Shown here in pieces: positions 1 through 64,000 of a stretch of DNA of 64,000 nt. Under the pieces are notes generated by a model. The model made no database searches. It saw only the letters and a program-made list of their open reading frames with translations, and was not told where the DNA came from. Positions within the stretch are counted from its first letter, which is position 1; each line of letters starts with the position of its first letter. The position numbers and the translations under genes are program-made. Origin of the DNA: Streptomyces calvus (GTDB taxonomy: Bacteria > Actinomycetota > Actinomycetes > Streptomycetales > Streptomycetaceae). The stretch covers positions 1 through 64,000 of the forward strand of contig NZ_VCNP01000012.1 in assembly GCF_006782915.1 (NCBI RefSeq). Direction: 5' to 3'.

Positions 1-1135
1 CCTGCCTGCCCTCGAACATCTCGATCGCGGCCAGCAGCGCGTCCTCCCCGCCGTCCTGGTGCAGCGCGGTCCGCGCGATCGCGACCACGTCCTCGCGCAG
101 GCGGACGCCGCGCAGGTCGACCGGGCGGGCGAGCAGGTCCCCCAGCACCGCCGCGAAGTGCCCCCGGCCCCCCGGGTCCTCCATGCACGGCAGTTCGGCC
201 ATCGCGTCGGCCAGCACGGCCAGCCGGGCCAGCGGGTCCCGGGGACGTGCGTCCGTCCCGGGCCCGGCGGGCTCCGGCACGCGGACGGACGTCGGCTCGG
301 GTACGGGTGCCGGTGCGGGTGCGTGGCGAGTGGTGGTGGCGGGCGACGGCTGCGGAAGGGGGTGCTCGTGGTCCTCACCGCGTCGCGGCACGGCCGGCCG
401 GACCGACCGCGCCACCACGATCCGGTACTCCAGCTCGGCCCACATCTGCGGGCGCTGCCGGACGCGGGACTCCTGCAGCTCCTCGTACACGTAGTCGTAC
501 AGCTCGCCGAGGCCGATCAGGCCGTCTCCGTCGCGGTCCGCCCTGCCGGTGCGCAGCCCTTCGATCAGGGCTCCGGTGAACTGCGAGGGTTCCGGGTCGA
601 GTTCGGTGACCCTCTCGCCCTCCCAGGCGTACTCGGTGCGGTTGGTCGCGGTGATCACCGCCCGGCCGTGCCCGGCCAGGTCGTCCCCGATGTGGACGGA
701 CGTGTCGCCCTTGCTGGCGGCCAGGAAGGCGCCGCTGTAGCAGCAGTCGAGGAGCAGCACGACGGAACGGGCCCGGCACTGGCGCATCTGGCGCTGCACG
801 AACTGGGCGGGGACGGAGGTGGAGGCGAGCAGCCGACGGTCGGTGTCCCTGGCGGCGAAGTGCAGTTCGCCGTTGTCGTTCTTCAGGCCGTGGCAGGAGA
901 TGTGCAGCAGGAGCAGGTCGTCCCTGCGGCGGTCGAGGAAGAACTGCTCGACCGCCTGGGTGACCTGGTGGTGGGCGCCGTCGACGACCATGTCCACCTC
1001 GAAGTCGCCGATCCGTGGGTCCCGCAGCACCTGAGCCAGTTCCCGGGCGTCCCTGGCGGGCGAACGCAGCCGGCTGAGGGCCTGGTTGTCGTAGGTGCCC
1101 GTCGCGACGAGCAGCGCGTAACGGCCTGCGGACAC
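1..1135 (-). CDS. Caspase-like (C14) peptidase with C-terminal effector-associated domain, partial at window edge
   Basis: The frame stays open to position 1, so the C-terminus is missing; about 378 residues are visible. The N-terminal 240 residues are a caspase fold. The His of the dyad is H82 in SCHG after a hydrophobic strand (DDLLLLHIS), and the Cys is C132 in LLLDCCYSGA. A Pro/Thr/Ala-rich linker (about 255-305) leads to a helical domain with the pattern AELPCMEDPGGR, which I read as an effector-associated adaptor domain (EAD2-like) of the kind described in NTP-dependent conflict systems. The start is the GTG at 1135, 10 nt after GAGGG. It lies 13 bp downstream of the EACC1-like gene, so the two are probably cotranscribed. 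The usual C-terminal sensor or NTPase part, if present, is outside the window. The caspase call is firm; the EAD2 name is from memory of the family. Confidence 0.85.
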   Translation of the reverse strand, partial: MSAGRYALLVATGTYDNQALSRLRSPARDARELAQVLRDPRIGDFEVDMVVDGAHHQVTQAVEQFFLDRRRDDLLLLHISCHGLKNDNGELHFAARDTDRRLLASTSVPAQFVQRQMRQCRARSVVLLLDCCYSGAFLAASKGDTSVHIGDDLAGHGRAVITATNRTEYAWEGERVTELDPEPSQFTGALIEGLRTGRADRDGDGLIGLGELYDYVYEELQESRVRQRPQMWAELEYRIVVARSVRPAVPRRGEDHEHPLPQPSPATTTRHAPAPAPVPEPTSVRVPEPAGPGTDARPRDPLARLAVLADAMAELPCMEDPGGRGHFAAVLGDLLARPVDLRGVRLREDVVAIARTALHQDGGEDALLAAIEMFEGRQ

Positions 1136-1148
1136 GGTCGTACGTCCC

Positions 1149-1577
1149 TCAGTGCGCCGGATCCGGCTGCGGCGGGTCGTCCGCCTCCGGGCCGTGCGCG
1201 GCGAGGAAGGCGTCGATCAGGCGCTGCTGGTCGGCGGCGGAGACGGCCTCCAGTTCCAGGCTGTCCTCGCCGAGGGTGAGGGCGACGGTGCGCACCGGGC
1301 GGTTTTCGATCCAGGTACGCACCAGGTCCAGCACCGAGCGCAGCGCGATGGGGGCGAGGGTCACGGCGAGGGCGCCGACGGCGATCGCGTCCACCGGTTT
1401 CGCGCCGTCGGGGACGTCCTCGGAACGGACGGGTTCGACGTCGTCCACGTCCAGTTCGAGCAGCCGCTCGCGCAACCGCAGGGTCAGCTCGTCGAGTTCT
1501 TCCTGGTCGCCGTCCCGCTGTCCGGTCAGGACGAGACGCATGCGCTGTGTACCGCGGCTCACCGCCACCCCCGTCAC
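1149..1577 (-). CDS. EACC1-like small constant component of a caspase/trypsin conflict system
   Basis: A 142-residue acidic soluble protein. It has an N-terminal strand (MRLVLTGQRDGD), an alpha segment rich in Leu/Arg/Glu, a short hydrophobic helix (DAIAVGALAVTLAPIALRSVL) and a C-terminal strand-helix (TVALTLGEDSLEL ... DQQRLIDAFLAAHG). This matches my memory of effector-associated constant component 1, a partner found next to caspase or trypsin effectors in actinobacteria. It sits 13 bp upstream of the caspase gene on the same strand, which supports the pairing. The start is uncertain: GTG 1577, GTG 1562 (after GGGGGTGG) or ATG 1541, the last placing Met right at the first conserved strand. 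No enzymatic motif is visible; a structural or regulatory role is inferred. Confidence 0.7.
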   Translation of the reverse strand: MTGVAVSRGTQRMRLVLTGQRDGDQEELDELTLRLRERLLELDVDDVEPVRSEDVPDGAKPVDAIAVGALAVTLAPIALRSVLDLVRTWIENRPVRTVALTLGEDSLELEAVSAADQQRLIDAFLAAHGPEADDPPQPDPAH

Positions 1578-1613
1578 CTCGTGGTGCCCCAGCGTACAAC
1601 GGGGACAACGGCG

Positions 1614-1648
1614 AGGGCCGCACCCCCGTCGCCGGGGATGCGGCCCTG
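1614..1648. terminator. Hairpin terminator after acnA
   Basis: Arms AGGGCCGCACCCCCG and CGGGGATGCGGCCCT pair with one mismatch around a 4-nt loop. It lies 20 bp downstream of the acnA stop, before the EACC1-like gene on the same strand, so it separates the two units. Confidence 0.6.
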
Positions 1649-1667
1649 AACTGCCCTGCCGTACCGC

Positions 1668-4448
<2,781 letters not shown>

Positions 4449-4449
4449 C

Positions 4450-4468
4450 TAAGGTAAGGCTAAGTTAG
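4450..4468 (-). promoter_or_regulatory. Iron-box-like operator (IdeR/DmdR type) upstream of acnA
   Basis: TAAGGTAAGGCTAAGTTAG matches 14 of 19 positions of the actinobacterial iron box TTAGGTTAGGCTAACCTAA. It lies 68 bp upstream of the acnA GTG. Aconitase needs iron, so control by a DtxR-family iron repressor is plausible; binding is inferred only. Confidence 0.5.
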
Positions 4469-4510
4469 GTATCCCTTACCAGGGTGGCGGCTGCGGTGCG
4501 CCTCGGCAGA

Positions 4511-4528
4511 TATCTCGATGTCGAGATA
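4511..4528. promoter_or_regulatory. Perfect 18-bp palindrome, MarR-family type, between acnA and the RibD-C gene
   Basis: TATCTCGATGTCGAGATA reads the same on both strands. It sits 129 bp upstream of acnA and 135 bp upstream of the divergent gene. MarR-family sites often take this form, and the MarR protein TamR is reported to control aconitase in S. coelicolor, so this is a candidate TamR-type site. The identity of the regulator is inference. Confidence 0.5.
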
Positions 4529-4662
4529 ACTCTAGTACACGGGGGCCGAATGGTCATGCCGGGACCCCGCCACTTCTTCCCGCGCCTCTGTCCGTTTTCC
4601 ACCGAACCCGTGGCTGGGACGAGTGAGCGATGACTTCCGGCGGTGGATCCGGTCCATCCCGT

Positions 4663-5277
4663 ATGACCCGAATCATCGCTGACATCTCGGTTTCCCTCGA
4701 CGGCTTCGTCACCGGGCCCGACCCCGGCCTGGACAACGGTCTGGGCACCGGCGGCGACGCCCTGCACACCTGGGCGTTCTCCGACGACCCCGACGACCGC
4801 CGGATCGTGCGCGAGGCGACCGACCGCTCGGGCGCCGTGGTGCTCGGCCGCCACCTCTTCGACGTGGTCGACGGCCCGAACGGCTGGGACGACACCGTCG
4901 GCTACGGCGCGGGCGAGGTCGGCAAGCCCCCGTTCGTCGTCGTGACGAGCTCGCCGCCCACGTCGGTGCGGCTCACCGACCTCGACTGGACGTTCGTCAC
5001 CACCGGCCTGCCCGACGCGGTCGCCGCCGCGCGCGAGCGCGCCGAGGCGGCGTCGGCGAGCAGCGGCAAGGACCTCGACGTCGTCCTCATGGGCGGCGGC
5101 GCCACCGTCGGCTCGGCGCTCGAGGCAGGACTGGTCGACGTACTGAGCCTGCACCTCGCGCCCGTCGTACTCGGCGCCGGGACGCCACTGTTCACCGGCG
5201 GAAAGCCGCGCACGCTGGTACAGCGGACCGTCACCCCGACATCCACCGCGACGCACCTGACCTACGAGATCCACTGA
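4663..5277 (+). CDS. RibD C-terminal / dihydrofolate-reductase-like oxidoreductase
   Basis: A 204-residue protein of the DHFR-like superfamily (RibD C-terminal domain). Family hallmarks are the N-terminal strand TRIIADISVSLDGFVTGPD, the nucleotide-binding turn VVLGRHLFDVVDGPNGW, and the C-terminal VVLMGGGATVGSALEAGLVD followed by LHLAPVVLGAGTPLF. Members reduce pyrimidine, pterin or flavin-related substrates with NADPH, but most stand-alone actinobacterial copies are uncharacterised, so the substrate is unknown. I start at ATG 4663 because it directly precedes the first domain strand; an in-frame ATG at 4630 would add 11 Gly/Ser-rich residues, and neither has a strong ribosome site. It diverges from acnA and ends before a clear hairpin at 5311-5337. 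Confidence 0.85.
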   Translation: MTRIIADISVSLDGFVTGPDPGLDNGLGTGGDALHTWAFSDDPDDRRIVREATDRSGAVVLGRHLFDVVDGPNGWDDTVGYGAGEVGKPPFVVVTSSPPTSVRLTDLDWTFVTTGLPDAVAAARERAEAASASSGKDLDVVLMGGGATVGSALEAGLVDVLSLHLAPVVLGAGTPLFTGGKPRTLVQRTVTPTSTATHLTYEIH

Positions 5278-5310
5278 GGAGGCCGGTTACGGAACGCCAC
5301 CGAGAAGCCG

Positions 5311-5337
5311 ACGGCACCCCGCGGGGTGCCGTTCTTC
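5311..5337 (+). terminator. Hairpin terminator
   Basis: The self-complementary 22-mer at 5311-5332 (ACGGCACCCC.GGGGTGCCGT) is followed by TCTTC. It lies 33 bp after the RibD-C-like gene. Confidence 0.7.
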
Positions 5338-5582
5338 ACGTTCCATCCTCGCTCCACCCTCGCCCCCACCCTCGTTCCACCCGAGCAGCAGTCACGACAG
5401 GATGCCGTCACAACAGCGCCCATCCGCGCCCGCGGACGCGGCCGCACACCCATCGCACGACCACACGTCATATGACATAGACCGGTTTGTCCCGACCCGC
5501 CATTCACGCCCGGATACATCACACCCCCACACAGAGGGCACACTGACACCCCATCACCCGAACGGACCCCCCGAGAGGTGCC

Positions 5583-5598
5583 ATCTCATATCTGAGAT
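5583..5598. promoter_or_regulatory. Inverted repeat at the start of the HTH-MurA gene, possible autoregulatory operator
   Basis: ATCTCA-TATC-TGAGAT ends 12 bp before the ATG. The product itself carries an XRE DNA-binding domain, so binding at its own start region is a reasonable guess. Confidence 0.4.
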
Positions 5599-5610
5599 AG
5601 CCTCAACCCC

Positions 5611-7140
5611 ATGGCAGACGACTACCTCGTACGCATCGGCAAGCTCATCCGTGACGCCCGGCAGCACCGCGGATGGACACAGTCGCAGCTCGCCGAGGCG
5701 CTGGGCACCAGCCAGAGCGCCGTCAACCGCATCGAGCGCGGCAACCAGAACATCAGCCTTGAGATGATCGCCCGCATAGGAGAAGCCCTCGACAGCGAAA
5801 TCGTCTCCCTCGGCTACGCCGGACCGATGCACCTGCGCGTGGTGGGCGGCCGCCGCCTCTCCGGCGCCATCGACGTCAAGACCAGCAAGAACGCCTGCGT
5901 CGCACTGTTGTGCGCCTCGCTGCTCAACAAGGGGCGCACGGTGCTGCGCCGCGTGGCCCGCATCGAGGAGGTGTACCGCCTCCTGGAGGTGCTGAACTCC
6001 ATCGGCGTGCGCACCCGGTGGATCAACGAGGGCGTCGACCTGGAGATCGTGCCCCCGGCCGAGCTGGACCTCGCGTCCATCGACGCGGAGGCCGCCCGCC
6101 GCACCCGCTCCATCATCATGTTCCTCGGCCCGCTGCTGCACCGCCTGGACCGCTTCATGCTGCCCTACGCCGGCGGCTGCGACCTCGGCACCCGCACCGT
6201 CGAGCCGCACATGATCGCGCTGCGCCGGTTCGGCCTGGACATCGCCGCGACCGAGGGCCAGTACCACGCGGTGGTCGACCGCTCCGTCGCCCCGGACCGC
6301 CCGATCGTGCTGACCGAGCGCGGGGACACCGTCACCGAGAACGCCCTGCTCGCCGCCGCCCGCCACGACGGCACCACCGTCATCCGCAATGCCTCCTCCA
6401 ACTACATGGTCCAGGACCTGTGCTTCTTCCTGGAGGCCCTGGGCGTCAAGGTCGACGGCATCGGCACCACCACGCTCACCGTGCACGGCGTGCCCACCAT
6501 CGACGCCGACGTGGACTACTCTCCCTCCGAGGACCCGGTCGAGGCGATGAGCCTGGTGGCCGCCGCCGTCGTCACCGAGTCGGAACTGACGGTGCGTCGC
6601 GTGCCGATCGAGTTCCTGGAGATCGAGCTGGCGGTCCTGGAGGAGATGGGCCTCGACCACGACCGCTCCCCCGAGTACTTCGCCGACAACGGCCGTACCC
6701 GCCTGGTGGACCTGACCGTCCGGCCCTCCAAGCTGGAGGCGCCCATCGACAAGATCCACCCCATGCCGTTCCCCGGCCTGAACATCGACAACGTGCCGTT
6801 CTTCGCGGCGATCGCGGCGGTGGCCCAGGGCAAGACCCTCATCCACGACTGGGTCTACGACAACCGCGCGATCTACCTGACCGACCTCAACCGCCTCGGC
6901 GGACGCCTGCAGTTGCTCGACCCGCACCGCGTCCTGGTCGAGGGCCCGACCCGCTGGCGCGCCGCCGAGATGATGTGCCCGCCGGCCCTGCGCCCCGCGG
7001 TGGTCGTGCTGCTGGCGATGATGGCGGCGGAGGGCACGTCCGTACTGCGCAACGTGTACGTCATCAACCGCGGTTACGAGGACCTGGCGGAGCGGCTGAA
7101 CTCGATCGGGGCGCAGATCGAGATCTTCCGGGACATCTGA
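5611..7140 (+). CDS. MurA-like enolpyruvyl transferase with N-terminal XRE helix-turn-helix
   Basis: 509 residues. Residues 7-66 form an XRE/Cro-type HTH (IRDARQHRGWTQSQLAEALGTSQSAVNRIERG). Residues 72-509 are a full-length EPSP/MurA-type inverse barrel. K93 in KTSKNA is the equivalent of the conserved MurA Lys, and C190 in YAGGCDLGTRTVEPH sits where MurA has its PEP-adduct Cys, so catalysis (PEP plus UDP-GlcNAc to enolpyruvyl-UDP-GlcNAc) is possible. The fusion suggests a regulatory role or a DNA-bound enzyme, or a second MurA paralogue with self-control. From memory, Streptomyces genomes carry such a protein beside aconitase. The ATG is preceded by weak sites only. A strong hairpin follows at 7147-7207. 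Confidence 0.9.
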   Translation: MADDYLVRIGKLIRDARQHRGWTQSQLAEALGTSQSAVNRIERGNQNISLEMIARIGEALDSEIVSLGYAGPMHLRVVGGRRLSGAIDVKTSKNACVALLCASLLNKGRTVLRRVARIEEVYRLLEVLNSIGVRTRWINEGVDLEIVPPAELDLASIDAEAARRTRSIIMFLGPLLHRLDRFMLPYAGGCDLGTRTVEPHMIALRRFGLDIAATEGQYHAVVDRSVAPDRPIVLTERGDTVTENALLAAARHDGTTVIRNASSNYMVQDLCFFLEALGVKVDGIGTTTLTVHGVPTIDADVDYSPSEDPVEAMSLVAAAVVTESELTVRRVPIEFLEIELAVLEEMGLDHDRSPEYFADNGRTRLVDLTVRPSKLEAPIDKIHPMPFPGLNIDNVPFFAAIAAVAQGKTLIHDWVYDNRAIYLTDLNRLGGRLQLLDPHRVLVEGPTRWRAAEMMCPPALRPAVVVLLAMMAAEGTSVLRNVYVINRGYEDLAERLNSIGAQIEIFRDI

Positions 7141-7146
7141 CGCGAC

Positions 7147-7207
7147 GGTGCCGCCGCACCCTGCCCGGCCTGCTGTCGTGCGGGTCATGGGCGGGTGCGG
7201 CGGCACC
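7147..7207 (+). terminator. Long-stem hairpin after the MurA-like gene
   Basis: Perfect 15-bp arms (GGTGCCGCCGCACCC / GGGTGCGGCGGCACC) with a 31-nt loop, starting 6 bp after the stop codon. Confidence 0.65.
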
Positions 7208-7386
7208 TGTGGGATCAAGAACCCCGAAGTGTCGACGACGGTTGCTCGATCGGCGGCCTCCAGGGGATGGAGAAGCCGTGACACCATGTTCAGCGGGAGT
7301 TCGACGGCGGGGTCGAGCATCGGCTGATCGGTGAGCCGGGGCCGGCCGGCACCGGGGCAGACGGATCTGCTGTTGGAGGACGAGCT

Positions 7387-8112
7387 GTGTCGACCATTGC
7401 GATCGTGGGTGCCGGGCCGCAACTCGGGTTCGCCATCGGTACGAAGTTCGCCGAGAGAGGCGGCTTCGACGTGGCGCTCGTGGCGCGACGTGCATCCCAA
7501 CTCGAGGCCATGGTCGACAGGTTCCGGAGCGCAGGGGTGTCGGCTGCCGCTTTCCCGGCCGATGTCACCGATCGCCAGAACCTCGCGAAGGCGCTGGCGG
7601 CCGCGGAGGAACACTTCGGGTCCATCGACGTCCTGGAGTACTCACCCGCCCCGACGCTGTCCGACCTGGCGGACCGGCCGCTCGTCTCCGCGGTCGATCT
7701 CACCGTCGAGGCGGTTCTGCCCGAGCTCGAGACCAGCTTCTTCGGCGCGGTCGCCGCGGTTCGCCAGGTGCTTCCCGGCATGATCGACCGTGGTGCCGGC
7801 ACCGTCATCGGGACGAGCGGTGCCGGATCGGGCCCGATGGTGGTCCCGCAGGTCGCCAACGCGAATGCCGCGAACGCCGCCCTGCGCAACTGGCTCCTCG
7901 CGCTGAACGAGTCCGTCGCCGACCGTGGAGTGCACGTCGCGCACGTCGCGCTGGGCGCGATGATCGGGAGCGGCCGGCCGAACTCGGAGCCGGACGTGAT
8001 CGCCGACCTCTACTGGAAGGCCCACGTCGAGCGCGACGCCCCCGAGATCTTCCACTACGACCTGCCCGAGGACTTCGAGTTCCGGCTCGCCGACAAGTTC
8101 AGGGCCGACTGA
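7387..8112 (+). CDS. SDR-family protein lacking the catalytic Tyr-x-x-x-Lys
   Basis: 241 residues with a Rossmann fold. The nucleotide-binding motif is present in modified form at the N-terminus (AIVGAGPQLGFAIGTKFAE), followed by the VALVARR cofactor-specificity region and the central FFGAVAAVRQVLPGMIDRGAGTVIGTSGAG strand with a retained Ser. Where active SDRs have YxxxK, this protein reads QVANANAANAAL, so both Tyr and Lys are missing. It may be a binding protein or use different chemistry. GTG 7387 begins the first beta strand, and GGAGGA lies 10 nt upstream. It stands alone, convergent with the aldehyde dehydrogenase pseudogene. Confidence 0.85.
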   Translation: MSTIAIVGAGPQLGFAIGTKFAERGGFDVALVARRASQLEAMVDRFRSAGVSAAAFPADVTDRQNLAKALAAAEEHFGSIDVLEYSPAPTLSDLADRPLVSAVDLTVEAVLPELETSFFGAVAAVRQVLPGMIDRGAGTVIGTSGAGSGPMVVPQVANANAANAALRNWLLALNESVADRGVHVAHVALGAMIGSGRPNSEPDVIADLYWKAHVERDAPEIFHYDLPEDFEFRLADKFRAD

Positions 8113-8526
8113 GTCCGGTTCGGGCACTCACCACGTCGCGGTACCCCCTCCCGGTGGCATGGACGTCGTGCCGGGCATCGGTGGGGTCGTACCGGGCACC
8201 ACCGGCTCCGGCTCGCCGCCTGCCCCCGTCACCCCCGGAGTCGTCCGCGACCGCGATGCGCGAGGCGTCCAGGGTGTGGTTCGAGCCTTCGAGGACGACG
8301 CGCTGGGCGACGGCGCGGTTTCTGCTCGATGGCGGCGGGACGGCGGACCTCGGGAGGCCGCACCCCTGCCTGTGTCGCGCGAAACGCGGGTGGGAGGGGT
8401 GCGGCGGCACCGTCGGCAGTCCTGAGGGTCTCAGGGCCGGAACCGGGGTTCGAGGCGCTCTCGTCCGACGAGTCGGCCTCCGCGGCCTCGGCCGAGGCCG
8501 GCCACCGGGTGCGGCAAGCCCGGCTG
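8113..8526. other. Non-coding convergent intergenic region
   Basis: No gene is supported in these 414 bp. The one structured element is an inverted repeat, CCGCACCCCT (8358-8367) with AGGGGTGCGG (8395-8404). It could act as a terminator between the SDR gene and the facing pseudogene. Confidence 0.45.
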
Positions 8527-9917
8527 TCAGCGCTCCCGTTCGGTCCAGTACTTGCCGAACAGTGTCGGTTCGTCAGGGACTCGTGCGGGGATCGGGCGGG
8601 ATATCAGCGTGTAGTTGAGGAAGTGACGCCATGTGATGTTGCCCGAGGTGCTGGATCCGCCCCAACTGCCGCTGGAGAGCGTCGTGGTGAAGGGCACCCC
8701 GCTCTCGAAGCTTCCGGTGTTGGTCATGGTCGACTGGTTCACCACCACCCGGCAGGTGCTCACCGCCTCCGCAAGCTCCGCCACCCGGTCCGACCGGTTG
8801 CTGTGGATGCCGCAGCTGTGGCCGCGGCCGCAGCGATCCGCCAGGAGCTGTACGAGTTCCACGGCCTGGCGGAAGTCGTCGAAGACGGACAGGGTCAGCA
8901 CCGGTGCGATCTTCTCCCGGAGAACCGGATCGTCCTTTCCGGGATCCTCGGCCGCGAGGACCAGCAGCGCCGTCTTCTCCGGCTGCTCGACGGGGATTCC
9001 GGCCAGTTCCGCGAGGTCGGATGCCGGTCGGCCTATCGCTTCCCGGTTCAGTGCCACGCCGTCGGGCCAGAGCAGAGCACGTAGGCGAGCGGTCTCCTCC
9101 ACGGTGCACAGGTGGGCGCCCCGGCGGACGAGTTCGGCGGAGAACCGGCAGCGATCGATGCGTGGACGAGTACGTTGCTCTCCGACGAGCACGAGGTGCC
9201 GTTGTTGTAGCTCGCTCCCGTCAGGATCTTCTCGGACGCGTCCGTCAGGTCAGCGGTCTCGTCCACGACGACGGTGGGGTTCCCCACCCCCGCGCCGATG
9301 GTCGGGGTGCCGCTTTCGTAGGCGCGCCGCACCGTTCACACACCGCCGATGGCGACGACGTAGTCCGCGGCGGCCATCAGTTCGCTGCTCGCCGCCCGGC
9401 CCGTGGTCTCCAGGCACTGGACGAGATCCGGCGGTGCGCCGACCTCGGCGAGTGCCGCCCGGATGATGCGGATCGTTTCCCCGGCCGTGCCGGCCGCTCG
9501 CGGGTTGGGGCTGAAGACCGCCGCATTGCGCGTCTTGAGCATGGGCAGCACATTGCAGATGATTCCGGGCGCGGGAGCGGTGGCGGGCGTCGCCACGGCG
9601 ATGACTCCCAACGGCTTGGCGAGCTTGCGCAGGCCCAGTTCCGGCAGATCCTCCACGACTCCTACGGTGGTCTCACCGTGCAGGTCACGGAGTATTCCCA
9701 GAACCCGTCGTCGCTGCAGGGCATAAAGGTGCTCCGGATTTCCGAGAGACGTCTCGGAATGGCTGAGCAGAGCGAGTCGCCGGGCGTTTTCCTCCCGGTA
9801 GCACTGCCAACCGACCGCAGTCACGATCTCATCGACCCGCTCCTGGGTCCACGACGCTGCTTCCTGCTGGGCGAGGCGAGCACGGTGTATCGCCGCGTCC
9901 ACGGTTTCAGTGATCAT
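8527..9917 (-). pseudogene. Broken CoA-acylating aldehyde dehydrogenase (sulfoacetaldehyde/acetaldehyde DH type)
   Basis: Read with two corrections, the sequence gives one acylating aldehyde dehydrogenase of about 460 residues. The first segment (9917-9339) ends ADYVVAIGGV. It is interrupted by TGA at 9338-9336 and continues in the same frame as TVRRAYESGTPTIGAGVGNP with the catalytic Cys in YNNGTSCSSESNVLVH. Near 9150 the homology jumps frame (…VHASIA to RFSAELVRRGAHLC) and runs to 8527 with HSCGIHS and NITWRHFLNYTLISRPIP, typical of SauS/EutE-like enzymes. The original start is ATG 9917 with AAGGGGGA upstream. It follows a response regulator gene by 14 bp on the same strand. A sequencing error could explain one lesion but hardly both. 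Confidence 0.8.
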
Positions 9918-9931
9918 GTTCCCCCTTGTGT

Positions 9932-10609
9932 TCACCGGTCCTCGTCCACGAGTCCGGTTTCGTAGGCGATGATCGCCGCCTGCACGCGGTTGCGCACTCC
10001 GAGCCCGGTGAGAATGGAGCTCACATAACTCTTCACGGTGCCCTCCACCACATGCAGGCGCTTGGCGATCTCGGCATTGGACAGCCCCCTGCCGAGGAAG
10101 GCGAGCACCTCCCGCTCCCGTTCGGTCAGCCCTTCGAGGCGCCCGCGCGATTCGGAGCTGCGCACCATGCGCTGCCCGGCCGAACCGCGGTTGAGTTCCG
10201 CGATGATCCGCGTGGCCACCTTGGCCGAGAGGTAGGCGGCGCCCCTGGACGCCGCATGCACGCCCGTCAGCAGTTCACGGGGGTCACCGGACTTGAGCAT
10301 GAAGCCACTGGCTCCGTCACCGAGGGCACGGGCGACGTATTCGTCCTCGGAGAAGGTGGTGAGGACGAGCACGGAGGTGTCCGGGACACGGCGCTTGATC
10401 TCAGCCGTTGCGGCGAGCCCGTCCATCACCGGCATGCGGATGTCCATGAGCACCACGTCCGGGCGGTGCTTCGTCGTCAGGTCGACAGCTTCGGAGCCGT
10501 TCACTGCTTCCGCGACGACCTCGATCTCCGGATCGGCGGCCAGAATGGCCCGCACACCGGCGCGAATCATCGGCTCGTCGTCGGCAAGGATGAGTCGAAT
10601 TGCAGGAAT
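9932..10609 (-). CDS. LuxR/NarL-type response regulator
   Basis: 225 residues. The receiver domain covers residues 3-120, with the acidic pocket (ADDE), phospho-Asp in VVLMDIRMP, Thr in VLVLTTFSE and Lys in GFMLKSGD. The C-terminal HTH_LuxR (about 158-220) reads LTEREREVLAFLGRGLSNAEIAKRLHVVEGTVKSYVSSIL. No ATG, GTG or TTG fits: in frame, AGGAG at 10620-10616 is followed after 6 nt by ATT at 10609, giving MPAIRLILADDE. An ATT start is therefore the best reading; a second ATT at 10600 or a CTG further up are alternatives. It lies 53 bp downstream of its cognate kinase gene. Confidence 0.9.
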   Translation of the reverse strand: MPAIRLILADDEPMIRAGVRAILAADPEIEVVAEAVNGSEAVDLTTKHRPDVVLMDIRMPVMDGLAATAEIKRRVPDTSVLVLTTFSEDEYVARALGDGASGFMLKSGDPRELLTGVHAASRGAAYLSAKVATRIIAELNRGSAGQRMVRSSESRGRLEGLTEREREVLAFLGRGLSNAEIAKRLHVVEGTVKSYVSSILTGLGVRNRVQAAIIAYETGLVDEDR

Positions 10610-10662
10610 TGCCTTCTCCTGTTCTGTCGTGAAACTGTCGGCGGCTTGTCGCGACAGTCGCT

Positions 10663-12348
10663 TCAGTCGTGGTCCACGGGTGCCCGGGACTCCGCGGTGA
10701 TGACGCTCTTCGCCACCAGTCGTCCGTCGTCGAAACAAAGCCGGTAGACGTCCACCCGGACGAAAAGGGCCTCGCTCGCGCGATAGTAGCGACAGGTGGT
10801 TCCCGCGGGTTCGGGTTGATACTCGTTCGGCGGATCGCTCATTTCGTTGTCGGGCAGCAGGCGCGCGACCTTGGACGTGCTGTCCCCGATCCGGAGTTGG
10901 GCGTAGTACTTGGGAGCGAGCGCGGACGTCGTCGACAGGTACGCGTAGTACCCGAGCATGCCGATGGTGAGGCAGGCGAACAGCCCGAGCGGGAGGAAGA
11001 CCACGGTGATGAAGCGGCGCCGCAGGCGTGTGGTGGCCTGGGCGAGGCCACTGGACGTCGAGTCCGCCCACGGGTCCACCGGAGGCGGGCTTCCGGCGTT
11101 CCTGATGGTCGTGGGGGTACGGGGCAGGCGCGCGACGACCTCGAAGCCGCCGTCGGGCAGCGCGGCCGCGTGGAACTCACCGCCCGCGAGCCGCGTCCGT
11201 TCCTCCAGCCCGATCAGCCCTCGCCGCCCTTGCGGACGGCCCTGCGGCGGCAGCTCCGGCGGAGCCCCGTTGCGTACGGTCACACACACTTCCGTGGCCG
11301 TGTAGGCGAGCGTGACGTTCACTTTCGCCCGGGGGGCGTGTTTCACGGCGTTCGTCAACGACTCCTGCACCACCCGGGACACGGCCTTGTCGGTCATGTT
11401 CGGCAGGGTCCCGACATCGCCCGTGCGCTCCAGTTCGACGGGCACCCCTGACTTGCGGGCCCGGTCGACGAGAACGTCGACGTCGGCGTGTGACGGGTCC
11501 ATGGGGGCGGGCGCGTCGTCCTCGCGCAGTACGCCGATGATGTCCCGCAGGCGTTCCATCGCGTTGGCCGCGCTGGCGCGCAGCTCGCCCGCCGCGTCGC
11601 GGAACTGCTCGTCGGTGTTCGGGGCGATCTGGAGGGCTCCGGCGCGCAGCGCTATCAGGCTCAGCTCGTGGCCGAGGGAGTCGTGCATGTCCTCGGCGAT
11701 CCGGGTGCGTTCTCGCAGCCTGGCCTGTTCCACGCTGATGCGCTGCTGCAGTTCCAGCTGGCGGGCGTGTTCCCAGCCGGCGTGCTGCAGTTCGTGCCGC
11801 TGGCGGTTGTACCGGCCCACCAGCCACGGCAGCAGGCAGGCGAAGATCAGGACGGTCACGAGGACGAACCACATCGGCATGGTCAGGCCGGCGACGGCCA
11901 TGGCGGCCGTCCCGGCGAAGGCCACCAGCCCCAGCGCCCCGAGCACCGCCTGCGGGTTCACCGGCAGGCGCCCCACGGTGAAGCTCGTGATGAACACCGG
12001 CAGGAGGTACGGCGACACGACGATGGCGCCGACGTCGTTGTGGGACACCCCGCTGACCCACCACAGGGCCACGCACAGGGCGAAGGAGATCAGGGGCAGC
12101 GCGCGGTGCAGCGCCACGGCGACGGCGATGACGACGGCGCCGACGAGAATGCGCCACATCCGGGTCGCGTCGGAGAACGGTCCGGGGACGAGCAGCACGG
12201 CAGGAAGGTTGAGTCCCGCCCAGACGAGGAACGCGATCAGTGGCCAGCGCTTGGGCCGCGGGGGCCGTTCCGACGGGGGAATTGCGCAAACGAGTCGGGC
12301 AAGGCCAGTGATCATGGTTGTCACAGCGTCAGAGTAGTCAGCGGCCAC
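10663..12348 (-). CDS. Sensor histidine kinase (NarL-partner class) with C-terminal extracytoplasmic BamE-like domain
   Basis: 561 residues. The N-terminal part (about 35-180) holds several membrane helices, followed by a dimerisation helix with the phospho-acceptor H222 in EDMHDSLGHELS and a HATPase domain (ESLTNAVKHA; RRGLIGLEERTRLAGG). Unusually the protein continues: a linker, another membrane helix (RRRFITVVFLPLGLFACLTI, about 455-475) and an 85-residue tail facing outward. The tail, LRIGDSTSKVARLLPDNEM through YRLCFDDGRLVAKSV, resembles the BamE/OmlA fold pattern and has two Cys. The start is uncertain: GTG 12348 or ATG 12315, neither with a strong ribosome site. It is paired with the response regulator downstream. 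Confidence 0.88.
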   Translation of the reverse strand: MAADYSDAVTTMITGLARLVCAIPPSERPPRPKRWPLIAFLVWAGLNLPAVLLVPGPFSDATRMWRILVGAVVIAVAVALHRALPLISFALCVALWWVSGVSHNDVGAIVVSPYLLPVFITSFTVGRLPVNPQAVLGALGLVAFAGTAAMAVAGLTMPMWFVLVTVLIFACLLPWLVGRYNRQRHELQHAGWEHARQLELQQRISVEQARLRERTRIAEDMHDSLGHELSLIALRAGALQIAPNTDEQFRDAAGELRASAANAMERLRDIIGVLREDDAPAPMDPSHADVDVLVDRARKSGVPVELERTGDVGTLPNMTDKAVSRVVQESLTNAVKHAPRAKVNVTLAYTATEVCVTVRNGAPPELPPQGRPQGRRGLIGLEERTRLAGGEFHAAALPDGGFEVVARLPRTPTTIRNAGSPPPVDPWADSTSSGLAQATTRLRRRFITVVFLPLGLFACLTIGMLGYYAYLSTTSALAPKYYAQLRIGDSTSKVARLLPDNEMSDPPNEYQPEPAGTTCRYYRASEALFVRVDVYRLCFDDGRLVAKSVITAESRAPVDHD

Positions 12349-12422
12349 GGGCTGCGGTACTGACGAAAGTCTACGAAGAATTGTGTTGCCGAAGCGGTTC
12401 TGTCGGCCTCGCGAATGAGGAA

Positions 12423-12465
12423 AGGGCGTTGTGCACCGAGCGGGGGTTCCCGGCGCACAACGCCC
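12423..12465 (-). terminator. Hairpin terminator after PAP2 gene
   Basis: Perfect 12-bp arms AGGGCGTTGTGC / GCACAACGCCCT. On the minus strand they are followed by TTTCCT. It lies 38 bp past the PAP2 stop. Confidence 0.75.
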
Positions 12466-12503
12466 TCGCGCTCCGGCTCGTCACCGGAACGCGCTCAGGG
12501 GGG

Positions 12504-13199
12504 TCAGCGGTACGTGGAGTGGCGCGCGTGCTGCGGAGCGCGGGCCGGCGGTGCGTACGGCGAGGCACCCAGGACGAGAGCGAGTGGGCGTTGCTGCCGG
12601 AGCCTGGTGACGGCCCGGGTGCCCGGGGTCCTCAGGGCGAGCAGGAGGAGGGGGGCCAGCAGAACGCCGAGCAGGTATCCGGCCGCGACGTCGTGCAGGT
12701 AGTGCACGCCGACGTAGACCCGGCTGAATGCGACGACGGCGGCGAGGGGAAGGGCGAGCAGGCCGATCACGCGCCAGGTGACGAACAGCGTGGCGGCGGC
12801 TGCGGCGGCGATGACCGAGTGGTTGCTGGGGAATGACCAGTCACCCGGTTCGGGGCACTCGGCGATCACCGTCACGTTCGTGACGTCCCGGCAGGGGCGC
12901 TCCTCCCGTACGAGCAGCTTGATGCCCTCGCTCAGGATGTAGACGACGGCGACCGCGGCCGGAGCGAGCAGGGCGAGCGCCATGGAACGGTCGTCCCGCC
13001 TGCGCGCCCGCCACCACTGGAACAGCAGCAGCGCGACGAAGACGAGAATGCCGCCTTCGGTGCCGATCTCACCCAGCTTCTGCATCCAGCCCGGTGTGGA
13101 GTCGGCCCATTCCGTGATGTCCCGGTAGACGCCGGCACCATTGCTGTCCGCCGCGACGTAATCGCCGTACGGTTCGGTCAGCCCCTGCAGGGTGATCAT
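12504..13199 (-). CDS. PAP2-family membrane phosphatase
   Basis: A 231-residue integral membrane protein with the three PAP2 motifs: KLLVREERP (motif 1), FPSNHS (motif 2, Asn in place of the usual Gly) and SRVYVGVHYLHD (motif 3, with nucleophile His and supporting Asp). Five to six membrane helices frame the active site, which would face outward and hydrolyse lipid pyrophosphates or phosphatidic acid-type substrates. I start at ATG 13199 (MITLQGLTEPYG) because GGGAG lies 7 nt upstream; an extension to 13268 has no site. It is divergent from the SnoaL-like gene and single by context. Confidence 0.88.
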   Translation of the reverse strand: MITLQGLTEPYGDYVAADSNGAGVYRDITEWADSTPGWMQKLGEIGTEGGILVFVALLLFQWWRARRRDDRSMALALLAPAAVAVVYILSEGIKLLVREERPCRDVTNVTVIAECPEPGDWSFPSNHSVIAAAAAATLFVTWRVIGLLALPLAAVVAFSRVYVGVHYLHDVAAGYLLGVLLAPLLLLALRTPGTRAVTRLRQQRPLALVLGASPYAPPARAPQHARHSTYR

Positions 13200-13382
13200 C
13201 GATGTGCTCCCAGCCTCATCAGCTTTCTTCCTCACCAGAACGTAAGGCCCGATCAGGCGGCGGCACATTGCACGAAGGCAATCAATGAACCCTTACTTTA
13301 GTCAGGACTTCGGACGGGACCTTCGACAATCTCCCGGTGCTTCTTGTTGAATCGCTCAGGACGCCGAACCGTCAGGAGGACC

Positions 13383-13769
13383 ATGTCCGAGCACTCGAAT
13401 GCACCCGAAACCGAGCGTGCCCCGGCCGATGCCGTCCGCCGTTACTACCGTCTCGTGGACGACGGTGACGTCGGTGGCCTGATCCAGCTGTTCGAGCCCA
13501 CCGCCGAGTACCACCGCCCCGGCTACGACAAGCTCACCGGCCATGACGAGCTGGAGCGCTTCTATCGCGAGGAACGGGTGATAGAAAGCGGACGGCACAC
13601 GATACGCGGGCTCGTCACCGCGGACCGCGAGGTGGCCGTCCAGGGAAAGTTCCGCGGAATTCTGCGGGATGGCCGGAAAGCGTCTGTCGAATTCGCGGAC
13701 TTCTTCACCGTGACACCCGCCGGGAGGTTCTCCCGGCGGAAGACATTCTTCTACACACCGCTGGTCTGA
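13383..13769 (+). CDS. SnoaL-like / NTF2-fold protein
   Basis: 128 residues with the NTF2-like cone pattern: helix AVRRYYRLVDDGDVGGLIQLFEP, AEYHRPGYDKLTGHDELERFY, then strands ending FADFFTVTPAGRFSRRKTFFYTPLV. Members serve as polyketide cyclases, hydroxylases or small-ligand binding proteins. None of the specific catalytic sets is certain here, so the reaction is unknown. AGGAGG lies 3 nt before the ATG. It is followed 18 bp later by the aminotransferase gene on the same strand, so the two form a likely operon and perhaps a piece of a biosynthetic cluster. Confidence 0.8.
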   Translation: MSEHSNAPETERAPADAVRRYYRLVDDGDVGGLIQLFEPTAEYHRPGYDKLTGHDELERFYREERVIESGRHTIRGLVTADREVAVQGKFRGILRDGRKASVEFADFFTVTPAGRFSRRKTFFYTPLV

Positions 13770-13787
13770 GGATTTCCGGGGGACACG

Positions 13788-14849
13788 ATGACTGAAACCA
13801 GCGGGGGATCCCCGGAGCGAACGCAGTTCGGTGAGTCCTTCACCGCCCACATGGTCACGTCCGTATGGACGGCCCACGAGGGCTGGTCGCCGCTGCGGCT
13901 GGGGCCGCACGCCGCGCTGTCCCTGTCACCGGCCGCCGTCGGTCTGCACTACGGCCAGGCCGTGTTCGAGGGGCTCAAGGCGCACAGAGGGGCCGACGGG
14001 ACGGTCGGTGTGTTCCGGCCGGAGGACCACGCGGCGCGCATGGCCGATTCCGCCCGGCGCCTGTCCATGCCGCCGGTGCCCGGCGACATGTTCCTGCGGG
14101 CCGTCGACCTCCTGGTCGCCGCCGACCAGGACGCCCTGCCGAGCGACCCGGGGCTGAGCCTGTACCTGCGTCCGCTGCTGTTCGCCAGCGAGGCCAACCT
14201 CGCACTGCGGCCCGCCCGGGAGTACACCTTCGTCCTGATCGCCTTCGTCACCGGCGGCTTCTTCGCGGACGGGCCCGAACCGGTGCCCGTCTGGGTCAGC
14301 TCGCGCTACACCCGGGCGACACCCGGCGGGACGGGTGGCGTGAAGTTCGCCGGCAATTACGCGCCGACCTACCTGGCGCAGGAGGAGGCGCTGCGGGCGG
14401 GCTGCCGGCAGGTGGTCTGGCTCGACTCCCAGGAACGGCGGTGGGTGGAGGAGTTGGGCGGGATGAACCTGTTCTTCGTGCGGGGCAGTGGTTCCGGCGC
14501 CCATGTGGTGACGCCACCGCTCGGCGGCACGCTGCTGCCGGGCGTCACGCGGGACTCGCTGCTCCGGCTGGCGGCGCGGCTCGGCTACGAGCCCCGGGAG
14601 GAGCGCATCGCGGTCGACCAGTGGCGGGACGAGTGCGCGGCGGGCACGATCACCGAGACCTTCGCGTCCGGTACGGCGGCCGTGGTCACGCCGGTGGGGA
14701 CGGTGCGGTACGGCGAGGAGGAGTGGAAGGTGGGGACCGGCGGCGCGGGCCCGGTGACCCTCGCGCTGCGGGACGCCCTGATCGACGCGCAGACGGGCGG
14801 CTCGCGGTCCCCGGAGGGCTGGGTCAGGACGGTCGCGCCCCGGCGGTGA
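13788..14849 (+). CDS. ilvE: Branched-chain amino acid aminotransferase (class IV PLP)
   Basis: 353 residues, the usual length for IlvE-type enzymes, which transfer amino groups between Val/Leu/Ile and 2-oxoglutarate. Diagnostic segments are LHYGQAVFEGLKAHRGADG near the N-terminus, YLRPLLFAS, the PLP Lys K186 in GGVKFAGNYAP, EELGGMNLFFV and ETFASGTAAVVTPVG. ATG 13788 follows GGGGGA. Being paired with a SnoaL-like gene and followed by a dioxygenase remnant, it may be a second, pathway-dedicated copy rather than the housekeeping enzyme. It ends 14 bp before a clean terminator hairpin. Confidence 0.92.
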   Translation: MTETSGGSPERTQFGESFTAHMVTSVWTAHEGWSPLRLGPHAALSLSPAAVGLHYGQAVFEGLKAHRGADGTVGVFRPEDHAARMADSARRLSMPPVPGDMFLRAVDLLVAADQDALPSDPGLSLYLRPLLFASEANLALRPAREYTFVLIAFVTGGFFADGPEPVPVWVSSRYTRATPGGTGGVKFAGNYAPTYLAQEEALRAGCRQVVWLDSQERRWVEELGGMNLFFVRGSGSGAHVVTPPLGGTLLPGVTRDSLLRLAARLGYEPREERIAVDQWRDECAAGTITETFASGTAAVVTPVGTVRYGEEEWKVGTGGAGPVTLALRDALIDAQTGGSRSPEGWVRTVAPRR

Positions 14850-14862
14850 GACACACGTGTGG

Positions 14863-14887
14863 GGCCGCCGTCCAGGGACGGCGGCCA
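14863..14887. terminator. Bidirectional hairpin
   Basis: Perfect arms GGCCGCCGTC / GACGGCGGCC with a 5-nt loop, between the aminotransferase stop and the converging TauD remnant. Confidence 0.7.
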
Positions 14888-14903
14888 CCTGCACGTGCGT
14901 CGG

Positions 14904-15005
14904 TCAGCCGGACATGGCGACCAGGACCCGCCGATCGCCGGTGAAGGGCCGTCGGCCATGGCCGACGGCCACGTTGTCCACCACCATCAGGTCGCCCTGG
15001 CGCCC
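14904..15005 (-). pseudogene. C-terminal remnant of a TauD/TfdA-family dioxygenase
   Basis: On the minus strand the last 34 codons before TGA 14904 read GRQGDLMVVDNVAVGHGRRP then FTGDRRVLVAMSG. This is the typical C-terminus of Fe(II)/2-oxoglutarate dioxygenases of the TauD/SyrP-like group, with the distal iron-ligand His in GHGR and the 2OG-binding Arg. Homology stops near 15005; the next codons are unrelated and no start or upstream domain exists. The gene was cut off by a deletion or recombination, leaving only this end facing the aminotransferase. Confidence 0.7.
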
Positions 15006-15385
15006 TAAAGCTCCCCCGAGAATGCCACAGGGGCAGTCCCGCCACCGGCCGGTACTGCCCACGGGAGCGTAGGTTGATCTCCTGAGGCGCGTCAAGGAAA
15101 TTCGGCCGCCCCGGAAAACACCTCGACCGTCAACCAACTTTCGTAATTCATCGACCCAACGAAAGTAATGGATTACGCTGTGCGCACACCCCTCGGACCC
15201 GCTTTGTGTCCTGGTCGAGGCGGCCGGCGTACATCTGTTCACCTGACGGTCCCCGCCGCGGCTCCGCGGACGGCCGCAACGACGGCCGCGTGCCGTCAAC
15301 GCACCGTCGTCCCCCGTCGATTGACCGGGTCACGCTGCACACAAGTCTAGGGACGCACCACCCTTTGCACGTAATGTGAGGCGGC
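15006..15385. other. Intergenic region upstream of the protease-kinase operon
   Basis: This 380-bp stretch is locally AT-richer. It contains the inverted repeat ACTTTCGT (15137-15144) / ACGAAAGT (15159-15166), overlapped by CGTAAT / ATTACG (15143-15148 and 15172-15177). These could be an operator for the operon starting at 15386. The left edge is the junction with the dioxygenase remnant. Confidence 0.4.
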
Positions 15386-16708
15386 ATGGGGGAACTGCGT
15401 GCGGACTGGAGGCTCAGGCTGCGGCGCGAGGACGCGCACGGCCCTGTCTGCGGTGCCGGCGTGCTCGTCGACCAGTACACCGCGCTGACGTGTGCGCACG
15501 TGGTGCGCCGTCCCGACGCCGTCATGTGGCTGGAGTTCGCCGAGAACAGCGCGCTCGAACCGGTCTCCGCCCGCGTCCTGCCCGGCGGCTGGCTGCCGGA
15601 GCGCGCGGACGGCGAGGACGTCGCCGTGCTGCGCCTGGACAGCCCGCGCCCGCAGGCCCGCCGTGCCCTGCTGGATCCCGGCCTGTGGGGCGGCATGGAG
15701 GTGTACACCACCGGCTACGCGGAGGGCTTCGACGGCGGCGTGAGCCTGTGGGGGCGCATCGGCGGCGTCAGCGGTGAGCGGGTGCAGCTCGACGCCGTCA
15801 TCGAGTCGGAGGCGGTGCGGGCCGGTTTCGGCGGCGCCGCGGTGTGCACCCGGCCCCGGGAGGGGTCCCCCGTGCGGGTGGTCGGCCTCGTCGTCAGCCG
15901 GCGTGGCGATCCGGTCGCGGTGCTGCCCGACGACAAGCGGCTCTCCTTCTCGTACCTGGTCCCGGTCGAGCGCATCGCGGAACTCTCGCCCGTCGTCAAG
16001 GAGTTGATCGGACCGCACGCCTGGGACCACGGCTTCGAGGAGCGGCTGCACCGCTGGTTCGACGACCCGGACGAGGACCCGGTGAAGATCACCGTGGTGC
16101 CGCCGGGCAGCGGCAAGGACCGCTCGCTGCGGCAGCTGACGCACCGCGCCCACGTCGTCCACCGCGGCGGAGCCAGCAGGCCGGACCTCATCGACCACGC
16201 GCTGGGCCGGATCGCCTTCCCGGCCAGTGAGTACCTGGCGTACTGGGACTGGCTGCGCGGCGCCAAGCCCCGGCCCGCGCGGGCGGCCGACTGCGCGCCC
16301 GGCCGGCCCGTCACCGTCCTCGTCGACGGTCTCGACGAGGAGCCCCGGCCGGGCGCACTGATCGACATCCTGGCCCGGCTGCGGGTGCTCGGCTTCCGGC
16401 TGCTGCTCGTGTTCCGCCAGGAGGGCGGCCTCGGCTGGACCGCGTCCCGCGACCGCCTGCTGCAGCCCGCCCTCCTGGCCCACGCGGACCTGCTGCTCGA
16501 GCGTCTGCAGCGCGCGGAGTTCAGCCAGGCGATCCGCCGCGGACTCGTCGACAGCGCCTCCCTCGACTCCGTCACCGAGACCGCCGACCGGCACCGGGCC
16601 GTGCGCCGCCTGATCGACGACGTACGCGACCCGCAGCAGCAACTCACCCGGCTGCGCGCACTGATCAAGGACCTGCGCGCCGATCTGAGCCGCCATGGTT
16701 TACGGTGA
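15386..16708 (+). CDS. Trypsin-like pseudoprotease fused to a degenerate P-loop domain
   Basis: 440 residues without a signal peptide. The N-terminal 200 residues are a chymotrypsin fold with H38 (TALTCAHVV) and D78 (GEDVAVLRLD), but the nucleophile motif that should read GxSGG is AGFGGAAVC, with G149 in the Ser position. Proteolysis by the standard mechanism is therefore unlikely. Residues 230-440 hold PPGSGKDR (238-245, a Walker A lacking the Ser/Thr after Lys) and PVTVLVDGLDEE (Walker B-like), recalling compact STAND-type NTPases. Trypsin-NTPase fusions are known effectors in actinobacterial conflict systems. Its last 14 bp overlap the kinase gene, making it the first gene of a five-gene operon. 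ATG 15386 has GAGG upstream. Confidence 0.82.
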   Translation: MGELRADWRLRLRREDAHGPVCGAGVLVDQYTALTCAHVVRRPDAVMWLEFAENSALEPVSARVLPGGWLPERADGEDVAVLRLDSPRPQARRALLDPGLWGGMEVYTTGYAEGFDGGVSLWGRIGGVSGERVQLDAVIESEAVRAGFGGAAVCTRPREGSPVRVVGLVVSRRGDPVAVLPDDKRLSFSYLVPVERIAELSPVVKELIGPHAWDHGFEERLHRWFDDPDEDPVKITVVPPGSGKDRSLRQLTHRAHVVHRGGASRPDLIDHALGRIAFPASEYLAYWDWLRGAKPRPARAADCAPGRPVTVLVDGLDEEPRPGALIDILARLRVLGFRLLLVFRQEGGLGWTASRDRLLQPALLAHADLLLERLQRAEFSQAIRRGLVDSASLDSVTETADRHRAVRRLIDDVRDPQQQLTRLRALIKDLRADLSRHGLR

Positions 16709-19064
16709 CGCGCCGCTCCGCCCGCCCGGGGCGGGGCCGGAGGACCCCGCGAGCAGGACGGTCTGCCCGCACCGGCACTTCACCGGTGCCCGCTGCGGCG
16801 GCACGCTGCTGCCCACCGGCCACTGCGCGGTGTGCGGCCGCGCGCGGAACGGCCCCGGGCTGCCCGCGCTGCCCGAGGACCCGCGGGAACTCGGGCCCCG
16901 CGAACTGCTGTCGCTGCCCGAGCGGGAGCCGCGTGCCGCCGAGGAACGCCTCATCGATCCCCGGATGCCGTTGCGGATCCGCATGAGCTGCTCGTCCGAG
17001 GACTGCGGCATCACCTTCGCCCCGCCGTACACCGAGGGTCCGGTGCCGCTCGAGGGCTACTGCCCGGCCTGCGGCCTGCGCTATTCGTACCGGCCGGAAC
17101 TCGCCGAGGGCGACGTGCTGCGCGACCAGTACCGGATCCTGGGTCCCATCGCGCACGGCGGCCAGGGCTGGGTCTACCTCGCCGAGGACACCCATCTCGG
17201 TGAGGTCGTCGCCGTCAAGGGCCTGCTCAACCGCTACGAGCACGACGGCGCCCGGCTGGCCGACGTCGAACGCCGCAACCTCGTCGCCATCCGCCATCCC
17301 CGCATCGTCCAGATCCGCGACTTCGTCGCCCGGAGCGACGACACCGGTCAGGTCACGGGCGGGTACATCGTCATGGACGACGTCGGCGACGGCACCCTGG
17401 TGAAGGTCGTCGAGGAGGTCCGGCGCGCCGAGTACGTCCTCGACATCGAGCACGTCGCGGCGTACGGCTGCCAGATCCTCGAAGCCTTCGCCCATCTGCA
17501 CGACGGCGGCGAACGGGTCTTCGTGTACGGCGACATGAAGCCGTCCAACGTCGTGCACCACGGGGACGGCGTCAAGGTCATCGACCTCGGCGGCATGCGC
17601 GAACAGGGCCGGAGCCAGCCGCCCGCCCACCTCACGGCCGACTACATGGCGCCGGAGACCGGCAGGTCGGGCACGCTCACCGTCGCCCACGACCTGTACA
17701 CGGTCGGCGTCACCCTGCGGGAACTCGCCCGCTGGGCGGTCGCGGAGGTACCGGGTCTCGGCACCGCCTCCTTCCGGGGCGTCGTCGAGCGCGCCGTGCG
17801 GACCGCCCCGGACCGGCGTTTCACCGACGCCCGCGAAATGGCCGGCCAACTGCGCGGCGCCCTGCGGGAGATCCGCGCGCTGCGCGGCAAGAGCGACCCG
17901 CCCGAGCCGTCCGACTACTTCCGGCCGTCCACGCAGTTGCTCGGCGCGCGGCTGGGCACGGTGCCGGGCATCGAGCACTGGCTGCACCGGCTCCCCCGCG
18001 ACCGGTACGAGCCGCCCGTGGCGCCGGCCCTCGACCCCGGCGCGCCCACACCCGCCGAGATCGCCGCCTGCCTGCCGGTGCCGAGGCCGTATCCGGGCGA
18101 TCCGCAGGCCGCACGGTTCGAGGTGAGCAGCGGCTACGACCCGCTCCGCCTCCTGGCGCAGGAGGGCGCCAAGCCCCGCTCGGTGGAGATCTGCCTGCAC
18201 AACGTGCGCGTCCTGCTGAGCCGGAACACCCCGCAGGACCTGGACCTGGCCCAGGAGGAACTCGACACGGCCGACTCCGTCCCCGGGCCGCCCGCCGTAC
18301 GCCGCTGGCGGCTGGAGTGGCACCGCGCCCTGCTCGCGCTGCGCCGGGCCGGCCACCACGGCGACCGGGGACAGGTCGCCGAGGCCCGGGCCCACTTCAC
18401 CCGAGCCGGCCTGGAACTGCCCGGCGAGTACGCGCCCAAACTGGCCCTGGCCTACTGCACGGAGTGGCTCGGCGACGACACCTCCGAGCCCACGGCCAGG
18501 GAACTGTACGAGGCGGTGTTCGCCCGCAATCCCGCACACGGCGGCGCCGCCCTCGGCCTGGCCAGGCTCGCGCTGCGCGCGCACGACCGCCGGGCGGCCA
18601 TCGACGTGCTCGGCCGGGTCCGGCCGGGCACCCTGGACCACACCGTCGCCCGGATCGCCTCCCTGCGCATCCGCGCGGCCCGGCTGCCCGGAGACGGTGA
18701 TCCGCTGCCCGCGCCGGCCGAGGTCGACGCGGTGCTGGCCGAACTGCCCGGTCTGGTGGGCCGCAGCCCCGGCGCAGGCGAGCCGAGCCTGTCCGAGGAC
18801 GAGGCGCTGCGGCTGAGCACCGAACTGCACGAATGGAAACTGGACGCGGTGCACCACCTCAGCGACCGGCACGGCCCGCCGGGCCGGCGTGCCCGGCGGC
18901 TCGACGCCCGTGCGCTGCGCCGGCTGAGCGCTCCGGAGCGGATGCTGCGCAAGCAGTTGGAGGAGCTGTACCGGCGGCTGGCGGCCCGCCACCAGGAGCC
19001 GTCCGCCGCGCACGAGCATCTGGTGGACCTCATGCACGCGATACGACCCCAGACCGTGTTCTGA
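16695..19064 (+). CDS. pknG: PknG-like Ser/Thr protein kinase with zinc ribbons and TPR tail
   Basis: 789 residues, a little longer than mycobacterial PknG (about 750). The N-terminal part has paired cysteines (CPHRHF..ARCGG, CAVCGRA, SEDCGI, CPACG), i.e. rubredoxin/zinc-ribbon-like sites. The kinase domain (about 146-400) shows the Gly loop IAHGGQGWVYLAED, ATP Lys K175 (VVAVKGL), catalytic YGDMKPSNV (D280; HRD is replaced by YGD, close to the YND of PknG), DLG at 297-299 and YMAPE. The C-terminal 380 residues are helical TPR-like repeats. The start overlaps the pseudoprotease gene. With GlnX- and SBP-like genes in the same operon, its signal probably comes from outside the cell, as in the GlnH-GlnX-PknG pathway. 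Confidence 0.92.
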   Translation: MVYGDAPLRPPGAGPEDPASRTVCPHRHFTGARCGGTLLPTGHCAVCGRARNGPGLPALPEDPRELGPRELLSLPEREPRAAEERLIDPRMPLRIRMSCSSEDCGITFAPPYTEGPVPLEGYCPACGLRYSYRPELAEGDVLRDQYRILGPIAHGGQGWVYLAEDTHLGEVVAVKGLLNRYEHDGARLADVERRNLVAIRHPRIVQIRDFVARSDDTGQVTGGYIVMDDVGDGTLVKVVEEVRRAEYVLDIEHVAAYGCQILEAFAHLHDGGERVFVYGDMKPSNVVHHGDGVKVIDLGGMREQGRSQPPAHLTADYMAPETGRSGTLTVAHDLYTVGVTLRELARWAVAEVPGLGTASFRGVVERAVRTAPDRRFTDAREMAGQLRGALREIRALRGKSDPPEPSDYFRPSTQLLGARLGTVPGIEHWLHRLPRDRYEPPVAPALDPGAPTPAEIAACLPVPRPYPGDPQAARFEVSSGYDPLRLLAQEGAKPRSVEICLHNVRVLLSRNTPQDLDLAQEELDTADSVPGPPAVRRWRLEWHRALLALRRAGHHGDRGQVAEARAHFTRAGLELPGEYAPKLALAYCTEWLGDDTSEPTARELYEAVFARNPAHGGAALGLARLALRAHDRRAAIDVLGRVRPGTLDHTVARIASLRIRAARLPGDGDPLPAPAEVDAVLAELPGLVGRSPGAGEPSLSEDEALRLSTELHEWKLDAVHHLSDRHGPPGRRARRLDARALRRLSAPERMLRKQLEELYRRLAARHQEPSAAHEHLVDLMHAIRPQTVF

Positions 19065-19124
19065 CCGCACGACCTGGAACACGGCCGTCTCCCGCACGAC
19101 ACGAACGGCGCACCAACCACCGCA

Positions 19125-19231
19125 CGACACGGCACGAACCGCGCACCAACCGCACGGCAGGACACGGCACCGCACGACACGGCAGGACACGGCAGGACAC
19201 GACACGGCAGGACACGGCACGACGGACGGAC
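19125..19231 (+). repeat. Short imperfect tandem repeats between kinase and vWA genes
   Basis: The units GGCACGA and ACACGGCAGG recur many times in degenerate order. The tract lies in a 249-bp non-coding gap inside an otherwise overlapping operon. A GGAGGTGAG-type repeat at 19272-19312 then supplies several possible ribosome sites for the next gene. Confidence 0.6.
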
Positions 19232-19313
19232 CGGCACCCGGCACCCGGCACGCGCGGGGCGCCGCGGCGACGGAGGTGATGGAAGTGACGGAGGTGAGGG
19301 AGGTGAGGGATCG

Positions 19314-20714
19314 GTGACGTACGACAGGAGCGGCCGGAGCCGGCCGCCGCAGCCGGGCATCCGGCTGCGCGTCGAACTCGACGACGATCCGCAGCCGCAC
19401 CGCAACGCGAAGATCGAGGCGCATCTCCGCGTCGACGTGTCCGCCGACGGCGTCCCCGGCGACCTGCCCGCGGTCCAGCTCGCCGTGGTGATCGCGGTGG
19501 ACGTCGCCGAGTCCAACCGGGCGGCCGTCCGGCACGCCCTGCCGGCGGTGCTGCGGGCCCTGCCCGACCGGATCTCCTTCGCCGTGCTCGGCAGCGGCCC
19601 CGAGCCGGTGCGGTGCTATCCGCGCGGGGACGCCGAGTGGGCCGTCGCCGACCGGGACGAACGACGCCGCGCCGCGTTCGTCGTGGGGTCGCTCCCGCTG
19701 CACCGGGAGGGGCCGCGTCCGGCCGGGTACGCCGCCTGGGTCGCCGCGTCGCGCGCCCTGCTCGCCGGCCGGCCGGTGTCCGTACGGCATCTGGTGCTGA
19801 TCACCGACGGCAGCAGCGCCGCGGGCGAGACCCGCCTGGAGGAGGAACTGGACGCCTGCGCGGGCCAGTTCAGCTGCCATGTGTTCGCCGTCGGCTCGGA
19901 CTGGGCGCCCGACCCGCTGCTGACGCTCGCCGAACGCCTACACGGGACCGCCGATTTCGTGGACGACGGGCTCGGCCGGGCGATCACCGAGGCCATCCAC
20001 CGGCTGCGCCGGGTGCACACTCCCCGGCTGCCGATCGAGGTGACCGTGCGGCCCACCGTGCGCGAGGTGTCGCTCAATGAGCGGTCACCGCGGCCGCACC
20101 AGCTCGGCGGGCGGCTCCTGGCCGGCCTGCCGCACCGCTGGAGCTTCCCCACCCACCAGTGGGAACAGGGCCGACGCGACTACCTGCTCACCCTGGTCGC
20201 CGACGCGGACGCCGACCCGCTCGACACCGAGCTGCAGTTCGCCATGGTCTCCATCGGTGACGTCCACGAGCCCGTCACCGCCCGCTGGCGCCTGCCGGGC
20301 CGGCTGCCGCCGCACGCCCGCGCGGGCACCGGCAGCGTACGGGGGCTCAACGACACGGCCCGGATGGGCAACGCGCTGCGCCGAGGGCTCGTCGCCGCCG
20401 AGAACGGCCAACGGGACGTCGCCGAGGAGTGCCTGGGGCGGGCCGCCCGGCTCGCGGCGCGGCTCGGCACCCACTGGGTGCTGGACGTGATCCGCACCGT
20501 CGCCGACATCGGGGACCCGCCCGGAATGCGGGTGCGACTGCGCGACGTCGACGCCGGCAGCCTCGGCCCGATGATCCTGCGCGCCGGATCCCGTCCCGAC
20601 TGGCCCCCGCCCGACACCGTCGCGGCGCGGCCGGGCCCGCGCTGCGTCGACTGCAACGCACCGGCCGGGAGCGCGGCCCGCTTCTGCATCGCGTGCGGGA
20701 AGGAGCTGCGGTGA
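19314..20714 (+). CDS. vWA-domain protein with C-terminal zinc ribbon
   Basis: 466 residues. The vWA domain (about 45-235) has the strand AVVIAVDVAES, a MIDAS in which the first Ser of DxSxS is Ala, plus VLITDGSSAAGE. A beta-rich region and a small helical region (about 335-390) follow, and the last 30 residues form a CVDC...CIAC zinc ribbon. The protein is cytosolic, with no signal or membrane helix. It could scaffold the kinase with the membrane component. GTG 19314 follows GGAGGTGAGGG. Its stop overlaps the next GTG by 4 bp, showing translational coupling. Confidence 0.85.
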   Translation: MTYDRSGRSRPPQPGIRLRVELDDDPQPHRNAKIEAHLRVDVSADGVPGDLPAVQLAVVIAVDVAESNRAAVRHALPAVLRALPDRISFAVLGSGPEPVRCYPRGDAEWAVADRDERRRAAFVVGSLPLHREGPRPAGYAAWVAASRALLAGRPVSVRHLVLITDGSSAAGETRLEEELDACAGQFSCHVFAVGSDWAPDPLLTLAERLHGTADFVDDGLGRAITEAIHRLRRVHTPRLPIEVTVRPTVREVSLNERSPRPHQLGGRLLAGLPHRWSFPTHQWEQGRRDYLLTLVADADADPLDTELQFAMVSIGDVHEPVTARWRLPGRLPPHARAGTGSVRGLNDTARMGNALRRGLVAAENGQRDVAEECLGRAARLAARLGTHWVLDVIRTVADIGDPPGMRVRLRDVDAGSLGPMILRAGSRPDWPPPDTVAARPGPRCVDCNAPAGSAARFCIACGKELR

Positions 20715-21733
20715 CGAACGGACCCGCCACCGTGTGGCGCCGGCACTCCCCCGCCGCGTACTGGCGCAGGCGCCTGCGCCCCTGGCGGACCCGCCGGCTG
20801 CTGGAGGCGCACCTGGTGGCGCTGCTCGTGCTGACGGCCGTGGCGTCCACCGCCCTGTTCCTGTCGTGCCGGCAGATCCAGCGGAGCACCGAGGCGCTCG
20901 CGTCCCGGGAGGCACCGGCGGTGCAGGGGCTGGCCGCCACCCGGCTCGCGGCCCTGCGCGCCCACCAGGAGGCGGAGGCGCTGGTGGAGATGCGGCTCGT
21001 CGGTGTCGCGGGATCCGGCGAGACCTACCGGTCCCAGCTGTCGGCGGCCGACCAGGGCCTGTCCCGGATCGCCGACCGCACGGACCAGGACCTCGGCACG
21101 GTCAAGGGGCTGCTCGCCACCTACAGCAACTCGCTCGGCCTCGGCACGTCCCTCTACCGCGACCAGCCGCTCATGCAGCAGCAGAAGCTCCAGGAGGCGA
21201 AGTCGCTGCTCTCCCGCAGCACGGTGGGGCTCGCACCGCGCCTGGACGCCCTGCAGCGGACGCAGTTGCGGCACGCGGAGGCGACGGCCGCCATGGGGTG
21301 GTGGCAGCGGGCCGGGTGGTGGATCGCCGAACTGGCGCTGGCCGCTGCGGCCCTGACGCTGCTGTCGGCCCTGTTCGTGCTGCGCGACCGCTGCGGCCGC
21401 GACTGGAACCCGTCCCTGCTGGTGGCGTTCGTCCTCACCGTGCTGCTCGCGGTGGCTCCGCTGTCGGTGACGTACTTCACCCAGGACGAACGCGGCGGGG
21501 CGGTCGCGGACCTCCGGCAGATCACCGCGCTGTCCCGGCAGCACGCCGCGGCACCGGCCGTCGCGCAGCAGCACGTCACGGAGCGGGCGGAGGAGGTGCG
21601 CGAGCAACTGGCCACCGCCGCCCGGACCGACACCGTGTACCTCGTCGCCTTCGTCGGCAGCCTGATGGCGATCGTGCTGCCCGCGCTGGGGCTCGGCAGC
21701 CGCCTCGACAACGACTACTGGAGGCGGCGGTGA
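20711..21733 (+). CDS. GlnX-like membrane signalling protein
   Basis: 340 residues. One membrane helix lies near the N-terminus (AHLVALLVLTAVASTALFLS, about 25-45). A long helical extracytoplasmic segment (about 48-190) with Ala/Leu/Gln heptads resembles four-helix-bundle sensors. Three more membrane helices follow at about 195-220, 232-255 and 300-325. No enzymatic motif is seen. In mycobacteria and corynebacteria a membrane protein (GlnX) couples the binding protein GlnH to kinase PknG; here gene order and overlaps with a PknG-like kinase and a binding protein point to the same role. Both ends show GTGA overlaps with neighbours. Confidence 0.75.
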   Translation: MTNGPATVWRRHSPAAYWRRRLRPWRTRRLLEAHLVALLVLTAVASTALFLSCRQIQRSTEALASREAPAVQGLAATRLAALRAHQEAEALVEMRLVGVAGSGETYRSQLSAADQGLSRIADRTDQDLGTVKGLLATYSNSLGLGTSLYRDQPLMQQQKLQEAKSLLSRSTVGLAPRLDALQRTQLRHAEATAAMGWWQRAGWWIAELALAAAALTLLSALFVLRDRCGRDWNPSLLVAFVLTVLLAVAPLSVTYFTQDERGGAVADLRQITALSRQHAAAPAVAQQHVTERAEEVREQLATAARTDTVYLVAFVGSLMAIVLPALGLGSRLDNDYWRRR

Positions 21734-22998
21734 CCCGACGGTTCAGGATGCTGGTCCTCGTCGTGGTCATGCTGGTGATCACCGCGGTCGGCACGGTGGT
21801 GCTGTGGGCGCGGCACGACGACCGCGAGCCGGTGACCATCCTCGGGACGTGGACGGCCAAGCAGGGCGAGCAGTTCGAGGCCGTGCTGCGGAGCTTCGGC
21901 ATCCCCTTCCGCTACCAGGGCACCGCGGCGCAGCGGGAGGTGCTGCTGTCCAAGGTGCAGTCGGGCGAACCACCGGACATCGTGATCATGCCGAGCATCG
22001 GCGAACTCGCCGAATACGCCGAACAGGATCTCCTCGAACCGCTCGACGCGCTCTACGACCCCGAGGAGTACGGCGGCCCCTGGAAGCCGACCGGCTCGGG
22101 CTCCGGGCACGTCTACTGGGTGCCCGTCAAGGCGGACCTGAAGAGCATCGTCTGGTACCGCGAGGGCGAGCGTCCGGCCGCCTCCCCGGCCCCGCTGCGC
22201 AGCTGGTGCATGGGCATGAGCGACGACGGCACCTCCGGCTGGCCCGGCACCGACTGGATCGAGGACCTGGTGCTCCAGCAGCAGGGCCCCGACGTCTACG
22301 AGAAGTGGGCGCTGAACAAGGAGCGGAGAGACTGGTGGCGGGGCGACGCGGTGCGCACCGCCTGGGAGTCGTGGGCGTCCCTGCTCCGGCAGGACCGGGC
22401 CGCCGCCCGGCACGCCCTGCTCACCGACCACCGCGGCGACCCGGACGGCAACGGGCTGCTGTTCGAGGGCTGGGGCGGCTGCACCCTGGAGCACCAGGGC
22501 TCCTTCGCGCCGTCCTTCTACAAGGACGAGGCCCGCCGCGCACGCATGACGGACTCCGCCCGGCTCCTTCCCGGCGGCGACGGCCGGCTCCGGGGCCGTG
22601 AGGTGACGGGCGACTTCGCGGCCCTGTTCGGCGACCGGCCGCAGGCCCGGGAGCTGATCCGGCGGCTCGCCTCCAAGGAGGGCCAGCAGAAGTGGGCCGC
22701 GACGACGAACGTCTTCTCGGCGAACCGCCGGGTGGCGCCCCACGGCAGCGCGGTCGAACGCGAGATCGCGCGGCGGCTCGGCGAAGGGCCCCGCTGCCTG
22801 GACGCCTCGGACGTCATGCCACCGGCCGTACGGGACGCCTTCTACGAGGCCGTCCTGCTGACCATCGCGCGCGCGGCCGCCGGCCGGGACATCGACATCC
22901 CGGGCGTCCTGGCGGACGTGCAGCGGGTGCAGGACGCGCAGACAGCACAGGGCACCGACCGGAGCGCGGCGCCGAGGACGGTGTGCAGTACGACGTGA
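21730..22998 (+). CDS. Membrane-anchored ABC-type solute-binding protein (GlnH-like role)
   Basis: 422 residues. An N-terminal helix (RMLVLVVVMLVITAVGTVVLW, about 6-26) has no lipobox Cys, so it should act as a signal anchor. The rest is a cluster-B/D type-1 binding fold: VTILGTWTAKQGEQFEAVLR, PPDIVIMPSIGELAEYAEQ, LEPLDALYDPEEY, GHVYWVPVKADLKSIVWY, then a C-terminal lobe. This fold normally binds sugars or other small solutes. No permease or ATPase gene is nearby, so it more likely serves sensing than transport. It is the last gene of the pseudoprotease-kinase operon, with a 4-bp GTGA overlap at its start. The ligand is unknown. Confidence 0.85.
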   Translation: MTRRFRMLVLVVVMLVITAVGTVVLWARHDDREPVTILGTWTAKQGEQFEAVLRSFGIPFRYQGTAAQREVLLSKVQSGEPPDIVIMPSIGELAEYAEQDLLEPLDALYDPEEYGGPWKPTGSGSGHVYWVPVKADLKSIVWYREGERPAASPAPLRSWCMGMSDDGTSGWPGTDWIEDLVLQQQGPDVYEKWALNKERRDWWRGDAVRTAWESWASLLRQDRAAARHALLTDHRGDPDGNGLLFEGWGGCTLEHQGSFAPSFYKDEARRARMTDSARLLPGGDGRLRGREVTGDFAALFGDRPQARELIRRLASKEGQQKWAATTNVFSANRRVAPHGSAVEREIARRLGEGPRCLDASDVMPPAVRDAFYEAVLLTIARAAAGRDIDIPGVLADVQRVQDAQTAQGTDRSAAPRTVCSTT

Positions 22999-23041
22999 GC
23001 CGGGGCGCGCGGGACGGCGGACGGTCCCGGGGGCCCGGCAC

Positions 23042-23704
23042 CTATCCGGTTCTCGCGTGCTCCGCGCCGCCGAGGCGCTCCGCGATGTCCTTCATCAGGT
23101 CGATCTCCGTGCGCTGGCTGCGCACCATCTCCCGGGCCATCCGGAGCACGGCCTGGGGGGTGCCGTCCGCGGTGACCGCCTCGGCCATGTGCACACCGCC
23201 CCGGTGGTGCGTGATCATCAGGCGCAGGTAGAGGGCGTCGGCCCGGTGTCCCCGTGCCGCGGCGAGCGCCGACAGGTCGGCGCGGCTCGCCATACCGGGC
23301 ATCAGCACGCCCCGGCGACGGTCCTCGGCGCTCGTCGGCGGCATGTCCATCCAGCGCATGGGCGGTCCGCTCGTGGTGGCGGTGCGGCCCCACAACCGGA
23401 GCCAGCCGAGCATCATGCCGCGCTGCGCGGCCTGCGTGTTGGCGATGTCGTACGCCAGGGTACGCACCTCGGGGGACGTGCCGTGGCGGAGCACCGACAA
23501 GGACATCTCCACCGCCTGCTGGTGGTGGACGGCCATGTCACGGCTGAAGCCGACCGCGTCCGAGTCCTCGGCCGGCGTCCCGCTGTCGGCGGGGGCCGTG
23601 CCGGACAGGCGGGTCAGCAGCAGCGCCCCGGCCAGCAGCGCGATCGCCAGGGCCGCCACCGGCAGGCGGGCGGACGGGCCTCGGCCCTGGCGGCGCCGTG
23701 TCAC
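23042..23704 (-). CDS. DUF305 family exported protein
   Basis: 220 residues with an N-terminal anchor helix (LPVAALAIALLAGALLLTRL). The two halves of the DUF305 fold are visible: FSRDMAVHHQQAVEMSLSVL and LYLRLMITHHRGGVHMAEAV, each with an HH pair plus Met residues that suggest metal (often copper) handling. GTG 23704 overlaps the DUF3105 stop by 4 bp. DUF305 and DUF3105 genes are commonly paired in actinobacteria. The precise biochemical role is not established. Confidence 0.9.
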   Translation of the reverse strand: MTRRRQGRGPSARLPVAALAIALLAGALLLTRLSGTAPADSGTPAEDSDAVGFSRDMAVHHQQAVEMSLSVLRHGTSPEVRTLAYDIANTQAAQRGMMLGWLRLWGRTATTSGPPMRWMDMPPTSAEDRRRGVLMPGMASRADLSALAAARGHRADALYLRLMITHHRGGVHMAEAVTADGTPQAVLRMAREMVRSQRTEIDLMKDIAERLGGAEHARTG

Positions 23705-24393
23705 GGTGTCGCCTTCCCGCCGGTGACCGGGGCGCCCTGCTCCGGTGCCTGGGGGCCCTGGACATAAGCGTCGAAGAAGGCGTCCACGCGCGGGTCGGCG
23801 GCGGAGTCCACGGACAGCTGGTGTCCCCAGGCCGTGAGCCGTACGGGGCTCTCCTGGCCGGGCAGCGGGCTCATCATCCGGTACGGCACTCCCGCCACCT
23901 TGGCGCGCAGCTCCTCCACCTCGGCCTGGGGCAGGTCCGTGGAGTACGTCACCCACACGGTGCCGTGTTCCAGGGAGTGCACCGCGTTCTCCTCGCGCAG
24001 CGGCCGGGTGTAGACGTCGCCGTTGGCGTTCTGCCACTGCGGGTCGTGACGGCCGCCCACGGGCGGCCGCACGTCGGCCGGGTAGTCGACCTCGCCCTTG
24101 ACGTGGTCGCGTTCGAGGTCCTCGTACACCCGCTCGCCGCGGACGTTGACCCGGTCGGGGTCGATTCCGGATGCGTCGTCCGGGTCCTGGGCGGGCCGGC
24201 CGTGCATGCTCGCGACCAGGCCCAGGACGACGGCCACCGCCGCCAGGACGCCGCCGGCCGTCGCACCGGTGCGCAGCCGTCTGCCGCGGCGGGCCCGCAG
24301 CGCGTCCTGGCGGCGCAGCTCGTCGAGCCGGGCCCGCCGGGCGTCGTCGTCGCCGGCCGGCACGGGCGCGTGCTGTCGCTGGTCCTGGGACAT
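23701..24393 (-). CDS. DUF3105 family membrane-anchored protein
   Basis: 230 residues. A charged Arg/Asp-rich cytosolic N-terminus precedes one membrane helix (GATAGGVLAAVAVVLGLVAS, about 45-65) and an extracytoplasmic DUF3105 domain: VDYPADVRPPVGGRHDPQWQN, ENAVHSLEHGTVWVTYSTDL, VPYRMMSPLPGQESPVRLTAWGHQL. The conserved His residues in this family may bind metal. ATG 24393 follows GAGAGG. A promoter-like block at 24429-24462 lies upstream and partly resembles the block before two lasso precursor genes. Confidence 0.9.
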   Translation of the reverse strand: MSQDQRQHAPVPAGDDDARRARLDELRRQDALRARRGRRLRTGATAGGVLAAVAVVLGLVASMHGRPAQDPDDASGIDPDRVNVRGERVYEDLERDHVKGEVDYPADVRPPVGGRHDPQWQNANGDVYTRPLREENAVHSLEHGTVWVTYSTDLPQAEVEELRAKVAGVPYRMMSPLPGQESPVRLTAWGHQLSVDSAADPRVDAFFDAYVQGPQAPEQGAPVTGGKATP

Positions 24394-24428
24394 GGGCGGC
24401 CTCTCGCTGCACGGGATCGACGTGTCCC

Positions 24429-24462
24429 CACGGTAGGAAGCGTCCGGTCCCGGAGTCCCGGG
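24429..24462 (-). promoter_or_regulatory. Putative promoter/operator of the DUF3105-DUF305 unit
   Basis: On the plus strand, GTAGG and GGTCCCGG are separated by 8 bp, the same spacing as in the blocks at 36877-36910 and 39012-39045, but only these segments match. The repeat TCCCG-N3-TCCCG could be a response-regulator site. Confidence 0.3.
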
Positions 24463-24608
24463 GCCACGGTCCCGACGTGCTCCCAGGACGCTTCCGGGGC
24501 GGCTGTCCCACGCTCCCGGGACACGGGGCGACCTACGCTGAGCGATCGCCAGGGCCCGGCCGTTCGGCCGCGGTGCCGGCGTGCACGGACAACGGGGGTG
24601 GAGAACGC

Positions 24609-25394
24609 GTGGAATTCGGCATCCTGGGACCACTGAGAGTGCGTCACCAAGGCCGGGAGATCCCGATTCCGGGGCGCAAGCAGCGGGCGTTGCTCGCCGC
24701 GCTGCTGCTGGCCCGGGGAGAGGTCCTGTCCGACGAACGCCTGACCGCGCTGCTGTGGGGCCAAAGACCGCCGGCCACGGTGAGCGCCCAGCTCTACACG
24801 TACGTCTCACGGCTGCGGCAACGGCTCGGCCCGGCGGTCGAACTCGTCCGCGAACCGGCCGGTTACCGGCTCGGCACCAGGGGCGCGGTGTTCGACGCGG
24901 CCGAGTTCCACCGGCTGTCCCGCGCGGGCCACACGGCGCTGCGCGAGGGCCGGCCCGACCGGGCGGCGCGGCTGCTCCGCGCGGCCCTGGACCTCTGGCG
25001 GGGGCCGGCGCTGGGCGGCGTCACCGACTTCCTCCGGGACGCCGAGACCCCTCAGCTGGACGAGGCGAGGATGGCCGCTCTGGAGAGCCGGCTCGAGGCG
25101 GAGCTGGCCCTCGGCGAGCACCGCCAGCTGGTCGCCGAACTCACCGGTCTGGTCACCCGCTTCCCGCTGCGGGAGCGGCTGCGCGCGCAGTGGATGACCG
25201 CGCTCTACCGGTGCGAGCGGCAGGCGGAGGCCCTCGCCGTGTACCACGAGGGCCGGCGGTTGCTCGCCGAGGAACTCGGCGTCGATCCCGGCGCCGTCCT
25301 GACGGCGACGCTGCACGCCGTGCTCGACGGGAGGCTGGCGCTCGACGATCCGGCGGCTCGTCCGGCAGTCCTGCCCGGCGCGGCGGGAGCCTGA
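24609..25394 (+). CDS. Small AfsR/SARP-family transcriptional activator
   Basis: 261 residues. The N-terminal OmpR-type winged helix (about 1-90: FGILGPLRVRHQGREIPIPG ... LYTYVSRLRQRLGP) is followed by a bacterial transcriptional activation domain (about 95-245: AAEFHRLSRAGHTALREGRP ... CERQAEALAVYHEGRRLLAE ELGVDPG). There is no NB-ARC or TPR part, so this is the short SARP type, usually a pathway-specific activator of antibiotic clusters. GTG 24609 follows GGTGGAG. It is divergent from DUF3105 and lies next to the Ino1-like/Tat/monooxygenase genes it might control. Confidence 0.9.
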   Translation: MEFGILGPLRVRHQGREIPIPGRKQRALLAALLLARGEVLSDERLTALLWGQRPPATVSAQLYTYVSRLRQRLGPAVELVREPAGYRLGTRGAVFDAAEFHRLSRAGHTALREGRPDRAARLLRAALDLWRGPALGGVTDFLRDAETPQLDEARMAALESRLEAELALGEHRQLVAELTGLVTRFPLRERLRAQWMTALYRCERQAEALAVYHEGRRLLAEELGVDPGAVLTATLHAVLDGRLALDDPAARPAVLPGAAGA

Positions 25395-25689
25395 CGTCGG
25401 TCGTCCCGGTGAGGTGGCGGTCGACCACGCGGGCGGGGCCGTCGCGTGATGCGGCCCGCGCAGTCGTCGGTGGTCCGGGCAGTCGAGCGGGCGGGCGGCG
25501 AGCGGGCACGGTCCGGCCCCGCTGCGTCCGGCCGCGGCCGTCAGCGCCGACTGAACGGCCACCTTCGCGGGGAGGCCGACGGCCCGGGCGGGCCGGGTCG
25601 GAGCGGGATGCCGACCGCCACGGCGCCGGCGAGGACGTCGCCGGGCACCGTGGGCGGCGCGGGCGTCCGCACCGGGCGGTCGCGCGAGG
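25395..25689. other. Convergent non-coding region
   Basis: These 295 bp lie between the SARP and Ino1-like stops. They are very GC-rich. I see no gene, and no strong single hairpin. Confidence 0.4.
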
Positions 25690-26856
25690 TCACCGGTGTG
25701 CCCCGCTCAGGCCCCGTGCCCAGGTGACCAGTTGGTCGAACTGCCGGTTCAGGTCGTGCTCGGCCGAGGCCACGGGGTCCTTGAAGAAGAAGCCCAGCTC
25801 CGGCACGGGTCCGCCGACCCCGGACCGGTGGGCGAGCGCCATGAACCGTGCCAGGTCGAGGACGAGCGGTGCGGCGAGCGCGGAGTCGCAGCCCTGCCAC
25901 ACGAACTGCAGGGTCATGCGCGCGCCGAGGAACCCCTCGAAGCCGATGTGGTCCCAGGCGGTCTTCCACTCGCCGAGGTCCGGCACCTCGTGGATGTGCA
26001 CACCGCCCTGCACCGGCCCGCCCAGCTGCTCCCGCAGCAGCCTGTCCTTGGAGCGGATCTTGGCGGCGGCCCGCCGGGGGTCGGCGAGGGCGGCGCCGTC
26101 GCCGCCGCCCAGCAGGTTGGTGCCCGACCAGCTGCGCACGCTCAGCGCGCGCAGCGCGAACATCGGGGCGAGGACGGACTTCACCAGCGTCTCGCCGGTC
26201 TTTCCGTCGCTGCCCGCGTACGCCAGCCCCTGCCGGCGGGCGAGTTCGTCGAGGGCGGGGAGGCGGGCGCCGGTCGAGGGGGTGAAGTCCACGAACGGGC
26301 AGCCGGCGCGCAGGGCGGCGCAGGCGTACAACGAACTGGGCGGCAGGACGCCGGCGTCGTCGGGGCGGTGGAGGGCGGCGCCGAGCAGTTCCCACGAGGC
26401 GTGTGCCGGGTGGGGCCGCGCGGGCGGCTCGGTGGAGGCGACGTTGATCACGACGACGTCGGCCGCGCCCGTGCGGCGGCGGAAGTCCGCGATGTCGGCG
26501 GCGAGCGCGTCGACCGCGGCGTCCGCCGTGCCCGCGGTACGACCGGTGCCGGTGAGGCCGGGCCTGATCTCGGCGTCCGCGGCTTCCAGGTCGGTGCGGA
26601 CCAGCGCGGGCAGGCCGTGCGGGACCACTCCGTCCGCGGCGAGGCGTTCGACGCGCTTGACGAGGCCCTCGGTCGCGGGGTCGTGCCCGCCGAAGACGAG
26701 GTCGTCGAGGGCGGGCAGGGGCACGTCCCGGAAGGCGGGGAGTTCGCTGACGAGGCCCGTCGCCGGCAGCGCTCCGGCGCGGACGCCCGCCGTACCGGCC
26801 GCGGTGGCCGCCGCGACCGACCCGCGACCGCCCACCAGCCAGACACCAGTGCGCAT
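25690..26856 (-). CDS. Myo-inositol-1-phosphate synthase-like enzyme
   Basis: 388 residues. The N-terminus MRTGVWLVGGRGSVAAATAAG is an NAD-binding turn. DVVVINVASTEPP, FVDFTPSTG and especially AYAGSDGKTGETLVKSVLAP match the catalytic region of inositol-phosphate synthases, which cyclise glucose-6-phosphate; the two Lys of this motif are kept. GLGGWK-type C-terminal features are replaced by IHEVPDLGEWKTAWDHIGFEGFLG. It diverges from the short housekeeping Ino1, so another sugar phosphate or an altered reaction is possible. ATG 26856 has AAGGAAGG upstream. It lies 11 bp after the first Tat-exported protein gene, as the end of a three-gene unit. Confidence 0.82.
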   Translation of the reverse strand: MRTGVWLVGGRGSVAAATAAGTAGVRAGALPATGLVSELPAFRDVPLPALDDLVFGGHDPATEGLVKRVERLAADGVVPHGLPALVRTDLEAADAEIRPGLTGTGRTAGTADAAVDALAADIADFRRRTGAADVVVINVASTEPPARPHPAHASWELLGAALHRPDDAGVLPPSSLYACAALRAGCPFVDFTPSTGARLPALDELARRQGLAYAGSDGKTGETLVKSVLAPMFALRALSVRSWSGTNLLGGGDGAALADPRRAAAKIRSKDRLLREQLGGPVQGGVHIHEVPDLGEWKTAWDHIGFEGFLGARMTLQFVWQGCDSALAAPLVLDLARFMALAHRSGVGGPVPELGFFFKDPVASAEHDLNRQFDQLVTWARGLSGAHR

Positions 26857-26867
26857 GGAACCTTCCT

Positions 26868-27626
26868 TCACGGCTGCTGCGGGTAGGGGAAGGACTGGAA
26901 GCCGGCGTCCAGCTGCCGCATGTTCCGGTGCAGCCAGTGCGCCGCGAGCCGCCGCACCGTTCGTTCGGGCAGCGGCGGGTTGACGTTCTCCAGGTCCGGG
27001 TCGGCCGTCAGCTGCACCGCGCAGCCGAAGGCGTTGAGGGGTGCCATGGCGGCCCAGCGGCCGCGGTCGATGCCGAGGAACATCATGGCCCGCATGACGA
27101 CGTGCCAGACGGCGTAGCCGCCCGGGGGCCGGCCGGTCATGATGTGCAGGGCCCGGGTGCGCGGGTCGTACAGCATGCCCTGCCCGAACTCGGCGAAGGC
27201 CCGCACGAGTCGCGGGTCGCGTGGACGGTAGACGGCGTCGAACACGTCCAGCTGGACCCGTGACATCACCGCGAGCGGTTCCCGCGCCGGGGCCACGAAG
27301 GCGGTGAAGTCGTCCGGGTACTCGGGTGAGGTGACCATGCGGCGCCAGGTGTTGAGCACCGTGTTGTCCCAGCCGCCGCCGTAGAGCGCGACGAGGGCGT
27401 AGTACGCGTCGGTGAACTCCTGCGAGGGCTCGTAGAGCGTCGCCTGGTCCAGCAGGTACCACACTTCGTTGGCGCGGCGGTCGCCCAGCATGCCGGGGAC
27501 GTCCGGCAGGTCGCCGTCGCCCGGTGCCGCGGCGGCCGGCCGGGCGCCGCCCACCGCGGTCAGGGTCCCGGCGGCCAGTACGGCCGACGCCCGCAGCACG
27601 TCACGGCGCGCGGGACGGGCCGCCAT
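26868..27626 (-). CDS. Tat-exported protein of unknown function, paralogue 1
   Basis: 252 residues with a twin-arginine signal (ARPARRDVLRASAVLAAG, cleavage probably after ARPAAAA). The mature part starts DLPDVPGMLGDRRANEVWYL and ends FQSFPYP. I know no domain that fits. It is clearly related to the next gene upstream (shared VPGM.GDRRANE.WY.LD.ATLY, NPPLP.RTVRRLA and SFPYP segments), so the pair arose by duplication. The ATG shares one base with the upstream TGA (TGATG), showing coupling. Tat export suggests folding or cofactor binding before secretion. Confidence 0.85.
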   Translation of the reverse strand: MAARPARRDVLRASAVLAAGTLTAVGGARPAAAAPGDGDLPDVPGMLGDRRANEVWYLLDQATLYEPSQEFTDAYYALVALYGGGWDNTVLNTWRRMVTSPEYPDDFTAFVAPAREPLAVMSRVQLDVFDAVYRPRDPRLVRAFAEFGQGMLYDPRTRALHIMTGRPPGGYAVWHVVMRAMMFLGIDRGRWAAMAPLNAFGCAVQLTADPDLENVNPPLPERTVRRLAAHWLHRNMRQLDAGFQSFPYPQQP

Positions 27627-28402
27627 CAGCTCATCCCCTGTGGGTAGGGGAAGGACCGGAAGTCCTGGTCGAGCCGGTCGGTGTCCTTGACCAGCCAGGT
27701 GGTGGCGAGCCGGCGCACGGTGCGGGCCGGCAGCGGCGGGTTGATGCGGTCCTGCGCGGGCTTGGCGGTGCTCTGCACGGCCCAGGCGAAGGCCAGGGCG
27801 GGCGCGATGCGCTGCCAGCGCCGGCGGTCGATGTCCAGCAGCATCATGCCGCGCAGGTAGGCGTACCAGGTGTGGTAGCCGGGCGGCGGGAAGTCCGGGG
27901 TGGCGTTCATGGTGTGCACCAGGAACGGGGCGTGTCCGCGCGGGTCGTACAGCACGCCCTCGCCGAACCAGCCGAAGGCCTTCACGAGGTGGGGGTGGCG
28001 CCGGCCGTAGTAGCGGTCCATCACGCCGAGCTGGGTGCGCGAGAGCACTTCCAGGGGCTGTTTCACGGGTGCGAGGAACTCGGCGTAGGTGTGCGGGTAG
28101 CCGGGCTGTGCGACGAGTTCGAGCCACTTCTCCCGCATGCCGCGTTCGATGTTGCCGACGTGCGCCCTGATGGCCGCGTACGCGTCCTTCACCTCCTGGC
28201 CGGAGTTGTACAGCGTGGCTTCGTCCAGCCGGTACCAGAACTCGTTGGCACGGCGGTCTCCGCTCATTCCGGGGACCTCGGGAAGCTCGTCGTGGTGGCC
28301 GGCGGCCGCGGCCGGCCGCGCGGCGACCGTGCCGACGGCCGCGGCGGCCGCCGCTCCCAGCGAGACCCTCAGGACCTGTCGTCGATCGACGTGATGCGAC
28401 AC
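27626..28402 (-). CDS. Tat-exported protein of unknown function, paralogue 2
   Basis: 258 residues. The signal has DRRQVLRVSLGAAAAA and a cleavage region near ARPAAAA. The mature protein is helical, with ELPEVPGMSGDRRANEFWYR, DATP-like aromatic clusters, YHTWYAYLRGMMLLDIDRRR and a C-terminal FRSFPYPQGMS. It contains many Trp, Tyr and Arg residues but no recognised catalytic motif. GTG 28402 follows GGAGGAGG. It is the first gene of the unit formed with paralogue 1 and the Ino1-like enzyme. The two paralogues could work as a heterodimer; this is conjecture. Confidence 0.85.
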   Translation of the reverse strand: MSHHVDRRQVLRVSLGAAAAAAVGTVAARPAAAAGHHDELPEVPGMSGDRRANEFWYRLDEATLYNSGQEVKDAYAAIRAHVGNIERGMREKWLELVAQPGYPHTYAEFLAPVKQPLEVLSRTQLGVMDRYYGRRHPHLVKAFGWFGEGVLYDPRGHAPFLVHTMNATPDFPPPGYHTWYAYLRGMMLLDIDRRRWQRIAPALAFAWAVQSTAKPAQDRINPPLPARTVRRLATTWLVKDTDRLDQDFRSFPYPQGMS

Positions 28403-28504
28403 GTGGACGTCCTCCTCCGGCTGCGACTGCGATGCCGGAAGGCTAGGAACGGGGGCTATACGGCCGCCTGTCGTTGTTCTGTGCGTCCGTCTATACGTCC
28501 GGCG

Positions 28505-29716
28505 TCACGGCCGTGCGGAGGGACGGTCCGGCCGCGCGTCGGCGGCGGCCTCCACGAGGGCGGCCTCGACGTCGTAGCGGTGCACCCAGGACAGGTCCTC
28601 CACGACCTCGTCCAGGCCGCCGCCGCCCCCGCCGGCGGCCGGGCCCGCGGCGGGTCGCACCTTCTGTCCTCCGCCGCCGCGGGAACCGAGCTGGACGCGG
28701 GTCGTGTGCGGCCGGCGGAACTCCTCGTAGCCGCGCAGTCCGGCGGGCGTGCCGTCGAGGAAGTGCGCGAGGGCCACGGCGTCCTCCAGGGCCTGTCCGA
28801 CGCCCTGGCCGTGGTGCGGCAGCATCGGGTGGGCGGCGTCGCCGAGGAGCGTGCAGCGTCCGCGGCCCCAGTGCGGCAGCGGTTCCCGGTCGTACAGCGC
28901 CCAGCGGCCCGGCGTGCCGGCGGCCCGCACCAGGGACGTCACGTCGTCGTGCCAGCCGTCGAACGCCAGGGCCATCTCGCGGGCGTCACCGGTGGCGCTC
29001 CACGACTCCTCGGGGTCACCGGTGTCCGGCAGGACGGCCACATAGCTGAACCGCCGTCCGGCGGCGACCGGTACGACCAGCAGCCGCGCCTCCCGCCCGA
29101 CCCACATGTACATGGTGTCGGGGGCGAGCGCGGGGACCCGGTCGGCGGGCACCACGCCGCGCAGCGCGTTCGCCCCGGAGAAGACGGGACGCTCCCGTCC
29201 CGCCACGGCGCGCCGCACCGCCGAGTGCACTCCGTCGGCGCCGACGAGCAGGTCGGCCGTCGCCTCCCGCCCGTCGGCGAACCGCAGCCGTACGACGCCG
29301 TCGTGCTCGGCGAAGGACGTCAGCCGGGCGCCCAGCCGGATGTGCGCGGACGGCACCCGGTCGGCGAGCAGGGCGTGCAGGTCGCTGCGGAGCACGGTGA
29401 GGTGCGGGGCGCCGTACTGCTTCTCCCAGGTGTCGCCCATGGGCCGGCGGGTGAGGAGCCGGCCGTCCCCGGTGCGCACCTCCAGCGCCTCGGGGCGGAC
29501 GGCGACCGCGCGCAGCGCGTCCTCCAGTCCCCGGCGGAACAGGATGCGGGAGCCGTTGGGGCCAAGGTGCATTCCCACGCCCGCCTCGCGCAGGGCGGGC
29601 GCCTGTTCGTAGACGTCGACGGCGGCCCCGGCGCGCAGCAGGGCGTCGGCCGCGGCGAGACCGCCGAGGCCGGCTCCGACGACGGCGACGCGGGGTACGG
29701 GCACGGTGTTCGGCAT
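28505..29716 (-). CDS. FAD-dependent aromatic monooxygenase (group A type)
   Basis: 403 residues. The FAD GxGxxG motif is at the N-terminus (VAVVGAGLGGLAAADALLRA), the DG motif at LLVGADGVHSAVRRAV, and the GD motif at CTLLGDAAHPMLPHHGQG. This is the layout of salicylate/3-hydroxybenzoate hydroxylase-like enzymes that use NAD(P)H and O2 to hydroxylate aromatic rings. The substrate is unknown; lasso or other cluster products with Trp/Tyr are one possibility. ATG 29716 follows GGGGGA. It lies 33 bp downstream of the response regulator gene and 102 bp upstream of the Tat gene unit, all on the same strand. Confidence 0.9.
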   Translation of the reverse strand: MPNTVPVPRVAVVGAGLGGLAAADALLRAGAAVDVYEQAPALREAGVGMHLGPNGSRILFRRGLEDALRAVAVRPEALEVRTGDGRLLTRRPMGDTWEKQYGAPHLTVLRSDLHALLADRVPSAHIRLGARLTSFAEHDGVVRLRFADGREATADLLVGADGVHSAVRRAVAGRERPVFSGANALRGVVPADRVPALAPDTMYMWVGREARLLVVPVAAGRRFSYVAVLPDTGDPEESWSATGDAREMALAFDGWHDDVTSLVRAAGTPGRWALYDREPLPHWGRGRCTLLGDAAHPMLPHHGQGVGQALEDAVALAHFLDGTPAGLRGYEEFRRPHTTRVQLGSRGGGGQKVRPAAGPAAGGGGGGLDEVVEDLSWVHRYDVEAALVEAAADARPDRPSARP

Positions 29717-29749
29717 GGGTTTTCCCCCTGTGTGTGGTCACGGTTGTTC

Positions 29750-30433
29750 TCACCGCGAACCGGCCGACACCAGTCCCGTCTCGTAGGCGACGATGACCAG
29801 TTGGGCCCGGTCGCGGCTGTCGAGTTTGGTCAGCAGGTGGCTGACGTGGGTCTTGACGGTGGGCACGCTCAGCCGGAGCCGTTCGGCGATCTCCGCGTTG
29901 GTCAGCCCACGGGCGATCAGGACGAGCACTTCCCGCTCGCGGTCGGTGATCCCGGCCCGCTCCAGCGCGCGGGCCCGCGGCCGGGGTTCGCGCTCGGTAC
30001 CGCCGGCGAACTCCTCGATGAGGCGCCGCGTCACGGACGGGGCGAGCAGCCCCTCGCCGGAGGCGACCACGCGTACTCCGGCGAGCAGGTCGCCGGGCGG
30101 GGTGTCCTTGAGCAGGAAGCCGCTGGCACCGGCGCGCAGCGCGGCGTACACGTAGGCGTCCAGGTCGAACATGGTGAGGATCAGGACCCGGCTGCCGGAC
30201 GTGGCCGGCGAGCCGCAGATCCTGCGGGTGGCCTCGATGCCGTCCATCTCGGGCATCCGCACGTCCATCAGGACGACGTCGGGCCGTTCCCGTGCGGCCG
30301 CCTCGACCGCCTCGCGCCCGTTGGCGGCCTCACCGACGACGGTCAGGCCCGGCTCGTTGTCGACGAGCAGGCGGAAACTGCCCCGCAGCAGGGCCTGGTC
30401 GTCCACCACCAGCACCCGCACGTCCTCGCTCAT
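29750..30433 (-). CDS. LuxR/NarL-type response regulator
   Basis: 227 residues. The receiver (about 4-125) has VVDDQ, phospho-Asp in VVLMDVRMPEMDG, Thr in VLILTMFD and Lys in GFLLKDT. The HTH_LuxR reads ITDREREVLVLIARGLTNAE IAERLRLSVPTVKTHVSHLL. Its ATG overlaps the kinase TGA by 4 bp. It sits between the lasso exporter genes and the monooxygenase, so it may control either group. Confidence 0.95.
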   Translation of the reverse strand: MSEDVRVLVVDDQALLRGSFRLLVDNEPGLTVVGEAANGREAVEAAARERPDVVLMDVRMPEMDGIEATRRICGSPATSGSRVLILTMFDLDAYVYAALRAGASGFLLKDTPPGDLLAGVRVVASGEGLLAPSVTRRLIEEFAGGTEREPRPRARALERAGITDREREVLVLIARGLTNAEIAERLRLSVPTVKTHVSHLLTKLDSRDRAQLVIVAYETGLVSAGSR

Positions 30434-31647
30434 CGGACCGCTCCCCGGGAGGCACCGAGCGGCAGCCGGGCGACGACACGGAAGCCTCCGCCGGGCCGCG
30501 GCCCGGCCGTGAACTCCCCGTCGTAGACGGCGACCCGCTCGCGCATGCCGATGAGGCCGTGTCCGCCGCCGGAGCCGGCCGGGGTGCCCCGGTCCGGGCC
30601 CGTGCCGCGGCCCGGGCCGCCGTCGTCGCTGACCTCGATCTTCACCTGTCGTTCGTCTCTGGTGATCACGACTCGGCAGTCTGCCGGAGCCGCGTGCTTC
30701 ACGGCGTTGGTCAGGGCTTCCTGGACGAGGCGGTAGACGGTCAGGCCGAGCGCCTCGGGCAGGCCGTCCAGGTCCGGTGCGTCGAGCCGGACGCGCAGCC
30801 CGGCCTCGGTGGCGTTGCGGACCAGCCCGGCGAGGCCGGCGGTGCCCGGGACAGGGCTGAGGTCGGCGTCCGTGAGGGCACCGGTGCGCTCGGAGCGCAG
30901 CACGCCGAGCAGGTGGCGCATCTCCCGGAGCGCGTCGCGGCTGGTGGTCTCGACGACGCGCAGCGCGTCGCCCGCCTCCTCGGGCCGGGTGGCGACGACG
31001 TGGTTGGCCACGGCCGCCTTGACGGCGATGACACCGATGCTGTGCGCGACGACGTCATGCAACTCCCGGGCGATGCGCATGCGTTCCTCGGCGACGGCCC
31101 GCTCGGCGAGTTCCCGGGCGGCCTGGGCCGCGTACGCCCGTCCTTCCCGCGCGGCGGTGCCCAGGGCCCAGGAGCCCGCGATCAGGGCCCAGCCGAGGAT
31201 CATGAGGCCCGGCCCCTGCGACCACCAGTAGGTGTACGGGCTGCGGGGTTCCGGTGCGATCATGCCGCCGAGTCCGATGACCGCGGCCGCCGCGAAGGGC
31301 AGCAGGCGCTGCGTCACCCGGGACAGCGCCACGGGATAGACCGCGAACGCCACGGCGAGGAACGGGTCCGTGACCACTCCGAGGGCCACCGCCGGCGGCG
31401 ACACGACCAGGGTGACGCCGAGCACGGGCAGCGGCCACAGCCGACGGACCGCCAGGGGCAGCGCGGTGGCGGCCGCCAGGCCCGCGGCCGCCGCTGCCGG
31501 CAGGTCGGCGGGTCCGGGCGCGGCCCGGGTGTGCCACAGGACCAGCAGGAGCGCCGCGTAGCCCGCCGCGGCCAGGCCGTCGAGGGCGATGAGCTGCGCG
31601 GATGTGAACCGGCCGCCGGTCAGCGGCCCGGCGTGGGGATGATCCAT
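30430..31647 (-). CDS. Sensor histidine kinase, NarL-partner class
   Basis: 405 residues. Four to six N-terminal membrane helices (about 20-165) precede a dimerisation domain with phospho-acceptor His in MRIARELHDVVAHSIGVIAVK (about 198) and a HATPase domain (VQEALTNAVKHA; GGGHGLIGMRERVAVYDGEF). No extracellular sensor domain is visible, so it probably senses membrane state. ATG 31647 is followed by a His/Pro-rich leader. It is coupled to the response regulator by a 4-bp overlap and lies 107 bp downstream of the lasso-cluster ABC permease. Confidence 0.93.
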   Translation of the reverse strand: MDHPHAGPLTGGRFTSAQLIALDGLAAAGYAALLLVLWHTRAAPGPADLPAAAAAGLAAATALPLAVRRLWPLPVLGVTLVVSPPAVALGVVTDPFLAVAFAVYPVALSRVTQRLLPFAAAAVIGLGGMIAPEPRSPYTYWWSQGPGLMILGWALIAGSWALGTAAREGRAYAAQAARELAERAVAEERMRIARELHDVVAHSIGVIAVKAAVANHVVATRPEEAGDALRVVETTSRDALREMRHLLGVLRSERTGALTDADLSPVPGTAGLAGLVRNATEAGLRVRLDAPDLDGLPEALGLTVYRLVQEALTNAVKHAAPADCRVVITRDERQVKIEVSDDGGPGRGTGPDRGTPAGSGGGHGLIGMRERVAVYDGEFTAGPRPGGGFRVVARLPLGASRGAVR

Positions 31648-31754
31648 CGTCCGACCCTAGCCGCGGCCGGACGGCCGTGGCTTCGTGCCCGGGAATGACA
31701 GACTTCCGGAGGAGCCCGGCCGGTGACGGGCCCGCGGGCCGGTGGCGGCTCGGC

Positions 31755-32654
31755 TCATTCCACACGGGAGAACCTGCGGGTCGCGATGGTCAGGGAGAGC
31801 AGGGCGAAGGCCGCGATCAAGCCGGTCTCCGCCAGGACGGGCGGCGTCCAGCCCCACCACTCGGGGCTCACCGACCCGCCGCCCATGGCCGTCGCGCCGT
31901 CGCCCGGCATGGTGCGGCGCAGCGCGTCCACGGCGTAGGTCAGCGGGTTCAGCCGGACCACCGTGCCGAGCCAGCCGGGCAGTCCGTCGACGGGGAACAT
32001 GGCGCCGGACAGGAAGAAGAGCGGCAGCATGCACAGGCTGACCGCGACCTGGAAGGTCTCCGGACGCCGGATGCAGACGGCCGCCGCGACGCCGAGCGCG
32101 GTGAACGCGAAGGACACCAGGACCACTTGCAGGAGCACCAGCAGGAGCTGCGGGTGGTACGGCACGTCCGCGACGGGGCCCAGCAGCAGCACCAGCACGC
32201 CGTAGGCCGCGCCGGAGGTGGCACCGCCGAGACAGGTGCCCACCAGGATGGCGCTGCGGCGGACCGGCGCCACCAGCATCTGCCGCAGGAAGCCGGACCG
32301 CCGGTCCCACACGATGGACGCGCCCACGGCGATGGCCGGCGCCTGGACCGACATCAGCACGACTCCGGGGAAGAGGAACGCCCGGAAGTCACGCAGGCTG
32401 TCCTCGGACATGGCGGAGTTCAGGCCGGTGCCGAGCACCAGCAGGAACATCAGCGGTGTGACCATGCCCATGGCGATGCGCAGCTTGTTGCGGCTGAAGC
32501 GGATGGTCTCCCGGTGCCAGAGCACCTTCACGGTGCGCAGGTCCCGGGCGGCCCGGCCGCCGCCGGCGGAGCCCGGTGGGACGGGTGCGGGCCGGGCCCG
32601 GCCGGGCGGGCCCGCCCGTTCCGCCCGTGCCCGGTGCACCTCGGTCTGTGCCAT
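31755..32654 (-). CDS. ABC-2 type permease of lasso cluster exporter (DrrB-like)
   Basis: 299 residues. A basic, Pro-rich cytosolic N-terminus (about 45 residues) is followed by six membrane helices in ABC-2 layout: FLLVLGTGLNSAM, PAIAVGASIVWDRRSGFLRQ, LVLLLGPVADV, FFLSGAMFPVDGLPGWL. The FL.Q.L.APV segment is typical of daunorubicin-type exporters. It probably exports the mature peptide or confers self-resistance together with the ATPase 2 bp upstream. GAGGAGG precedes ATG 32654. It is the last biosynthetic gene of the lasso unit. Confidence 0.9.
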   Translation of the reverse strand: MAQTEVHRARAERAGPPGRARPAPVPPGSAGGGRAARDLRTVKVLWHRETIRFSRNKLRIAMGMVTPLMFLLVLGTGLNSAMSEDSLRDFRAFLFPGVVLMSVQAPAIAVGASIVWDRRSGFLRQMLVAPVRRSAILVGTCLGGATSGAAYGVLVLLLGPVADVPYHPQLLLVLLQVVLVSFAFTALGVAAAVCIRRPETFQVAVSLCMLPLFFLSGAMFPVDGLPGWLGTVVRLNPLTYAVDALRRTMPGDGATAMGGGSVSPEWWGWTPPVLAETGLIAAFALLSLTIATRRFSRVE

Positions 32655-32656
32655 GG

Positions 32657-33622
32657 CTACCTCCTCGGCCCGAAGTGGGGCTGCTGGGGACCGTCGGCCT
32701 CCCGGATGGTGCGGCCGGTGTAGTGCAGGAAGACGTCGTCGAGGGTGGGCGGGGTGACGGTCACCGCGTGGACGGGGACGGCGAGTTCGGCGCAGAGCCG
32801 GGGCACGAATCCGGCGCCGTCCTGGGTGCGCAGGCGCACGCCGTCGGGCCCGGTGTCCGCCTTCAGGCCGAAGCGGTCCTGCACCGCCAGGGCCGCCCGC
32901 TCGTCGTCGTCGGTCCGCAGGACGACCAGATCCGCTCCGACGACCGCCTTCAGCCCGGCGGGCGTGCCCTCGACCACCAGCTGCCCCTGGTCCATGATCG
33001 CCATCCGGTCGCAGTGCTCGGCCTCCTCCAGGTGGTGCGTGGTGAGGAAGATGGTGATCTCCTGCTCGGCGCGCAGCCGGTGCAGGTGTTCCCAGATGGA
33101 CACCCTGGTCTGCGGGTCGAGGCCGGTGGTCGGCTCGTCCAGGAAGAGCACGCGGGGCGTGTGCAGCAGTCCGCGGGCGATCTCCAGCCGGCGCCGCATG
33201 CCGCCGGAGAAGGTGCGCACGGGCGAGTCCTTGCGGTGGGTCAGCTCCACCAGGTCGAGCAGTTCGCTGATCGCCCGTCGGGCGCGGGCGCGGGGCAGCC
33301 CGAACAGGTCCGCCTGGAAGCGGAGGTTCTCCTCGGCGGTCAGCTCGCCGTCCAGCGTGGACTCCTGGAAGACCAGGCCGATGCCGCGCCGGACGGCGTC
33401 GGCCTCGCGGGTGATGTCGTGCCCGGCGACCTCGGCCCGGCCGGCCGACGGCCGCAGCAGGGTGCACAGCATGCCGATGGTGGTGCTCTTGCCCGCGCCG
33501 TTGGGTCCGAGGAAGCCGTAGGTCTCGCCGGGTGCGACGGCCAGGTCCAGGTCGACGACGGCCTCATGGGTGCCGTAGGTCTTGCGCAGCCCTTCCACGA
33601 GCACCGCGTGCGGGCCGCTCAC
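32657..33622 (-). CDS. ABC transporter ATPase of lasso cluster exporter (DrrA-like)
   Basis: 321 residues. Walker A is GFLGPNGAGKSTT, the signature TFSGGMRRRLEIARGL, Walker B VLFLDEPTTGLD and the switch His in TTHHLEEAEHCD. The C-terminal extension (about 235-320: PTLDDVFLHYTGRTIRE) is the DrrA-type tail. GTG 33622 overlaps the B2 stop by 4 bp, tying the exporter to lasso maturation genes. Two ABC systems flank the precursor genes; this one is nearest the B and C genes and is the likely exporter. Confidence 0.95.
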   Translation of the reverse strand: MSGPHAVLVEGLRKTYGTHEAVVDLDLAVAPGETYGFLGPNGAGKSTTIGMLCTLLRPSAGRAEVAGHDITREADAVRRGIGLVFQESTLDGELTAEENLRFQADLFGLPRARARRAISELLDLVELTHRKDSPVRTFSGGMRRRLEIARGLLHTPRVLFLDEPTTGLDPQTRVSIWEHLHRLRAEQEITIFLTTHHLEEAEHCDRMAIMDQGQLVVEGTPAGLKAVVGADLVVLRTDDDERAALAVQDRFGLKADTGPDGVRLRTQDGAGFVPRLCAELAVPVHAVTVTPPTLDDVFLHYTGRTIREADGPQQPHFGPRR

Positions 33623-34050
33623 CGCTTCGTCTCCGCGGACGGGTGGCGGACGCTCATCACGGCGTGGAACAGCCCGGTGTCGTCGGGTTCGCCGACCGGC
33701 CGGCCCTCCGCCTCGACCCAGGCGTGGGCGCGGAACGGCTGGGTGCGCACGCCCGTGCACCAGTCGGGCCACGTGCCGTGCAGCCGGCACAGCAGGACGG
33801 TGGCGACGGACCGCTCCAGGCAGCCCTGTCCGGCGCACCAGGCGCTGACGGACACCACGGAGCTGCGGGCGTCGAGGGTCTGCGCGGCGGTGGCCGGCTT
33901 GGCGCCGCGCGAGACGGCCCGCAGGACGCGGCGCAGGCGACGCGGCGGCACCTTGGCGAGGAGGTGCGCGGCTCCGACCGCGCACCGGGCGGTGACGTGC
34001 CGGTGCCAGCTGATCCTGACGGACTGTTCGGAGACGACGGGCATGCTCAT
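33619..34050 (-). CDS. Lasso peptide leader peptidase B2 (transglutaminase-like)
   Basis: 143 residues. The catalytic Cys lies in CAGQGCLERSVATVLLCRL, followed by WPDWCTGVRTQPFRAHAWVE with the conserved His of the Cys-His-Asp triad. These are the hallmarks of the B2 half of split lasso B proteins, which cut off the leader peptide after the penultimate Thr. ATG 34050 overlaps the B1 stop (ATGA), and its stop overlaps the ATPase GTG, so the genes are translationally coupled. It acts with B1, which presents the leader. Confidence 0.95.
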   Translation of the reverse strand: MSMPVVSEQSVRISWHRHVTARCAVGAAHLLAKVPPRRLRRVLRAVSRGAKPATAAQTLDARSSVVSVSAWCAGQGCLERSVATVLLCRLHGTWPDWCTGVRTQPFRAHAWVEAEGRPVGEPDDTGLFHAVMSVRHPSAETKR

Positions 34051-34307
34051 GAGACCACCACCAGACGGGCCTTGACCAGGGACTGCAGCAGGACGCGCAC
34101 ATCGGTCCGGGCCCGTTCGGCGGCCTCCGGGCGGTTGCGGGTGAGCGCCTGGGCGGCCTCCTCGGCGGAGTTGCCGTCGAGGAGCAGCCGCAGGGTGGCC
34201 GCGCCGGAGCGGTTGAGCTGCCAGTAGCGGCCGGTGCGCTGGTCGAGGAGGACGACTCCGTCCTCGACGTCGGTGACGATCACGTCGGGTTCCAGGGTGC
34301 AGTTCAT
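34047..34307 (-). CDS. Lasso peptide leader-binding protein B1 (RRE, PqqD-like)
   Basis: 86 residues with the PqqD-like winged-helix pattern: DVIVTDVEDGVVLLDQRTGR, WQLNRSGAATLRLLLDGNS and a C-terminal helix-strand ending LVKARLVVVS. This RiPP recognition element binds the YxxPxL part of the leader and delivers the precursor to B2 and C. It overlaps the C-gene stop by 4 bp (ATGA) and B2 by 4 bp. Length is normal for stand-alone B1 proteins. Confidence 0.95.
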   Translation of the reverse strand: MNCTLEPDVIVTDVEDGVVLLDQRTGRYWQLNRSGAATLRLLLDGNSAEEAAQALTRNRPEAAERARTDVRVLLQSLVKARLVVVS

Positions 34308-36139
34308 CGGGGTCCTCCCGCGGGGGACGCGGCGAGCGGAGCGACGGCACTGGGTGACCGCAGCCAGGTCTCGCAGGCGAGGGTGTTCTCGAAGGGGCTG
34401 AGCGCCCGCGTGTCGGGGGTGGGCCGGTACAGCGCGGCGCGCAGCGCACCGGCGTCGACGAGTCCGAGGTCGGCGAGGCGCAGTGCGTCGCAGAGTTCGG
34501 CGAGCCGCTCGCGGTTGCGGTAGAGCCCTTCGTAGGCCTCCTGGCCGAAGGCGCCCTTGTCACGGCGGTTGAGCACGGCGTCGGGCACGGTGGTGCGCAG
34601 GGCGGTGGTGAGCACCGGTTTGTAGTGGCCGGGCATCACCCGGTCGGCGACCCGGACCGAGAGGGCGGCGTCGATGACGCGGTCGTCCAGGAACGGCGTC
34701 TCGAAGGTGACGCCCAGCGGGCGCAGGGAGCGGTTGAGCTGGCGGGCGGCGTGCCCGCTGGTCACGGTGACCTCGAGCGTCTGGTGCTGGAGCCGGTCGG
34801 GGTGCAGGGGCCGGGGGCGGCGCGCGGCGGTCTCGTTCAGCAGGCGCCTGACGGTCGCGACGGCGTCCCGGGTGGCCCACTCGGGCATGCGGGGGTCTCC
34901 GCGGCCCCAGCCGAGCGGCGGGGTGAAGCGGGGCGCCGGCGGGGCGTCGATGCCCTGGGCGGCGCGCGCCATGGTGTCGGCGAAGGAGGTGCGGTCGGCG
35001 AGCGAGCGCAGGGTCGCGCCGAGCGGCCACCGGTTGACGGAGCGGAACCTGCGCATGGTCCGGATGCCGCGCAGCGGGTCGCTGCGGATCAGTGACCAGC
35101 CGAACTGGGGCGATATGCCGAACAGTTCGTCGCCTCCGACGCCGATGAGGTGCCGGGTGGCGCCCGCGTCGCGGACGGTGCGGGCGAGGCTCTCGGTGTG
35201 GGCGCGGTTGCGCGTCCACACCAGGGGGCCCTCGACGTCGTCGCTCGCGCCGTCGCGGTCGGGGGCGGCCTCGTACCAGACCGGGCCGTCGGCGGCGGTC
35301 GCGAAGCGGTGCCCGGCGTCCGGCATGAGGTCGGCGGCCCGCCGCGCCCATCGGGTGTCGGCGTTGGCGCGGTCCATCGGCTCCCAGTGGTGGGTGAGCA
35401 GGCGGGCGTCGGTCGCGTCGGCGAGGAAGCAGAGGCTGGTGGAGTCGAGGCCGCCGGACAGGTCGGCGCTGATGACGTCCTGGTGGTCGGCGCGTACGGC
35501 CACGGAGTCGACCAGCGCGTCCCGGATGGCGTCGGCCGCCCGTGCGACGGGGGTGTCGGGCTCGGGCGGCGTCCACCAGGTGACCTCACGTGCGTCGCCG
35601 TCCGGCCGCACGTCCAGCCAGCAGCCGACGCCGAGGGTTTCCACACCGGTCCAGACGGGGCGTCCGGACAGCGGCCAGGGGACGGGGAGCAGGAGTTGGA
35701 GGGCGAGCGTCTCCTCGTGCAGGCGCGTCTCCATGAGGGCGGTCAGACCGCTCGGGCTGTCCGCGGCGACGGTGACGCCGCCGATCCGCGCGTGGAAGAC
35801 GTGCCGTGCGGTGGACAGGGAGCCCTGCGTCCGGGTGCGGCCGTCGAAGGAGGCGGCGAGGTGGAAGCTGCCGGGGAGCGAGCGGGCGAGGGAGTCGAGG
35901 TCGTGCGGCGCTCGGGAGTTGTCCAGCAGCCGGGCGAGCGGGCCGGTGTCGGCGCGGGTGGGGCCGAGCAGCGCGAGCCGGTTGCGGCCGCCGTCGACGA
36001 GGACGCACTCCTCGTCCTCCCAGCGGCCGACCAGCCAGGGACGGCCCGAGGCGTGGGCGACGCTCCGGGTGCCGGGCCCGGCCGCCGCACGCGCGAAGGG
36101 CTGCGCCGCGGCGCAGTCGGGAAGGATCAGAAACTCCAT
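34304..36139 (-). CDS. Lasso cyclase C (asparagine synthetase-like)
   Basis: 611 residues. The N-terminal half is a glutamine-amidotransferase-like fold that lacks the Cys1 nucleophile (MEFLILPDC). The C-terminal half has the ATP pyrophosphatase P-loop SADLSGGLDSTSLCFLA and GVGGDELFG. Lasso C enzymes adenylate the Asp/Glu side chain of the core and form the isopeptide bond with the freed N-terminal Gly. ATG 36139 follows AAGGGGAC. Three 11-bp repeats and a strong hairpin separate it from precursor A1, so its expression relative to the precursor may be set by readthrough. Confidence 0.96.
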   Translation of the reverse strand: MEFLILPDCAAAQPFARAAAGPGTRSVAHASGRPWLVGRWEDEECVLVDGGRNRLALLGPTRADTGPLARLLDNSRAPHDLDSLARSLPGSFHLAASFDGRTRTQGSLSTARHVFHARIGGVTVAADSPSGLTALMETRLHEETLALQLLLPVPWPLSGRPVWTGVETLGVGCWLDVRPDGDAREVTWWTPPEPDTPVARAADAIRDALVDSVAVRADHQDVISADLSGGLDSTSLCFLADATDARLLTHHWEPMDRANADTRWARRAADLMPDAGHRFATAADGPVWYEAAPDRDGASDDVEGPLVWTRNRAHTESLARTVRDAGATRHLIGVGGDELFGISPQFGWSLIRSDPLRGIRTMRRFRSVNRWPLGATLRSLADRTSFADTMARAAQGIDAPPAPRFTPPLGWGRGDPRMPEWATRDAVATVRRLLNETAARRPRPLHPDRLQHQTLEVTVTSGHAARQLNRSLRPLGVTFETPFLDDRVIDAALSVRVADRVMPGHYKPVLTTALRTTVPDAVLNRRDKGAFGQEAYEGLYRNRERLAELCDALRLADLGLVDAGALRAALYRPTPDTRALSPFENTLACETWLRSPSAVAPLAASPAGGPR

Positions 36140-36148
36140 GTCCCCTTC

Positions 36149-36181
36149 TTCGGTTGGGCTTCGGTTGGGCTTCGGTTGGGC
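36149..36181 (-). repeat. Three exact 11-bp tandem repeats before the cyclase gene
   Basis: TTCGGTTGGGC occurs three times in a row (36149, 36160, 36171), just upstream of the cyclase ribosome site on the minus strand. It could arise by slippage and might influence mRNA structure in the A1-C gap. Confidence 0.7.
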
Positions 36182-36192
36182 GCGAACATGCG

Positions 36193-36223
36193 GACGCGTG
36201 GCGGCGGACGGCCGCCACGCGTC
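36193..36223 (-). terminator. Hairpin (attenuator) between precursor A1 and cyclase
   Basis: Perfect 13-bp arms GACGCGTGGCGGC / GCCGCCACGCGTC with a 5-nt loop, 4 bp after the A1 stop. Such hairpins commonly raise precursor mRNA over enzyme mRNA in RiPP operons. Confidence 0.7.
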
Positions 36224-36227
36224 GGGG

Positions 36228-36362
36228 TCAGCAGACCCAGGCGGAGGTGCCGAGCCAGTCCACGCAGTCGGTCAGCGGTGCGCCGAGCGTCAGGTCGGAG
36301 AAGTCGCCGACCTCCACCAACTGCGGTGCCTCGTAGGCGTCGAGGACGTCGTTCGCCGTCAT
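36228..36362 (-). CDS. Lasso peptide precursor A1
   Basis: 44 residues. The leader (MTANDVLDAYEAPQLVEVGD then FSDLTL) has the YxxPxL motif for B1 and Thr at position -2. The predicted core is GAPLTDCVDWLGTSAWVC, 18 residues. Gly1 would close a 9-membered ring onto Asp9, and Cys7 in the ring can pair with C-terminal Cys18, the arrangement of class III lasso peptides such as BI-32169. AAGGAG lies 6 nt before ATG 36362. It lies upstream of the cyclase after the A2 gene. I do not recognise this core as a named compound. Confidence 0.92.
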   Translation of the reverse strand: MTANDVLDAYEAPQLVEVGDFSDLTLGAPLTDCVDWLGTSAWVC

Positions 36363-36667
36363 GCCGGTCTCCTTCGGATCGCGTGCGGGAACGCGGCGGC
36401 GAGGCCGCACCGGCAGTGGTCACCGGTGCCGCCCCACCGTCCGGGTCCTGTCGGGCACGTGTCTGCGCCGCCCCGGAGGACGGCCCGGCGTCGGGCGGGT
36501 GAACGCACCGGCTCCGCCGAGCGGTTGCCGCACGGGATCTCGGCGTGCGGCGTGCTCACCGCCGTCGTCCGGGGTTCCCGGGCGGCAGGGGTACGGCGGC
36601 GGAGCGGCTCCTCAGGGATCGCCCCGCCGCCGGGTGTGCGGCGGCGGTCACCGCCTCACGACGGTGC
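36363..36667. other. Gap between precursors A1 and A2
   Basis: These 305 bp carry the A2 downstream hairpin and no further gene. On the minus strand they run from A2 to A1. No copy of the shared upstream block found before A2 and A3 is seen here, so A1 may be read from the A2 promoter. Confidence 0.5.
36624..36647 (-). terminator. Hairpin after precursor A2
   Basis: Arms CCGCCGCCG / CGGCGGCGG with a 6-nt loop, 20 bp past the A2 stop. Confidence 0.55.
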
Positions 36668-36793
36668 TCAGCAGAACCAGGCGTCGCCGCCCCACCAGTC
36701 GACGCAGTCCTCGGGACCGGCGCCGAGCGTCAGCTCCGCGAAGCCGCCGACCTCGACGAGCGCGGGCGTCTCGTACTCCTCGTGCGTGCCCAT
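36668..36793 (-). CDS. Lasso peptide precursor A2
   Basis: 41 residues. The leader MGTHEEYETPALVEVGGF then AELTL carries YxxPxL and the penultimate Thr. The predicted core is GAGPEDCVDWWGGDAWFC, 18 residues, ring Gly1-Asp9 and disulfide Cys7-Cys18. It shares CVDW.G..AW.C with A1 but is otherwise different, so two products are expected. GAAGGAGG lies just before ATG 36793. A strong hairpin at 36820-36866 lies in its probable 5' leader and a conserved 34-bp block at 36877-36910 upstream of that. Confidence 0.93.
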   Translation of the reverse strand: MGTHEEYETPALVEVGGFAELTLGAGPEDCVDWWGGDAWFC

Positions 36794-36819
36794 GTTCACC
36801 CTCCTTCTTCTCAGACGGT

Positions 36820-36866
36820 GGGGTGCGGCCGCGGCCGGCGCGTTCACGCCACCGCGGCCGCACCCC
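36820..36866 (-). terminator. Strong hairpin between ABC permease and precursor A2
   Basis: Perfect 15-bp arms GGGGTGCGGCCGCGG / CCGCGGCCGCACCCC with a 17-nt loop. It may end the transporter transcript or, if transcription starts at the 36877-36910 block, lie in the A2 leader RNA. Confidence 0.6.
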
Positions 36867-36876
36867 GGGTCACGCA

Positions 36877-36910
36877 CAACGTAGGCGGCCCGCGGTCCCG
36901 GGCTCTTGGG
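36877..36910 (-). promoter_or_regulatory. Conserved block upstream of precursor A2 (promoter/operator)
   Basis: On the plus strand it reads CAACGTAGG, 8 variable bases, then GGTCCCGGGCTCTTGGG. The block before A3 (39012-39045) has the same parts with the same spacing. On the minus strand this gives a GAGCCC / TACGTT pair 16 bp apart. The start codon is 84 bp away. Confidence 0.55.
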
Positions 36911-36955
36911 CGCGCCGTCCCGTCCCCGTCCCGCGTCCGCGCCCGCCGCGGCGGT

Positions 36956-37726
36956 TCAGGCGTCGCGCCGCCGCAGCGCCAGATAGCCGCCGGCGAGGGC
37001 GACGACCACCCAGGCCACGAGGACGGCCATGCCGCTCCACGCGTCGAGGATCATGTGCTCCTGCGCTTCCCGGCGCATGATGATGCCTCCGGCCGCGTCA
37101 GGCAGGAACTGGGCGGCCTTCTGCACGCCGGGCAGGTTGTTGAGGATCTCCGAGACCATGAAGAACAGCGGCACGAGAATGCCGAGGGTGAGCGCCGGTG
37201 TGCGCAGCACGGTCGCAAGGCCCATGGAGAAGGCGCAGATCAGGGTCATGTAGAGGATCGACCCGACCACCGCGCGCAGTGCCCCGTCGTCGGTGATCGA
37301 GGCGTTGTGCGCCTCGCCGATGGCGGTCTGGGCGGTGAAGAAGGTGACGAGCACGACGACGACGGAGACGGCCAGGGCGATGGCGGTGCCGGTGAGCACC
37401 TTGGCCGCGTAGAAGACACCGCGCCGCGGGACGGCGGCGAGGGAGGCGCGGATGGTGCCGGAGGTGTACTCACCGGTGACGGTGAGCGTGCCGAAGACGA
37501 CCAGGGAGATCATGCCGAGCCGCAGCCCGTTGAAGCCGGAGCCGACCGGGTCGAAGTCGGCCTTGCTCTGCGCGCTCATGTCGTCGTAGGCGCCGCGCAG
37601 CACCCAGCCGAAGAGCAGGGCGATCAGGACGCTGACGAGGAAGCACAGGAGGAGGCTCCACAGGCTGGAGCGCACCGTACGGATCTTGGTCCATTCGAAC
37701 GCGATGGCCGCGCGCGGGTCACCCAT
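36956..37726 (-). CDS. ABC-2 type permease, second lasso-region transporter
   Basis: 256 residues with six predicted membrane helices: SLWSLLLCFLVSVLIALLFG, FGTLTVTGEYTSGTIRASL, ALAVSVVVVLVTFF, a 4th and 5th around SILYMTLICAFSMGLATVL and LTLGILVPLFFMVSEILNNL, and AVLVAWVVVALAGGYLAL. The GEYTSGTIR segment is typical of bacitracin/lantibiotic-immunity type permeases. It overlaps the ATPase gene end by 8 bp. Sitting between precursors A3 and A2, it may give self-protection while the other transporter exports. Confidence 0.9.
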   Translation of the reverse strand: MGDPRAAIAFEWTKIRTVRSSLWSLLLCFLVSVLIALLFGWVLRGAYDDMSAQSKADFDPVGSGFNGLRLGMISLVVFGTLTVTGEYTSGTIRASLAAVPRRGVFYAAKVLTGTAIALAVSVVVVLVTFFTAQTAIGEAHNASITDDGALRAVVGSILYMTLICAFSMGLATVLRTPALTLGILVPLFFMVSEILNNLPGVQKAAQFLPDAAGGIIMRREAQEHMILDAWSGMAVLVAWVVVALAGGYLALRRRDA

Positions 37727-38642
37727 GGTCAGCGCTCCTGCTCTCGGCACGGTAGTCGGCCGCGTCGGCCGTGAGCTGCATGAAGGCCTCCTCCAGGGAG
37801 GCGGTACGGGGGCTGATCTCGTGGATGGTGACCCCGTGGCGGGAGGCGAGTTCGCCGACCTTCTCCGAGCTGGTCCCGACCGCTTCGAGCGTGCCGTCGG
37901 GTCCGTCGTCGGTGTGGACGCCGGCGTCGGTGAGGACGTCGCGCATCCGCTGCGGTTCTGGGGTGCGGATCAGGATGTACGCGCGGGAGTTGCGGGCGAT
38001 GAACTGTTCCACGGAGGTGTCGGCGAGCAGCCTGCCGCGGCCGATCACGATGAGGTGCTCGGCGGTGAGCGCCATCTCGCTCATCAGGTGGCTGGAGACG
38101 AAGACGGTGCGGCCTTCCTCCGCCAGTTGCCGCATCAGCCCGCGGATCCACAGGATGCCTTCGGGGTCGAGGCCGTTGACCGGCTCGTCCAGGAGCAGGA
38201 CGGGCGGGTCGCCGAGCAGTGCGCAGGCGACGCCGAGCCGCTGGGCCATGCCGAGGGAGAAGCCCTCGGTGCGCCTGTCCGCCGCGCCGGTGAGTCCGAC
38301 GGTGTTCAGGACCTCGTCGACGCGCCGGTCCGGGATGCGGTTGCTGCGGGCCAGGCCCAGCAGGTGGGCGCGGGCGGTGCGGCCGCCGTGGAGTGCCTTG
38401 GCGTCGAGCAGCGCGCCGACCTCACGCAGGGGGTACCGCAGGTCCGTGTACGACCGGCCGTCGATGAGGACCCGTCCGGAGGTGGGGCGGTCGAGTCCGA
38501 TCATGGCCCGCATGGTGGTCGACTTTCCCGCTCCGTTGGGCCCCAGGAAGCCGGTCACCCGGCCGGGGTCGACCGTGAACGACAGCCCGTCGACGGCCAG
38601 GGTGCTCCCGTACCGTTTGGTGAGTTGCTGTACCTCAATCAT
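37719..38642 (-). CDS. ABC transporter ATPase, second lasso-region transporter
   Basis: 307 residues. Walker A is GFLGPNGAGKSTTMRAMIGL, the signature FSLGMAQRLGVACALLG (LGMAQ rather than the usual SGGQ, as in BcrA-type ATPases), Walker B VLLLDEPVNGLDPEG and the switch His in SSHLMSE. The C-terminal 80 residues form the BcrA-like accessory domain (SPRTASLEEAFMQLTADAAD). ATG 38642 has only a weak GGTGAG site. It is preceded on the strand by precursor A3 and its hairpin, so part of its transcription may come through that structure. Confidence 0.95.
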   Translation of the reverse strand: MIEVQQLTKRYGSTLAVDGLSFTVDPGRVTGFLGPNGAGKSTTMRAMIGLDRPTSGRVLIDGRSYTDLRYPLREVGALLDAKALHGGRTARAHLLGLARSNRIPDRRVDEVLNTVGLTGAADRRTEGFSLGMAQRLGVACALLGDPPVLLLDEPVNGLDPEGILWIRGLMRQLAEEGRTVFVSSHLMSEMALTAEHLIVIGRGRLLADTSVEQFIARNSRAYILIRTPEPQRMRDVLTDAGVHTDDGPDGTLEAVGTSSEKVGELASRHGVTIHEISPRTASLEEAFMQLTADAADYRAESRSADHG

Positions 38643-38725
38643 GGGCTCACCATGGCGCGCGGCCCGGCCGGGCACATCGGGCCGGAGGATGTCATCCCCG
38701 GGACCGAATCCGGGCGGGGAACAGG

Positions 38726-38763
38726 CCGGCGGCGGTGGAGGGCAGTCCCTCCACCGCCGCCGG
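38726..38763 (-). terminator. Very strong hairpin after precursor A3
   Basis: Perfect 17-bp arms CCGGCGGCGGTGGAGGG / CCCTCCACCGCCGCCGG with a CAGT loop, 47 bp past the A3 stop and 84 bp before the ABC ATPase start. Confidence 0.75.
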
Positions 38764-38809
38764 GTGGGGCGGGCCGTCACCGGCCCTCTTCGGTACGGGT
38801 GGAACCGGG

Positions 38810-38932
38810 TCAGCAGACCCAGGCACCGCCGCCGTACCAGTCGACGCACTGGTTGTCCCAGCCGAGGGTCAGCTCGGAGAACTCGCCGACCTCGACCAGC
38901 TCGGGCGTCTCGTACTCGTCGTACAGGGCCAT
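38810..38932 (-). CDS. Lasso peptide precursor A3, detached from A1/A2
   Basis: 40 residues. The leader MALYDEYETPELVEVGEF then SELTL matches A2 nearly throughout, with YxxPxL and penultimate Thr. The predicted core is GWDNQCVDWYGGGAWVC, 17 residues. The ring would be 8-membered, Gly1-Asp8, with Cys6-Cys17 as disulfide, one residue shorter than in A1 and A2. AAGGACGG lies 7 nt before ATG 38932. It stands alone between the regulator genes and the second ABC transporter, with its own upstream block and hairpins. At 123 bp it falls below the size cut-offs of many gene finders. Confidence 0.92.
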   Translation of the reverse strand: MALYDEYETPELVEVGEFSELTLGWDNQCVDWYGGGAWVC

Positions 38933-38960
38933 GTGATCACCGTCCTTCGTTTCCGGTTGG

Positions 38961-39001
38961 GCCGGGGCGGGCCGCCGGTCGTTTCCGCCGGCCGCCCCGG
39001 C
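38961..39001 (-). repeat. Hairpin in the 5' leader of precursor A3
   Basis: GCCGGGGCGGGCC (38961-38973) pairs with GGCCGCCCCGGC (38990-39001) with one bulge. It occupies the same place relative to the conserved block and start as the hairpin before A2. Confidence 0.55.
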
Positions 39002-39011
39002 GCTGCGCCGC

Positions 39012-39045
39012 CAACGTAGGACTCCCGTCGTCCCGGGCTCCTGGG
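39012..39045 (-). promoter_or_regulatory. Conserved block upstream of precursor A3 (promoter/operator)
   Basis: CAACGTAGG, 8 variable bases, then CGTCCCGGGCTCCTGGG on the plus strand. It matches the block before A2 in sequence and spacing and lies 80 bp from the A3 start. The adjacent response regulator is a candidate binder. Confidence 0.55.
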
Positions 39046-39076
39046 GCCGCGGGCCCGAGAAGGTCCCGCCCTGTGC

Positions 39077-39739
39077 TCAGACGCCGAGTCCGGCGTCCCG
39101 GGCGCGCACCACGGCCGTCGCCCGGTCGCTCACCTGGAGCTTGGCGAAGACGTGCGAGACGTGGTTGCGCACGGTCTTCTCGGCCAGCACCAGTTCGCGG
39201 GCGATCCGCCGGTTGGTGTAGCCCCGGGCGATCAGGTCGAGTATCTGCCGCTCGCGCTCGGTGAGCTGCGGGAAGGCGGCACGGCTGGGCAGTTCGTGGA
39301 CGGCGGAGAAGTAGCCGCTCAGTCGCGCGGCCACGGTGGGGCTGAAGACCGCGCCCTGCCCGGCGACGGTGCGCACGGCCCTGATGAGTTCGGTCCGGGG
39401 CGCCCCCTTGAGGAGATAGCCGTGCGCGCCCGCCCGGAGCGCCGCGACGACCATGTCGTCGTCATCGGTCACGGACATCATCAGCACGCGGGGGGCCTCG
39501 GCACCCGGGTGGTGGGCGGCCGTGATGGCGGGCAGCGCGGAGACACCCGACGAGCCCGGCATCTGGACGTCCATCAGGACCACGTCGGCGCGGACCCTTT
39601 CGTGCACGAGGGCCTGCACGGCTTCCTCGCCGCTGTCCGCCTCCCCGACCACCTCCATGTCCTCCACGTCCTCCAGCGCCAGCCGTACGCCCGCGCGGAA
39701 CAGCGGATGATCGTCCACGAGGAAGACGCGTATGGTCAT
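39077..39739 (-). CDS. LuxR/NarL-type response regulator of the lasso region
   Basis: 220 residues. The receiver has LVDDHPLFRAGVR, phospho-Asp in VVLMDVQMPGSSG, Ser in place of Thr in VLMMSVTDDDD, and Lys in GYLLKGAP. The HTH_LuxR reads LTERERQILDLIARGYTNRR IARELVLAEKTVRNHVSHV. ATG 39739 overlaps the kinase stop by 4 bp. The stop is 31 bp from the conserved block before precursor A3, on the same strand, so control of precursor transcription is a natural hypothesis. Confidence 0.94.
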   Translation of the reverse strand: MTIRVFLVDDHPLFRAGVRLALEDVEDMEVVGEADSGEEAVQALVHERVRADVVLMDVQMPGSSGVSALPAITAAHHPGAEAPRVLMMSVTDDDDMVVAALRAGAHGYLLKGAPRTELIRAVRTVAGQGAVFSPTVAARLSGYFSAVHELPSRAAFPQLTERERQILDLIARGYTNRRIARELVLAEKTVRNHVSHVFAKLQVSDRATAVVRARDAGLGV

Positions 39740-40665
39740 GTCTCGCTCCGCGGCAGCCTGGCGCGGACGAGGGTTCCGGGTGTGCCGTCGGGCCGCGGCA
39801 GCACCTCGCAGGTGCCTCCGGTGTCCTGGGCGCGCCGGGCCATGGACGCGAGCCCGATGCCGCGCCGGCGCCGGAGGGCCCCGGGGCGCGGCGGCCCGCT
39901 CCCGTCGTCGGTCACCTCGAGCGTCAGCCAGCCCTCGTGCTCGGTCAGCCGTACCTCGGCGGTCCGGGCCCGGGCGTGGCGCAGAACGTTCGTCAAAGCC
40001 TCCGAAGCGATGCGGTAGACGGCGAGTTCGGTGGCGAAGGACAGCCTGCGCGCCGTTTCGGGCTCCGGCAGATCGACGTGGACGTCGAGCTGTCCCGTGG
40101 CGCCCGCGCGGTGTGCAAGCCGGCGCAGGGCTCCGGGGAGTCCACCGCCGCCCTCCAGGTCCGGAGGTCGCAGGTCGTCGATGATGCGCCGGATGTCGTC
40201 CACGGTGCGCGCGGTTTCGGCCGCCGCGTCGAGGATGAGCTGCCGGGTTCCCGGCTGGGCGACCCGCTCGGCCGCGACATCCAGCCGGAGCCGGATGCCG
40301 GCGAGCGCCGGGCCGAGGCTGTCGTGCAGGTCGACCCGGAGGCGGCTGCGTTCGTCCTCGCGGGCTGCGACCAGTTGCTCCCCGAGCCCGCCGACGAACA
40401 CGTCGCCGTGTCGCGCCAGACGCCAGTGCGGCAGGACTCCCCAGGCGTGTCCCACGAGGCCGAGGACACACAGGATGACGGACGCCCCGACGGCCAGGTC
40501 GAGGTCCGAGGGCCTGGGCAGCACTCCGAGCAGGCCGATGGCGGCGAGGCAGACCAGTGCCGCTGCCCCGCGCACCCGTAACGCGGAGGACGAGAATTCC
40601 TCCGCTCGATCGTCGTTGTGTCCGGTTCTCCACTCTTGAGACGTTCTCCCCCGATGCGTTCTCAT
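39736..40665 (-). CDS. Sensor histidine kinase of the lasso region
   Basis: 309 residues, short for the class. Two membrane helices (about 35-50 and 58-80: LVCLAAIGLLGVLPRP, LAVGASVILCVLGLVGHAWG) lead directly to the dimerisation helix with phospho-acceptor His in SRLRVDLHDSLGPALAGIRL (about 118) and a HATPase domain (ASEALTNVLRHARA; RRRGIGLASMARRAQDTGG). With almost no extracytoplasmic loop, it probably senses membrane stress or a membrane ligand. I start at ATG 40665; an in-frame start at 40719 would add 18 residues. Confidence 0.9.
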   Translation of the reverse strand: MRTHRGRTSQEWRTGHNDDRAEEFSSSALRVRGAAALVCLAAIGLLGVLPRPSDLDLAVGASVILCVLGLVGHAWGVLPHWRLARHGDVFVGGLGEQLVAAREDERSRLRVDLHDSLGPALAGIRLRLDVAAERVAQPGTRQLILDAAAETARTVDDIRRIIDDLRPPDLEGGGGLPGALRRLAHRAGATGQLDVHVDLPEPETARRLSFATELAVYRIASEALTNVLRHARARTAEVRLTEHEGWLTLEVTDDGSGPPRPGALRRRRGIGLASMARRAQDTGGTCEVLPRPDGTPGTLVRARLPRSET

Positions 40666-41438
40666 GGCGCCCAAGTTAACTCGTTTCCGGTAAACCAGGG
40701 AGCCGGATTCCGGCCGCAACGGGGAAATCCGAGACGCTGTTTAACCGGGCCCGCGCACTTCGTGGACCCACTCCGGCGACTTCACCCTTCCGCAAACAAA
40801 CCTCCACTAGCGGAAAGGCCGCTTCACCTTTCCGCACCCCTTGCCACCAGGCGTCTCCGGCTCGGAATACCGCCGCGCACCGCCGGTCGGTGTTCTCCTC
40901 CCGGTACGGGGAGATCGTCTCGTGTTCGATCTTTGCGCGCTGTCCCGACCGGTCGGCATGTTCGGCCGTTCACCGTCGAATGCCGCCCGGAACGGGCCGC
41001 GAAAACGCCGTTGCCGGGCACGGATCGAACTCGGCAATCGGCGCCGGGCGCGGTCGCCGTCGACCTGTCGGTCCGCGGTTTTGGCGGCACCGAAAGGCAC
41101 CGGTCGCGGAAACGGAGGCGCGATCTCTGCGCGCTGCGACGGACCGCGCCACGGGCCGCGGACACGGCCGGACTCGGGAGGCGGATCGCGCCCGGCTCCC
41201 GTCGGGCCCCGCTGTCCGGCTTCCGTTCGGGCCCTGCTGTCCGGCTTCCGTTCGGGCCCTGCTGTCCGGCTTCCGTCAGAGTCTGCTGTCCGGCTTCGGT
41301 TCGGACCCTGCTGTCCGGCCGCGGCGGGTCTCGTCGGCCGCCGGGGCGAGGCCGGTTCCCGGGAAAGGCGTACAACCATGGGGGCAGTTGGTCGGTCTCT
41401 TCAGTGACCGCTCTGGTCGCATTTACGAGGAGACCGTC
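40666..41438. other. 773-bp non-coding region with tandem repeats
   Basis: It starts with an AT-richer promoter-like stretch (40667-40720) diverging from the kinase gene. It includes a hairpin GCGGAAAGG (40810-40818) / CCTTTCCGC (40827-40835) and the 25-bp repeat array at 41192-41321. Open frames here are Arg/Pro/Gly-rich and look non-coding. Confidence 0.55.
41192..41321 (+). repeat. Tandem 25-bp repeat array
   Basis: The unit GCTGTCCGGCTTCCGTTCGG-GCCCT occurs at 41211 and 41236 exactly, as a 24-bp variant at 41261 and a 25-bp variant at 41285. Partial copies flank both sides. It lies about 120 bp upstream of the lipoprotein gene. Confidence 0.8.
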
Positions 41439-42515
41439 ATTTCCGCCATACGCAAGACCTTCACCGCCACCGCCGTCGCCACCGTGGTCCTGGCCGGTTC
41501 CGCCGCCTGCGGCACGGTCGAGAACCTGTCCGCCGGTCAGAAGCTGGACCGGGCCTTCGAGAAACTCGGCAAGGAGCGTTCGCTCTCCTTCGAGCTGGAC
41601 CTGGACGCCGACGCCGCGACGCTGAAGGCGATGGACGCCGGGGCAGAGCCCGGCGAGAGGATGCCCGACGAGGCCGCCGAACTGCTCAGTGACGCGCGGA
41701 TCTCCGTTTCCGTGCAGTCCAGGAAGCCGCTCGAGAAGTCCGGCGAGAAGGACTTCAAGGCCATGGCGGTGAAGCTCAGCGGCCCGGACGGTGCCCTGTT
41801 CGAGTACCGGCTGGTCGGTGACTACACCTATGTCCGGGCCGACGTGGAGGCGGTCTCGAGGATCTCGGGCGGACCGGAGATGTCCGCGGACGAACTGCCC
41901 GACAGCGCCGGGGCGTTCAAGAAGCTCGTCGCCGGCGAGTGGCTCAAGATGAACACGAAGGAGATGGAGCGGACCGCCGGCTCGATCGCGGGCGGGCCGC
42001 CCCTCGGGGACGAGGACCCCTCCGCCGAGCCCACCCTCGACGCCAGGACCCAGAAGAAGATCACCAAGGCGCTGCGTCAGGTCATCGCCCGTGAGGTCGA
42101 CTTCAGGACCTCCGGCGGCGACGACGGCACCGAGCACATCGAGGCCACCGCGCCCTTCCGTACGCTGCTGACCGAGCTGTTCGACGAGCTCCGTCCGCTG
42201 ACGGAAGAGCTGCCGCCGGGCGCCGAGCTGCCGACGGCCAAGGACCTCGAGGACGCCCCGAACAAGAAGGTCACGGCCGACTTCACGCTGAAGAACGGCG
42301 ATCTGACCGAGGTGTCCGTGGACCTGGCCGAGCTGGCGGAGAACACGAAGGTCAAGAAGTTCGCGGTCGTGCTGCGCCTGGGCAAGGGCGAGCAGGCCAC
42401 GGCCCCGGCGGGCGCCACCGAGGTGCGGATCGACGAGCTGATGGAGGGCTTCATGGGAGGCGCCCCGGACGGCGCGTTCACCGAGGAGGACTTCGCGGAG
42501 GCCCCGCAGGGCTGA
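41439..42515 (+). CDS. Exported lipoprotein, probable ATT start
   Basis: 358 residues. The N-terminus SAIRKTFTATAVATVVLAGSAACG is a lipoprotein signal with Cys as the +1 residue (AAC box). The mature part resembles LppX/LprG-like or similar actinobacterial lipoproteins: paired KLDRAFEKLGKERSLSFELD and beta-rich segments, then Glu/Lys-rich C-terminal strands (KKVTADFTLKNGDLTEVSVD). Function unknown. No ATG or GTG precedes the signal; GAGGAG at 41427-41432 is followed 6 nt later by ATT 41439, the best start. An in-frame TTG near 41388 has a poorer site. It is followed by a clean terminator at 42530-42566. Confidence 0.85.
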   Translation: MSAIRKTFTATAVATVVLAGSAACGTVENLSAGQKLDRAFEKLGKERSLSFELDLDADAATLKAMDAGAEPGERMPDEAAELLSDARISVSVQSRKPLEKSGEKDFKAMAVKLSGPDGALFEYRLVGDYTYVRADVEAVSRISGGPEMSADELPDSAGAFKKLVAGEWLKMNTKEMERTAGSIAGGPPLGDEDPSAEPTLDARTQKKITKALRQVIAREVDFRTSGGDDGTEHIEATAPFRTLLTELFDELRPLTEELPPGAELPTAKDLEDAPNKKVTADFTLKNGDLTEVSVDLAELAENTKVKKFAVVLRLGKGEQATAPAGATEVRIDELMEGFMGGAPDGAFTEEDFAEAPQG

Positions 42516-42529
42516 CACCCGGCGCACCG

Positions 42530-42566
42530 GGCCGCCGGTCCGGCCCACCGGGACGGACCGGCGGCC
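42530..42566 (+). terminator. Hairpin terminator after lipoprotein gene
   Basis: Perfect 12-bp arms GGCCGCCGGTCC / GGACCGGCGGCC, 15 bp past the stop and followed by TTCG. Confidence 0.75.
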
Positions 42567-42678
42567 TTCGTACGCACCCGCGGTCCGGCGACGACCGGGA
42601 TCAGGAGCCCGGCGTCTTCCCGAGGCCGCTGCGGGAAAACCGGGTGCGTGCGGCCGTCGCCCCTGGCAGGCTCCGGCG

Positions 42679-43416
42679 ATGCATCGTGAACAGATCTCCC
42701 GGCTCGCCCACGCCGATCATCCGATCGCCGCCCCGCTCGACGACGACTCCGTGCGCGCGTTGCTGGAACACGCCGTCCCGCGCGACGACGCGCGCGTCCT
42801 CGACCTCGGCTGCGGCACCGGCGAGTGGCTGCTGCGGGCCCTGGCCGCGCGTCCCGGCCTGCGGGCCGAGGGCGTCGACGTGTCCGAGGGCGCGCTGGAG
42901 CAGGCGCGTGCGGCCGCGCGCCGCCGCGGTCTCGGCGACCGTCTCGTCCTGCACCACGGGGACGCCGCGGACTTCGCCGCCGACCACGCCTTCGACCTGG
43001 TGATCAGCGTCGGGGCGGCGCACGCCTTCGGCGGTCCGGGCGCCACCCTCGCGGCGGCCCGCCGGCACCTGGCGCCCGGCGGACGGGTACTGGTCGGTGA
43101 CGGGTACTGGGAGCGCGAGCCCTCCGCCGAGGCCGTCGCGATGCTCGGGGACCTCGCCGACCTGCCGACCACCGTGGACCGTGTCGTCGCGGACGGCTGG
43201 ACGCCCGTCCACGGGCACATCAGCACCCGCCGGGAACTCGACGCCTACGAGTGGGCGTGGACCGGGTCGCTGGCCTCGTGGGCGCTGGACCACCCCGCGG
43301 ATCCCGGCAGTTCGCAGGCGCTGGAGACGGCCGCGGCGCACCGCGACGAATGGCTGCGCGGCTACCGCGACGCGTTCGGCTTCGTCTGCCTGGTCCTGCG
43401 TTCGACCACCGGCTGA
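42679..43416 (+). CDS. SAM-dependent class I methyltransferase
   Basis: 245 residues. Motif I is VLDLGCGTGEWLLRALA (about 39-55), motif II acidic loop EGVDVSEGALEQAR, motif III-like HHGDAADFAADHAFDLVISV with a conserved DLV, and motif IV RRHLAPGGRVLVGDGYWER. The substrate cannot be told; small molecules are typical. The ATG has only a weak upstream site (GGCAGG). It is single by context and runs towards the nickel-type transporter operon on the other strand. Confidence 0.92.
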   Translation: MHREQISRLAHADHPIAAPLDDDSVRALLEHAVPRDDARVLDLGCGTGEWLLRALAARPGLRAEGVDVSEGALEQARAAARRRGLGDRLVLHHGDAADFAADHAFDLVISVGAAHAFGGPGATLAAARRHLAPGGRVLVGDGYWEREPSAEAVAMLGDLADLPTTVDRVVADGWTPVHGHISTRRELDAYEWAWTGSLASWALDHPADPGSSQALETAAAHRDEWLRGYRDAFGFVCLVLRSTTG

Positions 43417-43762
43417 ACCGGCCCGACCGGCTGACCGGCCCGACCGAGAGACCGGCCCGACCGGCACAACCCACGCGACCGACAGCCCCGCTGACCGGCT
43501 GAGCACGATGACGCCCGACCGGCTGAGCACGATGACCGGGCCGACCGGCTGACCGGCCCGACCGGCCCGACCGGCAGGCCCCGCAGACCTGCCCGCTGAC
43601 CGGCGGAGCCCCGACCGGCCGACCGCCGTCGTGGACCTCTGCGGAGGCAGCCCGGCGGGCGTCCGCTCACGCCCGTACGCACCAGCAGCCGAATGCCCCC
43701 GGCCGTACGCACCGGCAGCCGGGACGCGGCGCAGTCATGCGCACCGACGCGGCACCCCACGG
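43417..43762. other. Convergent intergenic region made of simple repeats
   Basis: It is dominated by repeats of GACCGGC-type units. A further pair, CGTACGCACC-x-GCAGCCG, lies at about 43675-43725. No gene is supported. Confidence 0.6.
43419..43625 (+). repeat. GACCGGCTGACCGGCC-type degenerate repeat tract
   Basis: The words CCGACCGGC and GGCTGACC/GGCTGAGC recur about fifteen times. Within them a 19-bp unit, GACCGGCTGAGCACGATGA, appears twice (near 43494 and 43519). It is located between convergent genes. Confidence 0.75.
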
Positions 43763-44470
43763 TCACCGCGTCACGTGCCCAGCAGGCTCTCCCCCGCCCG
43801 TCTTCTCCGCCGCGCCGGACGTCACCGCGTCCCAGTGGACGGTGCGGTCGCACCAGCGGTTGAGCAGGGTGCGGTCGTGGCCCACGGCCAGCAGGCCCGC
43901 GCCGGTGGACGCCCGGTAGTCCTCGACGACCGCGACCAGCGCCGCCGTGGTGGAGGCGTCCAGCATCGCGGTCATCTCGTCGCAGATCAGCCAGCGGGGG
44001 CGCAGCACCAGCGCGCGGGCGAGGCAGGCACGCTGGAGCTGGCCGTCGCTGACCTCGTGGGGGCGGCGGGTGAGCAGGTCGGTGGTCAGGCCGACGGTTC
44101 CGGCGAGTTCGGGGACACGGTCCCGTACGTCCTCGCGCCGGCCGGTGGCGCGCAGCGGTTCGGCGATCAGGTCGGCGAGGCGCAGCCGGGGATCGGCGGC
44201 CAGGCGGGGCTGCTGGAAGACGACGCCGAAGGCGGTGCGCAGGGCGCGCGGGGCGCGGTGGCGCCAGTGGCGTACGCGGGTGCCGTCGACCAGGAGGGTT
44301 CCGGCGTCGGGGCGGTGCAGGAGGGCGGCGACCTTGGCGAGGGTGGACTTGCCGCAGCCGCTGGGGCCGAGCAGGCCGACGGCCTCGCCGGGCGCGACGG
44401 TCAGGGAGGCGTCGCGTACGGCGGGGGCGCGGCGGTCGTAGCCGGCGGTGATGGCGCGCAGTTCAAGCAC
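43763..44470 (-). CDS. Nickel/peptide ABC transporter ATPase (NikE position)
   Basis: 235 residues. Walker A is GLLGPSGCGKSTLAKV, Q-loop VVFQQPRLAADPRL, signature EVSDGQLQRACLARALVLRP (SDGQ), Walker B LICDEMTAMLD, and switch His in AVGHDRTLLNRW. It is short, lacking the oligopeptide-binding C-terminal extension seen in its partner. GTG 44470 overlaps the preceding ATPase gene by 8 bp. It is the last gene of a five-gene uptake operon running from 48932. Confidence 0.9.
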   Translation of the reverse strand: MLELRAITAGYDRRAPAVRDASLTVAPGEAVGLLGPSGCGKSTLAKVAALLHRPDAGTLLVDGTRVRHWRHRAPRALRTAFGVVFQQPRLAADPRLRLADLIAEPLRATGRREDVRDRVPELAGTVGLTTDLLTRRPHEVSDGQLQRACLARALVLRPRWLICDEMTAMLDASTTAALVAVVEDYRASTGAGLLAVGHDRTLLNRWCDRTVHWDAVTSGAAEKTGGGEPAGHVTR

Positions 44471-45449
44471 GGATGTCCTCCGTCGCGGCGGCACGGTCCG
44501 CGGGGGCCGGGTGGTGGCAGGCGACCGAGCCGGTGAAGGGCGGGAGTGCCGTGCAGGCGTCGGTGGCGCGCGGGCAGCGGGCGGCGAAGGCGCAGCCGTC
44601 GGGGAGGTCGCCGAGTTCGGGGGGCAGTCCGGGGATGGGGGTGAAGGCACGGTCGGGCAGTGCCTCCAGCAGGCCGCGGCTGTAGGGGTGGCGGGGGCCC
44701 GGGGTGCCGAAGAAGGCGGTCGCGTCGGCGAGTTCGACGATGCGGCCCGCGTACATGACCGCGACGCGGTCGGCGATGCGTTCGGCGGCCGCCAGGTCGT
44801 GGGTGATCATCAGCAGGGCCCGGTCGCCGTCGGTGTCGACGTGGCGGCGCAGTTCGTCGACGGTGCGGTCCACCAGGTCGCGGTCCAGGCCGGTGGTGGG
44901 TTCGTCGGCGAGCAGCAGGGGTGCGTCGCCGACCAGTGCGAGGGCGGTGGCGGCGCGCTGGGCGAGGCCGCCGGAGAGTTCGTGCGGGTACCGGTCGAGG
45001 TGGCCGGCCGGGAACTCGGCGCGGGCGGCCGCCTGTTCGGCGGCGGCGCGCAGCGCGGTGCGGCCCCGCACGCCGGTCAGTTCGGCGACCGTCTCCTCCA
45101 GTTGGGAGCGGATGGTGCGGACGGGGGTGAGGTGGGCGGCGGGGCTCTGCGGGACGAGTCCGATCCTGCGGCCGCGCACGGTGCGGGCCAGGGTGCGTTC
45201 GTCGGCGGTGAGCAGGTCGAGGTCGCCGAGCCGGGCCTGCCCGGCGGTGCGGGCGTTGGCCGGGAGCAGTCCGAGCAGCGCGGAGGCGAGGACGGACTTG
45301 CCGCAGCCGCTCTCGCCGATCAGGGCGAGGCACTCGCCGGGCGCCACGTCGAAGTGGGCGTCGGTGACGGCGGCGACGCGGCGCCCGCCGGGCATCAGGA
45401 AGCGCACGGACAGGCCGCGTACCGACAGGACGGGGGGTCGCTCGGTCAC
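44463..45449 (-). CDS. Nickel/peptide ABC transporter ATPase (NikD position)
   Basis: 328 residues. Walker A is ALIGESGCGKSVLASALLGL, Q-loop LVPQSPAAHLTP, signature LSGGLAQRAATALALVG, Walker B LLLADEPTTGLD and switch His in ITHDLAAAERI. The C-terminus has the oligopeptide/nickel ATPase extension with a Cys cluster (CAFAARCPRATDAC), a typical 4Fe-4S-like or Zn motif of DppD/OppD proteins. GTG 45449 overlaps the permease stop by 4 bp. Confidence 0.92.
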   Translation of the reverse strand: MTERPPVLSVRGLSVRFLMPGGRRVAAVTDAHFDVAPGECLALIGESGCGKSVLASALLGLLPANARTAGQARLGDLDLLTADERTLARTVRGRRIGLVPQSPAAHLTPVRTIRSQLEETVAELTGVRGRTALRAAAEQAAARAEFPAGHLDRYPHELSGGLAQRAATALALVGDAPLLLADEPTTGLDRDLVDRTVDELRRHVDTDGDRALLMITHDLAAAERIADRVAVMYAGRIVELADATAFFGTPGPRHPYSRGLLEALPDRAFTPIPGLPPELGDLPDGCAFAARCPRATDACTALPPFTGSVACHHPAPADRAAATEDIRA

Positions 45450-46357
45450 AGCATGAGCTCCGATCGGCGGCGGGGGTTGATCCGTTCCCGCCAGACCCCG
45501 GCGAGTCCGGCGACGGCGAGGGTGGGGACGATGAGGAAGATGCCGGGGAAGAGCGTCGGCCACCACTGCCCGGCGAGCAGGGACCCGCGGGCGCCCTGGA
45601 TGAGCGTGCCGAGGCTGGCGGTGTGGGTGGGCAGGCCGAGGCCGAGGAAGGACAGCGCGGACTCGTGCCACATGGCGTGCGGCACCATCAGTACGGCGGC
45701 GAGGCCGGCCTGCGGCAGGACGGCGGGCAGCAGGTGCCGTACGGTCATCCGCCACCGGGAGGCGCCGCCGGAGACGGCCGCGTCGATGAACGGGCGGGAG
45801 CGCAGCGAGAGCACTTCGGCGCGCACGATGCGTGCGGTGGACAGCCAGTGGGTGAGCGCGACGGAGATCACCACGGGCCAGACGCCCGGGCGGAACATGG
45901 CCACGATGAAGACGCCGAGCAGCAGGTGCGGCACGGAGGAGAGGGTGTCGACCAGCCGCATGACGGCGCGGTCGGCCCAGCCGCCGAGCGCCCCGGCGGT
46001 GGCGCCGACGGCGGTGCCGATGACGGTGGCGGTGAGCGCGGCCACCACGCCGACGAGCAGGGAGACCCGCAGGCCGTACACGCAGCGCAGCAGCAGGTCG
46101 CGGCCGACGTCGTCGGTGCCGAACGGGTGGGCCCAGGTGGGTGGTCGGAGTTTGGCCGCGAGGTCGACGGCCTGCTGGTCGAGCTGGACCAGGGGCGGTA
46201 CGAGGAGCACCGCGAGGACGGTCACGCCGACCAGGGCGGCGCTGACGCGCAGCCGGAGGGTGTGGGTGGAGCGGCGGGCGGTGCCGTGCGCGCGCCAGGC
46301 GGGTTCCGCCGCGGTGGTGCGCCTCTTCTCGACGGTGGTGTCAGCCATGCGGGTCAC
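45446..46357 (-). CDS. ABC transporter permease (NikC/DppC-like)
   Basis: 303 residues. It begins with a basic cytosolic tail, then a first helix (VSAALVGVTVLAVLLVPPLV). GTDDVGRDLLLRCVYGLRVSLLVGV is the classic DppC/NikC segment, and the EAA loop is ALSFLGLGLPTHTASLGTLI. Five to six helices in all. GTG 46357 shares GTGA with the stop of the other permease; ATG 46348 is the alternative start. It forms the transmembrane pore with the NikB-like partner. Confidence 0.92.
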   Translation of the reverse strand: MTRMADTTVEKRRTTAAEPAWRAHGTARRSTHTLRLRVSAALVGVTVLAVLLVPPLVQLDQQAVDLAAKLRPPTWAHPFGTDDVGRDLLLRCVYGLRVSLLVGVVAALTATVIGTAVGATAGALGGWADRAVMRLVDTLSSVPHLLLGVFIVAMFRPGVWPVVISVALTHWLSTARIVRAEVLSLRSRPFIDAAVSGGASRWRMTVRHLLPAVLPQAGLAAVLMVPHAMWHESALSFLGLGLPTHTASLGTLIQGARGSLLAGQWWPTLFPGIFLIVPTLAVAGLAGVWRERINPRRRSELML

Positions 46358-47346
46358 ATCTCATTCAGCTTCACCCTCGGGTCGATCAGTCCGTACAGCA
46401 GGTCGGCGAGCAGGTTGCCGGCGAGGACGGCGGCGGTGGCCAGGGTGGCCAGTGCGGCGAGCAGCGGGAAGTCGACGGCGGTGGCCGCCTCGACGGTGGC
46501 CGCCGCGATCCCCGGCCAGCTGAACACGGTCTCCACCAGCAGGGCGCCGGTGATGAGTTCGGGGACGCGGGAGCCGATCAGGGTGAGGACGGGCAGCAGT
46601 CCGGAGCGCAGGGCGTGGCCGAGCAGGACGGTGCGTTCGCTCAGGCCGCGGGCCCTGGCCCCGCGCACCGGGTCCTCGGCGAGGGCGTCGCCGACGCCCT
46701 GGCGGACGTAGAGGACGAACCAGGGCAGTTGGGAGACGGCGAGGACGCCGGCGGGCAGCACGAGGTGGCTCGCCACCTGGCCGGCGGTGACGTGGTCGCT
46801 GCCGGTGTCGGTGAGGCCGCCGGCCGGGAGGACGTCGAGGTTGAGGGCGAACAGCCAGATGGCGAGCAGCGCGATCCAGAAGACCGGCGCCGCCTCCAGG
46901 GAGTACGCGAGGGAGGTGACGGTGCGGTCGAGGGGTGAGCCGGGGCGGCGGGCGGCGAGGACGCCGAGCACGGTGCCGAGGAGGACGGCGACGGCGAACG
47001 CGACGGCGCACAGCAGCGCCGACCACGCCAGGCGTTCGCCGATGACCTCGGCCACGGGCTGGCGCATCACGGTGGACTGTCCGAGGTCACCGCCGAGTGC
47101 GGAGGTCAGCCAGTCCCACCAGCGGGCGGTGAACGGGCGGTCCACACCGAGGTTGTCGCGCAGCCGGTCCAGGGTCTCCTGGTCGGCGCCGAGCGCGGCG
47201 GTGCCGGCGTAGGCCTTCACGGGGTCGAAGGGGGAGGCGGCGGCGACGGCGAACACGCCGAAGGTGACGACGAGGAGGACGGGCACGGCGACCAGGGCCC
47301 GCCGTGCCGTCAGCCGTGCCATCGCGCCCCAGGGCGGGGACGTCAT
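46354..47346 (-). CDS. ABC transporter permease (NikB/DppB-like)
   Basis: 330 residues with six helices. It starts RLTARRALVAVPVLLVVTFG, the usual DppB N-terminus. LRDNLGVDRPFTARWWDWL is the periplasmic loop, and the EAA loop is ARARGLSERTVLLGHALRSGLLPVLT with ETVFSWPGIAAATVEA near the end. ATG 47346 overlaps the binding-protein stop by 4 bp; ATG 47322 is an alternative. Cotranscribed with the other four transporter genes. Confidence 0.93.
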   Translation of the reverse strand: MTSPPWGAMARLTARRALVAVPVLLVVTFGVFAVAAASPFDPVKAYAGTAALGADQETLDRLRDNLGVDRPFTARWWDWLTSALGGDLGQSTVMRQPVAEVIGERLAWSALLCAVAFAVAVLLGTVLGVLAARRPGSPLDRTVTSLAYSLEAAPVFWIALLAIWLFALNLDVLPAGGLTDTGSDHVTAGQVASHLVLPAGVLAVSQLPWFVLYVRQGVGDALAEDPVRGARARGLSERTVLLGHALRSGLLPVLTLIGSRVPELITGALLVETVFSWPGIAAATVEAATAVDFPLLAALATLATAAVLAGNLLADLLYGLIDPRVKLNEM

Positions 47347-48932
47347 GCGCGGGGCTGCCAGTCCTCGACGTTCCACCAGGGGCCGCTGGCGAAGCCGTGC
47401 TCGTGCGGTTCGGTCTGCGTGGTCAGGCCCTGCCAGCGGTCGGCGAGGACGTACAGGTGGTCGATGTGGGTGAGGAATGTGTAGCCGGGGTTCTTCACGA
47501 GGGCGCGCTGGAGGTCGTCGTAGGCGGCCTTGCGGTCCGCGGTGTCCTGGGCGCGGCGGCCGGTGTCGAGGGCCTTGTCGACGGCCGGGTCGTCGTAGTG
47601 GGCCATGTTGTTGAAGCCGTCGCCGGCGAGGGAGGAGTGCAGCAGGGTGTAGAGGCCGAAGTCGGGGTCGCCGGTGCTGCCGAAGCCGGCGAGGACGGCG
47701 TCGTGCTTCATCCGGGGTTCGATGACCTCCCAGGTGGCGCTCTCCACCCGGACGTCGATGCCGGCCTTCTTGGCGTCGGAGGCGTAGGCGAGGGCGTGGT
47801 CCTGGCGGACCTTGTCGCCGGAGGGGTAGTAGAGGGTGAAGCGGGCGGGCCGGCCGTCCTTGGCGCGGATGCCGTTCGCGCCGGGCTTCCAGCCGGCCGC
47901 GTCGAGGATCTTCCCGGCCTCGGTGAGGTTCTGCGGGCGTTCGACGTCCTTGGCGAACCAGGGGTCGTCGAGGGGCAGCGGCCCGTAGGCGGGGCGGCCG
48001 GCGCCGTCGAGGATCTTGTCGACCATGGCGTCGCGGTCGACGGCGAGGTCGAGGGCGCGGCGGATCGCGGTGTCGCCGGTGACCGGGTTGCCGGTGGGCA
48101 GGGTGACGGCGCGGAAGTCGTACGACGTCGCCCGGTAGGTCTTCTTGTCGTCGTCGCTCTTGAAGGTGGCGGCGAGGTTGGGCGGCAGGGTCGCGCCGTC
48201 GAGGTCGCCGGAGCGCAGCCGGGTGGCGCGGACGTCGTCGTCGGCGATGATCGCCATGGTGAGCTTTTTCACCTTCGGCGCGCCACCCCAGTAGTCCGGG
48301 TTCGCCTTGAACGTCAGCTTTTCGCCCTTGCTCCAGCCGGTGAGGACGTACGGTCCGGTGCCGATGGGCTCGGTGTTGAAGGAGCCGGTGTTGGGGTCCT
48401 GGTCGCCGGCGACGTGCTCGGGGACGACGGGCAGGACCGTGCGGGCGGCGAAGGCGGCGTAGGGGTGGTCGAGGGTGAAGACGACCTTGTCGTCGCCGTC
48501 GGCCCGCACGCTCTTGATGACGTCGAGTTCGCTCTTGGCGGTGTTGTTGGTCTTCTCGTCCAGCACGGTGCGGTACGTGAAGACGACGTCGTCGGCGGTG
48601 AGCGGCTCGCCGTCGCTGAACTTCACGCCTTCGCGCAGGGTGTACGTGTAGGTGCGGCCGCCGTCCGTGACCTCGGGGAGGGCCTTGGCCAGCGCGGGCT
48701 TCAGGCCCATCTCGGCGTCCCGGGCGAGGAGGCCGTCGAAGATCTTGGAGTTGCCGTCCTTGCCGTAGCCGAGGAGCGGGCTGAGGGTGTCGGGTTCGGT
48801 GGGGACGCCGATCACGACCGCATCGGTGGCGGCGCCGCCGTCCGCGCCACCGCCGCCGGGTGCCGAGCAGGCGGCCGCCGCTCCGGCCAGGACCACCGCG
48901 GCGGCGGCACCCCGTATACGTCGGGTCGTCAT
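47343..48932 (-). CDS. Solute-binding lipoprotein of the nickel/peptide ABC system (NikA position)
   Basis: 529 residues. The signal RRIRGAAAAVVLAGAAAAC ends with a lipobox Cys. The mature protein is a family 5 binding fold (DppA/NikA): AVVIGVPTEPDTLSPLLGYG, YTYTLREGVKFSDGEPLTAD DVVFTYRTVLD, TEPIGTGPYVLTGWSKGEKL and DAAGWKPGANGIR. This fold binds peptides or nickel chelates. The Nur-like palindrome 31 bp upstream and the adjacent cobalt transporter favour nickel, but peptide uptake cannot be excluded. GTGAGGTCCG precedes ATG 48932. Confidence 0.88.
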   Translation of the reverse strand: MTTRRIRGAAAAVVLAGAAAACSAPGGGGADGGAATDAVVIGVPTEPDTLSPLLGYGKDGNSKIFDGLLARDAEMGLKPALAKALPEVTDGGRTYTYTLREGVKFSDGEPLTADDVVFTYRTVLDEKTNNTAKSELDVIKSVRADGDDKVVFTLDHPYAAFAARTVLPVVPEHVAGDQDPNTGSFNTEPIGTGPYVLTGWSKGEKLTFKANPDYWGGAPKVKKLTMAIIADDDVRATRLRSGDLDGATLPPNLAATFKSDDDKKTYRATSYDFRAVTLPTGNPVTGDTAIRRALDLAVDRDAMVDKILDGAGRPAYGPLPLDDPWFAKDVERPQNLTEAGKILDAAGWKPGANGIRAKDGRPARFTLYYPSGDKVRQDHALAYASDAKKAGIDVRVESATWEVIEPRMKHDAVLAGFGSTGDPDFGLYTLLHSSLAGDGFNNMAHYDDPAVDKALDTGRRAQDTADRKAAYDDLQRALVKNPGYTFLTHIDHLYVLADRWQGLTTQTEPHEHGFASGPWWNVEDWQPRA

Positions 48933-48962
48933 CGGACCTCACTTCCTGTTGCCTGGAAATCG

Positions 48963-48985
48963 TTGTTGCATATTAAATGCAGCAA
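48963..48985. promoter_or_regulatory. Nur-like (nickel-responsive Fur family) operator
   Basis: Arms TTGTTGCAT and ATGCAGCAA flank a 5-bp ATTAA centre, with one mismatch. The inner core TTGC-N9-GCA fits the Nur box (TTGCAA-N5-TTGCAA) as I recall it from S. coelicolor. It lies 31-53 bp upstream of the binding-protein start, where a repressor would act. Confidence 0.55.
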
Positions 48986-49145
48986 GGCTCTACCCACGGC
49001 GGGTACCCTCCAGTCCACCGCTTCGAAGGCCGGTGCCCTCCGTGTCAAGTGCGCAGGTGTGCGCCGGGGTGCGAGCCGCCGGGCGCCGTCCGCGCGCCCC
49101 TGAGGCCCGCTTGTCACCGGGCCGGAACGCGCACTACTGTCGCCA

Positions 49146-49305
49146 CGCCTTGGTGACGGGAAATCGGTGCGACACCGGTGCGGCCCTCGCCACTGTGATC
49201 GGGAAGTCCGGCTCCAGTCCTCACGGACGGCCACTGGGTCCTCGCGGACCCGGGAAGGCGGAGCACGGGCGGTGGTACCCGTCAGCCAGGAGACCGGCCA
49301 AGGCG
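49146..49305 (+). ncRNA. Cobalamin riboswitch
   Basis: The closing stem CGCCTTGG (49146-49153) pairs with CCAAGGCG (49298-49305). Inside are conserved elements in order: GGTGACGGGAAATCGGTG, GCCACTGTGATCGGG, and downstream GACCCGGGAAGGC and the B12-box-like GTCAGCCAGGAGACC. It ends 41 bp before cbiM, so adenosylcobalamin should repress cobalt uptake, probably by translation or termination control. Confidence 0.93.
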
Positions 49306-49346
49306 CGTCAACCATCCACGAGGTGCTGGAGAGGGTCCGCCGAGCC

Positions 49347-50057
49347 ATGCACATAGCCGAGGGTTTCCTGCCACCGGTGCACGCGGTCGCCTGGGGCGTC
49401 GCGTCGGCGCCGTTCGTCGTCCACGGCGCCCGGTCGCTCATCCGTGACGTGAGAGAACACCCCGAGAGCACGCTGCTGCTCGGCGCCTCGGGAGCGTTCA
49501 CGTTCGTGCTGTCCGCGCTGAAACTGCCGTCCGTCACCGGAAGTTGCTCCCACCCCACCGGCACGGGACTCGGCGCGATCCTGTTCCGGCCGCCGGTCAT
49601 GGCGGTGCTGGGCACCATCACCCTGCTCTTCCAGGCGCTGCTGCTCGCCCACGGCGGGCTGACCACCCTGGGCGCCAACGTCTTCTCCATGGCGATCGCC
49701 GGGCCGTGGGCCGGATACGGCGTGTACCGGCTGCTGCGCCGGTACGACGTGCCGCTGATGGCCGCCGTGTTCTGCGGCGCGTTCGTCGCCGACCTGGCGA
49801 CCTACTGCGTGACGAGCGTGCAGCTGGCGCTCGCCTTCCCCGACCCCGGCAGCGGATTCCTGGGCGCGCTCGGCACGTTCGGGTCCGTCTTCGCCGTCAC
49901 GCAGATCCCGCTCGCGGTGAGCGAGGGCCTGCTGACCGTGCTGGTGATGCGCATGCTGGTGCAGTCGAGCACGGGCGAACTGACCCGGCTCGGGGTGCTG
50001 GTGGCCTCGGCGGCGGGACGGAAGCCGACGGACACGACCGGGGCGGTGGGCCGATGA
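49347..50057 (+). CDS. cbiM: Cobalt ECF-type transporter substrate-specific component CbiM
   Basis: 236 residues with six to seven membrane helices. The start is fixed by [10 protein letters not shown]: CbiM proteins bind Co(II) through the free N-terminal Met1-His2, so this ATG at 49347 must be used rather than anything upstream inside the riboswitch. [28 protein letters not shown] is the central conserved loop with His. It follows the cobalamin riboswitch and overlaps cbiN by 4 bp (ATGA). Confidence 0.97.
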
Positions 50058-50815
50058 GCCGCAACGCGAAGATCAACACGCTGCTGCTGGTCCTCGTGGC
50101 CGCGCTCGCGGTGCTGCCGCTCGCGCTCGGGCTCGGCGACCACAAGGAGGAGCCGTTCGCGGGCGCCGACGCCGAGGCGGAGACGGCGATCACCGAGATC
50201 GACCCGGACTACGAGCCGTGGTTCTCGCCGCTGTACGAACCGCCGTCCGGCGAGATCGAGTCGGCACTGTTCGCCCTCCAGGCGGCGATCGGCGCGGGCG
50301 TCCTCGCGTACTACTTCGGGGTGCGCCGCGGACGCCGCCAGGGCGAGGAGCGGGCACGGGCCCGCCTGACGGCGGAGACGGACGCCGGGCCGGGGTCCGG
50401 GGCCGGGACGGACGCCATGGCCGGGACGGACACCGAGACCGGCACCGGAGCCGGGGCGGACGCCCGCACCGGCACCTGGGCAGGAACCGACTCCCGGACC
50501 GGGACCGAAACCGAAACGGGCACCGGGACCGAGGACGGAGCGGGCACCGGGACCGAGGACGGAGCGGAAGCGGACGCAGAAGCCGAAGCGGACGCCGAAG
50601 CGGCAGCGCACGCCGAAGCGGAAGCGGACGCCGAAGCCGGAGCGCACGCCGAAGCGGCACCGGACGCCGAAGCCGAAGCGGACACCGAAGCCGAAGCGCA
50701 CGCCGGAGCGGAAGCGGGCTCCGGGGCGGCAGCGGGCTCCGGGGACGCCGCCGGTGACGGCGCCGGTGCCGCCGTCGGCGGGCGCGGCGACGGTGTGTCC
50801 CCGCGGCGGGGCTGA
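50054..50815 (+). CDS. cbiN: CbiN with long low-complexity C-terminal tail
   Basis: 253 residues, against about 100-120 for ordinary CbiN. Residues 1-100 are normal: helix [20 protein letters not shown], extracytoplasmic [34 protein letters not shown], helix [20 protein letters not shown]. From about 105 to 250 the chain is almost only Ala, Glu, Asp, Gly and Thr ([20 protein letters not shown] style) with a few His, encoded by short DNA repeats (about 50390-50760). The tail lies in the cytosol and could bind metal through its acids and His or be neutral slippage growth. The frame is open and ends at TGA just before cbiQ. Confidence 0.9.
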
Positions 50816-50821
50816 GGCTCC

Positions 50822-51571
50822 GTGCTGCCGATCGACGCGGCGGCGCACAGCAGCCGCTGGCGCCGCCGCCATCCCGCGGACAAGGCCGTGCTGGGCCTGG
50901 GCCTCACCGTGCTCGCGATCTCGCTGCCGCCATGGCCGGGCGCGGCCCTGGTGCTGGTGACCGCGCTCGCGGTGCTGCTCGGCCCGGCCGGCGTGCCGGC
51001 GCGGCGGCTCTGGCGGGCCTACCGGGTGCCGCTGGGCTTCTGCGTCACCGGGGCGCTCCCGCTGCTGGTGCAGGTGGGCGGGCCCGACGGGTTCGTGTCG
51101 TGGGCCGGGAACGGGCCGCTGCGCGCCGGGGAGCTGCTGCTGCGCACGTCGGCGGCGTCCCTCGGGGTGCTGCTGTTCGCGTTCACCACGCCGATGTCCG
51201 ACCTGCTGCCGCGCCTGGTCCGCGCCGGAGTGCCCGCGCCGCTCGTCGACGTGGCGCTGGTGACGTACCGGATGAGTTTCCTGCTGCTCGACTCGGTGCG
51301 CCGGATCCGGCAGGCGCAGGCGGCCCGGCTCGGGCACACCACCCGGGCGGCGGCCTGGCGCTCGCTCGGCGGGCTCGGCGCCACCGCGTTCGTGCGGGCC
51401 TTCGACCGGGCGGCCCGGCTGCAGAACGGGCTCGCCGGACGCGGCTACGACGGCACCCTGCGCGTCCTGGTGCCCGAGGCCCGTGTCTCCGTGCGCTTCA
51501 CGGCCGCGAGCCTGGCGCTCCTGGCGGCGCTGGCCGTCCTCACCCTCGTCCTGGAAAGGCCACTGTCGTGA
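50822..51571 (+). CDS. cbiQ: Cobalt ECF transporter transmembrane component CbiQ
   Basis: 249 residues with four to six helices. Conserved EcfT features include SSRWRRRHPADKAVLGLGLT near the start and two short Ala-Arg-Gly motifs, AQAARLG and NGLAGRGYDG (the second keeps the ARG-like coupling). GTG 50822 lies 6 bp after cbiN. It links CbiM/CbiN to the ATPase CbiO, whose gene it overlaps by 4 bp. Confidence 0.94.
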   Translation: MLPIDAAAHSSRWRRRHPADKAVLGLGLTVLAISLPPWPGAALVLVTALAVLLGPAGVPARRLWRAYRVPLGFCVTGALPLLVQVGGPDGFVSWAGNGPLRAGELLLRTSAASLGVLLFAFTTPMSDLLPRLVRAGVPAPLVDVALVTYRMSFLLLDSVRRIRQAQAARLGHTTRAAAWRSLGGLGATAFVRAFDRAARLQNGLAGRGYDGTLRVLVPEARVSVRFTAASLALLAALAVLTLVLERPLS

Positions 51572-52482
51572 CCGAGTCCGTGCCGGTAGCCCTGCGGGGC
51601 GTGTCCTTCGCCTACGAGGACGGGCCCACCGTGCTCAGCGGCCTCGACTTCGAGGTGCGCGAGGGACGCGCGCTGGCCCTGCTCGGGCGCAACGGCAGCG
51701 GCAAGACGACCCTGATGCGGCTGCTGAGCGGCGGACTGCGCCCGGACGCCGGCGAGTTGCTCGTGGAGGGGCGGGCGGTGCGCCACGACCGCAAGGGGCT
51801 GACGGCTCTGCGGACCACCGTGCAGCTGGTGGTGCAGGACCCGGACGACCAGTTGTTCGCCGCGTCCGTCGGGCAGGATGTGTCGTTCGGGCCGCTGAAC
51901 CTCGGCCTGTCCGACGCCGAGGTGCGCGCCCGGGTGGCGGAGGCACTGGCCGCGCTGGACATCACCGCGCTCGCCGACCGGCCCACGCACCTGCTCTCCT
52001 ACGGGCAGCGCAAACGGACGGCGATCGCGGGCGCGGTCGCGATGCGGCCGCGCGTGCTGATCCTGGACGAGCCGACGGCGGGCCTCGACCCCGACGGCCA
52101 GGAACGCCTGCTGGACACGCTCGACGGGCTGCGCGCGGGCGGCACCACGGTCGTCATGGCCACCCACGACGTCGATCTCGCGCTGCGCTGGGCCGACGAC
52201 GCGGCCCTGCTCACCCCGTCGGGCGCGCACACCGGTCCGGCGGCCGGGACGCTGGCCCGCACGGACCTCCTCACGGCGGCCGGACTGCGCCTGCCGTGGG
52301 GCGTGGCGGTGCGGCATCTGCTGCACGCCGAGGGCCGGTTGGCGGACGGCGGCACCGGCCCGCGCACCCCGGAGGAACTGGTGGCGCTGACCGCCGCCGT
52401 CAGCGTTCCGCCGCCGTCGGACCCGGCAGGTGGTCGTCCGGTGGAGCGGCCGGAGACCGGCGCGGGCCGGTCGCGCGGCTGA
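51568..52482 (+). CDS. cbiO: Cobalt ECF transporter ATPase CbiO
   Basis: 304 residues. Walker A is LLGRNGSGKTTLMRLLSG, Q-loop VVQDPDDQLFAASVGQDVSF, a typical ECF ATPase segment, signature LSYGQRKRTAIAGAVAM, Walker B VLILDEPTAGLDPDG and switch His in ATHDVDLAL. The C-terminal 50 residues are Pro/Arg-rich. GTG 51568 overlaps cbiQ (GTGA). Its last 83 bp run into the end of the opposite-strand AAA ATPase gene. Confidence 0.96.
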   Translation: MTESVPVALRGVSFAYEDGPTVLSGLDFEVREGRALALLGRNGSGKTTLMRLLSGGLRPDAGELLVEGRAVRHDRKGLTALRTTVQLVVQDPDDQLFAASVGQDVSFGPLNLGLSDAEVRARVAEALAALDITALADRPTHLLSYGQRKRTAIAGAVAMRPRVLILDEPTAGLDPDGQERLLDTLDGLRAGGTTVVMATHDVDLALRWADDAALLTPSGAHTGPAAGTLARTDLLTAAGLRLPWGVAVRHLLHAEGRLADGGTGPRTPEELVALTAAVSVPPPSDPAGGRPVERPETGAGRSRG

Positions 52483-55400
52483 TGGCCGACTCGACGGCGG
52501 CGACCCGGTCGGCGAGGACGGCGAGGGCCTCCACCGCCCGCGCCATCGCGTCCCCGGCCGCGCCGCCCGGTGCCGTCGCCCGGACGTGGGCGGCCTTCAG
52601 CTCGGCCCAGCGGGCCGACCCGTCGGCGGTGAGGGTGCCGCGCAGTTCGGCGAGCTTCAGCAGGCTCGCCTCGGCGCCGCTGGTGAGGGTCTGCGCCTCG
52701 GCCGTGTAGTGGTCGTCCACGACGGCGGTCAGCTCGGCCTCGTTCATGACGGGCTGGATCCGCTGGGCGATCCTGCTCATGTTCCGGTAGGAGCCCTGGA
52801 GCCGGAACGGCGGCTCGGTGCGGGCGTCGTCAGACTGGGCGGCGGAGGCGATATAGGCCGCGTTGACGGCGAGGACCGTGCGGCGGGCGGTGAGCAGGTG
52901 GCGCAGCACGGCCAGGATCCGTTCCAGCTCGGTGGGCGCGTAGGGGTGGGCGAGCCGGTCGGGGCGGGCCGTGGGGTCGCCCTCGGCGAGGCGGATCAGC
53001 AGGTCCAGGTCGGCGCGGTCGCGGCCGGCGAGCGGCGCGAGCACCGGGTTCGCGGTGAGCGCGTTCTCCACGAAGCTGAGCGCGAAGACGTCCTCCTTGC
53101 CGGTGAGGACGTCGCCGAGGTTCCACACGTCGGCGCGGTTGGCGAGCATGTCGGGCACCCGGAAGGCCTCGCCGGACTCGGTGTAGGGGTTGCCGGCCAT
53201 GCAGACGGCGAACCGCTTGCCGCGCAGGTCGTAGGTGCGCGGCTCGCCCTGCCACACGCCCTCGATGCGGCGGGTGGCGTCGCACAGCGGGATGAACTTC
53301 TGCAGCAGTTCGGGCGAGGTGTGCTGGATGTCGTCCAGGTACAGCAGGGTGTTGTTGCCGGCGGCCAGCGCGAAGTTGATCTTCTCGATCTCCTGGCGGG
53401 CGGTGGCGTTCGGCGCCTCGGCGGGGTCGAGCGAGGTGACGGCGTGACCGAGCGCCGGGCCACTGACCCGCACCAGGACCAGGCCGAGCCGGTGGGCCAC
53501 GTACTCGATGAGGGTCGTCTTGCCGTAACCGGGCGGGGACACGAGCAGCAGCAGTCCACCGGTGCCGGGGCGGCCGGACGCGCCCGTGGTGCCGAGCTGC
53601 TTGGCGAGGCTGTCGCCGACCAGCGGCAGGTAGACCTCGTCCACCAGCCGGTTGCGGACGAACGACGCCATCACGCGCGGCCGGTGGTCGTCCAGGCGCA
53701 GCCGGGCGCGCTCGGCGGTCACCAGACCGGTCCGCAGACGCTGGTAGGCGCGGAAGGCGGGCACGTCCCGCTCCCTGAACTCCTCGGTGCGGGCCAGGAA
53801 TTCGTCCAGGCGCAGAGTGAGGCGGCGGTCGGTGATCCGGGGGTGGGTGCCGAGCAGGCCCTCCACGGTGACGGTCAGCGGCGCGTCCGACACATGGCGC
53901 GGCACGTGCGGGCAGAGTTCGGCGGCGACGGCCTCGGCGAGGTCGCCGTCGCTCACCTCGTCGCCGGTGGCGGCGGTGTACGCGGTCAGCCACGCCTCCA
54001 CCAGCTGGCGGCGGGCGGCGAGGCCGGCGAGGGCCGGCAGGTCGTCGCCGTAGGCGTCGGTCCCGGCCGCGCGGCGGAACGCGTCGAGCAGCGTGCGGGC
54101 CCGGGCGCTGATGACGAAGTCCTCGCCTCCTCCGGTCAGTTCGTCGACGAGGTACGCGGCGCAGGCCTGCGGGCGGACGCCGGCGGAGGCGTCCCAGTCG
54201 CGCACGGCCGCCGCGAGTTCGGCGCGCAGGGCGTCCAGGGCGGGCGGCGGGCCGAAGGCGTCGCGGACCCGGGCCAGCGACCGGGCGCGGCGGGAGAGGT
54301 CCGCGCGCTGCTCGGCGGTGGTGCCGTGCGCCCAGTACAGCAGCGCGTGGGCGCGGGCGGCGGAGGCGTGGCGCAGCGGTCCGGCGCCGTCGTACAGGGA
54401 CAGTACGGCGGTGAGGACGGCGGTGGCGTCGTGGTCGTGGACGCCCCGCTCGTAGCCCTCGTCGAAGGCCTCCTCGGCGGCCCGGCGGACCAGTCCGGCC
54501 AGGTCGTCGGTGGCGGTCAGCGCGTCGGGGCCGGCCTCGTGGAGCATCCGGGCGGCGAGGTGTTCGGCCCGGTAGACCTCGGGCGACTCGGACGGCAGGT
54601 GCCGGTTCCACAGCGGGCGGGCGGCGAGGAGGTCCGGGTCGGTGACGGGCGAACGGTAGTCGGTGCCGGTGAGGGCGACGGCCAGGCCGTCGCCGTGCGG
54701 GACGACGGTGAGGTCGAAGGGCTGGGTGGTGACGGCGAACCGGTGGCCGCCCAGGCGCAGGACGCGTCCGTCGTCCGTGTAGAGGTCGCCGCGGTCGCGC
54801 AGGGCGCGGTCGGCCTCCTGCCGGGCGGCGGCCAGCCGGCCGTCGAGTTCCTCGGCGCGCACCGTGTCGCCCAGGGCGCGCAGTTCGTCCGCGGTGCGGC
54901 GGACCTTGGCGACGAGCGGGTCGGAGGCGAAGAAGGTGCTGACCGCGTCGGCGTCGGGCAGCGCCGCGCAGCGCCGGGCGACGGTGCGCAGGACGCGGTC
55001 GGCGGCGGTGGCGAGGTGTTCGGCGCGGCGCGCGCGGGCGTCGGTGAGGCTCTGCTTGCGGACGGCGAACGCCTCGTGGACCTCGGTGCGTTGGCCGGCG
55101 AGTTCGTCGAGGACGTCGTCGAACTCGGCGAACCGGGACTCCAGGGCCTCCAGTTGCGCGAGGACCCGTGCGAGCTGGTCGTCGCAGGCGTCGGGGTCGG
55201 TCGCCGCCGCGAGGGCGCCGGTGACCGTCTGGCCGAGCAGGGCGAGTTCGGCGGCGAAGGCGGCGCGCGCCTCCCGGTCGAGGAGGTCGCGGCGGCGGGA
55301 GTCGAGGACGGCGCGGGCACGGTTGACGCCGCCCAGTGCCTCCGCGATGCGTTCCAGGACGGAGGTGCGGACGGTGGCGTCGGCGATGTCGAGCCCGGCG

Positions 55401-57349
55401 ACCACCTCGGTGACCGTGGCCAGTTCGCCGGTCAGGGCGTCCAGGCGGGCGGCGACCGGGGCGGCCTCGGCGGTGGTGGTGACGGACCCGGCCTCGGCGA
55501 CGAGGCGTTCGACGTCCGCGTGGTGGGCGGCGAAGACGTCCTCGCGGGCCAGGAAGGCGACCGCGCGCTGCCCGAAGGAGGCGAGGTCCGTCGCGGCCTC
55601 GGCGGCCAGCGCGTCGATGCGGTCGTGGTCGGCGTACCGCAGGTCCTTCAGCGTCAGCAGGTGGCCCTGGGCGTGGCGCAGTTCGGTCAGTCCGGTGACC
55701 CAGGCGGCGGCCTCGCGGGGCTGCTCGCCGCGCAGCCGGCGCACCACCGAGGCGATCCGCCGGGCGCTCTCGTCGAGGGCCTCGGTGGCGCGGCGGGTGA
55801 GGTCGCGTACGGTCTCGAACTCGGCCAGCACCTGCTCGGCGGTGGCGTGCAGGTGCGCCAGCGGGGTGCGCAGGTCGCCTAGTTCCTCCTCGCCCAGCCA
55901 GTGGTGGGCGTCCAGGGCGCGGGCGCAGTCGGCGGCCAGGGTGCGGTACCGCTCGGCCGTCGGGTCGGTCTCGGTGGCGGAGCGGGCCAGGGACAGGCAG
56001 TCGGAGATGCCGCGCACCAGGTCGGCGTTGCCGATCCGGGCGAGGCGGCCCTCGCCGGCCGGCCGGGCCGCGGCGTGGGTGTCGGAGACGTAGGGCGAGT
56101 GCCACAGCTGGAGCGGGTGGACACGGGCCGGGTCGTCGCCGTCGGGGCGCAGCAGGGCGAGCCGTCCGTCGTCGAACAGGGCCCAGCCGTGGCAGGTCAG
56201 CGGGGTGGCGACGGCCTCCCGGATCTGGTTGTAGGACAGCAGCAGTCCGCGTCCGCGGGCGGGTGCGTGGAAGGCGTAGAGCACGTCCTCGCCGTGCGGT
56301 GAGCGCACCTCGCGGACGAACTCCATGCCGTCGGTGTCGAGTTCGTACGTCTTGTGGCTGCCGGTGGCCAGGCAGTAGCCGCCGGGGAACACGATGCCCT
56401 GGTCGTCGGGGAGCCGGCGCACGCCCCGGCCGATGGCGTCGAGGCGGACGACGGTCCGGGTGAGGGTGTGGAAGACCAGGTGGCGGTGGGCGGTCTCCTT
56501 GTAGGGGAGGATCCGCAACAGGATCAGGGGGCCGACGCGGGCGTGGGCGATGTCGGCGTCGGCGAGGGACTGGAGGGGTTCGTCGACCGGTTCGGTGTGG
56601 ATGCCGTCGGGTGTGCCGGTGTCGTTGTCGGTCTTGACGGTGAGGGTGCCGCCGAGGGTGTCGACGAACACCTCGCCCTGCACGGAGACGTGCGGGTGGC
56701 GGCCGAGGACGTGGTCCTCGCGGGTGGCGGGCGTCCAGTGGATGTCGTCGGGCGGGGTGGAGGCGTGGTCGCGGTCGCCGCGCGCGTCGAGGAAGGCGGC
56801 CCGGCCGTCCTCGGTCACCGACCAGCGCAGCACGCGGATGTCGCCGGGCTTGTCGCCGGTCTGGAAGACGGCGAGGAGTCTGCCCTCGACGCGGCGCAGC
56901 CGCAGCAGGCGTGCCTGGCGGTAGTAGCGGTGGAGGGCGGCGAACTCGCGGACGAAGGCGGGGTCGTCGAGCAGTCCGGGCACGGCGTCGGCGGGCAGCC
57001 GGTTCAGGTCGCGGTCGTGCGGGGCGAGGACGTCGGCGACGGTGGTGTCGCCGTCCGGCCGGGGCCGGGTCTCGTAGCCGAAGAGGAGTACGTCACCCAC
57101 GGCGACGATGTCGCGCGGCACGGCGGTGCGGTCGGTGCGCAGCCGCTCGGTGCCGGCCAGGCGCAGCTCCGGGGCGCCGAACTGTTCGGCCCGCAGCCGG
57201 TTCAGCGTCTCGGCCCGACGGGCGAGTTCGGCGGCCTGGGCGCCGAGGCGGTCGCGCAGCACCTGGTAGGCGCCGGCGTCGACGGCCTCCTCGCCGGCGG
57301 GCGTCCGGTGCGGGGCCGGGGCGGCGGGCTCGTGGGTACCGGTGGTCAT
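52400..57349 (-). CDS. Giant AAA ATPase of the 'DNA repair ATPase' (DUF3686) type
   Basis: 1649 residues. The N-terminal half (about 1-460) is beta-rich, propeller-like (repeats such as HTEPVDEPLQSLADADIAHA). The middle (about 560-900) is long coiled coil rich in Arg, Glu and Ala. The C-terminal AAA module has Walker A SPPGYGKTTLIEYVA (about 1270), Walker B LLYLDDIQH (about 1338), and NPYTESGEAFRVPDMLANRA as the sensor region. It follows the flotillin gene by 69 bp, suggesting a membrane-linked ATPase assembly. Despite the family name I see no DNA-repair evidence. ATG 57349 follows GGAAGG at a short spacing. The end overlaps cbiO convergently. Confidence 0.88.
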   Translation of the reverse strand: MTTGTHEPAAPAPHRTPAGEEAVDAGAYQVLRDRLGAQAAELARRAETLNRLRAEQFGAPELRLAGTERLRTDRTAVPRDIVAVGDVLLFGYETRPRPDGDTTVADVLAPHDRDLNRLPADAVPGLLDDPAFVREFAALHRYYRQARLLRLRRVEGRLLAVFQTGDKPGDIRVLRWSVTEDGRAAFLDARGDRDHASTPPDDIHWTPATREDHVLGRHPHVSVQGEVFVDTLGGTLTVKTDNDTGTPDGIHTEPVDEPLQSLADADIAHARVGPLILLRILPYKETAHRHLVFHTLTRTVVRLDAIGRGVRRLPDDQGIVFPGGYCLATGSHKTYELDTDGMEFVREVRSPHGEDVLYAFHAPARGRGLLLSYNQIREAVATPLTCHGWALFDDGRLALLRPDGDDPARVHPLQLWHSPYVSDTHAAARPAGEGRLARIGNADLVRGISDCLSLARSATETDPTAERYRTLAADCARALDAHHWLGEEELGDLRTPLAHLHATAEQVLAEFETVRDLTRRATEALDESARRIASVVRRLRGEQPREAAAWVTGLTELRHAQGHLLTLKDLRYADHDRIDALAAEAATDLASFGQRAVAFLAREDVFAAHHADVERLVAEAGSVTTTAEAAPVAARLDALTGELATVTEVVAGLDIADATVRTSVLERIAEALGGVNRARAVLDSRRRDLLDREARAAFAAELALLGQTVTGALAAATDPDACDDQLARVLAQLEALESRFAEFDDVLDELAGQRTEVHEAFAVRKQSLTDARARRAEHLATAADRVLRTVARRCAALPDADAVSTFFASDPLVAKVRRTADELRALGDTVRAEELDGRLAAARQEADRALRDRGDLYTDDGRVLRLGGHRFAVTTQPFDLTVVPHGDGLAVALTGTDYRSPVTDPDLLAARPLWNRHLPSESPEVYRAEHLAARMLHEAGPDALTATDDLAGLVRRAAEEAFDEGYERGVHDHDATAVLTAVLSLYDGAGPLRHASAARAHALLYWAHGTTAEQRADLSRRARSLARVRDAFGPPPALDALRAELAAAVRDWDASAGVRPQACAAYLVDELTGGGEDFVISARARTLLDAFRRAAGTDAYGDDLPALAGLAARRQLVEAWLTAYTAATGDEVSDGDLAEAVAAELCPHVPRHVSDAPLTVTVEGLLGTHPRITDRRLTLRLDEFLARTEEFRERDVPAFRAYQRLRTGLVTAERARLRLDDHRPRVMASFVRNRLVDEVYLPLVGDSLAKQLGTTGASGRPGTGGLLLLVSPPGYGKTTLIEYVAHRLGLVLVRVSGPALGHAVTSLDPAEAPNATARQEIEKINFALAAGNNTLLYLDDIQHTSPELLQKFIPLCDATRRIEGVWQGEPRTYDLRGKRFAVCMAGNPYTESGEAFRVPDMLANRADVWNLGDVLTGKEDVFALSFVENALTANPVLAPLAGRDRADLDLLIRLAEGDPTARPDRLAHPYAPTELERILAVLRHLLTARRTVLAVNAAYIASAAQSDDARTEPPFRLQGSYRNMSRIAQRIQPVMNEAELTAVVDDHYTAEAQTLTSGAEASLLKLAELRGTLTADGSARWAELKAAHVRATAPGGAAGDAMARAVEALAVLADRVAAVESAISRATGPRRSPAAPPDDHLPGPTAAER

Positions 57350-57418
57350 GGCTGCCTTCCGGGAGGGAGCGGCCGGGAGCCGCCGTCCCCTGTGCGGCGG
57401 CTCCCGGCCTGCGGGTGG

Positions 57419-59464
57419 TCAGGCCCTGGCGTGGCCGTTCGGCGCGGCCGGCGGCGTGTCCGCCGGGCCCGGATCCCCTGCCTTCTCCAGCAGGTGCCGG
57501 ATGCGGCCGGCCTGGTCGCCGTCGTCCTGCATCAGCCGCATCAGCAGCGCGGACACGGTGAGGTTCTGCACGTCGGCCGTGGAGACGGAGCCCAGCACGC
57601 GGCCCAGGTCGTCGGTGAAGCTCGACGTGCCGTCCAGCCAGGGTCCGGCGAGGGACTGCACGGTCTCGGAGCTGCCGACGAAACCGTCGACGCCCTTGCC
57701 GAGGGCGATCGAGGACACCAGCCGGTCGAAGAAGACGGACTCGCCGCCGACGATGTTGATGTCGGCGTTCTCCAGTCCGGTGGCGAGGACCGTGGCCTGC
57801 GCCTCGGCGACCTTGCGCTGCGTCTCCAGTCCGGCGAGCCGGACGTCCTTCTCGGCCTCCAGGCGCAGCCGGTACTCCTCGTGGCCGCGGGACGCCTCGT
57901 CGAGGGCGGCCATGGCCGCCGCCTTCTCGGTGAGGCCGGCCGCCTCCGCGCGGAGCTTCCCGCTGATGGCCTCGGCGTCGGCGAGGGCCTTGGCCCGGGC
58001 GCCCTCGGCCTCCGCGCGCAGCCGGGCCTCGGTGGCCTCGGCCTCGGCGCGGCCCGCCTTCTCGACGACCTCGGCCTCACGGTCGCGGACCTGCGCGGCG
58101 GCCAGGCCCTCGGCCGCGGCCTCCGCCTGGACGCCCTCGGCCAGCCGCAGCTTGGCCCGCGCGTCCAGGTCGGCGGTCTTCAACCGGGTTTCGGCGAGGG
58201 TGAGTTCCTCGGCAGCGCGGTGGGTGGCGGCCTGCTCGGCGGCTTCGGCGGCCTTGATGTCCTTGACCAGCTTCTCCTGCGCCTCGGCCTCCGCGGCGAT
58301 GACGACGGCCTGGCGCTGCCGCTCGGCCTCCTCGACGGCCCGCAGCTTCTTGATCGACTCCTCCTGCTCGGCGACCGTGCGGTCCACGGCGACCCGTTCG
58401 CGGACGACCTCGGCGATCTCCCGCTTCTCCGCCTCGACCTCCTTCTCGGCGGCGATCCGGGTCAGCTGGGTCTCCCGGTCCCGGGCGATGACCTCCAGCA
58501 GACGGTCCTTCTCGATGCGCTCGCTCTCCACGGCGATGACCCGCTCGCGGTTCTTGGCGGCGACGGCGACCTCGCGGGCCTGGTTCTCCCGCTGCACGCC
58601 GAGCTGTTCCTCGGTGCGCAGGAAGGCGCTCTGCGCGCGCAGCCGCTCCTCCTCCACCACCCGGGCGGTCTCGGCCTCCTCGCGGGCCCGTACGGTCTCG
58701 ATCTCCCGGCGCTGCTTGATCTCGGCGTCGGCCTGGCGGCGTTCCAGTTCCAGGATCGCCTCGCGGGCGTCGACGTTCTGCCGAGTGATCTCCTTCTCCT
58801 CGCCGCGCTGCGCCTCGTTGGTGCGGACGTGTTCCACGGCCGTCAGCTCGGTGATCTTGCGGATGCCCTGGGCGTCGAGGACGTTGCCGGGGTCGAGCTG
58901 GGTGAGCGGGGTCTGCTCCAGGTAGTCGATCGCGGCGTCCTCGAGGTGGTAGCCGTTCAGGTCGACGCCGATGACCTCGATGATCCGGTACCGCAGTTCC
59001 TCGCGCTTGGTGTACAGGTCGGTGAAGTCCAGTTGCTTGCCGACGGTCTTCAGCGCCTCGGAGAACTTGGCGTGGAACAGTTCCTGGAGGGTGTCGCGGT
59101 CGCTGGCCCGTGCGGTGCCGACGGCCTGGGCGACCTTGATGACGTCGTCGACGGTCTTGTTGACCTTGACGAAGAACGTGATGCGGATGTCCGCGCGGAT
59201 GTTGTCGCGGCAGATCAGGCCTTCCTTGCCGGCCCGGGTGATCTCGATGGTCTTCACCGAGATGTCCATGACCTCGGCCTTGTGCAGGACCGGCAGCACG
59301 ACCGAGCCGGTGAACGTCACGTCGACCCTGCGGGTCTTGGAGACGATCAGGGCCTTGCCCTGCTCCACCTTGCGGAACAGCTTGGAGACGACGAGGAGTC
59401 CGACGAGCATGAGGAGCAGGGCGACGCCGACGAGTACGGCGATGCCCGCGGTGGCGGCATCCAT
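57419..59464 (-). CDS. Flotillin-like SPFH/Band 7 protein
   Basis: 681 residues, longer than FloT (about 510). An N-terminal membrane helix (IAVLVGVALLLMLVGLLVVS) precedes the SPFH domain (about 30-190: QGKALIVSKTRRVDVTFTGS, RDNIRADIRITFFVKVN), then a 300-residue Ala/Glu/Arg coiled coil (about 225-520) and a C-terminal globular region (IVGGESVFFDRLVSSIALGK GVDGFVG). YqiK-type proteins share this shape. Such proteins form oligomeric membrane scaffolds. It is in line with an upstream small membrane protein and a downstream AAA ATPase, matching a YqiJ-YqiK-like unit extended by an ATPase. Confidence 0.93.
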   Translation of the reverse strand: MDAATAGIAVLVGVALLLMLVGLLVVSKLFRKVEQGKALIVSKTRRVDVTFTGSVVLPVLHKAEVMDISVKTIEITRAGKEGLICRDNIRADIRITFFVKVNKTVDDVIKVAQAVGTARASDRDTLQELFHAKFSEALKTVGKQLDFTDLYTKREELRYRIIEVIGVDLNGYHLEDAAIDYLEQTPLTQLDPGNVLDAQGIRKITELTAVEHVRTNEAQRGEEKEITRQNVDAREAILELERRQADAEIKQRREIETVRAREEAETARVVEEERLRAQSAFLRTEEQLGVQRENQAREVAVAAKNRERVIAVESERIEKDRLLEVIARDRETQLTRIAAEKEVEAEKREIAEVVRERVAVDRTVAEQEESIKKLRAVEEAERQRQAVVIAAEAEAQEKLVKDIKAAEAAEQAATHRAAEELTLAETRLKTADLDARAKLRLAEGVQAEAAAEGLAAAQVRDREAEVVEKAGRAEAEATEARLRAEAEGARAKALADAEAISGKLRAEAAGLTEKAAAMAALDEASRGHEEYRLRLEAEKDVRLAGLETQRKVAEAQATVLATGLENADINIVGGESVFFDRLVSSIALGKGVDGFVGSSETVQSLAGPWLDGTSSFTDDLGRVLGSVSTADVQNLTVSALLMRLMQDDGDQAGRIRHLLEKAGDPGPADTPPAAPNGHARA

Positions 59465-59557
59465 GGGACACGTCCTTCTGGGCGGAAGAGTGGCAGAAGT
59501 CGGGTGGGGCGGCCTCGTGGGCGAGGCGGGTGGACGTCCGGCGGGGTGGGAGACGGC

Positions 59558-60076
59558 TCAGCCGGCGCTGTGGTTCTGCGGCAGCCGCGGACGCATGCCG
59601 TCCGCCGTCCGGCGCACCGTGCGCGGCACACCGCCGCGTTGCGCGCCGGGCCGGTGCGGGGGCCGTGACGGTTCGGGGTCACCGGGTTGACCGGGCCGGC
59701 CGGGTTCGTCGGGTTCGTCCGCGAAGAGGCGGTGCAGCGGCCGTACGCAGCGACGGGTGAGCCGCCAGGCGGCGAGCAGCGCGCCGCACGCGACGACCGG
59801 GCGCAGCAGTCCGGCGGCGGGCCCGCCGGGCAGGGCGAGGCCGAGCAGGACGCCGGTGCCGGTGGCCAACAGCCAGGCGAGGACCGTCAGCAGCGAGAAG
59901 GCGACGGCGACCGGAACGCCGCCGAGGCCGAGGGCGCCGAGGTCGGCGTCCGAGTCGAAGCTGCGGGCCGTGGTGGCGCCGACGGCCACCAGCAGCCAGA
60001 AGCAGACCACGACGACGAGGGCGGCGGTGAACAGGAGGGTCGGCAGACCCGTGGCGGACTCGACGACCATCCGCAT
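59558..60076 (-). CDS. Small membrane protein preceding flotillin (YqiJ-like position)
   Basis: 172 residues. Three to four membrane helices (about 12-32, 55-80, 85-105) are followed by a Pro/Arg/Gly-rich soluble tail (RPPHRPGAQRGGVPRTVRR). Sequence similarity to NfeD/YqiJ proteins is weak; the call rests mostly on position directly upstream of a YqiK-type flotillin. No OB-fold domain is visible in the tail. ATG 60076 follows GGGAGGGGG. Confidence 0.75.
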   Translation of the reverse strand: MRMVVESATGLPTLLFTAALVVVVCFWLLVAVGATTARSFDSDADLGALGLGGVPVAVAFSLLTVLAWLLATGTGVLLGLALPGGPAAGLLRPVVACGALLAAWRLTRRCVRPLHRLFADEPDEPGRPGQPGDPEPSRPPHRPGAQRGGVPRTVRRTADGMRPRLPQNHSAG

Positions 60077-60220
60077 CCGCGCCCCCTCCCGTCACCCCGT
60101 CACATCGGCGGGTAGCACTGCTCCCCTCCGGCTCCGGCCCGGGCACCTGCCGGTGCCCGGCACCGGAACCATCCGCGGTGCTCCCCGCGACCCATGATGC
60201 CCCGCGCGCAACGGCCCGCG

Positions 60221-60241
60221 CATTGCCGGATCCCGGCAATG
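60221..60241. promoter_or_regulatory. Perfect inverted repeat upstream of PucR-type gene
   Basis: CATTGCCGG - ATC - CCGGCAATG, 72 bp before the GTG at 60313. It lies between the divergent membrane-protein operon and the regulator, so it could be an autoregulatory site of the PucR protein. Confidence 0.5.
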
Positions 60242-60312
60242 TTTCCTAGGGTCTACGTGCCGGTGACGCAACAATTGGGCGTTAGGAACGCGTTAAGACT
60301 TGGGGGGACCGG

Positions 60313-61371
60313 GTGACGGAGCGTGAGATTCCCGAGACGTTTCTGGACGGCTGTGCCGAGATCCTGACCGAGGTGGCGGCCACCGGCAGACGCCTCACCC
60401 GCGACGAGATCGCCTCCCGCCGGGCCCTGGGCGAACGGGCCGCGGAGGCGGGCTTCGGCCTGCGCTCGCTCGTCGGCGCGCATCTGTCCGCCGCCCGCGC
60501 GGCGTGGCCGCGCACCGCGGACTCGGCCGAGGCCGCGCTCGCGGCCGTGGAGCAGGTCGTGGACGCGTTCGCCGAGGGCTACGAACGGGCGCAGCGGCTG
60601 GCGGTCCGTCAGGAGGAGGCGGCACGCCGGGAGTTCATCGACGACCTGCTCTTCGGACGCAGCGACCTCGGCCGGCTCGCCGAGCGCGCCGAGCGCTTCG
60701 GCCTGCGGCTCTCCCAGGAGCACGCGGTCGCGGTCGCCCGGGGCCCGGCCGCCTACGACGAGGGCGACCCGGTGCCGCGGCAGGTGGAGCGCGCCCTCAT
60801 CGGCCGGTTCGGCGACCGCAGCATCCTGCTCACCACCAAGGACGGGCGGCTGCTGTGCATCGCGCCCGGGCACCAGGGCGAGGTGCTCAGCCACTTCGCC
60901 AAGCAGGCGCACGCCGCCACCGACGGCGGCCAGGTCGCCATCGGCCGCGCGCAGCCCGGGCCCGGCGGTGTCGTCCAGTCCTACGAGGAGGCCCTGAGCA
61001 CGCTGGAGTTCGCCGAGCGGCTCGGGCTCGACGACCCGGTGCTGCGCGCCGCCGACCTGCTCGTCTACCCGGTGCTGGCCCGTGACCGCCAGGCCATGGC
61101 CGACCTGGTGCAGCACACCCTGGGCCCGCTGACCACGGCCCGCGGCGGCGCCCGGCCGCTGCTCGACACGCTCACCGCCTACTTCGACGCGGGCTGTGTC
61201 GCGGCGGAGGCGGCCCGGCGCCTCTCACTGAGCGTGCGCGCGCTGACGTACCGCCTGGAGCGCATCCACCGGCTCACCGGCGCCCATCCGTCGGACCCGT
61301 CCCACCGCTACATGCTGCAGACGGCGGTGATCGGAGCGCGCCTGCTGGACTGGCCGTCCGGCGGACGGTGA
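60313..61371 (+). CDS. PucR-family helix-turn-helix regulator
   Basis: 352 residues. A helical N-terminal domain (about 1-110) resembles the RsbR/PucR-like sensory helix bundle. A middle GGDEF-like CdaR domain follows (about 120-270: FGDRSILLTTKDGRLLCIAP), and the C-terminal PucR HTH reads LLDTLTAYFDAGCVAAEAAR RLSLSVRALTYRLERIHRLTG. These regulators often control amino acid or aromatic catabolism. GTG 60313 follows GGGGGGACC. It faces away from the flotillin operon. Confidence 0.9.
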   Translation: MTEREIPETFLDGCAEILTEVAATGRRLTRDEIASRRALGERAAEAGFGLRSLVGAHLSAARAAWPRTADSAEAALAAVEQVVDAFAEGYERAQRLAVRQEEAARREFIDDLLFGRSDLGRLAERAERFGLRLSQEHAVAVARGPAAYDEGDPVPRQVERALIGRFGDRSILLTTKDGRLLCIAPGHQGEVLSHFAKQAHAATDGGQVAIGRAQPGPGGVVQSYEEALSTLEFAERLGLDDPVLRAADLLVYPVLARDRQAMADLVQHTLGPLTTARGGARPLLDTLTAYFDAGCVAAEAARRLSLSVRALTYRLERIHRLTGAHPSDPSHRYMLQTAVIGARLLDWPSGGR

Positions 61372-61390
61372 GCCGCCGGGCCGGTGCCGG

Positions 61391-61951
<561 letters not shown>

Positions 61952-62350
61952 TCAGGGCAGGACGGCGAAGCCGTCGAGTTCCACCATGGCCCGCTCGTCC
62001 CACAGCCGGACCACCTCGACGACCGCCATCGCCGGATAGTCGCGGCCCGCCAGTTCCCGCCAGATGCGGCCGAGTTCGCGGGCGTGGGTGCGGTACGCGG
62101 CGACGTCGGTGGCGTAGACGGTGACGCGGGCCAGGTCGGCCGGGGTGCCGCCGGCGGCCCGCAGGGCGGCGAGGAGGTTGGTGAGGGCGCGTGCGAACTG
62201 CTCGGGGAGGGTGTCGCCGACCACCTTGCCGTCGGCGTCGAGGGCGGTCTGGCCGGCCAGGAACACCAGCCGGGAGCCGGCCGCCACGACGGCGTGCGAG
62301 AAGCCGGCCGGCGGGGACAGGTCGGGCGGGTTGACGCGCTCGGCGGTCAC
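61952..62350 (-). CDS. RidA/YjgF-family enamine/imine deaminase
   Basis: 132 residues. FSHAVVAAGSRLVFLAGQTA LDADG, ALTNLLAALRAAGGTPADLA and VTVYATDVA are RidA signatures. The Arg that binds the carboxylate in active RidA is not obvious near VVEVVRLWDERAMVELDG, where the usual VxxLxxPxxxVEIE reads VVRLWDERAMVELDGFAVL; this group often accompanies aromatic degradation. GTG 62350 overlaps the acyl-CoA dehydrogenase stop by 4 bp. Confidence 0.92.
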   Translation of the reverse strand: MTAERVNPPDLSPPAGFSHAVVAAGSRLVFLAGQTALDADGKVVGDTLPEQFARALTNLLAALRAAGGTPADLARVTVYATDVAAYRTHARELGRIWRELAGRDYPAMAVVEVVRLWDERAMVELDGFAVLP

Positions 62351-63474
62351 CGGTCCTCCAGGTTCTTGTACAACTCCTTGGCGATGATGCCCCGTTGCAC
62401 CTCGCTGGCGCCCTCGTAGATCCGGGGGGCGCGGACTTCCCGGTAGAGGTGTTCGAGCAGGTGGCCGCGGAGCAGGGCGTGCGCCCCGTGCAGTTGGACG
62501 GCCCGGTCGACGACGTACTGCGCGGTCTCGGTGGCCAGCAGCTTCGCCATCGCGGCGCGCCGGGGGACGTCGGCGGCGCCCGCGTCGTACGCGGTGGCCG
62601 CCGCGTACACCATCAGCCGGGCGGACTCCGTGCGCAGGGCCATCTCGGCGACCTGGTGGGCGACGGACTGGAGGTCGCTGAGCGTGCCGCCGAACGCCTC
62701 GCGGCGCGCGGTGTGGGCGAGGGTGGCGTCCAGGGCGGCCTGGGCCATGCCGACGGCGAAGGCGCCGACGCTGGGCCGGAACAGGTTGAGGGTGTCCATG
62801 GCGACCCGGAAACCGCCGTCCACCTCGCCGAGGAGGTCGTCGGCGGTCACCGGTACGGCGTCGAGGGCGAGGGCGCCGACGGGGTGCGGGGAGAGCATGT
62901 CGAGGGCGGAGCCGGTGAGGCCGGGGCGGTCGGCAGGGACCAGGAAGGCGCTGATCCCGCGGGCGCCGGCGCCGGGGGTGGTGCGGGCGAAGACGGTGTA
63001 GAAGTCGGCCTCCGGCGCGTTGGAGATCCAGCACTTCTCCCCGGTGAGCCGCCAGCCGGAGGGGCCGTCGGGCCGGGCGGTGAGTGCCAGCGCGGCCGCG
63101 TCCGAACCGGCGCCGGGCTCGCTGAGCGCGAACGCCGCGACCGCGGTGCCCTCGCTCACCCGGGGCAGCCAGCGGTCGCGCTGGGCCGGGGTGCCGTGGG
63201 CGTGCACGGGGTGGGCGCCCAGGCCCTGGAGGGCGAGGGCGGTCTCCGCCTCGGTGCAGGCATGGGCGAGGGACTCGCGCATCAGGCACAGGTCGAGGGC
63301 GCCGGAGGTGAACAGGCGGGGCAGCAGTCCGAGGGTGCCGAGTTCCGCGACCAGGGCCCGGTTGACCCGCCCGGGTTCACCCTTCTCGGCGAGCGGGCGC
63401 AGGCGCTGTGCCGCCAGGGTGCGCAGCTCGGCGCACCAGGCGAGTTGTGCCGGTTCGAGCGAGAATGCGGTCAT
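62347..63474 (-). CDS. Acyl-CoA dehydrogenase
   Basis: 375 residues of the flavin-dependent ACAD family. FALSEPGAGSDAAAL and GEKCWISNAPEADFYTVFAR form the substrate/FAD pocket, ARREAFGGTLSDLQSVAHQVAEM is the FAD-binding stretch, and the catalytic base Glu is in RIYEGASEVQRGIIAKEL. With the RidA and aryl-CoA ligase neighbours it likely acts on an aromatic-derived CoA ester, such as the oxidation or ring-activation steps in aminobenzoate breakdown. GAAGGA precedes ATG 63474. It diverges from the CoA ligase gene. Confidence 0.94.
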   Translation of the reverse strand: MTAFSLEPAQLAWCAELRTLAAQRLRPLAEKGEPGRVNRALVAELGTLGLLPRLFTSGALDLCLMRESLAHACTEAETALALQGLGAHPVHAHGTPAQRDRWLPRVSEGTAVAAFALSEPGAGSDAAALALTARPDGPSGWRLTGEKCWISNAPEADFYTVFARTTPGAGARGISAFLVPADRPGLTGSALDMLSPHPVGALALDAVPVTADDLLGEVDGGFRVAMDTLNLFRPSVGAFAVGMAQAALDATLAHTARREAFGGTLSDLQSVAHQVAEMALRTESARLMVYAAATAYDAGAADVPRRAAMAKLLATETAQYVVDRAVQLHGAHALLRGHLLEHLYREVRAPRIYEGASEVQRGIIAKELYKNLEDR

Positions 63475-63525
63475 CGCCGGTCCTTCCCTCGCCGCTGAGG
63501 CCACTCCCGAGGTTATCGCGGACCG

Positions 63526-63553
63526 TTGACTGCCGTCACCAACACGATACGCT
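63526..63553 (+). promoter_or_regulatory. Putative sigma-70-type promoter of the CoA ligase gene
   Basis: TTGACT (63526-63531), 16 bp, TACGCT (63548-63553). It is located 39 bp before ATG 63592 in the divergent region. Confidence 0.45.
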
Positions 63554-63591
63554 CCTGATGCGAGCCCACCACGCCAAGGGGGCGAATCGTC

Positions 63592-64000
63592 ATGAATCCA
63601 CGGGCCACCGCGCACGTCGACACCTTCGCCCGCGATCACCTCCCGCCACCCGACGAGTGGCCCGAGCTCCTCTTCGACCTGCCGGAGCTGCGCTACCCGG
63701 CCCGGCTGAACTGCGCGGCCGAGCTGCTGCACGGCCCGCCCGGCGACCGCCCCGTCTTCCACACGCCCGACGGCACCACCTGGACGTACGGCGAGCTGCG
63801 CGCCCGGGTGGACCGGCTGGCGCACGTCCTCACCGGCGACCTCGGCGTGGTCCCGGGCAACCGGGTGCTGCTGCGCGGCCCGACCACGCCCTGGCTGGCC
63901 GCGTGCTGGCTGGCGGTGCTGAAGGCGGGCGCGGTCGCCGTCACCGTGCTGGCCCAGCAGCGCCCGCACGAACTGGGCACCATCTGCGCGATGGCGGAGG
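63592..64000 (+). CDS. Benzoate/aminobenzoate-CoA ligase, partial at window end
   Basis: 136 residues are visible of an AMP-forming acyl-CoA ligase. The N-terminal motif is AHVDTFARDHLPPPDEWPEL then RYPARLNCAAELL, typical of 2-aminobenzoate- or benzoate-CoA ligases, followed by TWTYGELRARVDRLAHVLTG DLGVVPGNRVLLRGPTTPWL AACWLAVLKAGAVAV. The ATP/AMP motifs lie outside. ATG 63592 follows AAGGGGGCG. With the divergent acyl-CoA dehydrogenase and RidA it marks an aromatic acid catabolic locus. Confidence 0.9.
   Translation, partial: MNPRATAHVDTFARDHLPPPDEWPELLFDLPELRYPARLNCAAELLHGPPGDRPVFHTPDGTTWTYGELRARVDRLAHVLTGDLGVVPGNRVLLRGPTTPWLAACWLAVLKAGAVAVTVLAQQRPHELGTICAMAE

Follow-up and report, generated by a model that had tools for sequence, protein, structure and literature searches.

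A Streptomyces calvus lasso peptide cluster encoding three precursors of predicted class III topology, with a SARP as its probable switch

Introduction

According to a 2022 review, only very few lasso peptides belong to class III, BI-32169 and 9401-LP1 being named among them, very little is known about their biosynthesis, and the BI-32169 gene cluster was unknown at that date (PMC9266682). For 9401-LP1, from Streptomyces sp. ADI94-01, the class III topology was verified from the mass, by reduction with DTT and with carboxypeptidase, and the peptide was described as the third example; the same report calls the trigger of lasso synthesis in native producers largely unknown (PMC5974421). The rarity ascribed to this topology in a first-pass annotation of the DNA studied here agrees with both sources. 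BI-32169 has a Gly1-Asp9 ring and a ring-to-tail disulfide (PMC12427821, PMC13352647). Caulosegnins I to III, class II peptides of Caulobacter without a disulfide, come from three precursors with 8- or 9-residue rings and one enzyme set, and the fusilassin enzymes tolerate rings of 7 to 10 residues (PMC13352647). The siamycin/MS-271/sviceucin group belongs to class I, with Cys1, four Cys and two disulfides.

Here we describe a lasso cluster of Streptomyces calvus with three precursor genes, located in a 64,000-nucleotide stretch of DNA, called the window below.

Results and Discussion

Gene content and precursors of the cluster

The cluster occupies positions 31755-38932 on the minus strand, in the order A3-BcrA-BcrB-A2-A1-C-B1-B2-DrrA-DrrB. 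Profile matches confirm the earlier annotation that cyclase C, B1, B2, two exporters and three precursors lie together on this strand. The cyclase gene C (34304..36139) matches PF00733 (9.2e-37), the leader-binding PqqD-like protein B1 (34047..34307) matches the lasso PqqD chaperone model NF033530 (1.5e-29, over cut-off), and the leader peptidase B2 (33619..34050) matches PF13471 as well as NF033537, lasso_biosyn_B2 (1.5e-34, over cut-off). B1, B2 and C are accompanied by a lasso leader with Thr at -2, the combination that characterizes a lasso cluster. Both exporters named in the annotation, DrrAB and BcrA, are present. The first consists of a DrrA-type ABC ATPase (32657..33622; TIGR01188 over cut-off) and a DrrB-type ABC permease (31755..32654; PF01061, 3.7e-31; TIGR01247 under cut-off). 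The second is better described as an ATPase/permease pair, made up of a BcrA-type ABC ATPase adjoining A3 (37719..38642; PF00005) and its ABC-2 permease partner BcrB (36956..37750; PF12679; start at GTG 37750 or ATG 37726). The top NCBIfam match of this ATPase is the lantibiotic-protection ATPase TIGR03740, under cut-off.

All three precursors exceed the cut-off of 19 of the lasso leader model NF033521. A1 (36228..36362, 36.9 bits) has the 18-residue core GAPLTDCVDWLGTSAWVC, A2 (36668..36793, 34.0 bits) the 18-residue core GAGPEDCVDWWGGDAWFC, and A3 (38810..38932, 34.1 bits) the 17-residue core GWDNQCVDWYGGGAWVC. As annotated, the translations start the core with Gly1 and end it with Cys; the acid is Asp9 in A1 and A2, as in the 9-residue ring of BI-32169, and Asp8 in A3. 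Each core contains two Cys, the first lying in the ring segment and the second in the tail (Cys7/Cys18 in A1 and A2, Cys6/Cys17 in A3), and none carries the siamycin class I signature of four Cys with Cys1. All three therefore fit a predicted Gly1-Asp8/9 ring with a ring-to-tail disulfide, and the class III topology proposed earlier holds as a prediction. The computed [M+H]+ values are 1873.825 (A1), 1950.721 (A2) and 1895.726 (A3). The core regular expression also matches inside cyclases (GNDRL strings), and those matches are not precursors.

No core had been recognized in the annotation, and six core strings likewise gave no exact match to a known lasso peptide in the open-access literature searched, a limited negative that does not extend to RiPP databases, supplements or subscription journals. 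A search of the same literature for Streptomyces lasso clusters with three precursors and a disulfide returned only a review.

Conservation in related species

The same cluster was found in S. canus 299MFChir4.1, Streptomyces sp. Z26 and RP5T using short peptide patterns, with which further relatives can be missed. A2 and A3 are conserved, and no A1 ortholog was found in any of the three. The three cores in one cluster that the annotation pointed out are indeed present, but clusters of this kind also occur elsewhere, in a two-precursor version in three other species. Three precursors are notable within the class III prediction, with the caulosegnins, whose cores are unrelated, as a class II precedent (PMC13352647).

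Chance open reading frames are ruled out as an explanation of the three precursors by the leader profiles and by conservation: the A2 and A3 orthologs occur at the same places with the same Cys/Asp/Trp pattern in 3/3 related clusters, bearing out the claim that the genes are real. Across the nine precursors of the four species, the ring Cys, the Asp, the Trp after it and the AW-x-C end are invariant, and Thr-Leu always precedes Gly1.

Relationship to known lasso peptides

Judged by sequence, the closest known product is 9401-LP1. The comparison with BI-32169 made in the annotation stands as far as class III is concerned, but BI-32169 is not the nearest relative; it is a 19-mer with Cys6/Cys19 and another tail. 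A degenerate pattern for its gene, allowing up to two mismatches, matched in 0/392 genomes. In one genome, G212, we found a core that differs from 9401-LP1 at 2/18 positions. The cyclase of that cluster is 55% identical to the window cyclase and groups with it in the tree (support 91/82). The G212 precursor has the same operator as A3 and A2 (see below), and it is the only precursor found there, versus three in the window.

Asp9 and the tail Cys18 are common to 9401-LP1 and the A1 and A2 cores, and the A-W-x-C end to 9401-LP1 and all window cores. Without gaps, 9401-LP1 agrees with A2 at 8/18 positions, with the S. canus A2 at 9/18 and with A1 at 5/18, making A1 the most divergent of the window cores. 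In contrast, 9401-LP1 has Ala1 and its ring Cys at position 5, whereas the window cores have Gly1 and the ring Cys at 7 (6 in A3).

The clade of the window cyclase also includes, with moderate support, cyclases adjoining a cysteine-free BI-32169 look-alike. Its sister clade is formed by the class I peptides of the siamycin group (99/99, within a clade supported at 100/99), and the same exporters occur in most of the loci compared. In siamycin, the ring Cys located two residues before the Asp is paired with the tail, a likeness to the window cores. The svi and msl clusters contain two disulfide-related genes (PMC9266682), whereas none was seen in the window cluster. No dedicated disulfide oxidoreductase was found among the profile-scanned proteins of the region, which are a subset of its open reading frames.

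Proposed maturation

We consider it likely that a single enzyme set, under SARP control, turns out two or three lasso peptides of class III from this cluster. The support from sequence comprises the genes, their conservation, a repeated operator and the cyclase tree. B1 would bind the YxxPxL leader and B2 would cleave after Thr-Leu. The cyclase would then activate Asp9 of A1 and A2 or Asp8 of A3 and join it to Gly1 around the tail, such that one enzyme would close both 9- and 8-residue rings. The Trp two residues ahead of the C-terminal Cys may hold the tail, and the ring Cys, two residues ahead of the Asp, would form its bond to the C-terminal Cys with no oxidoreductase dedicated to this step. 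Export of the products and protection of the producer would fall to DrrAB and BcrAB.

It is also conceivable, if unlikely, that only part of the set forms threaded class III lassos, with A3 or A1 poorly processed, forming a branched ring or keeping free thiols. The absence of A1 from 3/3 relatives and its divergence from 9401-LP1 would agree with this, as would the 9-residue ring of BI-32169 (PMC12427821) versus the 8-residue ring predicted for A3. However, A3 retains Asp8 and both Cys in 4/4 species, one enzyme set makes both ring sizes in the caulosegnins, and the range accepted by the fusilassin enzymes includes both (PMC13352647). As for A1, it has kept its Cys, its Asp and both Trp, and an AAGGAG ribosome-binding site lies upstream of its ATG.

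Regulation

A 261-residue SARP transcriptional activator is encoded at 24609..25394 on the plus strand (BTAD, 2.4e-46; Trans_reg_C; SARP/AfsR models under cut-off). It has the domain make-up of a SARP, an N-terminal winged-helix DNA-binding domain (PF00486) and a BTAD domain (PF03704). The protein is 89 and 88% identical in S. canus and RP5T, and 58% identical in genomes G363 and G109, in whose clusters the SARP homologs adjoin DrrB. In the window its gene lies 4.4 kb past the response regulator gene RR1, with other genes intervening, and in S. canus it is roughly 6 kb farther away, a distance that counts against control of the cluster by the SARP.

A SARP-type operator, consisting of CGGGAC repeats 11 and 22 bp apart followed by a TAnnnT box, precedes A3, A2 and the SARP gene. 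At A3 (39011..39068, minus strand), CGGGAC-type repeats at -50, -39 and -17 are followed by TACGTT (71.2 bits); the A2 site (36876..36933, minus strand; 68.1 bits) probably also serves A1. Both were in the training set. The site upstream of the SARP gene (24484..24541, plus strand) was found without being sought and scores 20.0 bits, and a divergent one (24428..24485, minus strand) scores 33.5 bits, each with a matrix built without the site. The latter precedes the DUF3105 and DUF305 genes (23042..24393, minus strand; PF11303, PF03713), possible regulon members that lie beside the SARP gene in S. canus too. The 26-bp operator form has three matches in the 8-Mb genome, all in the window (A3, A2 and SARP), and the reversed control has none.

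The SARP sites described in the literature consist of direct repeats, spaced by 11 or 22 bp and located immediately before the -10 box (PMC10936776, PMC10972967). The A3 and A2 promoters have this form, with a gap to the -10 box of 8 to 11 bp, depending on the repeat end chosen, for a published 8 bp. The site upstream of the SARP gene is shared by the window with S. canus and RP5T. As the pattern was loosened after inspection of the S. canus SARP promoter, the S. canus site is not independent, but those of the RP5T SARP gene and of a Tat-signal protein gene in G212 are. No such site was seen upstream of the SARP genes of G363 and G109, which speaks against control by the SARP.

Two two-component pairs flank the cluster on the minus strand, at 29750-31647 and 39077-40719. 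The first comprises the histidine kinase HK1 (30430..31647; PF07730, PF02518) and the NarL/LuxR-type RR1 (29750..30433; PF00072, PF00196), 73-75% and 86-89% identical, respectively, in loci L035 and L034. The second comprises RR2, of the same type (39077..39739; PF00072, PF00196; 84% identical in 3/3 relatives), and HK2 (39736..40719; PF07730, PF02518). The functional unit likely extends past 31755-38932 to include both pairs and the SARP gene.

The SARP is probably the switch of the cluster. A less probable alternative is that the phased repeats serve RR2 as its operator, and that the SARP belongs to the neighboring DUF3105-DUF305 locus, which would share the site by chance. RR2 adjoins a precursor gene in the G363 and G109 clusters (56%) and in that of G212 (64%). 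In the latter genome no SARP was found near the cluster, within C51:4000-40500, the best match (54%) being on another contig. As G212 nevertheless has the operator, RR2 could be the binder. Conversely, NarL-type regulators prefer inverted heptamers. The spacing of the repeats near the -10 box is that of published SARP sites (PMC10936776, PMC10972967), and the occurrence of the site upstream of the SARP gene itself in three species also argues for the SARP.

With the SARP as the switch, its binding to the repeats would activate A3, A2 and its own gene, and A1 would be expressed by read-through from A2. Hairpins 3' of the precursor genes may cut read-through and keep precursor in excess over the enzymes. 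On the minus strand, they lie at 38726..38763 after A3 (17-bp stem; z -5.35 for the first 90 nt after the gene), at 36594..36632 after A2 (z -2.65 for the first 90 nt; same place in 3/3 relatives) and at 36193..36223 after A1 (13-bp stem; z -2.83). In 2/3 relatives no strong hairpin was found within 90 nt 3' of A3. The two sensor pairs might report on the envelope.

That an intact cluster stays silent or is decaying here, without product in practice, is very improbable: many actinobacterial lasso clusters are silent in laboratory conditions (PMC5974421), but the reading frames of the core genes are uninterrupted and dN is below dS in 12/12 A2/A3 ortholog pairs, a weak test on such short genes, with one pair near-equal (0.078/0.084).

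Implications and neighboring genes

The family would supply, in four species, natural pairs of 8- and 9-residue rings made by one enzyme set. It also connects the cyclases of classes I and III phylogenetically and provides a candidate promoter switch for activating such clusters, which makes their control testable. A broader proposal, which we regard as tentative and rather doubtful, is that one cyclase matures 8- and 9-residue class III lassos as a conserved two-product mixture (three-product here), under a dedicated SARP regulon that includes a Tat-exported protein in one relative and DUF3105-DUF305 here. If so, the A3 product would be the first 8-residue ring in class III, and the Tat-exported protein and DUF3105-DUF305 would add new components to lasso biology, for instance in immunity or targeting.

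In the window, two tandem Tat-signal proteins (26868..28402, minus strand), lacking a family match, are doubtful cluster members. A search of PDB sequences gave no match, and the AlphaFold model has a mean pLDDT of 47.5. The Tat protein occurs in 17/392 genomes, namely 6/6 that have a cyclase from this clade, plus 11/386 others (Fisher 2.6e-9, a p value that is too small because the genomes are related). Upstream of its gene the operator was seen only in G212, not in the window or RP5T. An FAD monooxygenase (28505-29716) was set aside as a tailoring or disulfide enzyme because it resembles aromatic hydroxylases and because the block FAD monooxygenase-Tat protein-myo-inositol-phosphate synthase also occurs in two genomes, G245 and G118, where the surrounding 7 kb or so showed no lasso genes. 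The myo-inositol-phosphate synthase gene lies beside the Tat protein gene in 8 of the 11 genomes without a clade cyclase, which favors a separate unit.

Organization of the cluster and predicted cores

The minus strand from 38932 to 31755 carries A3, a BcrAB-type ABC ATPase and permease, A2, A1, the cyclase gene C, B1, B2 and a DrrAB-type exporter. In profile searches B1, B2 and DrrA passed curated cut-offs, C matched the asparagine synthase family, and three short ORFs exceeded the cut-off of a lasso leader model. This layout and these matches confirmed the three-precursor cluster with C, B1, B2 and two exporters described in the first-pass annotation. It is flanked by the two-component pairs HK1/RR1 (29750-31647) and RR2/HK2 (39077-40719). 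A precursor profile run on this genome (E up to 0.001) matched A1, A2 and A3 and no fourth precursor. Two more lasso loci of the genome, L050 on contig C40 and L051 on contig C2, each have B1, B2 and C; a leader regular expression gave no precursor at either.

Cleavage after Thr-Leu yields the predicted cores GWDNQCVDWYGGGAWVC (A3), GAGPEDCVDWWGGDAWFC (A2) and GAPLTDCVDWLGTSAWVC (A1). All begin with Gly, with Asp at position 8 in A3 and 9 in A1 and A2, and in all three one Cys lies two residues ahead of Asp and the final Cys nine residues past it. The cores carry the class III Cys pattern, described as a single disulfide tying ring to tail (PMC9266682, PMC13352647), and the class III topology proposed earlier from Gly1, Asp8/9, a ring Cys and a terminal Cys stands as a prediction.

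One enzyme set faces predicted rings of nine residues (A1, A2) and eight (A3), and the two sizes recur in all four species carrying such clusters. To our knowledge no earlier class III ring has eight residues, and the predicted A3 ring would be the first. Caulosegnins are given as a class II precedent for two ring sizes on one enzyme set (PMC13352647). BI-32169 is reported to have a nine-residue ring (PMC12427821), and 9401-LP1 has one too, judged from its sequence and an A1-W10 digestion product (PMC5974421).

Multi-precursor clusters are not unique: L077 (G035:C5, about 371275-371706) has three lasso precursors in tandem, one of them with a core, GCTYGYNLEDAGAGPWYCYAAG, whose two Cys may pair as in class III. 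Another possible ring-to-tail Cys pair occurs in the core GGCDYGNDNHYQTMCPSP of L093 (G686:C1, about 805426). A precursor group with a CCGRW motif (L018, L019, L021, L023, L085) has adjacent Cys in the ring segment; its cores seem to have Val, Ile or Leu as first residue, unless the leader is cleaved elsewhere.

A conserved family nearest to 9401-LP1

Relatives were sought in one genome per species across 84,980 species. Three clusters had cyclases 81-82% identical to that of the window: Streptomyces canus 299MFChir4.1, Streptomyces sp. Z26 and RP5T, whose contig stops within C. A3 and A2 occupied the same positions in all three, and A1 was found in none of them. The ring Cys, Asp, the Trp after Asp and an AW-x-C end were invariant in nine precursors, and dN was below dS in 12/12 ortholog pairs, a weak signal over only 40 codons. 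Outside these relatives, the nearest hit of a precursor profile run on 392 genomes of the genus and 394 of the class was the precursor of genome G212 (E 6e-11).

Two positions separate the G212 core, AFGPCVENDWLLGTAWIC, from 9401-LP1, AFGPCVENDWFAGTAWIC, for which mass, a single disulfide and carboxypeptidase resistance are reported as measured (PMC5974421). Our mass formula gave 983.916 for 9401-LP1, reported at m/z 983.92. Without gaps, A2 shares 8/18 positions with 9401-LP1 (reached by 4 of 20,000 shuffles) and A1 shares 5/18 (162 of 20,000). The ring Cys is at position 5 in 9401-LP1, 7 in A1 and A2 and 6 in A3.

In a tree of 43 cyclases, those of the window, S. canus, Z26 and RP5T formed one clade (support 100/100), joined by the 9401-LP1-like cyclase (91/82) and then, with moderate support (82/69), by two cyclases with the Cys-free core GLPFGGNTDLFSASTPIWG. 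The sister group of these seven consisted of nine cyclases with class I (four-Cys) cores (99/99), and a 100/99 clade enclosed all of them. The class I, class III and Cys-free types thus share one cyclase lineage. As judged from the sequences, the clusters form a conserved family of predicted class III peptides with two predicted ring sizes. The first-pass likening to BI-32169 holds for the predicted class III type, but the nearest relative by cores and cyclase tree is 9401-LP1.

The Cys-free core matches BI-32169 at 7/19 positions (reached by 11 of 20,000 shuffles); where BI-32169 has its two Cys, this core has Gly. The clusters encoding this look-alike (L049 and L090, in G363 and G109) have the same exporters, SARP and operator as the window.

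As 9401-LP1 is reported inactive on the six species tested (PMC5974421), we offer as a tentative guess, somewhat doubtful, that the products here act on a narrow range of relatives.

A candidate regulatory switch

In each of the four species A3 and A2 are preceded by a TAnnnT box with CGGGAC-type repeats at -50, -39 and -17 relative to it, a layout shared by the 9401-LP1-like and GLPFGG precursors. A 26-bp form of this operator (up to 3 mismatches) occurs three times in 8 Mb: in front of A3, in front of A2 and some 70 nt ahead of the SARP gene (24609-25394, plus strand); the reversed control had no match, and 100 shuffles of the window gave a mean of 0.01. A looser form (up to 1 mismatch) had 10 matches in five relatives, against 3 for the reversed control: seven before lasso precursors, two before the SARP gene (S. 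canus, RP5T) and one before the G212 Tat gene.

A site matrix built from the eight A3/A2 sites alone, with a maximum of 6.8 over 20 shuffles of one strand, scored 20.0 before the SARP gene (S. canus 33.6), 28.1 before the G212 Tat gene, 18.4 before the G212 precursor and 12.4 and 13.7 before the GLPFGG precursors. Lasso loci L082, L083, L085, L128 and L139 had no site above 8. Divergent from SARP, a DUF3105-DUF305 gene pair (23042-24393, minus strand) has an operator-form site scoring 33.5 (S. canus 21.1).

Published SARP sites are described as direct repeats spaced by 11 or 22 bp close to the -10 (PMC10936776). Identity of the SARP is 89% in S. canus, 88% in RP5T and 58% in G363 and G109, and in the latter two genomes its gene adjoins DrrB. 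A rival reading is that RR2, not SARP, binds the repeats, and it is favored by the G212 cluster, near which no SARP was seen. The SARP, more probably than RR2 the binding protein, gives the cluster a candidate switch that can be tested. The same phased-repeat promoter form precedes the class I (CLPSGDC) precursor of L084 (-10 at 6393; matrix score 16.9), so the switch may predate the class III group.

Disulfide formation, hairpins and the adjoining block

Two disulfide-related genes are described in the class I svi and msl clusters; msl knock-outs of such genes still made the product, and the 9401-LP1 cluster is presented there as lacking them (PMC9266682). No such gene turned up here among the scanned proteins, and the predicted disulfide is therefore likely to form by spontaneous or household oxidation.

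Strong hairpins follow A3 (z -5.35), A2 (z -2.65) and A1 (z -2.83); one follows A2 in 3/3 relatives and A3, within 90 nt, in 1/3. Terminator-like motifs behind lasso precursor genes have been described (PMC5974421).

A minus-strand block at 25690-29716 encodes an FAD monooxygenase, two Tat-signal proteins of unknown family and a myo-inositol-phosphate synthase. It lies next to the lasso genes in S. canus, Z26 (synthase only partly read) and RP5T, and other Streptomyces have parts of it with no lasso genes.
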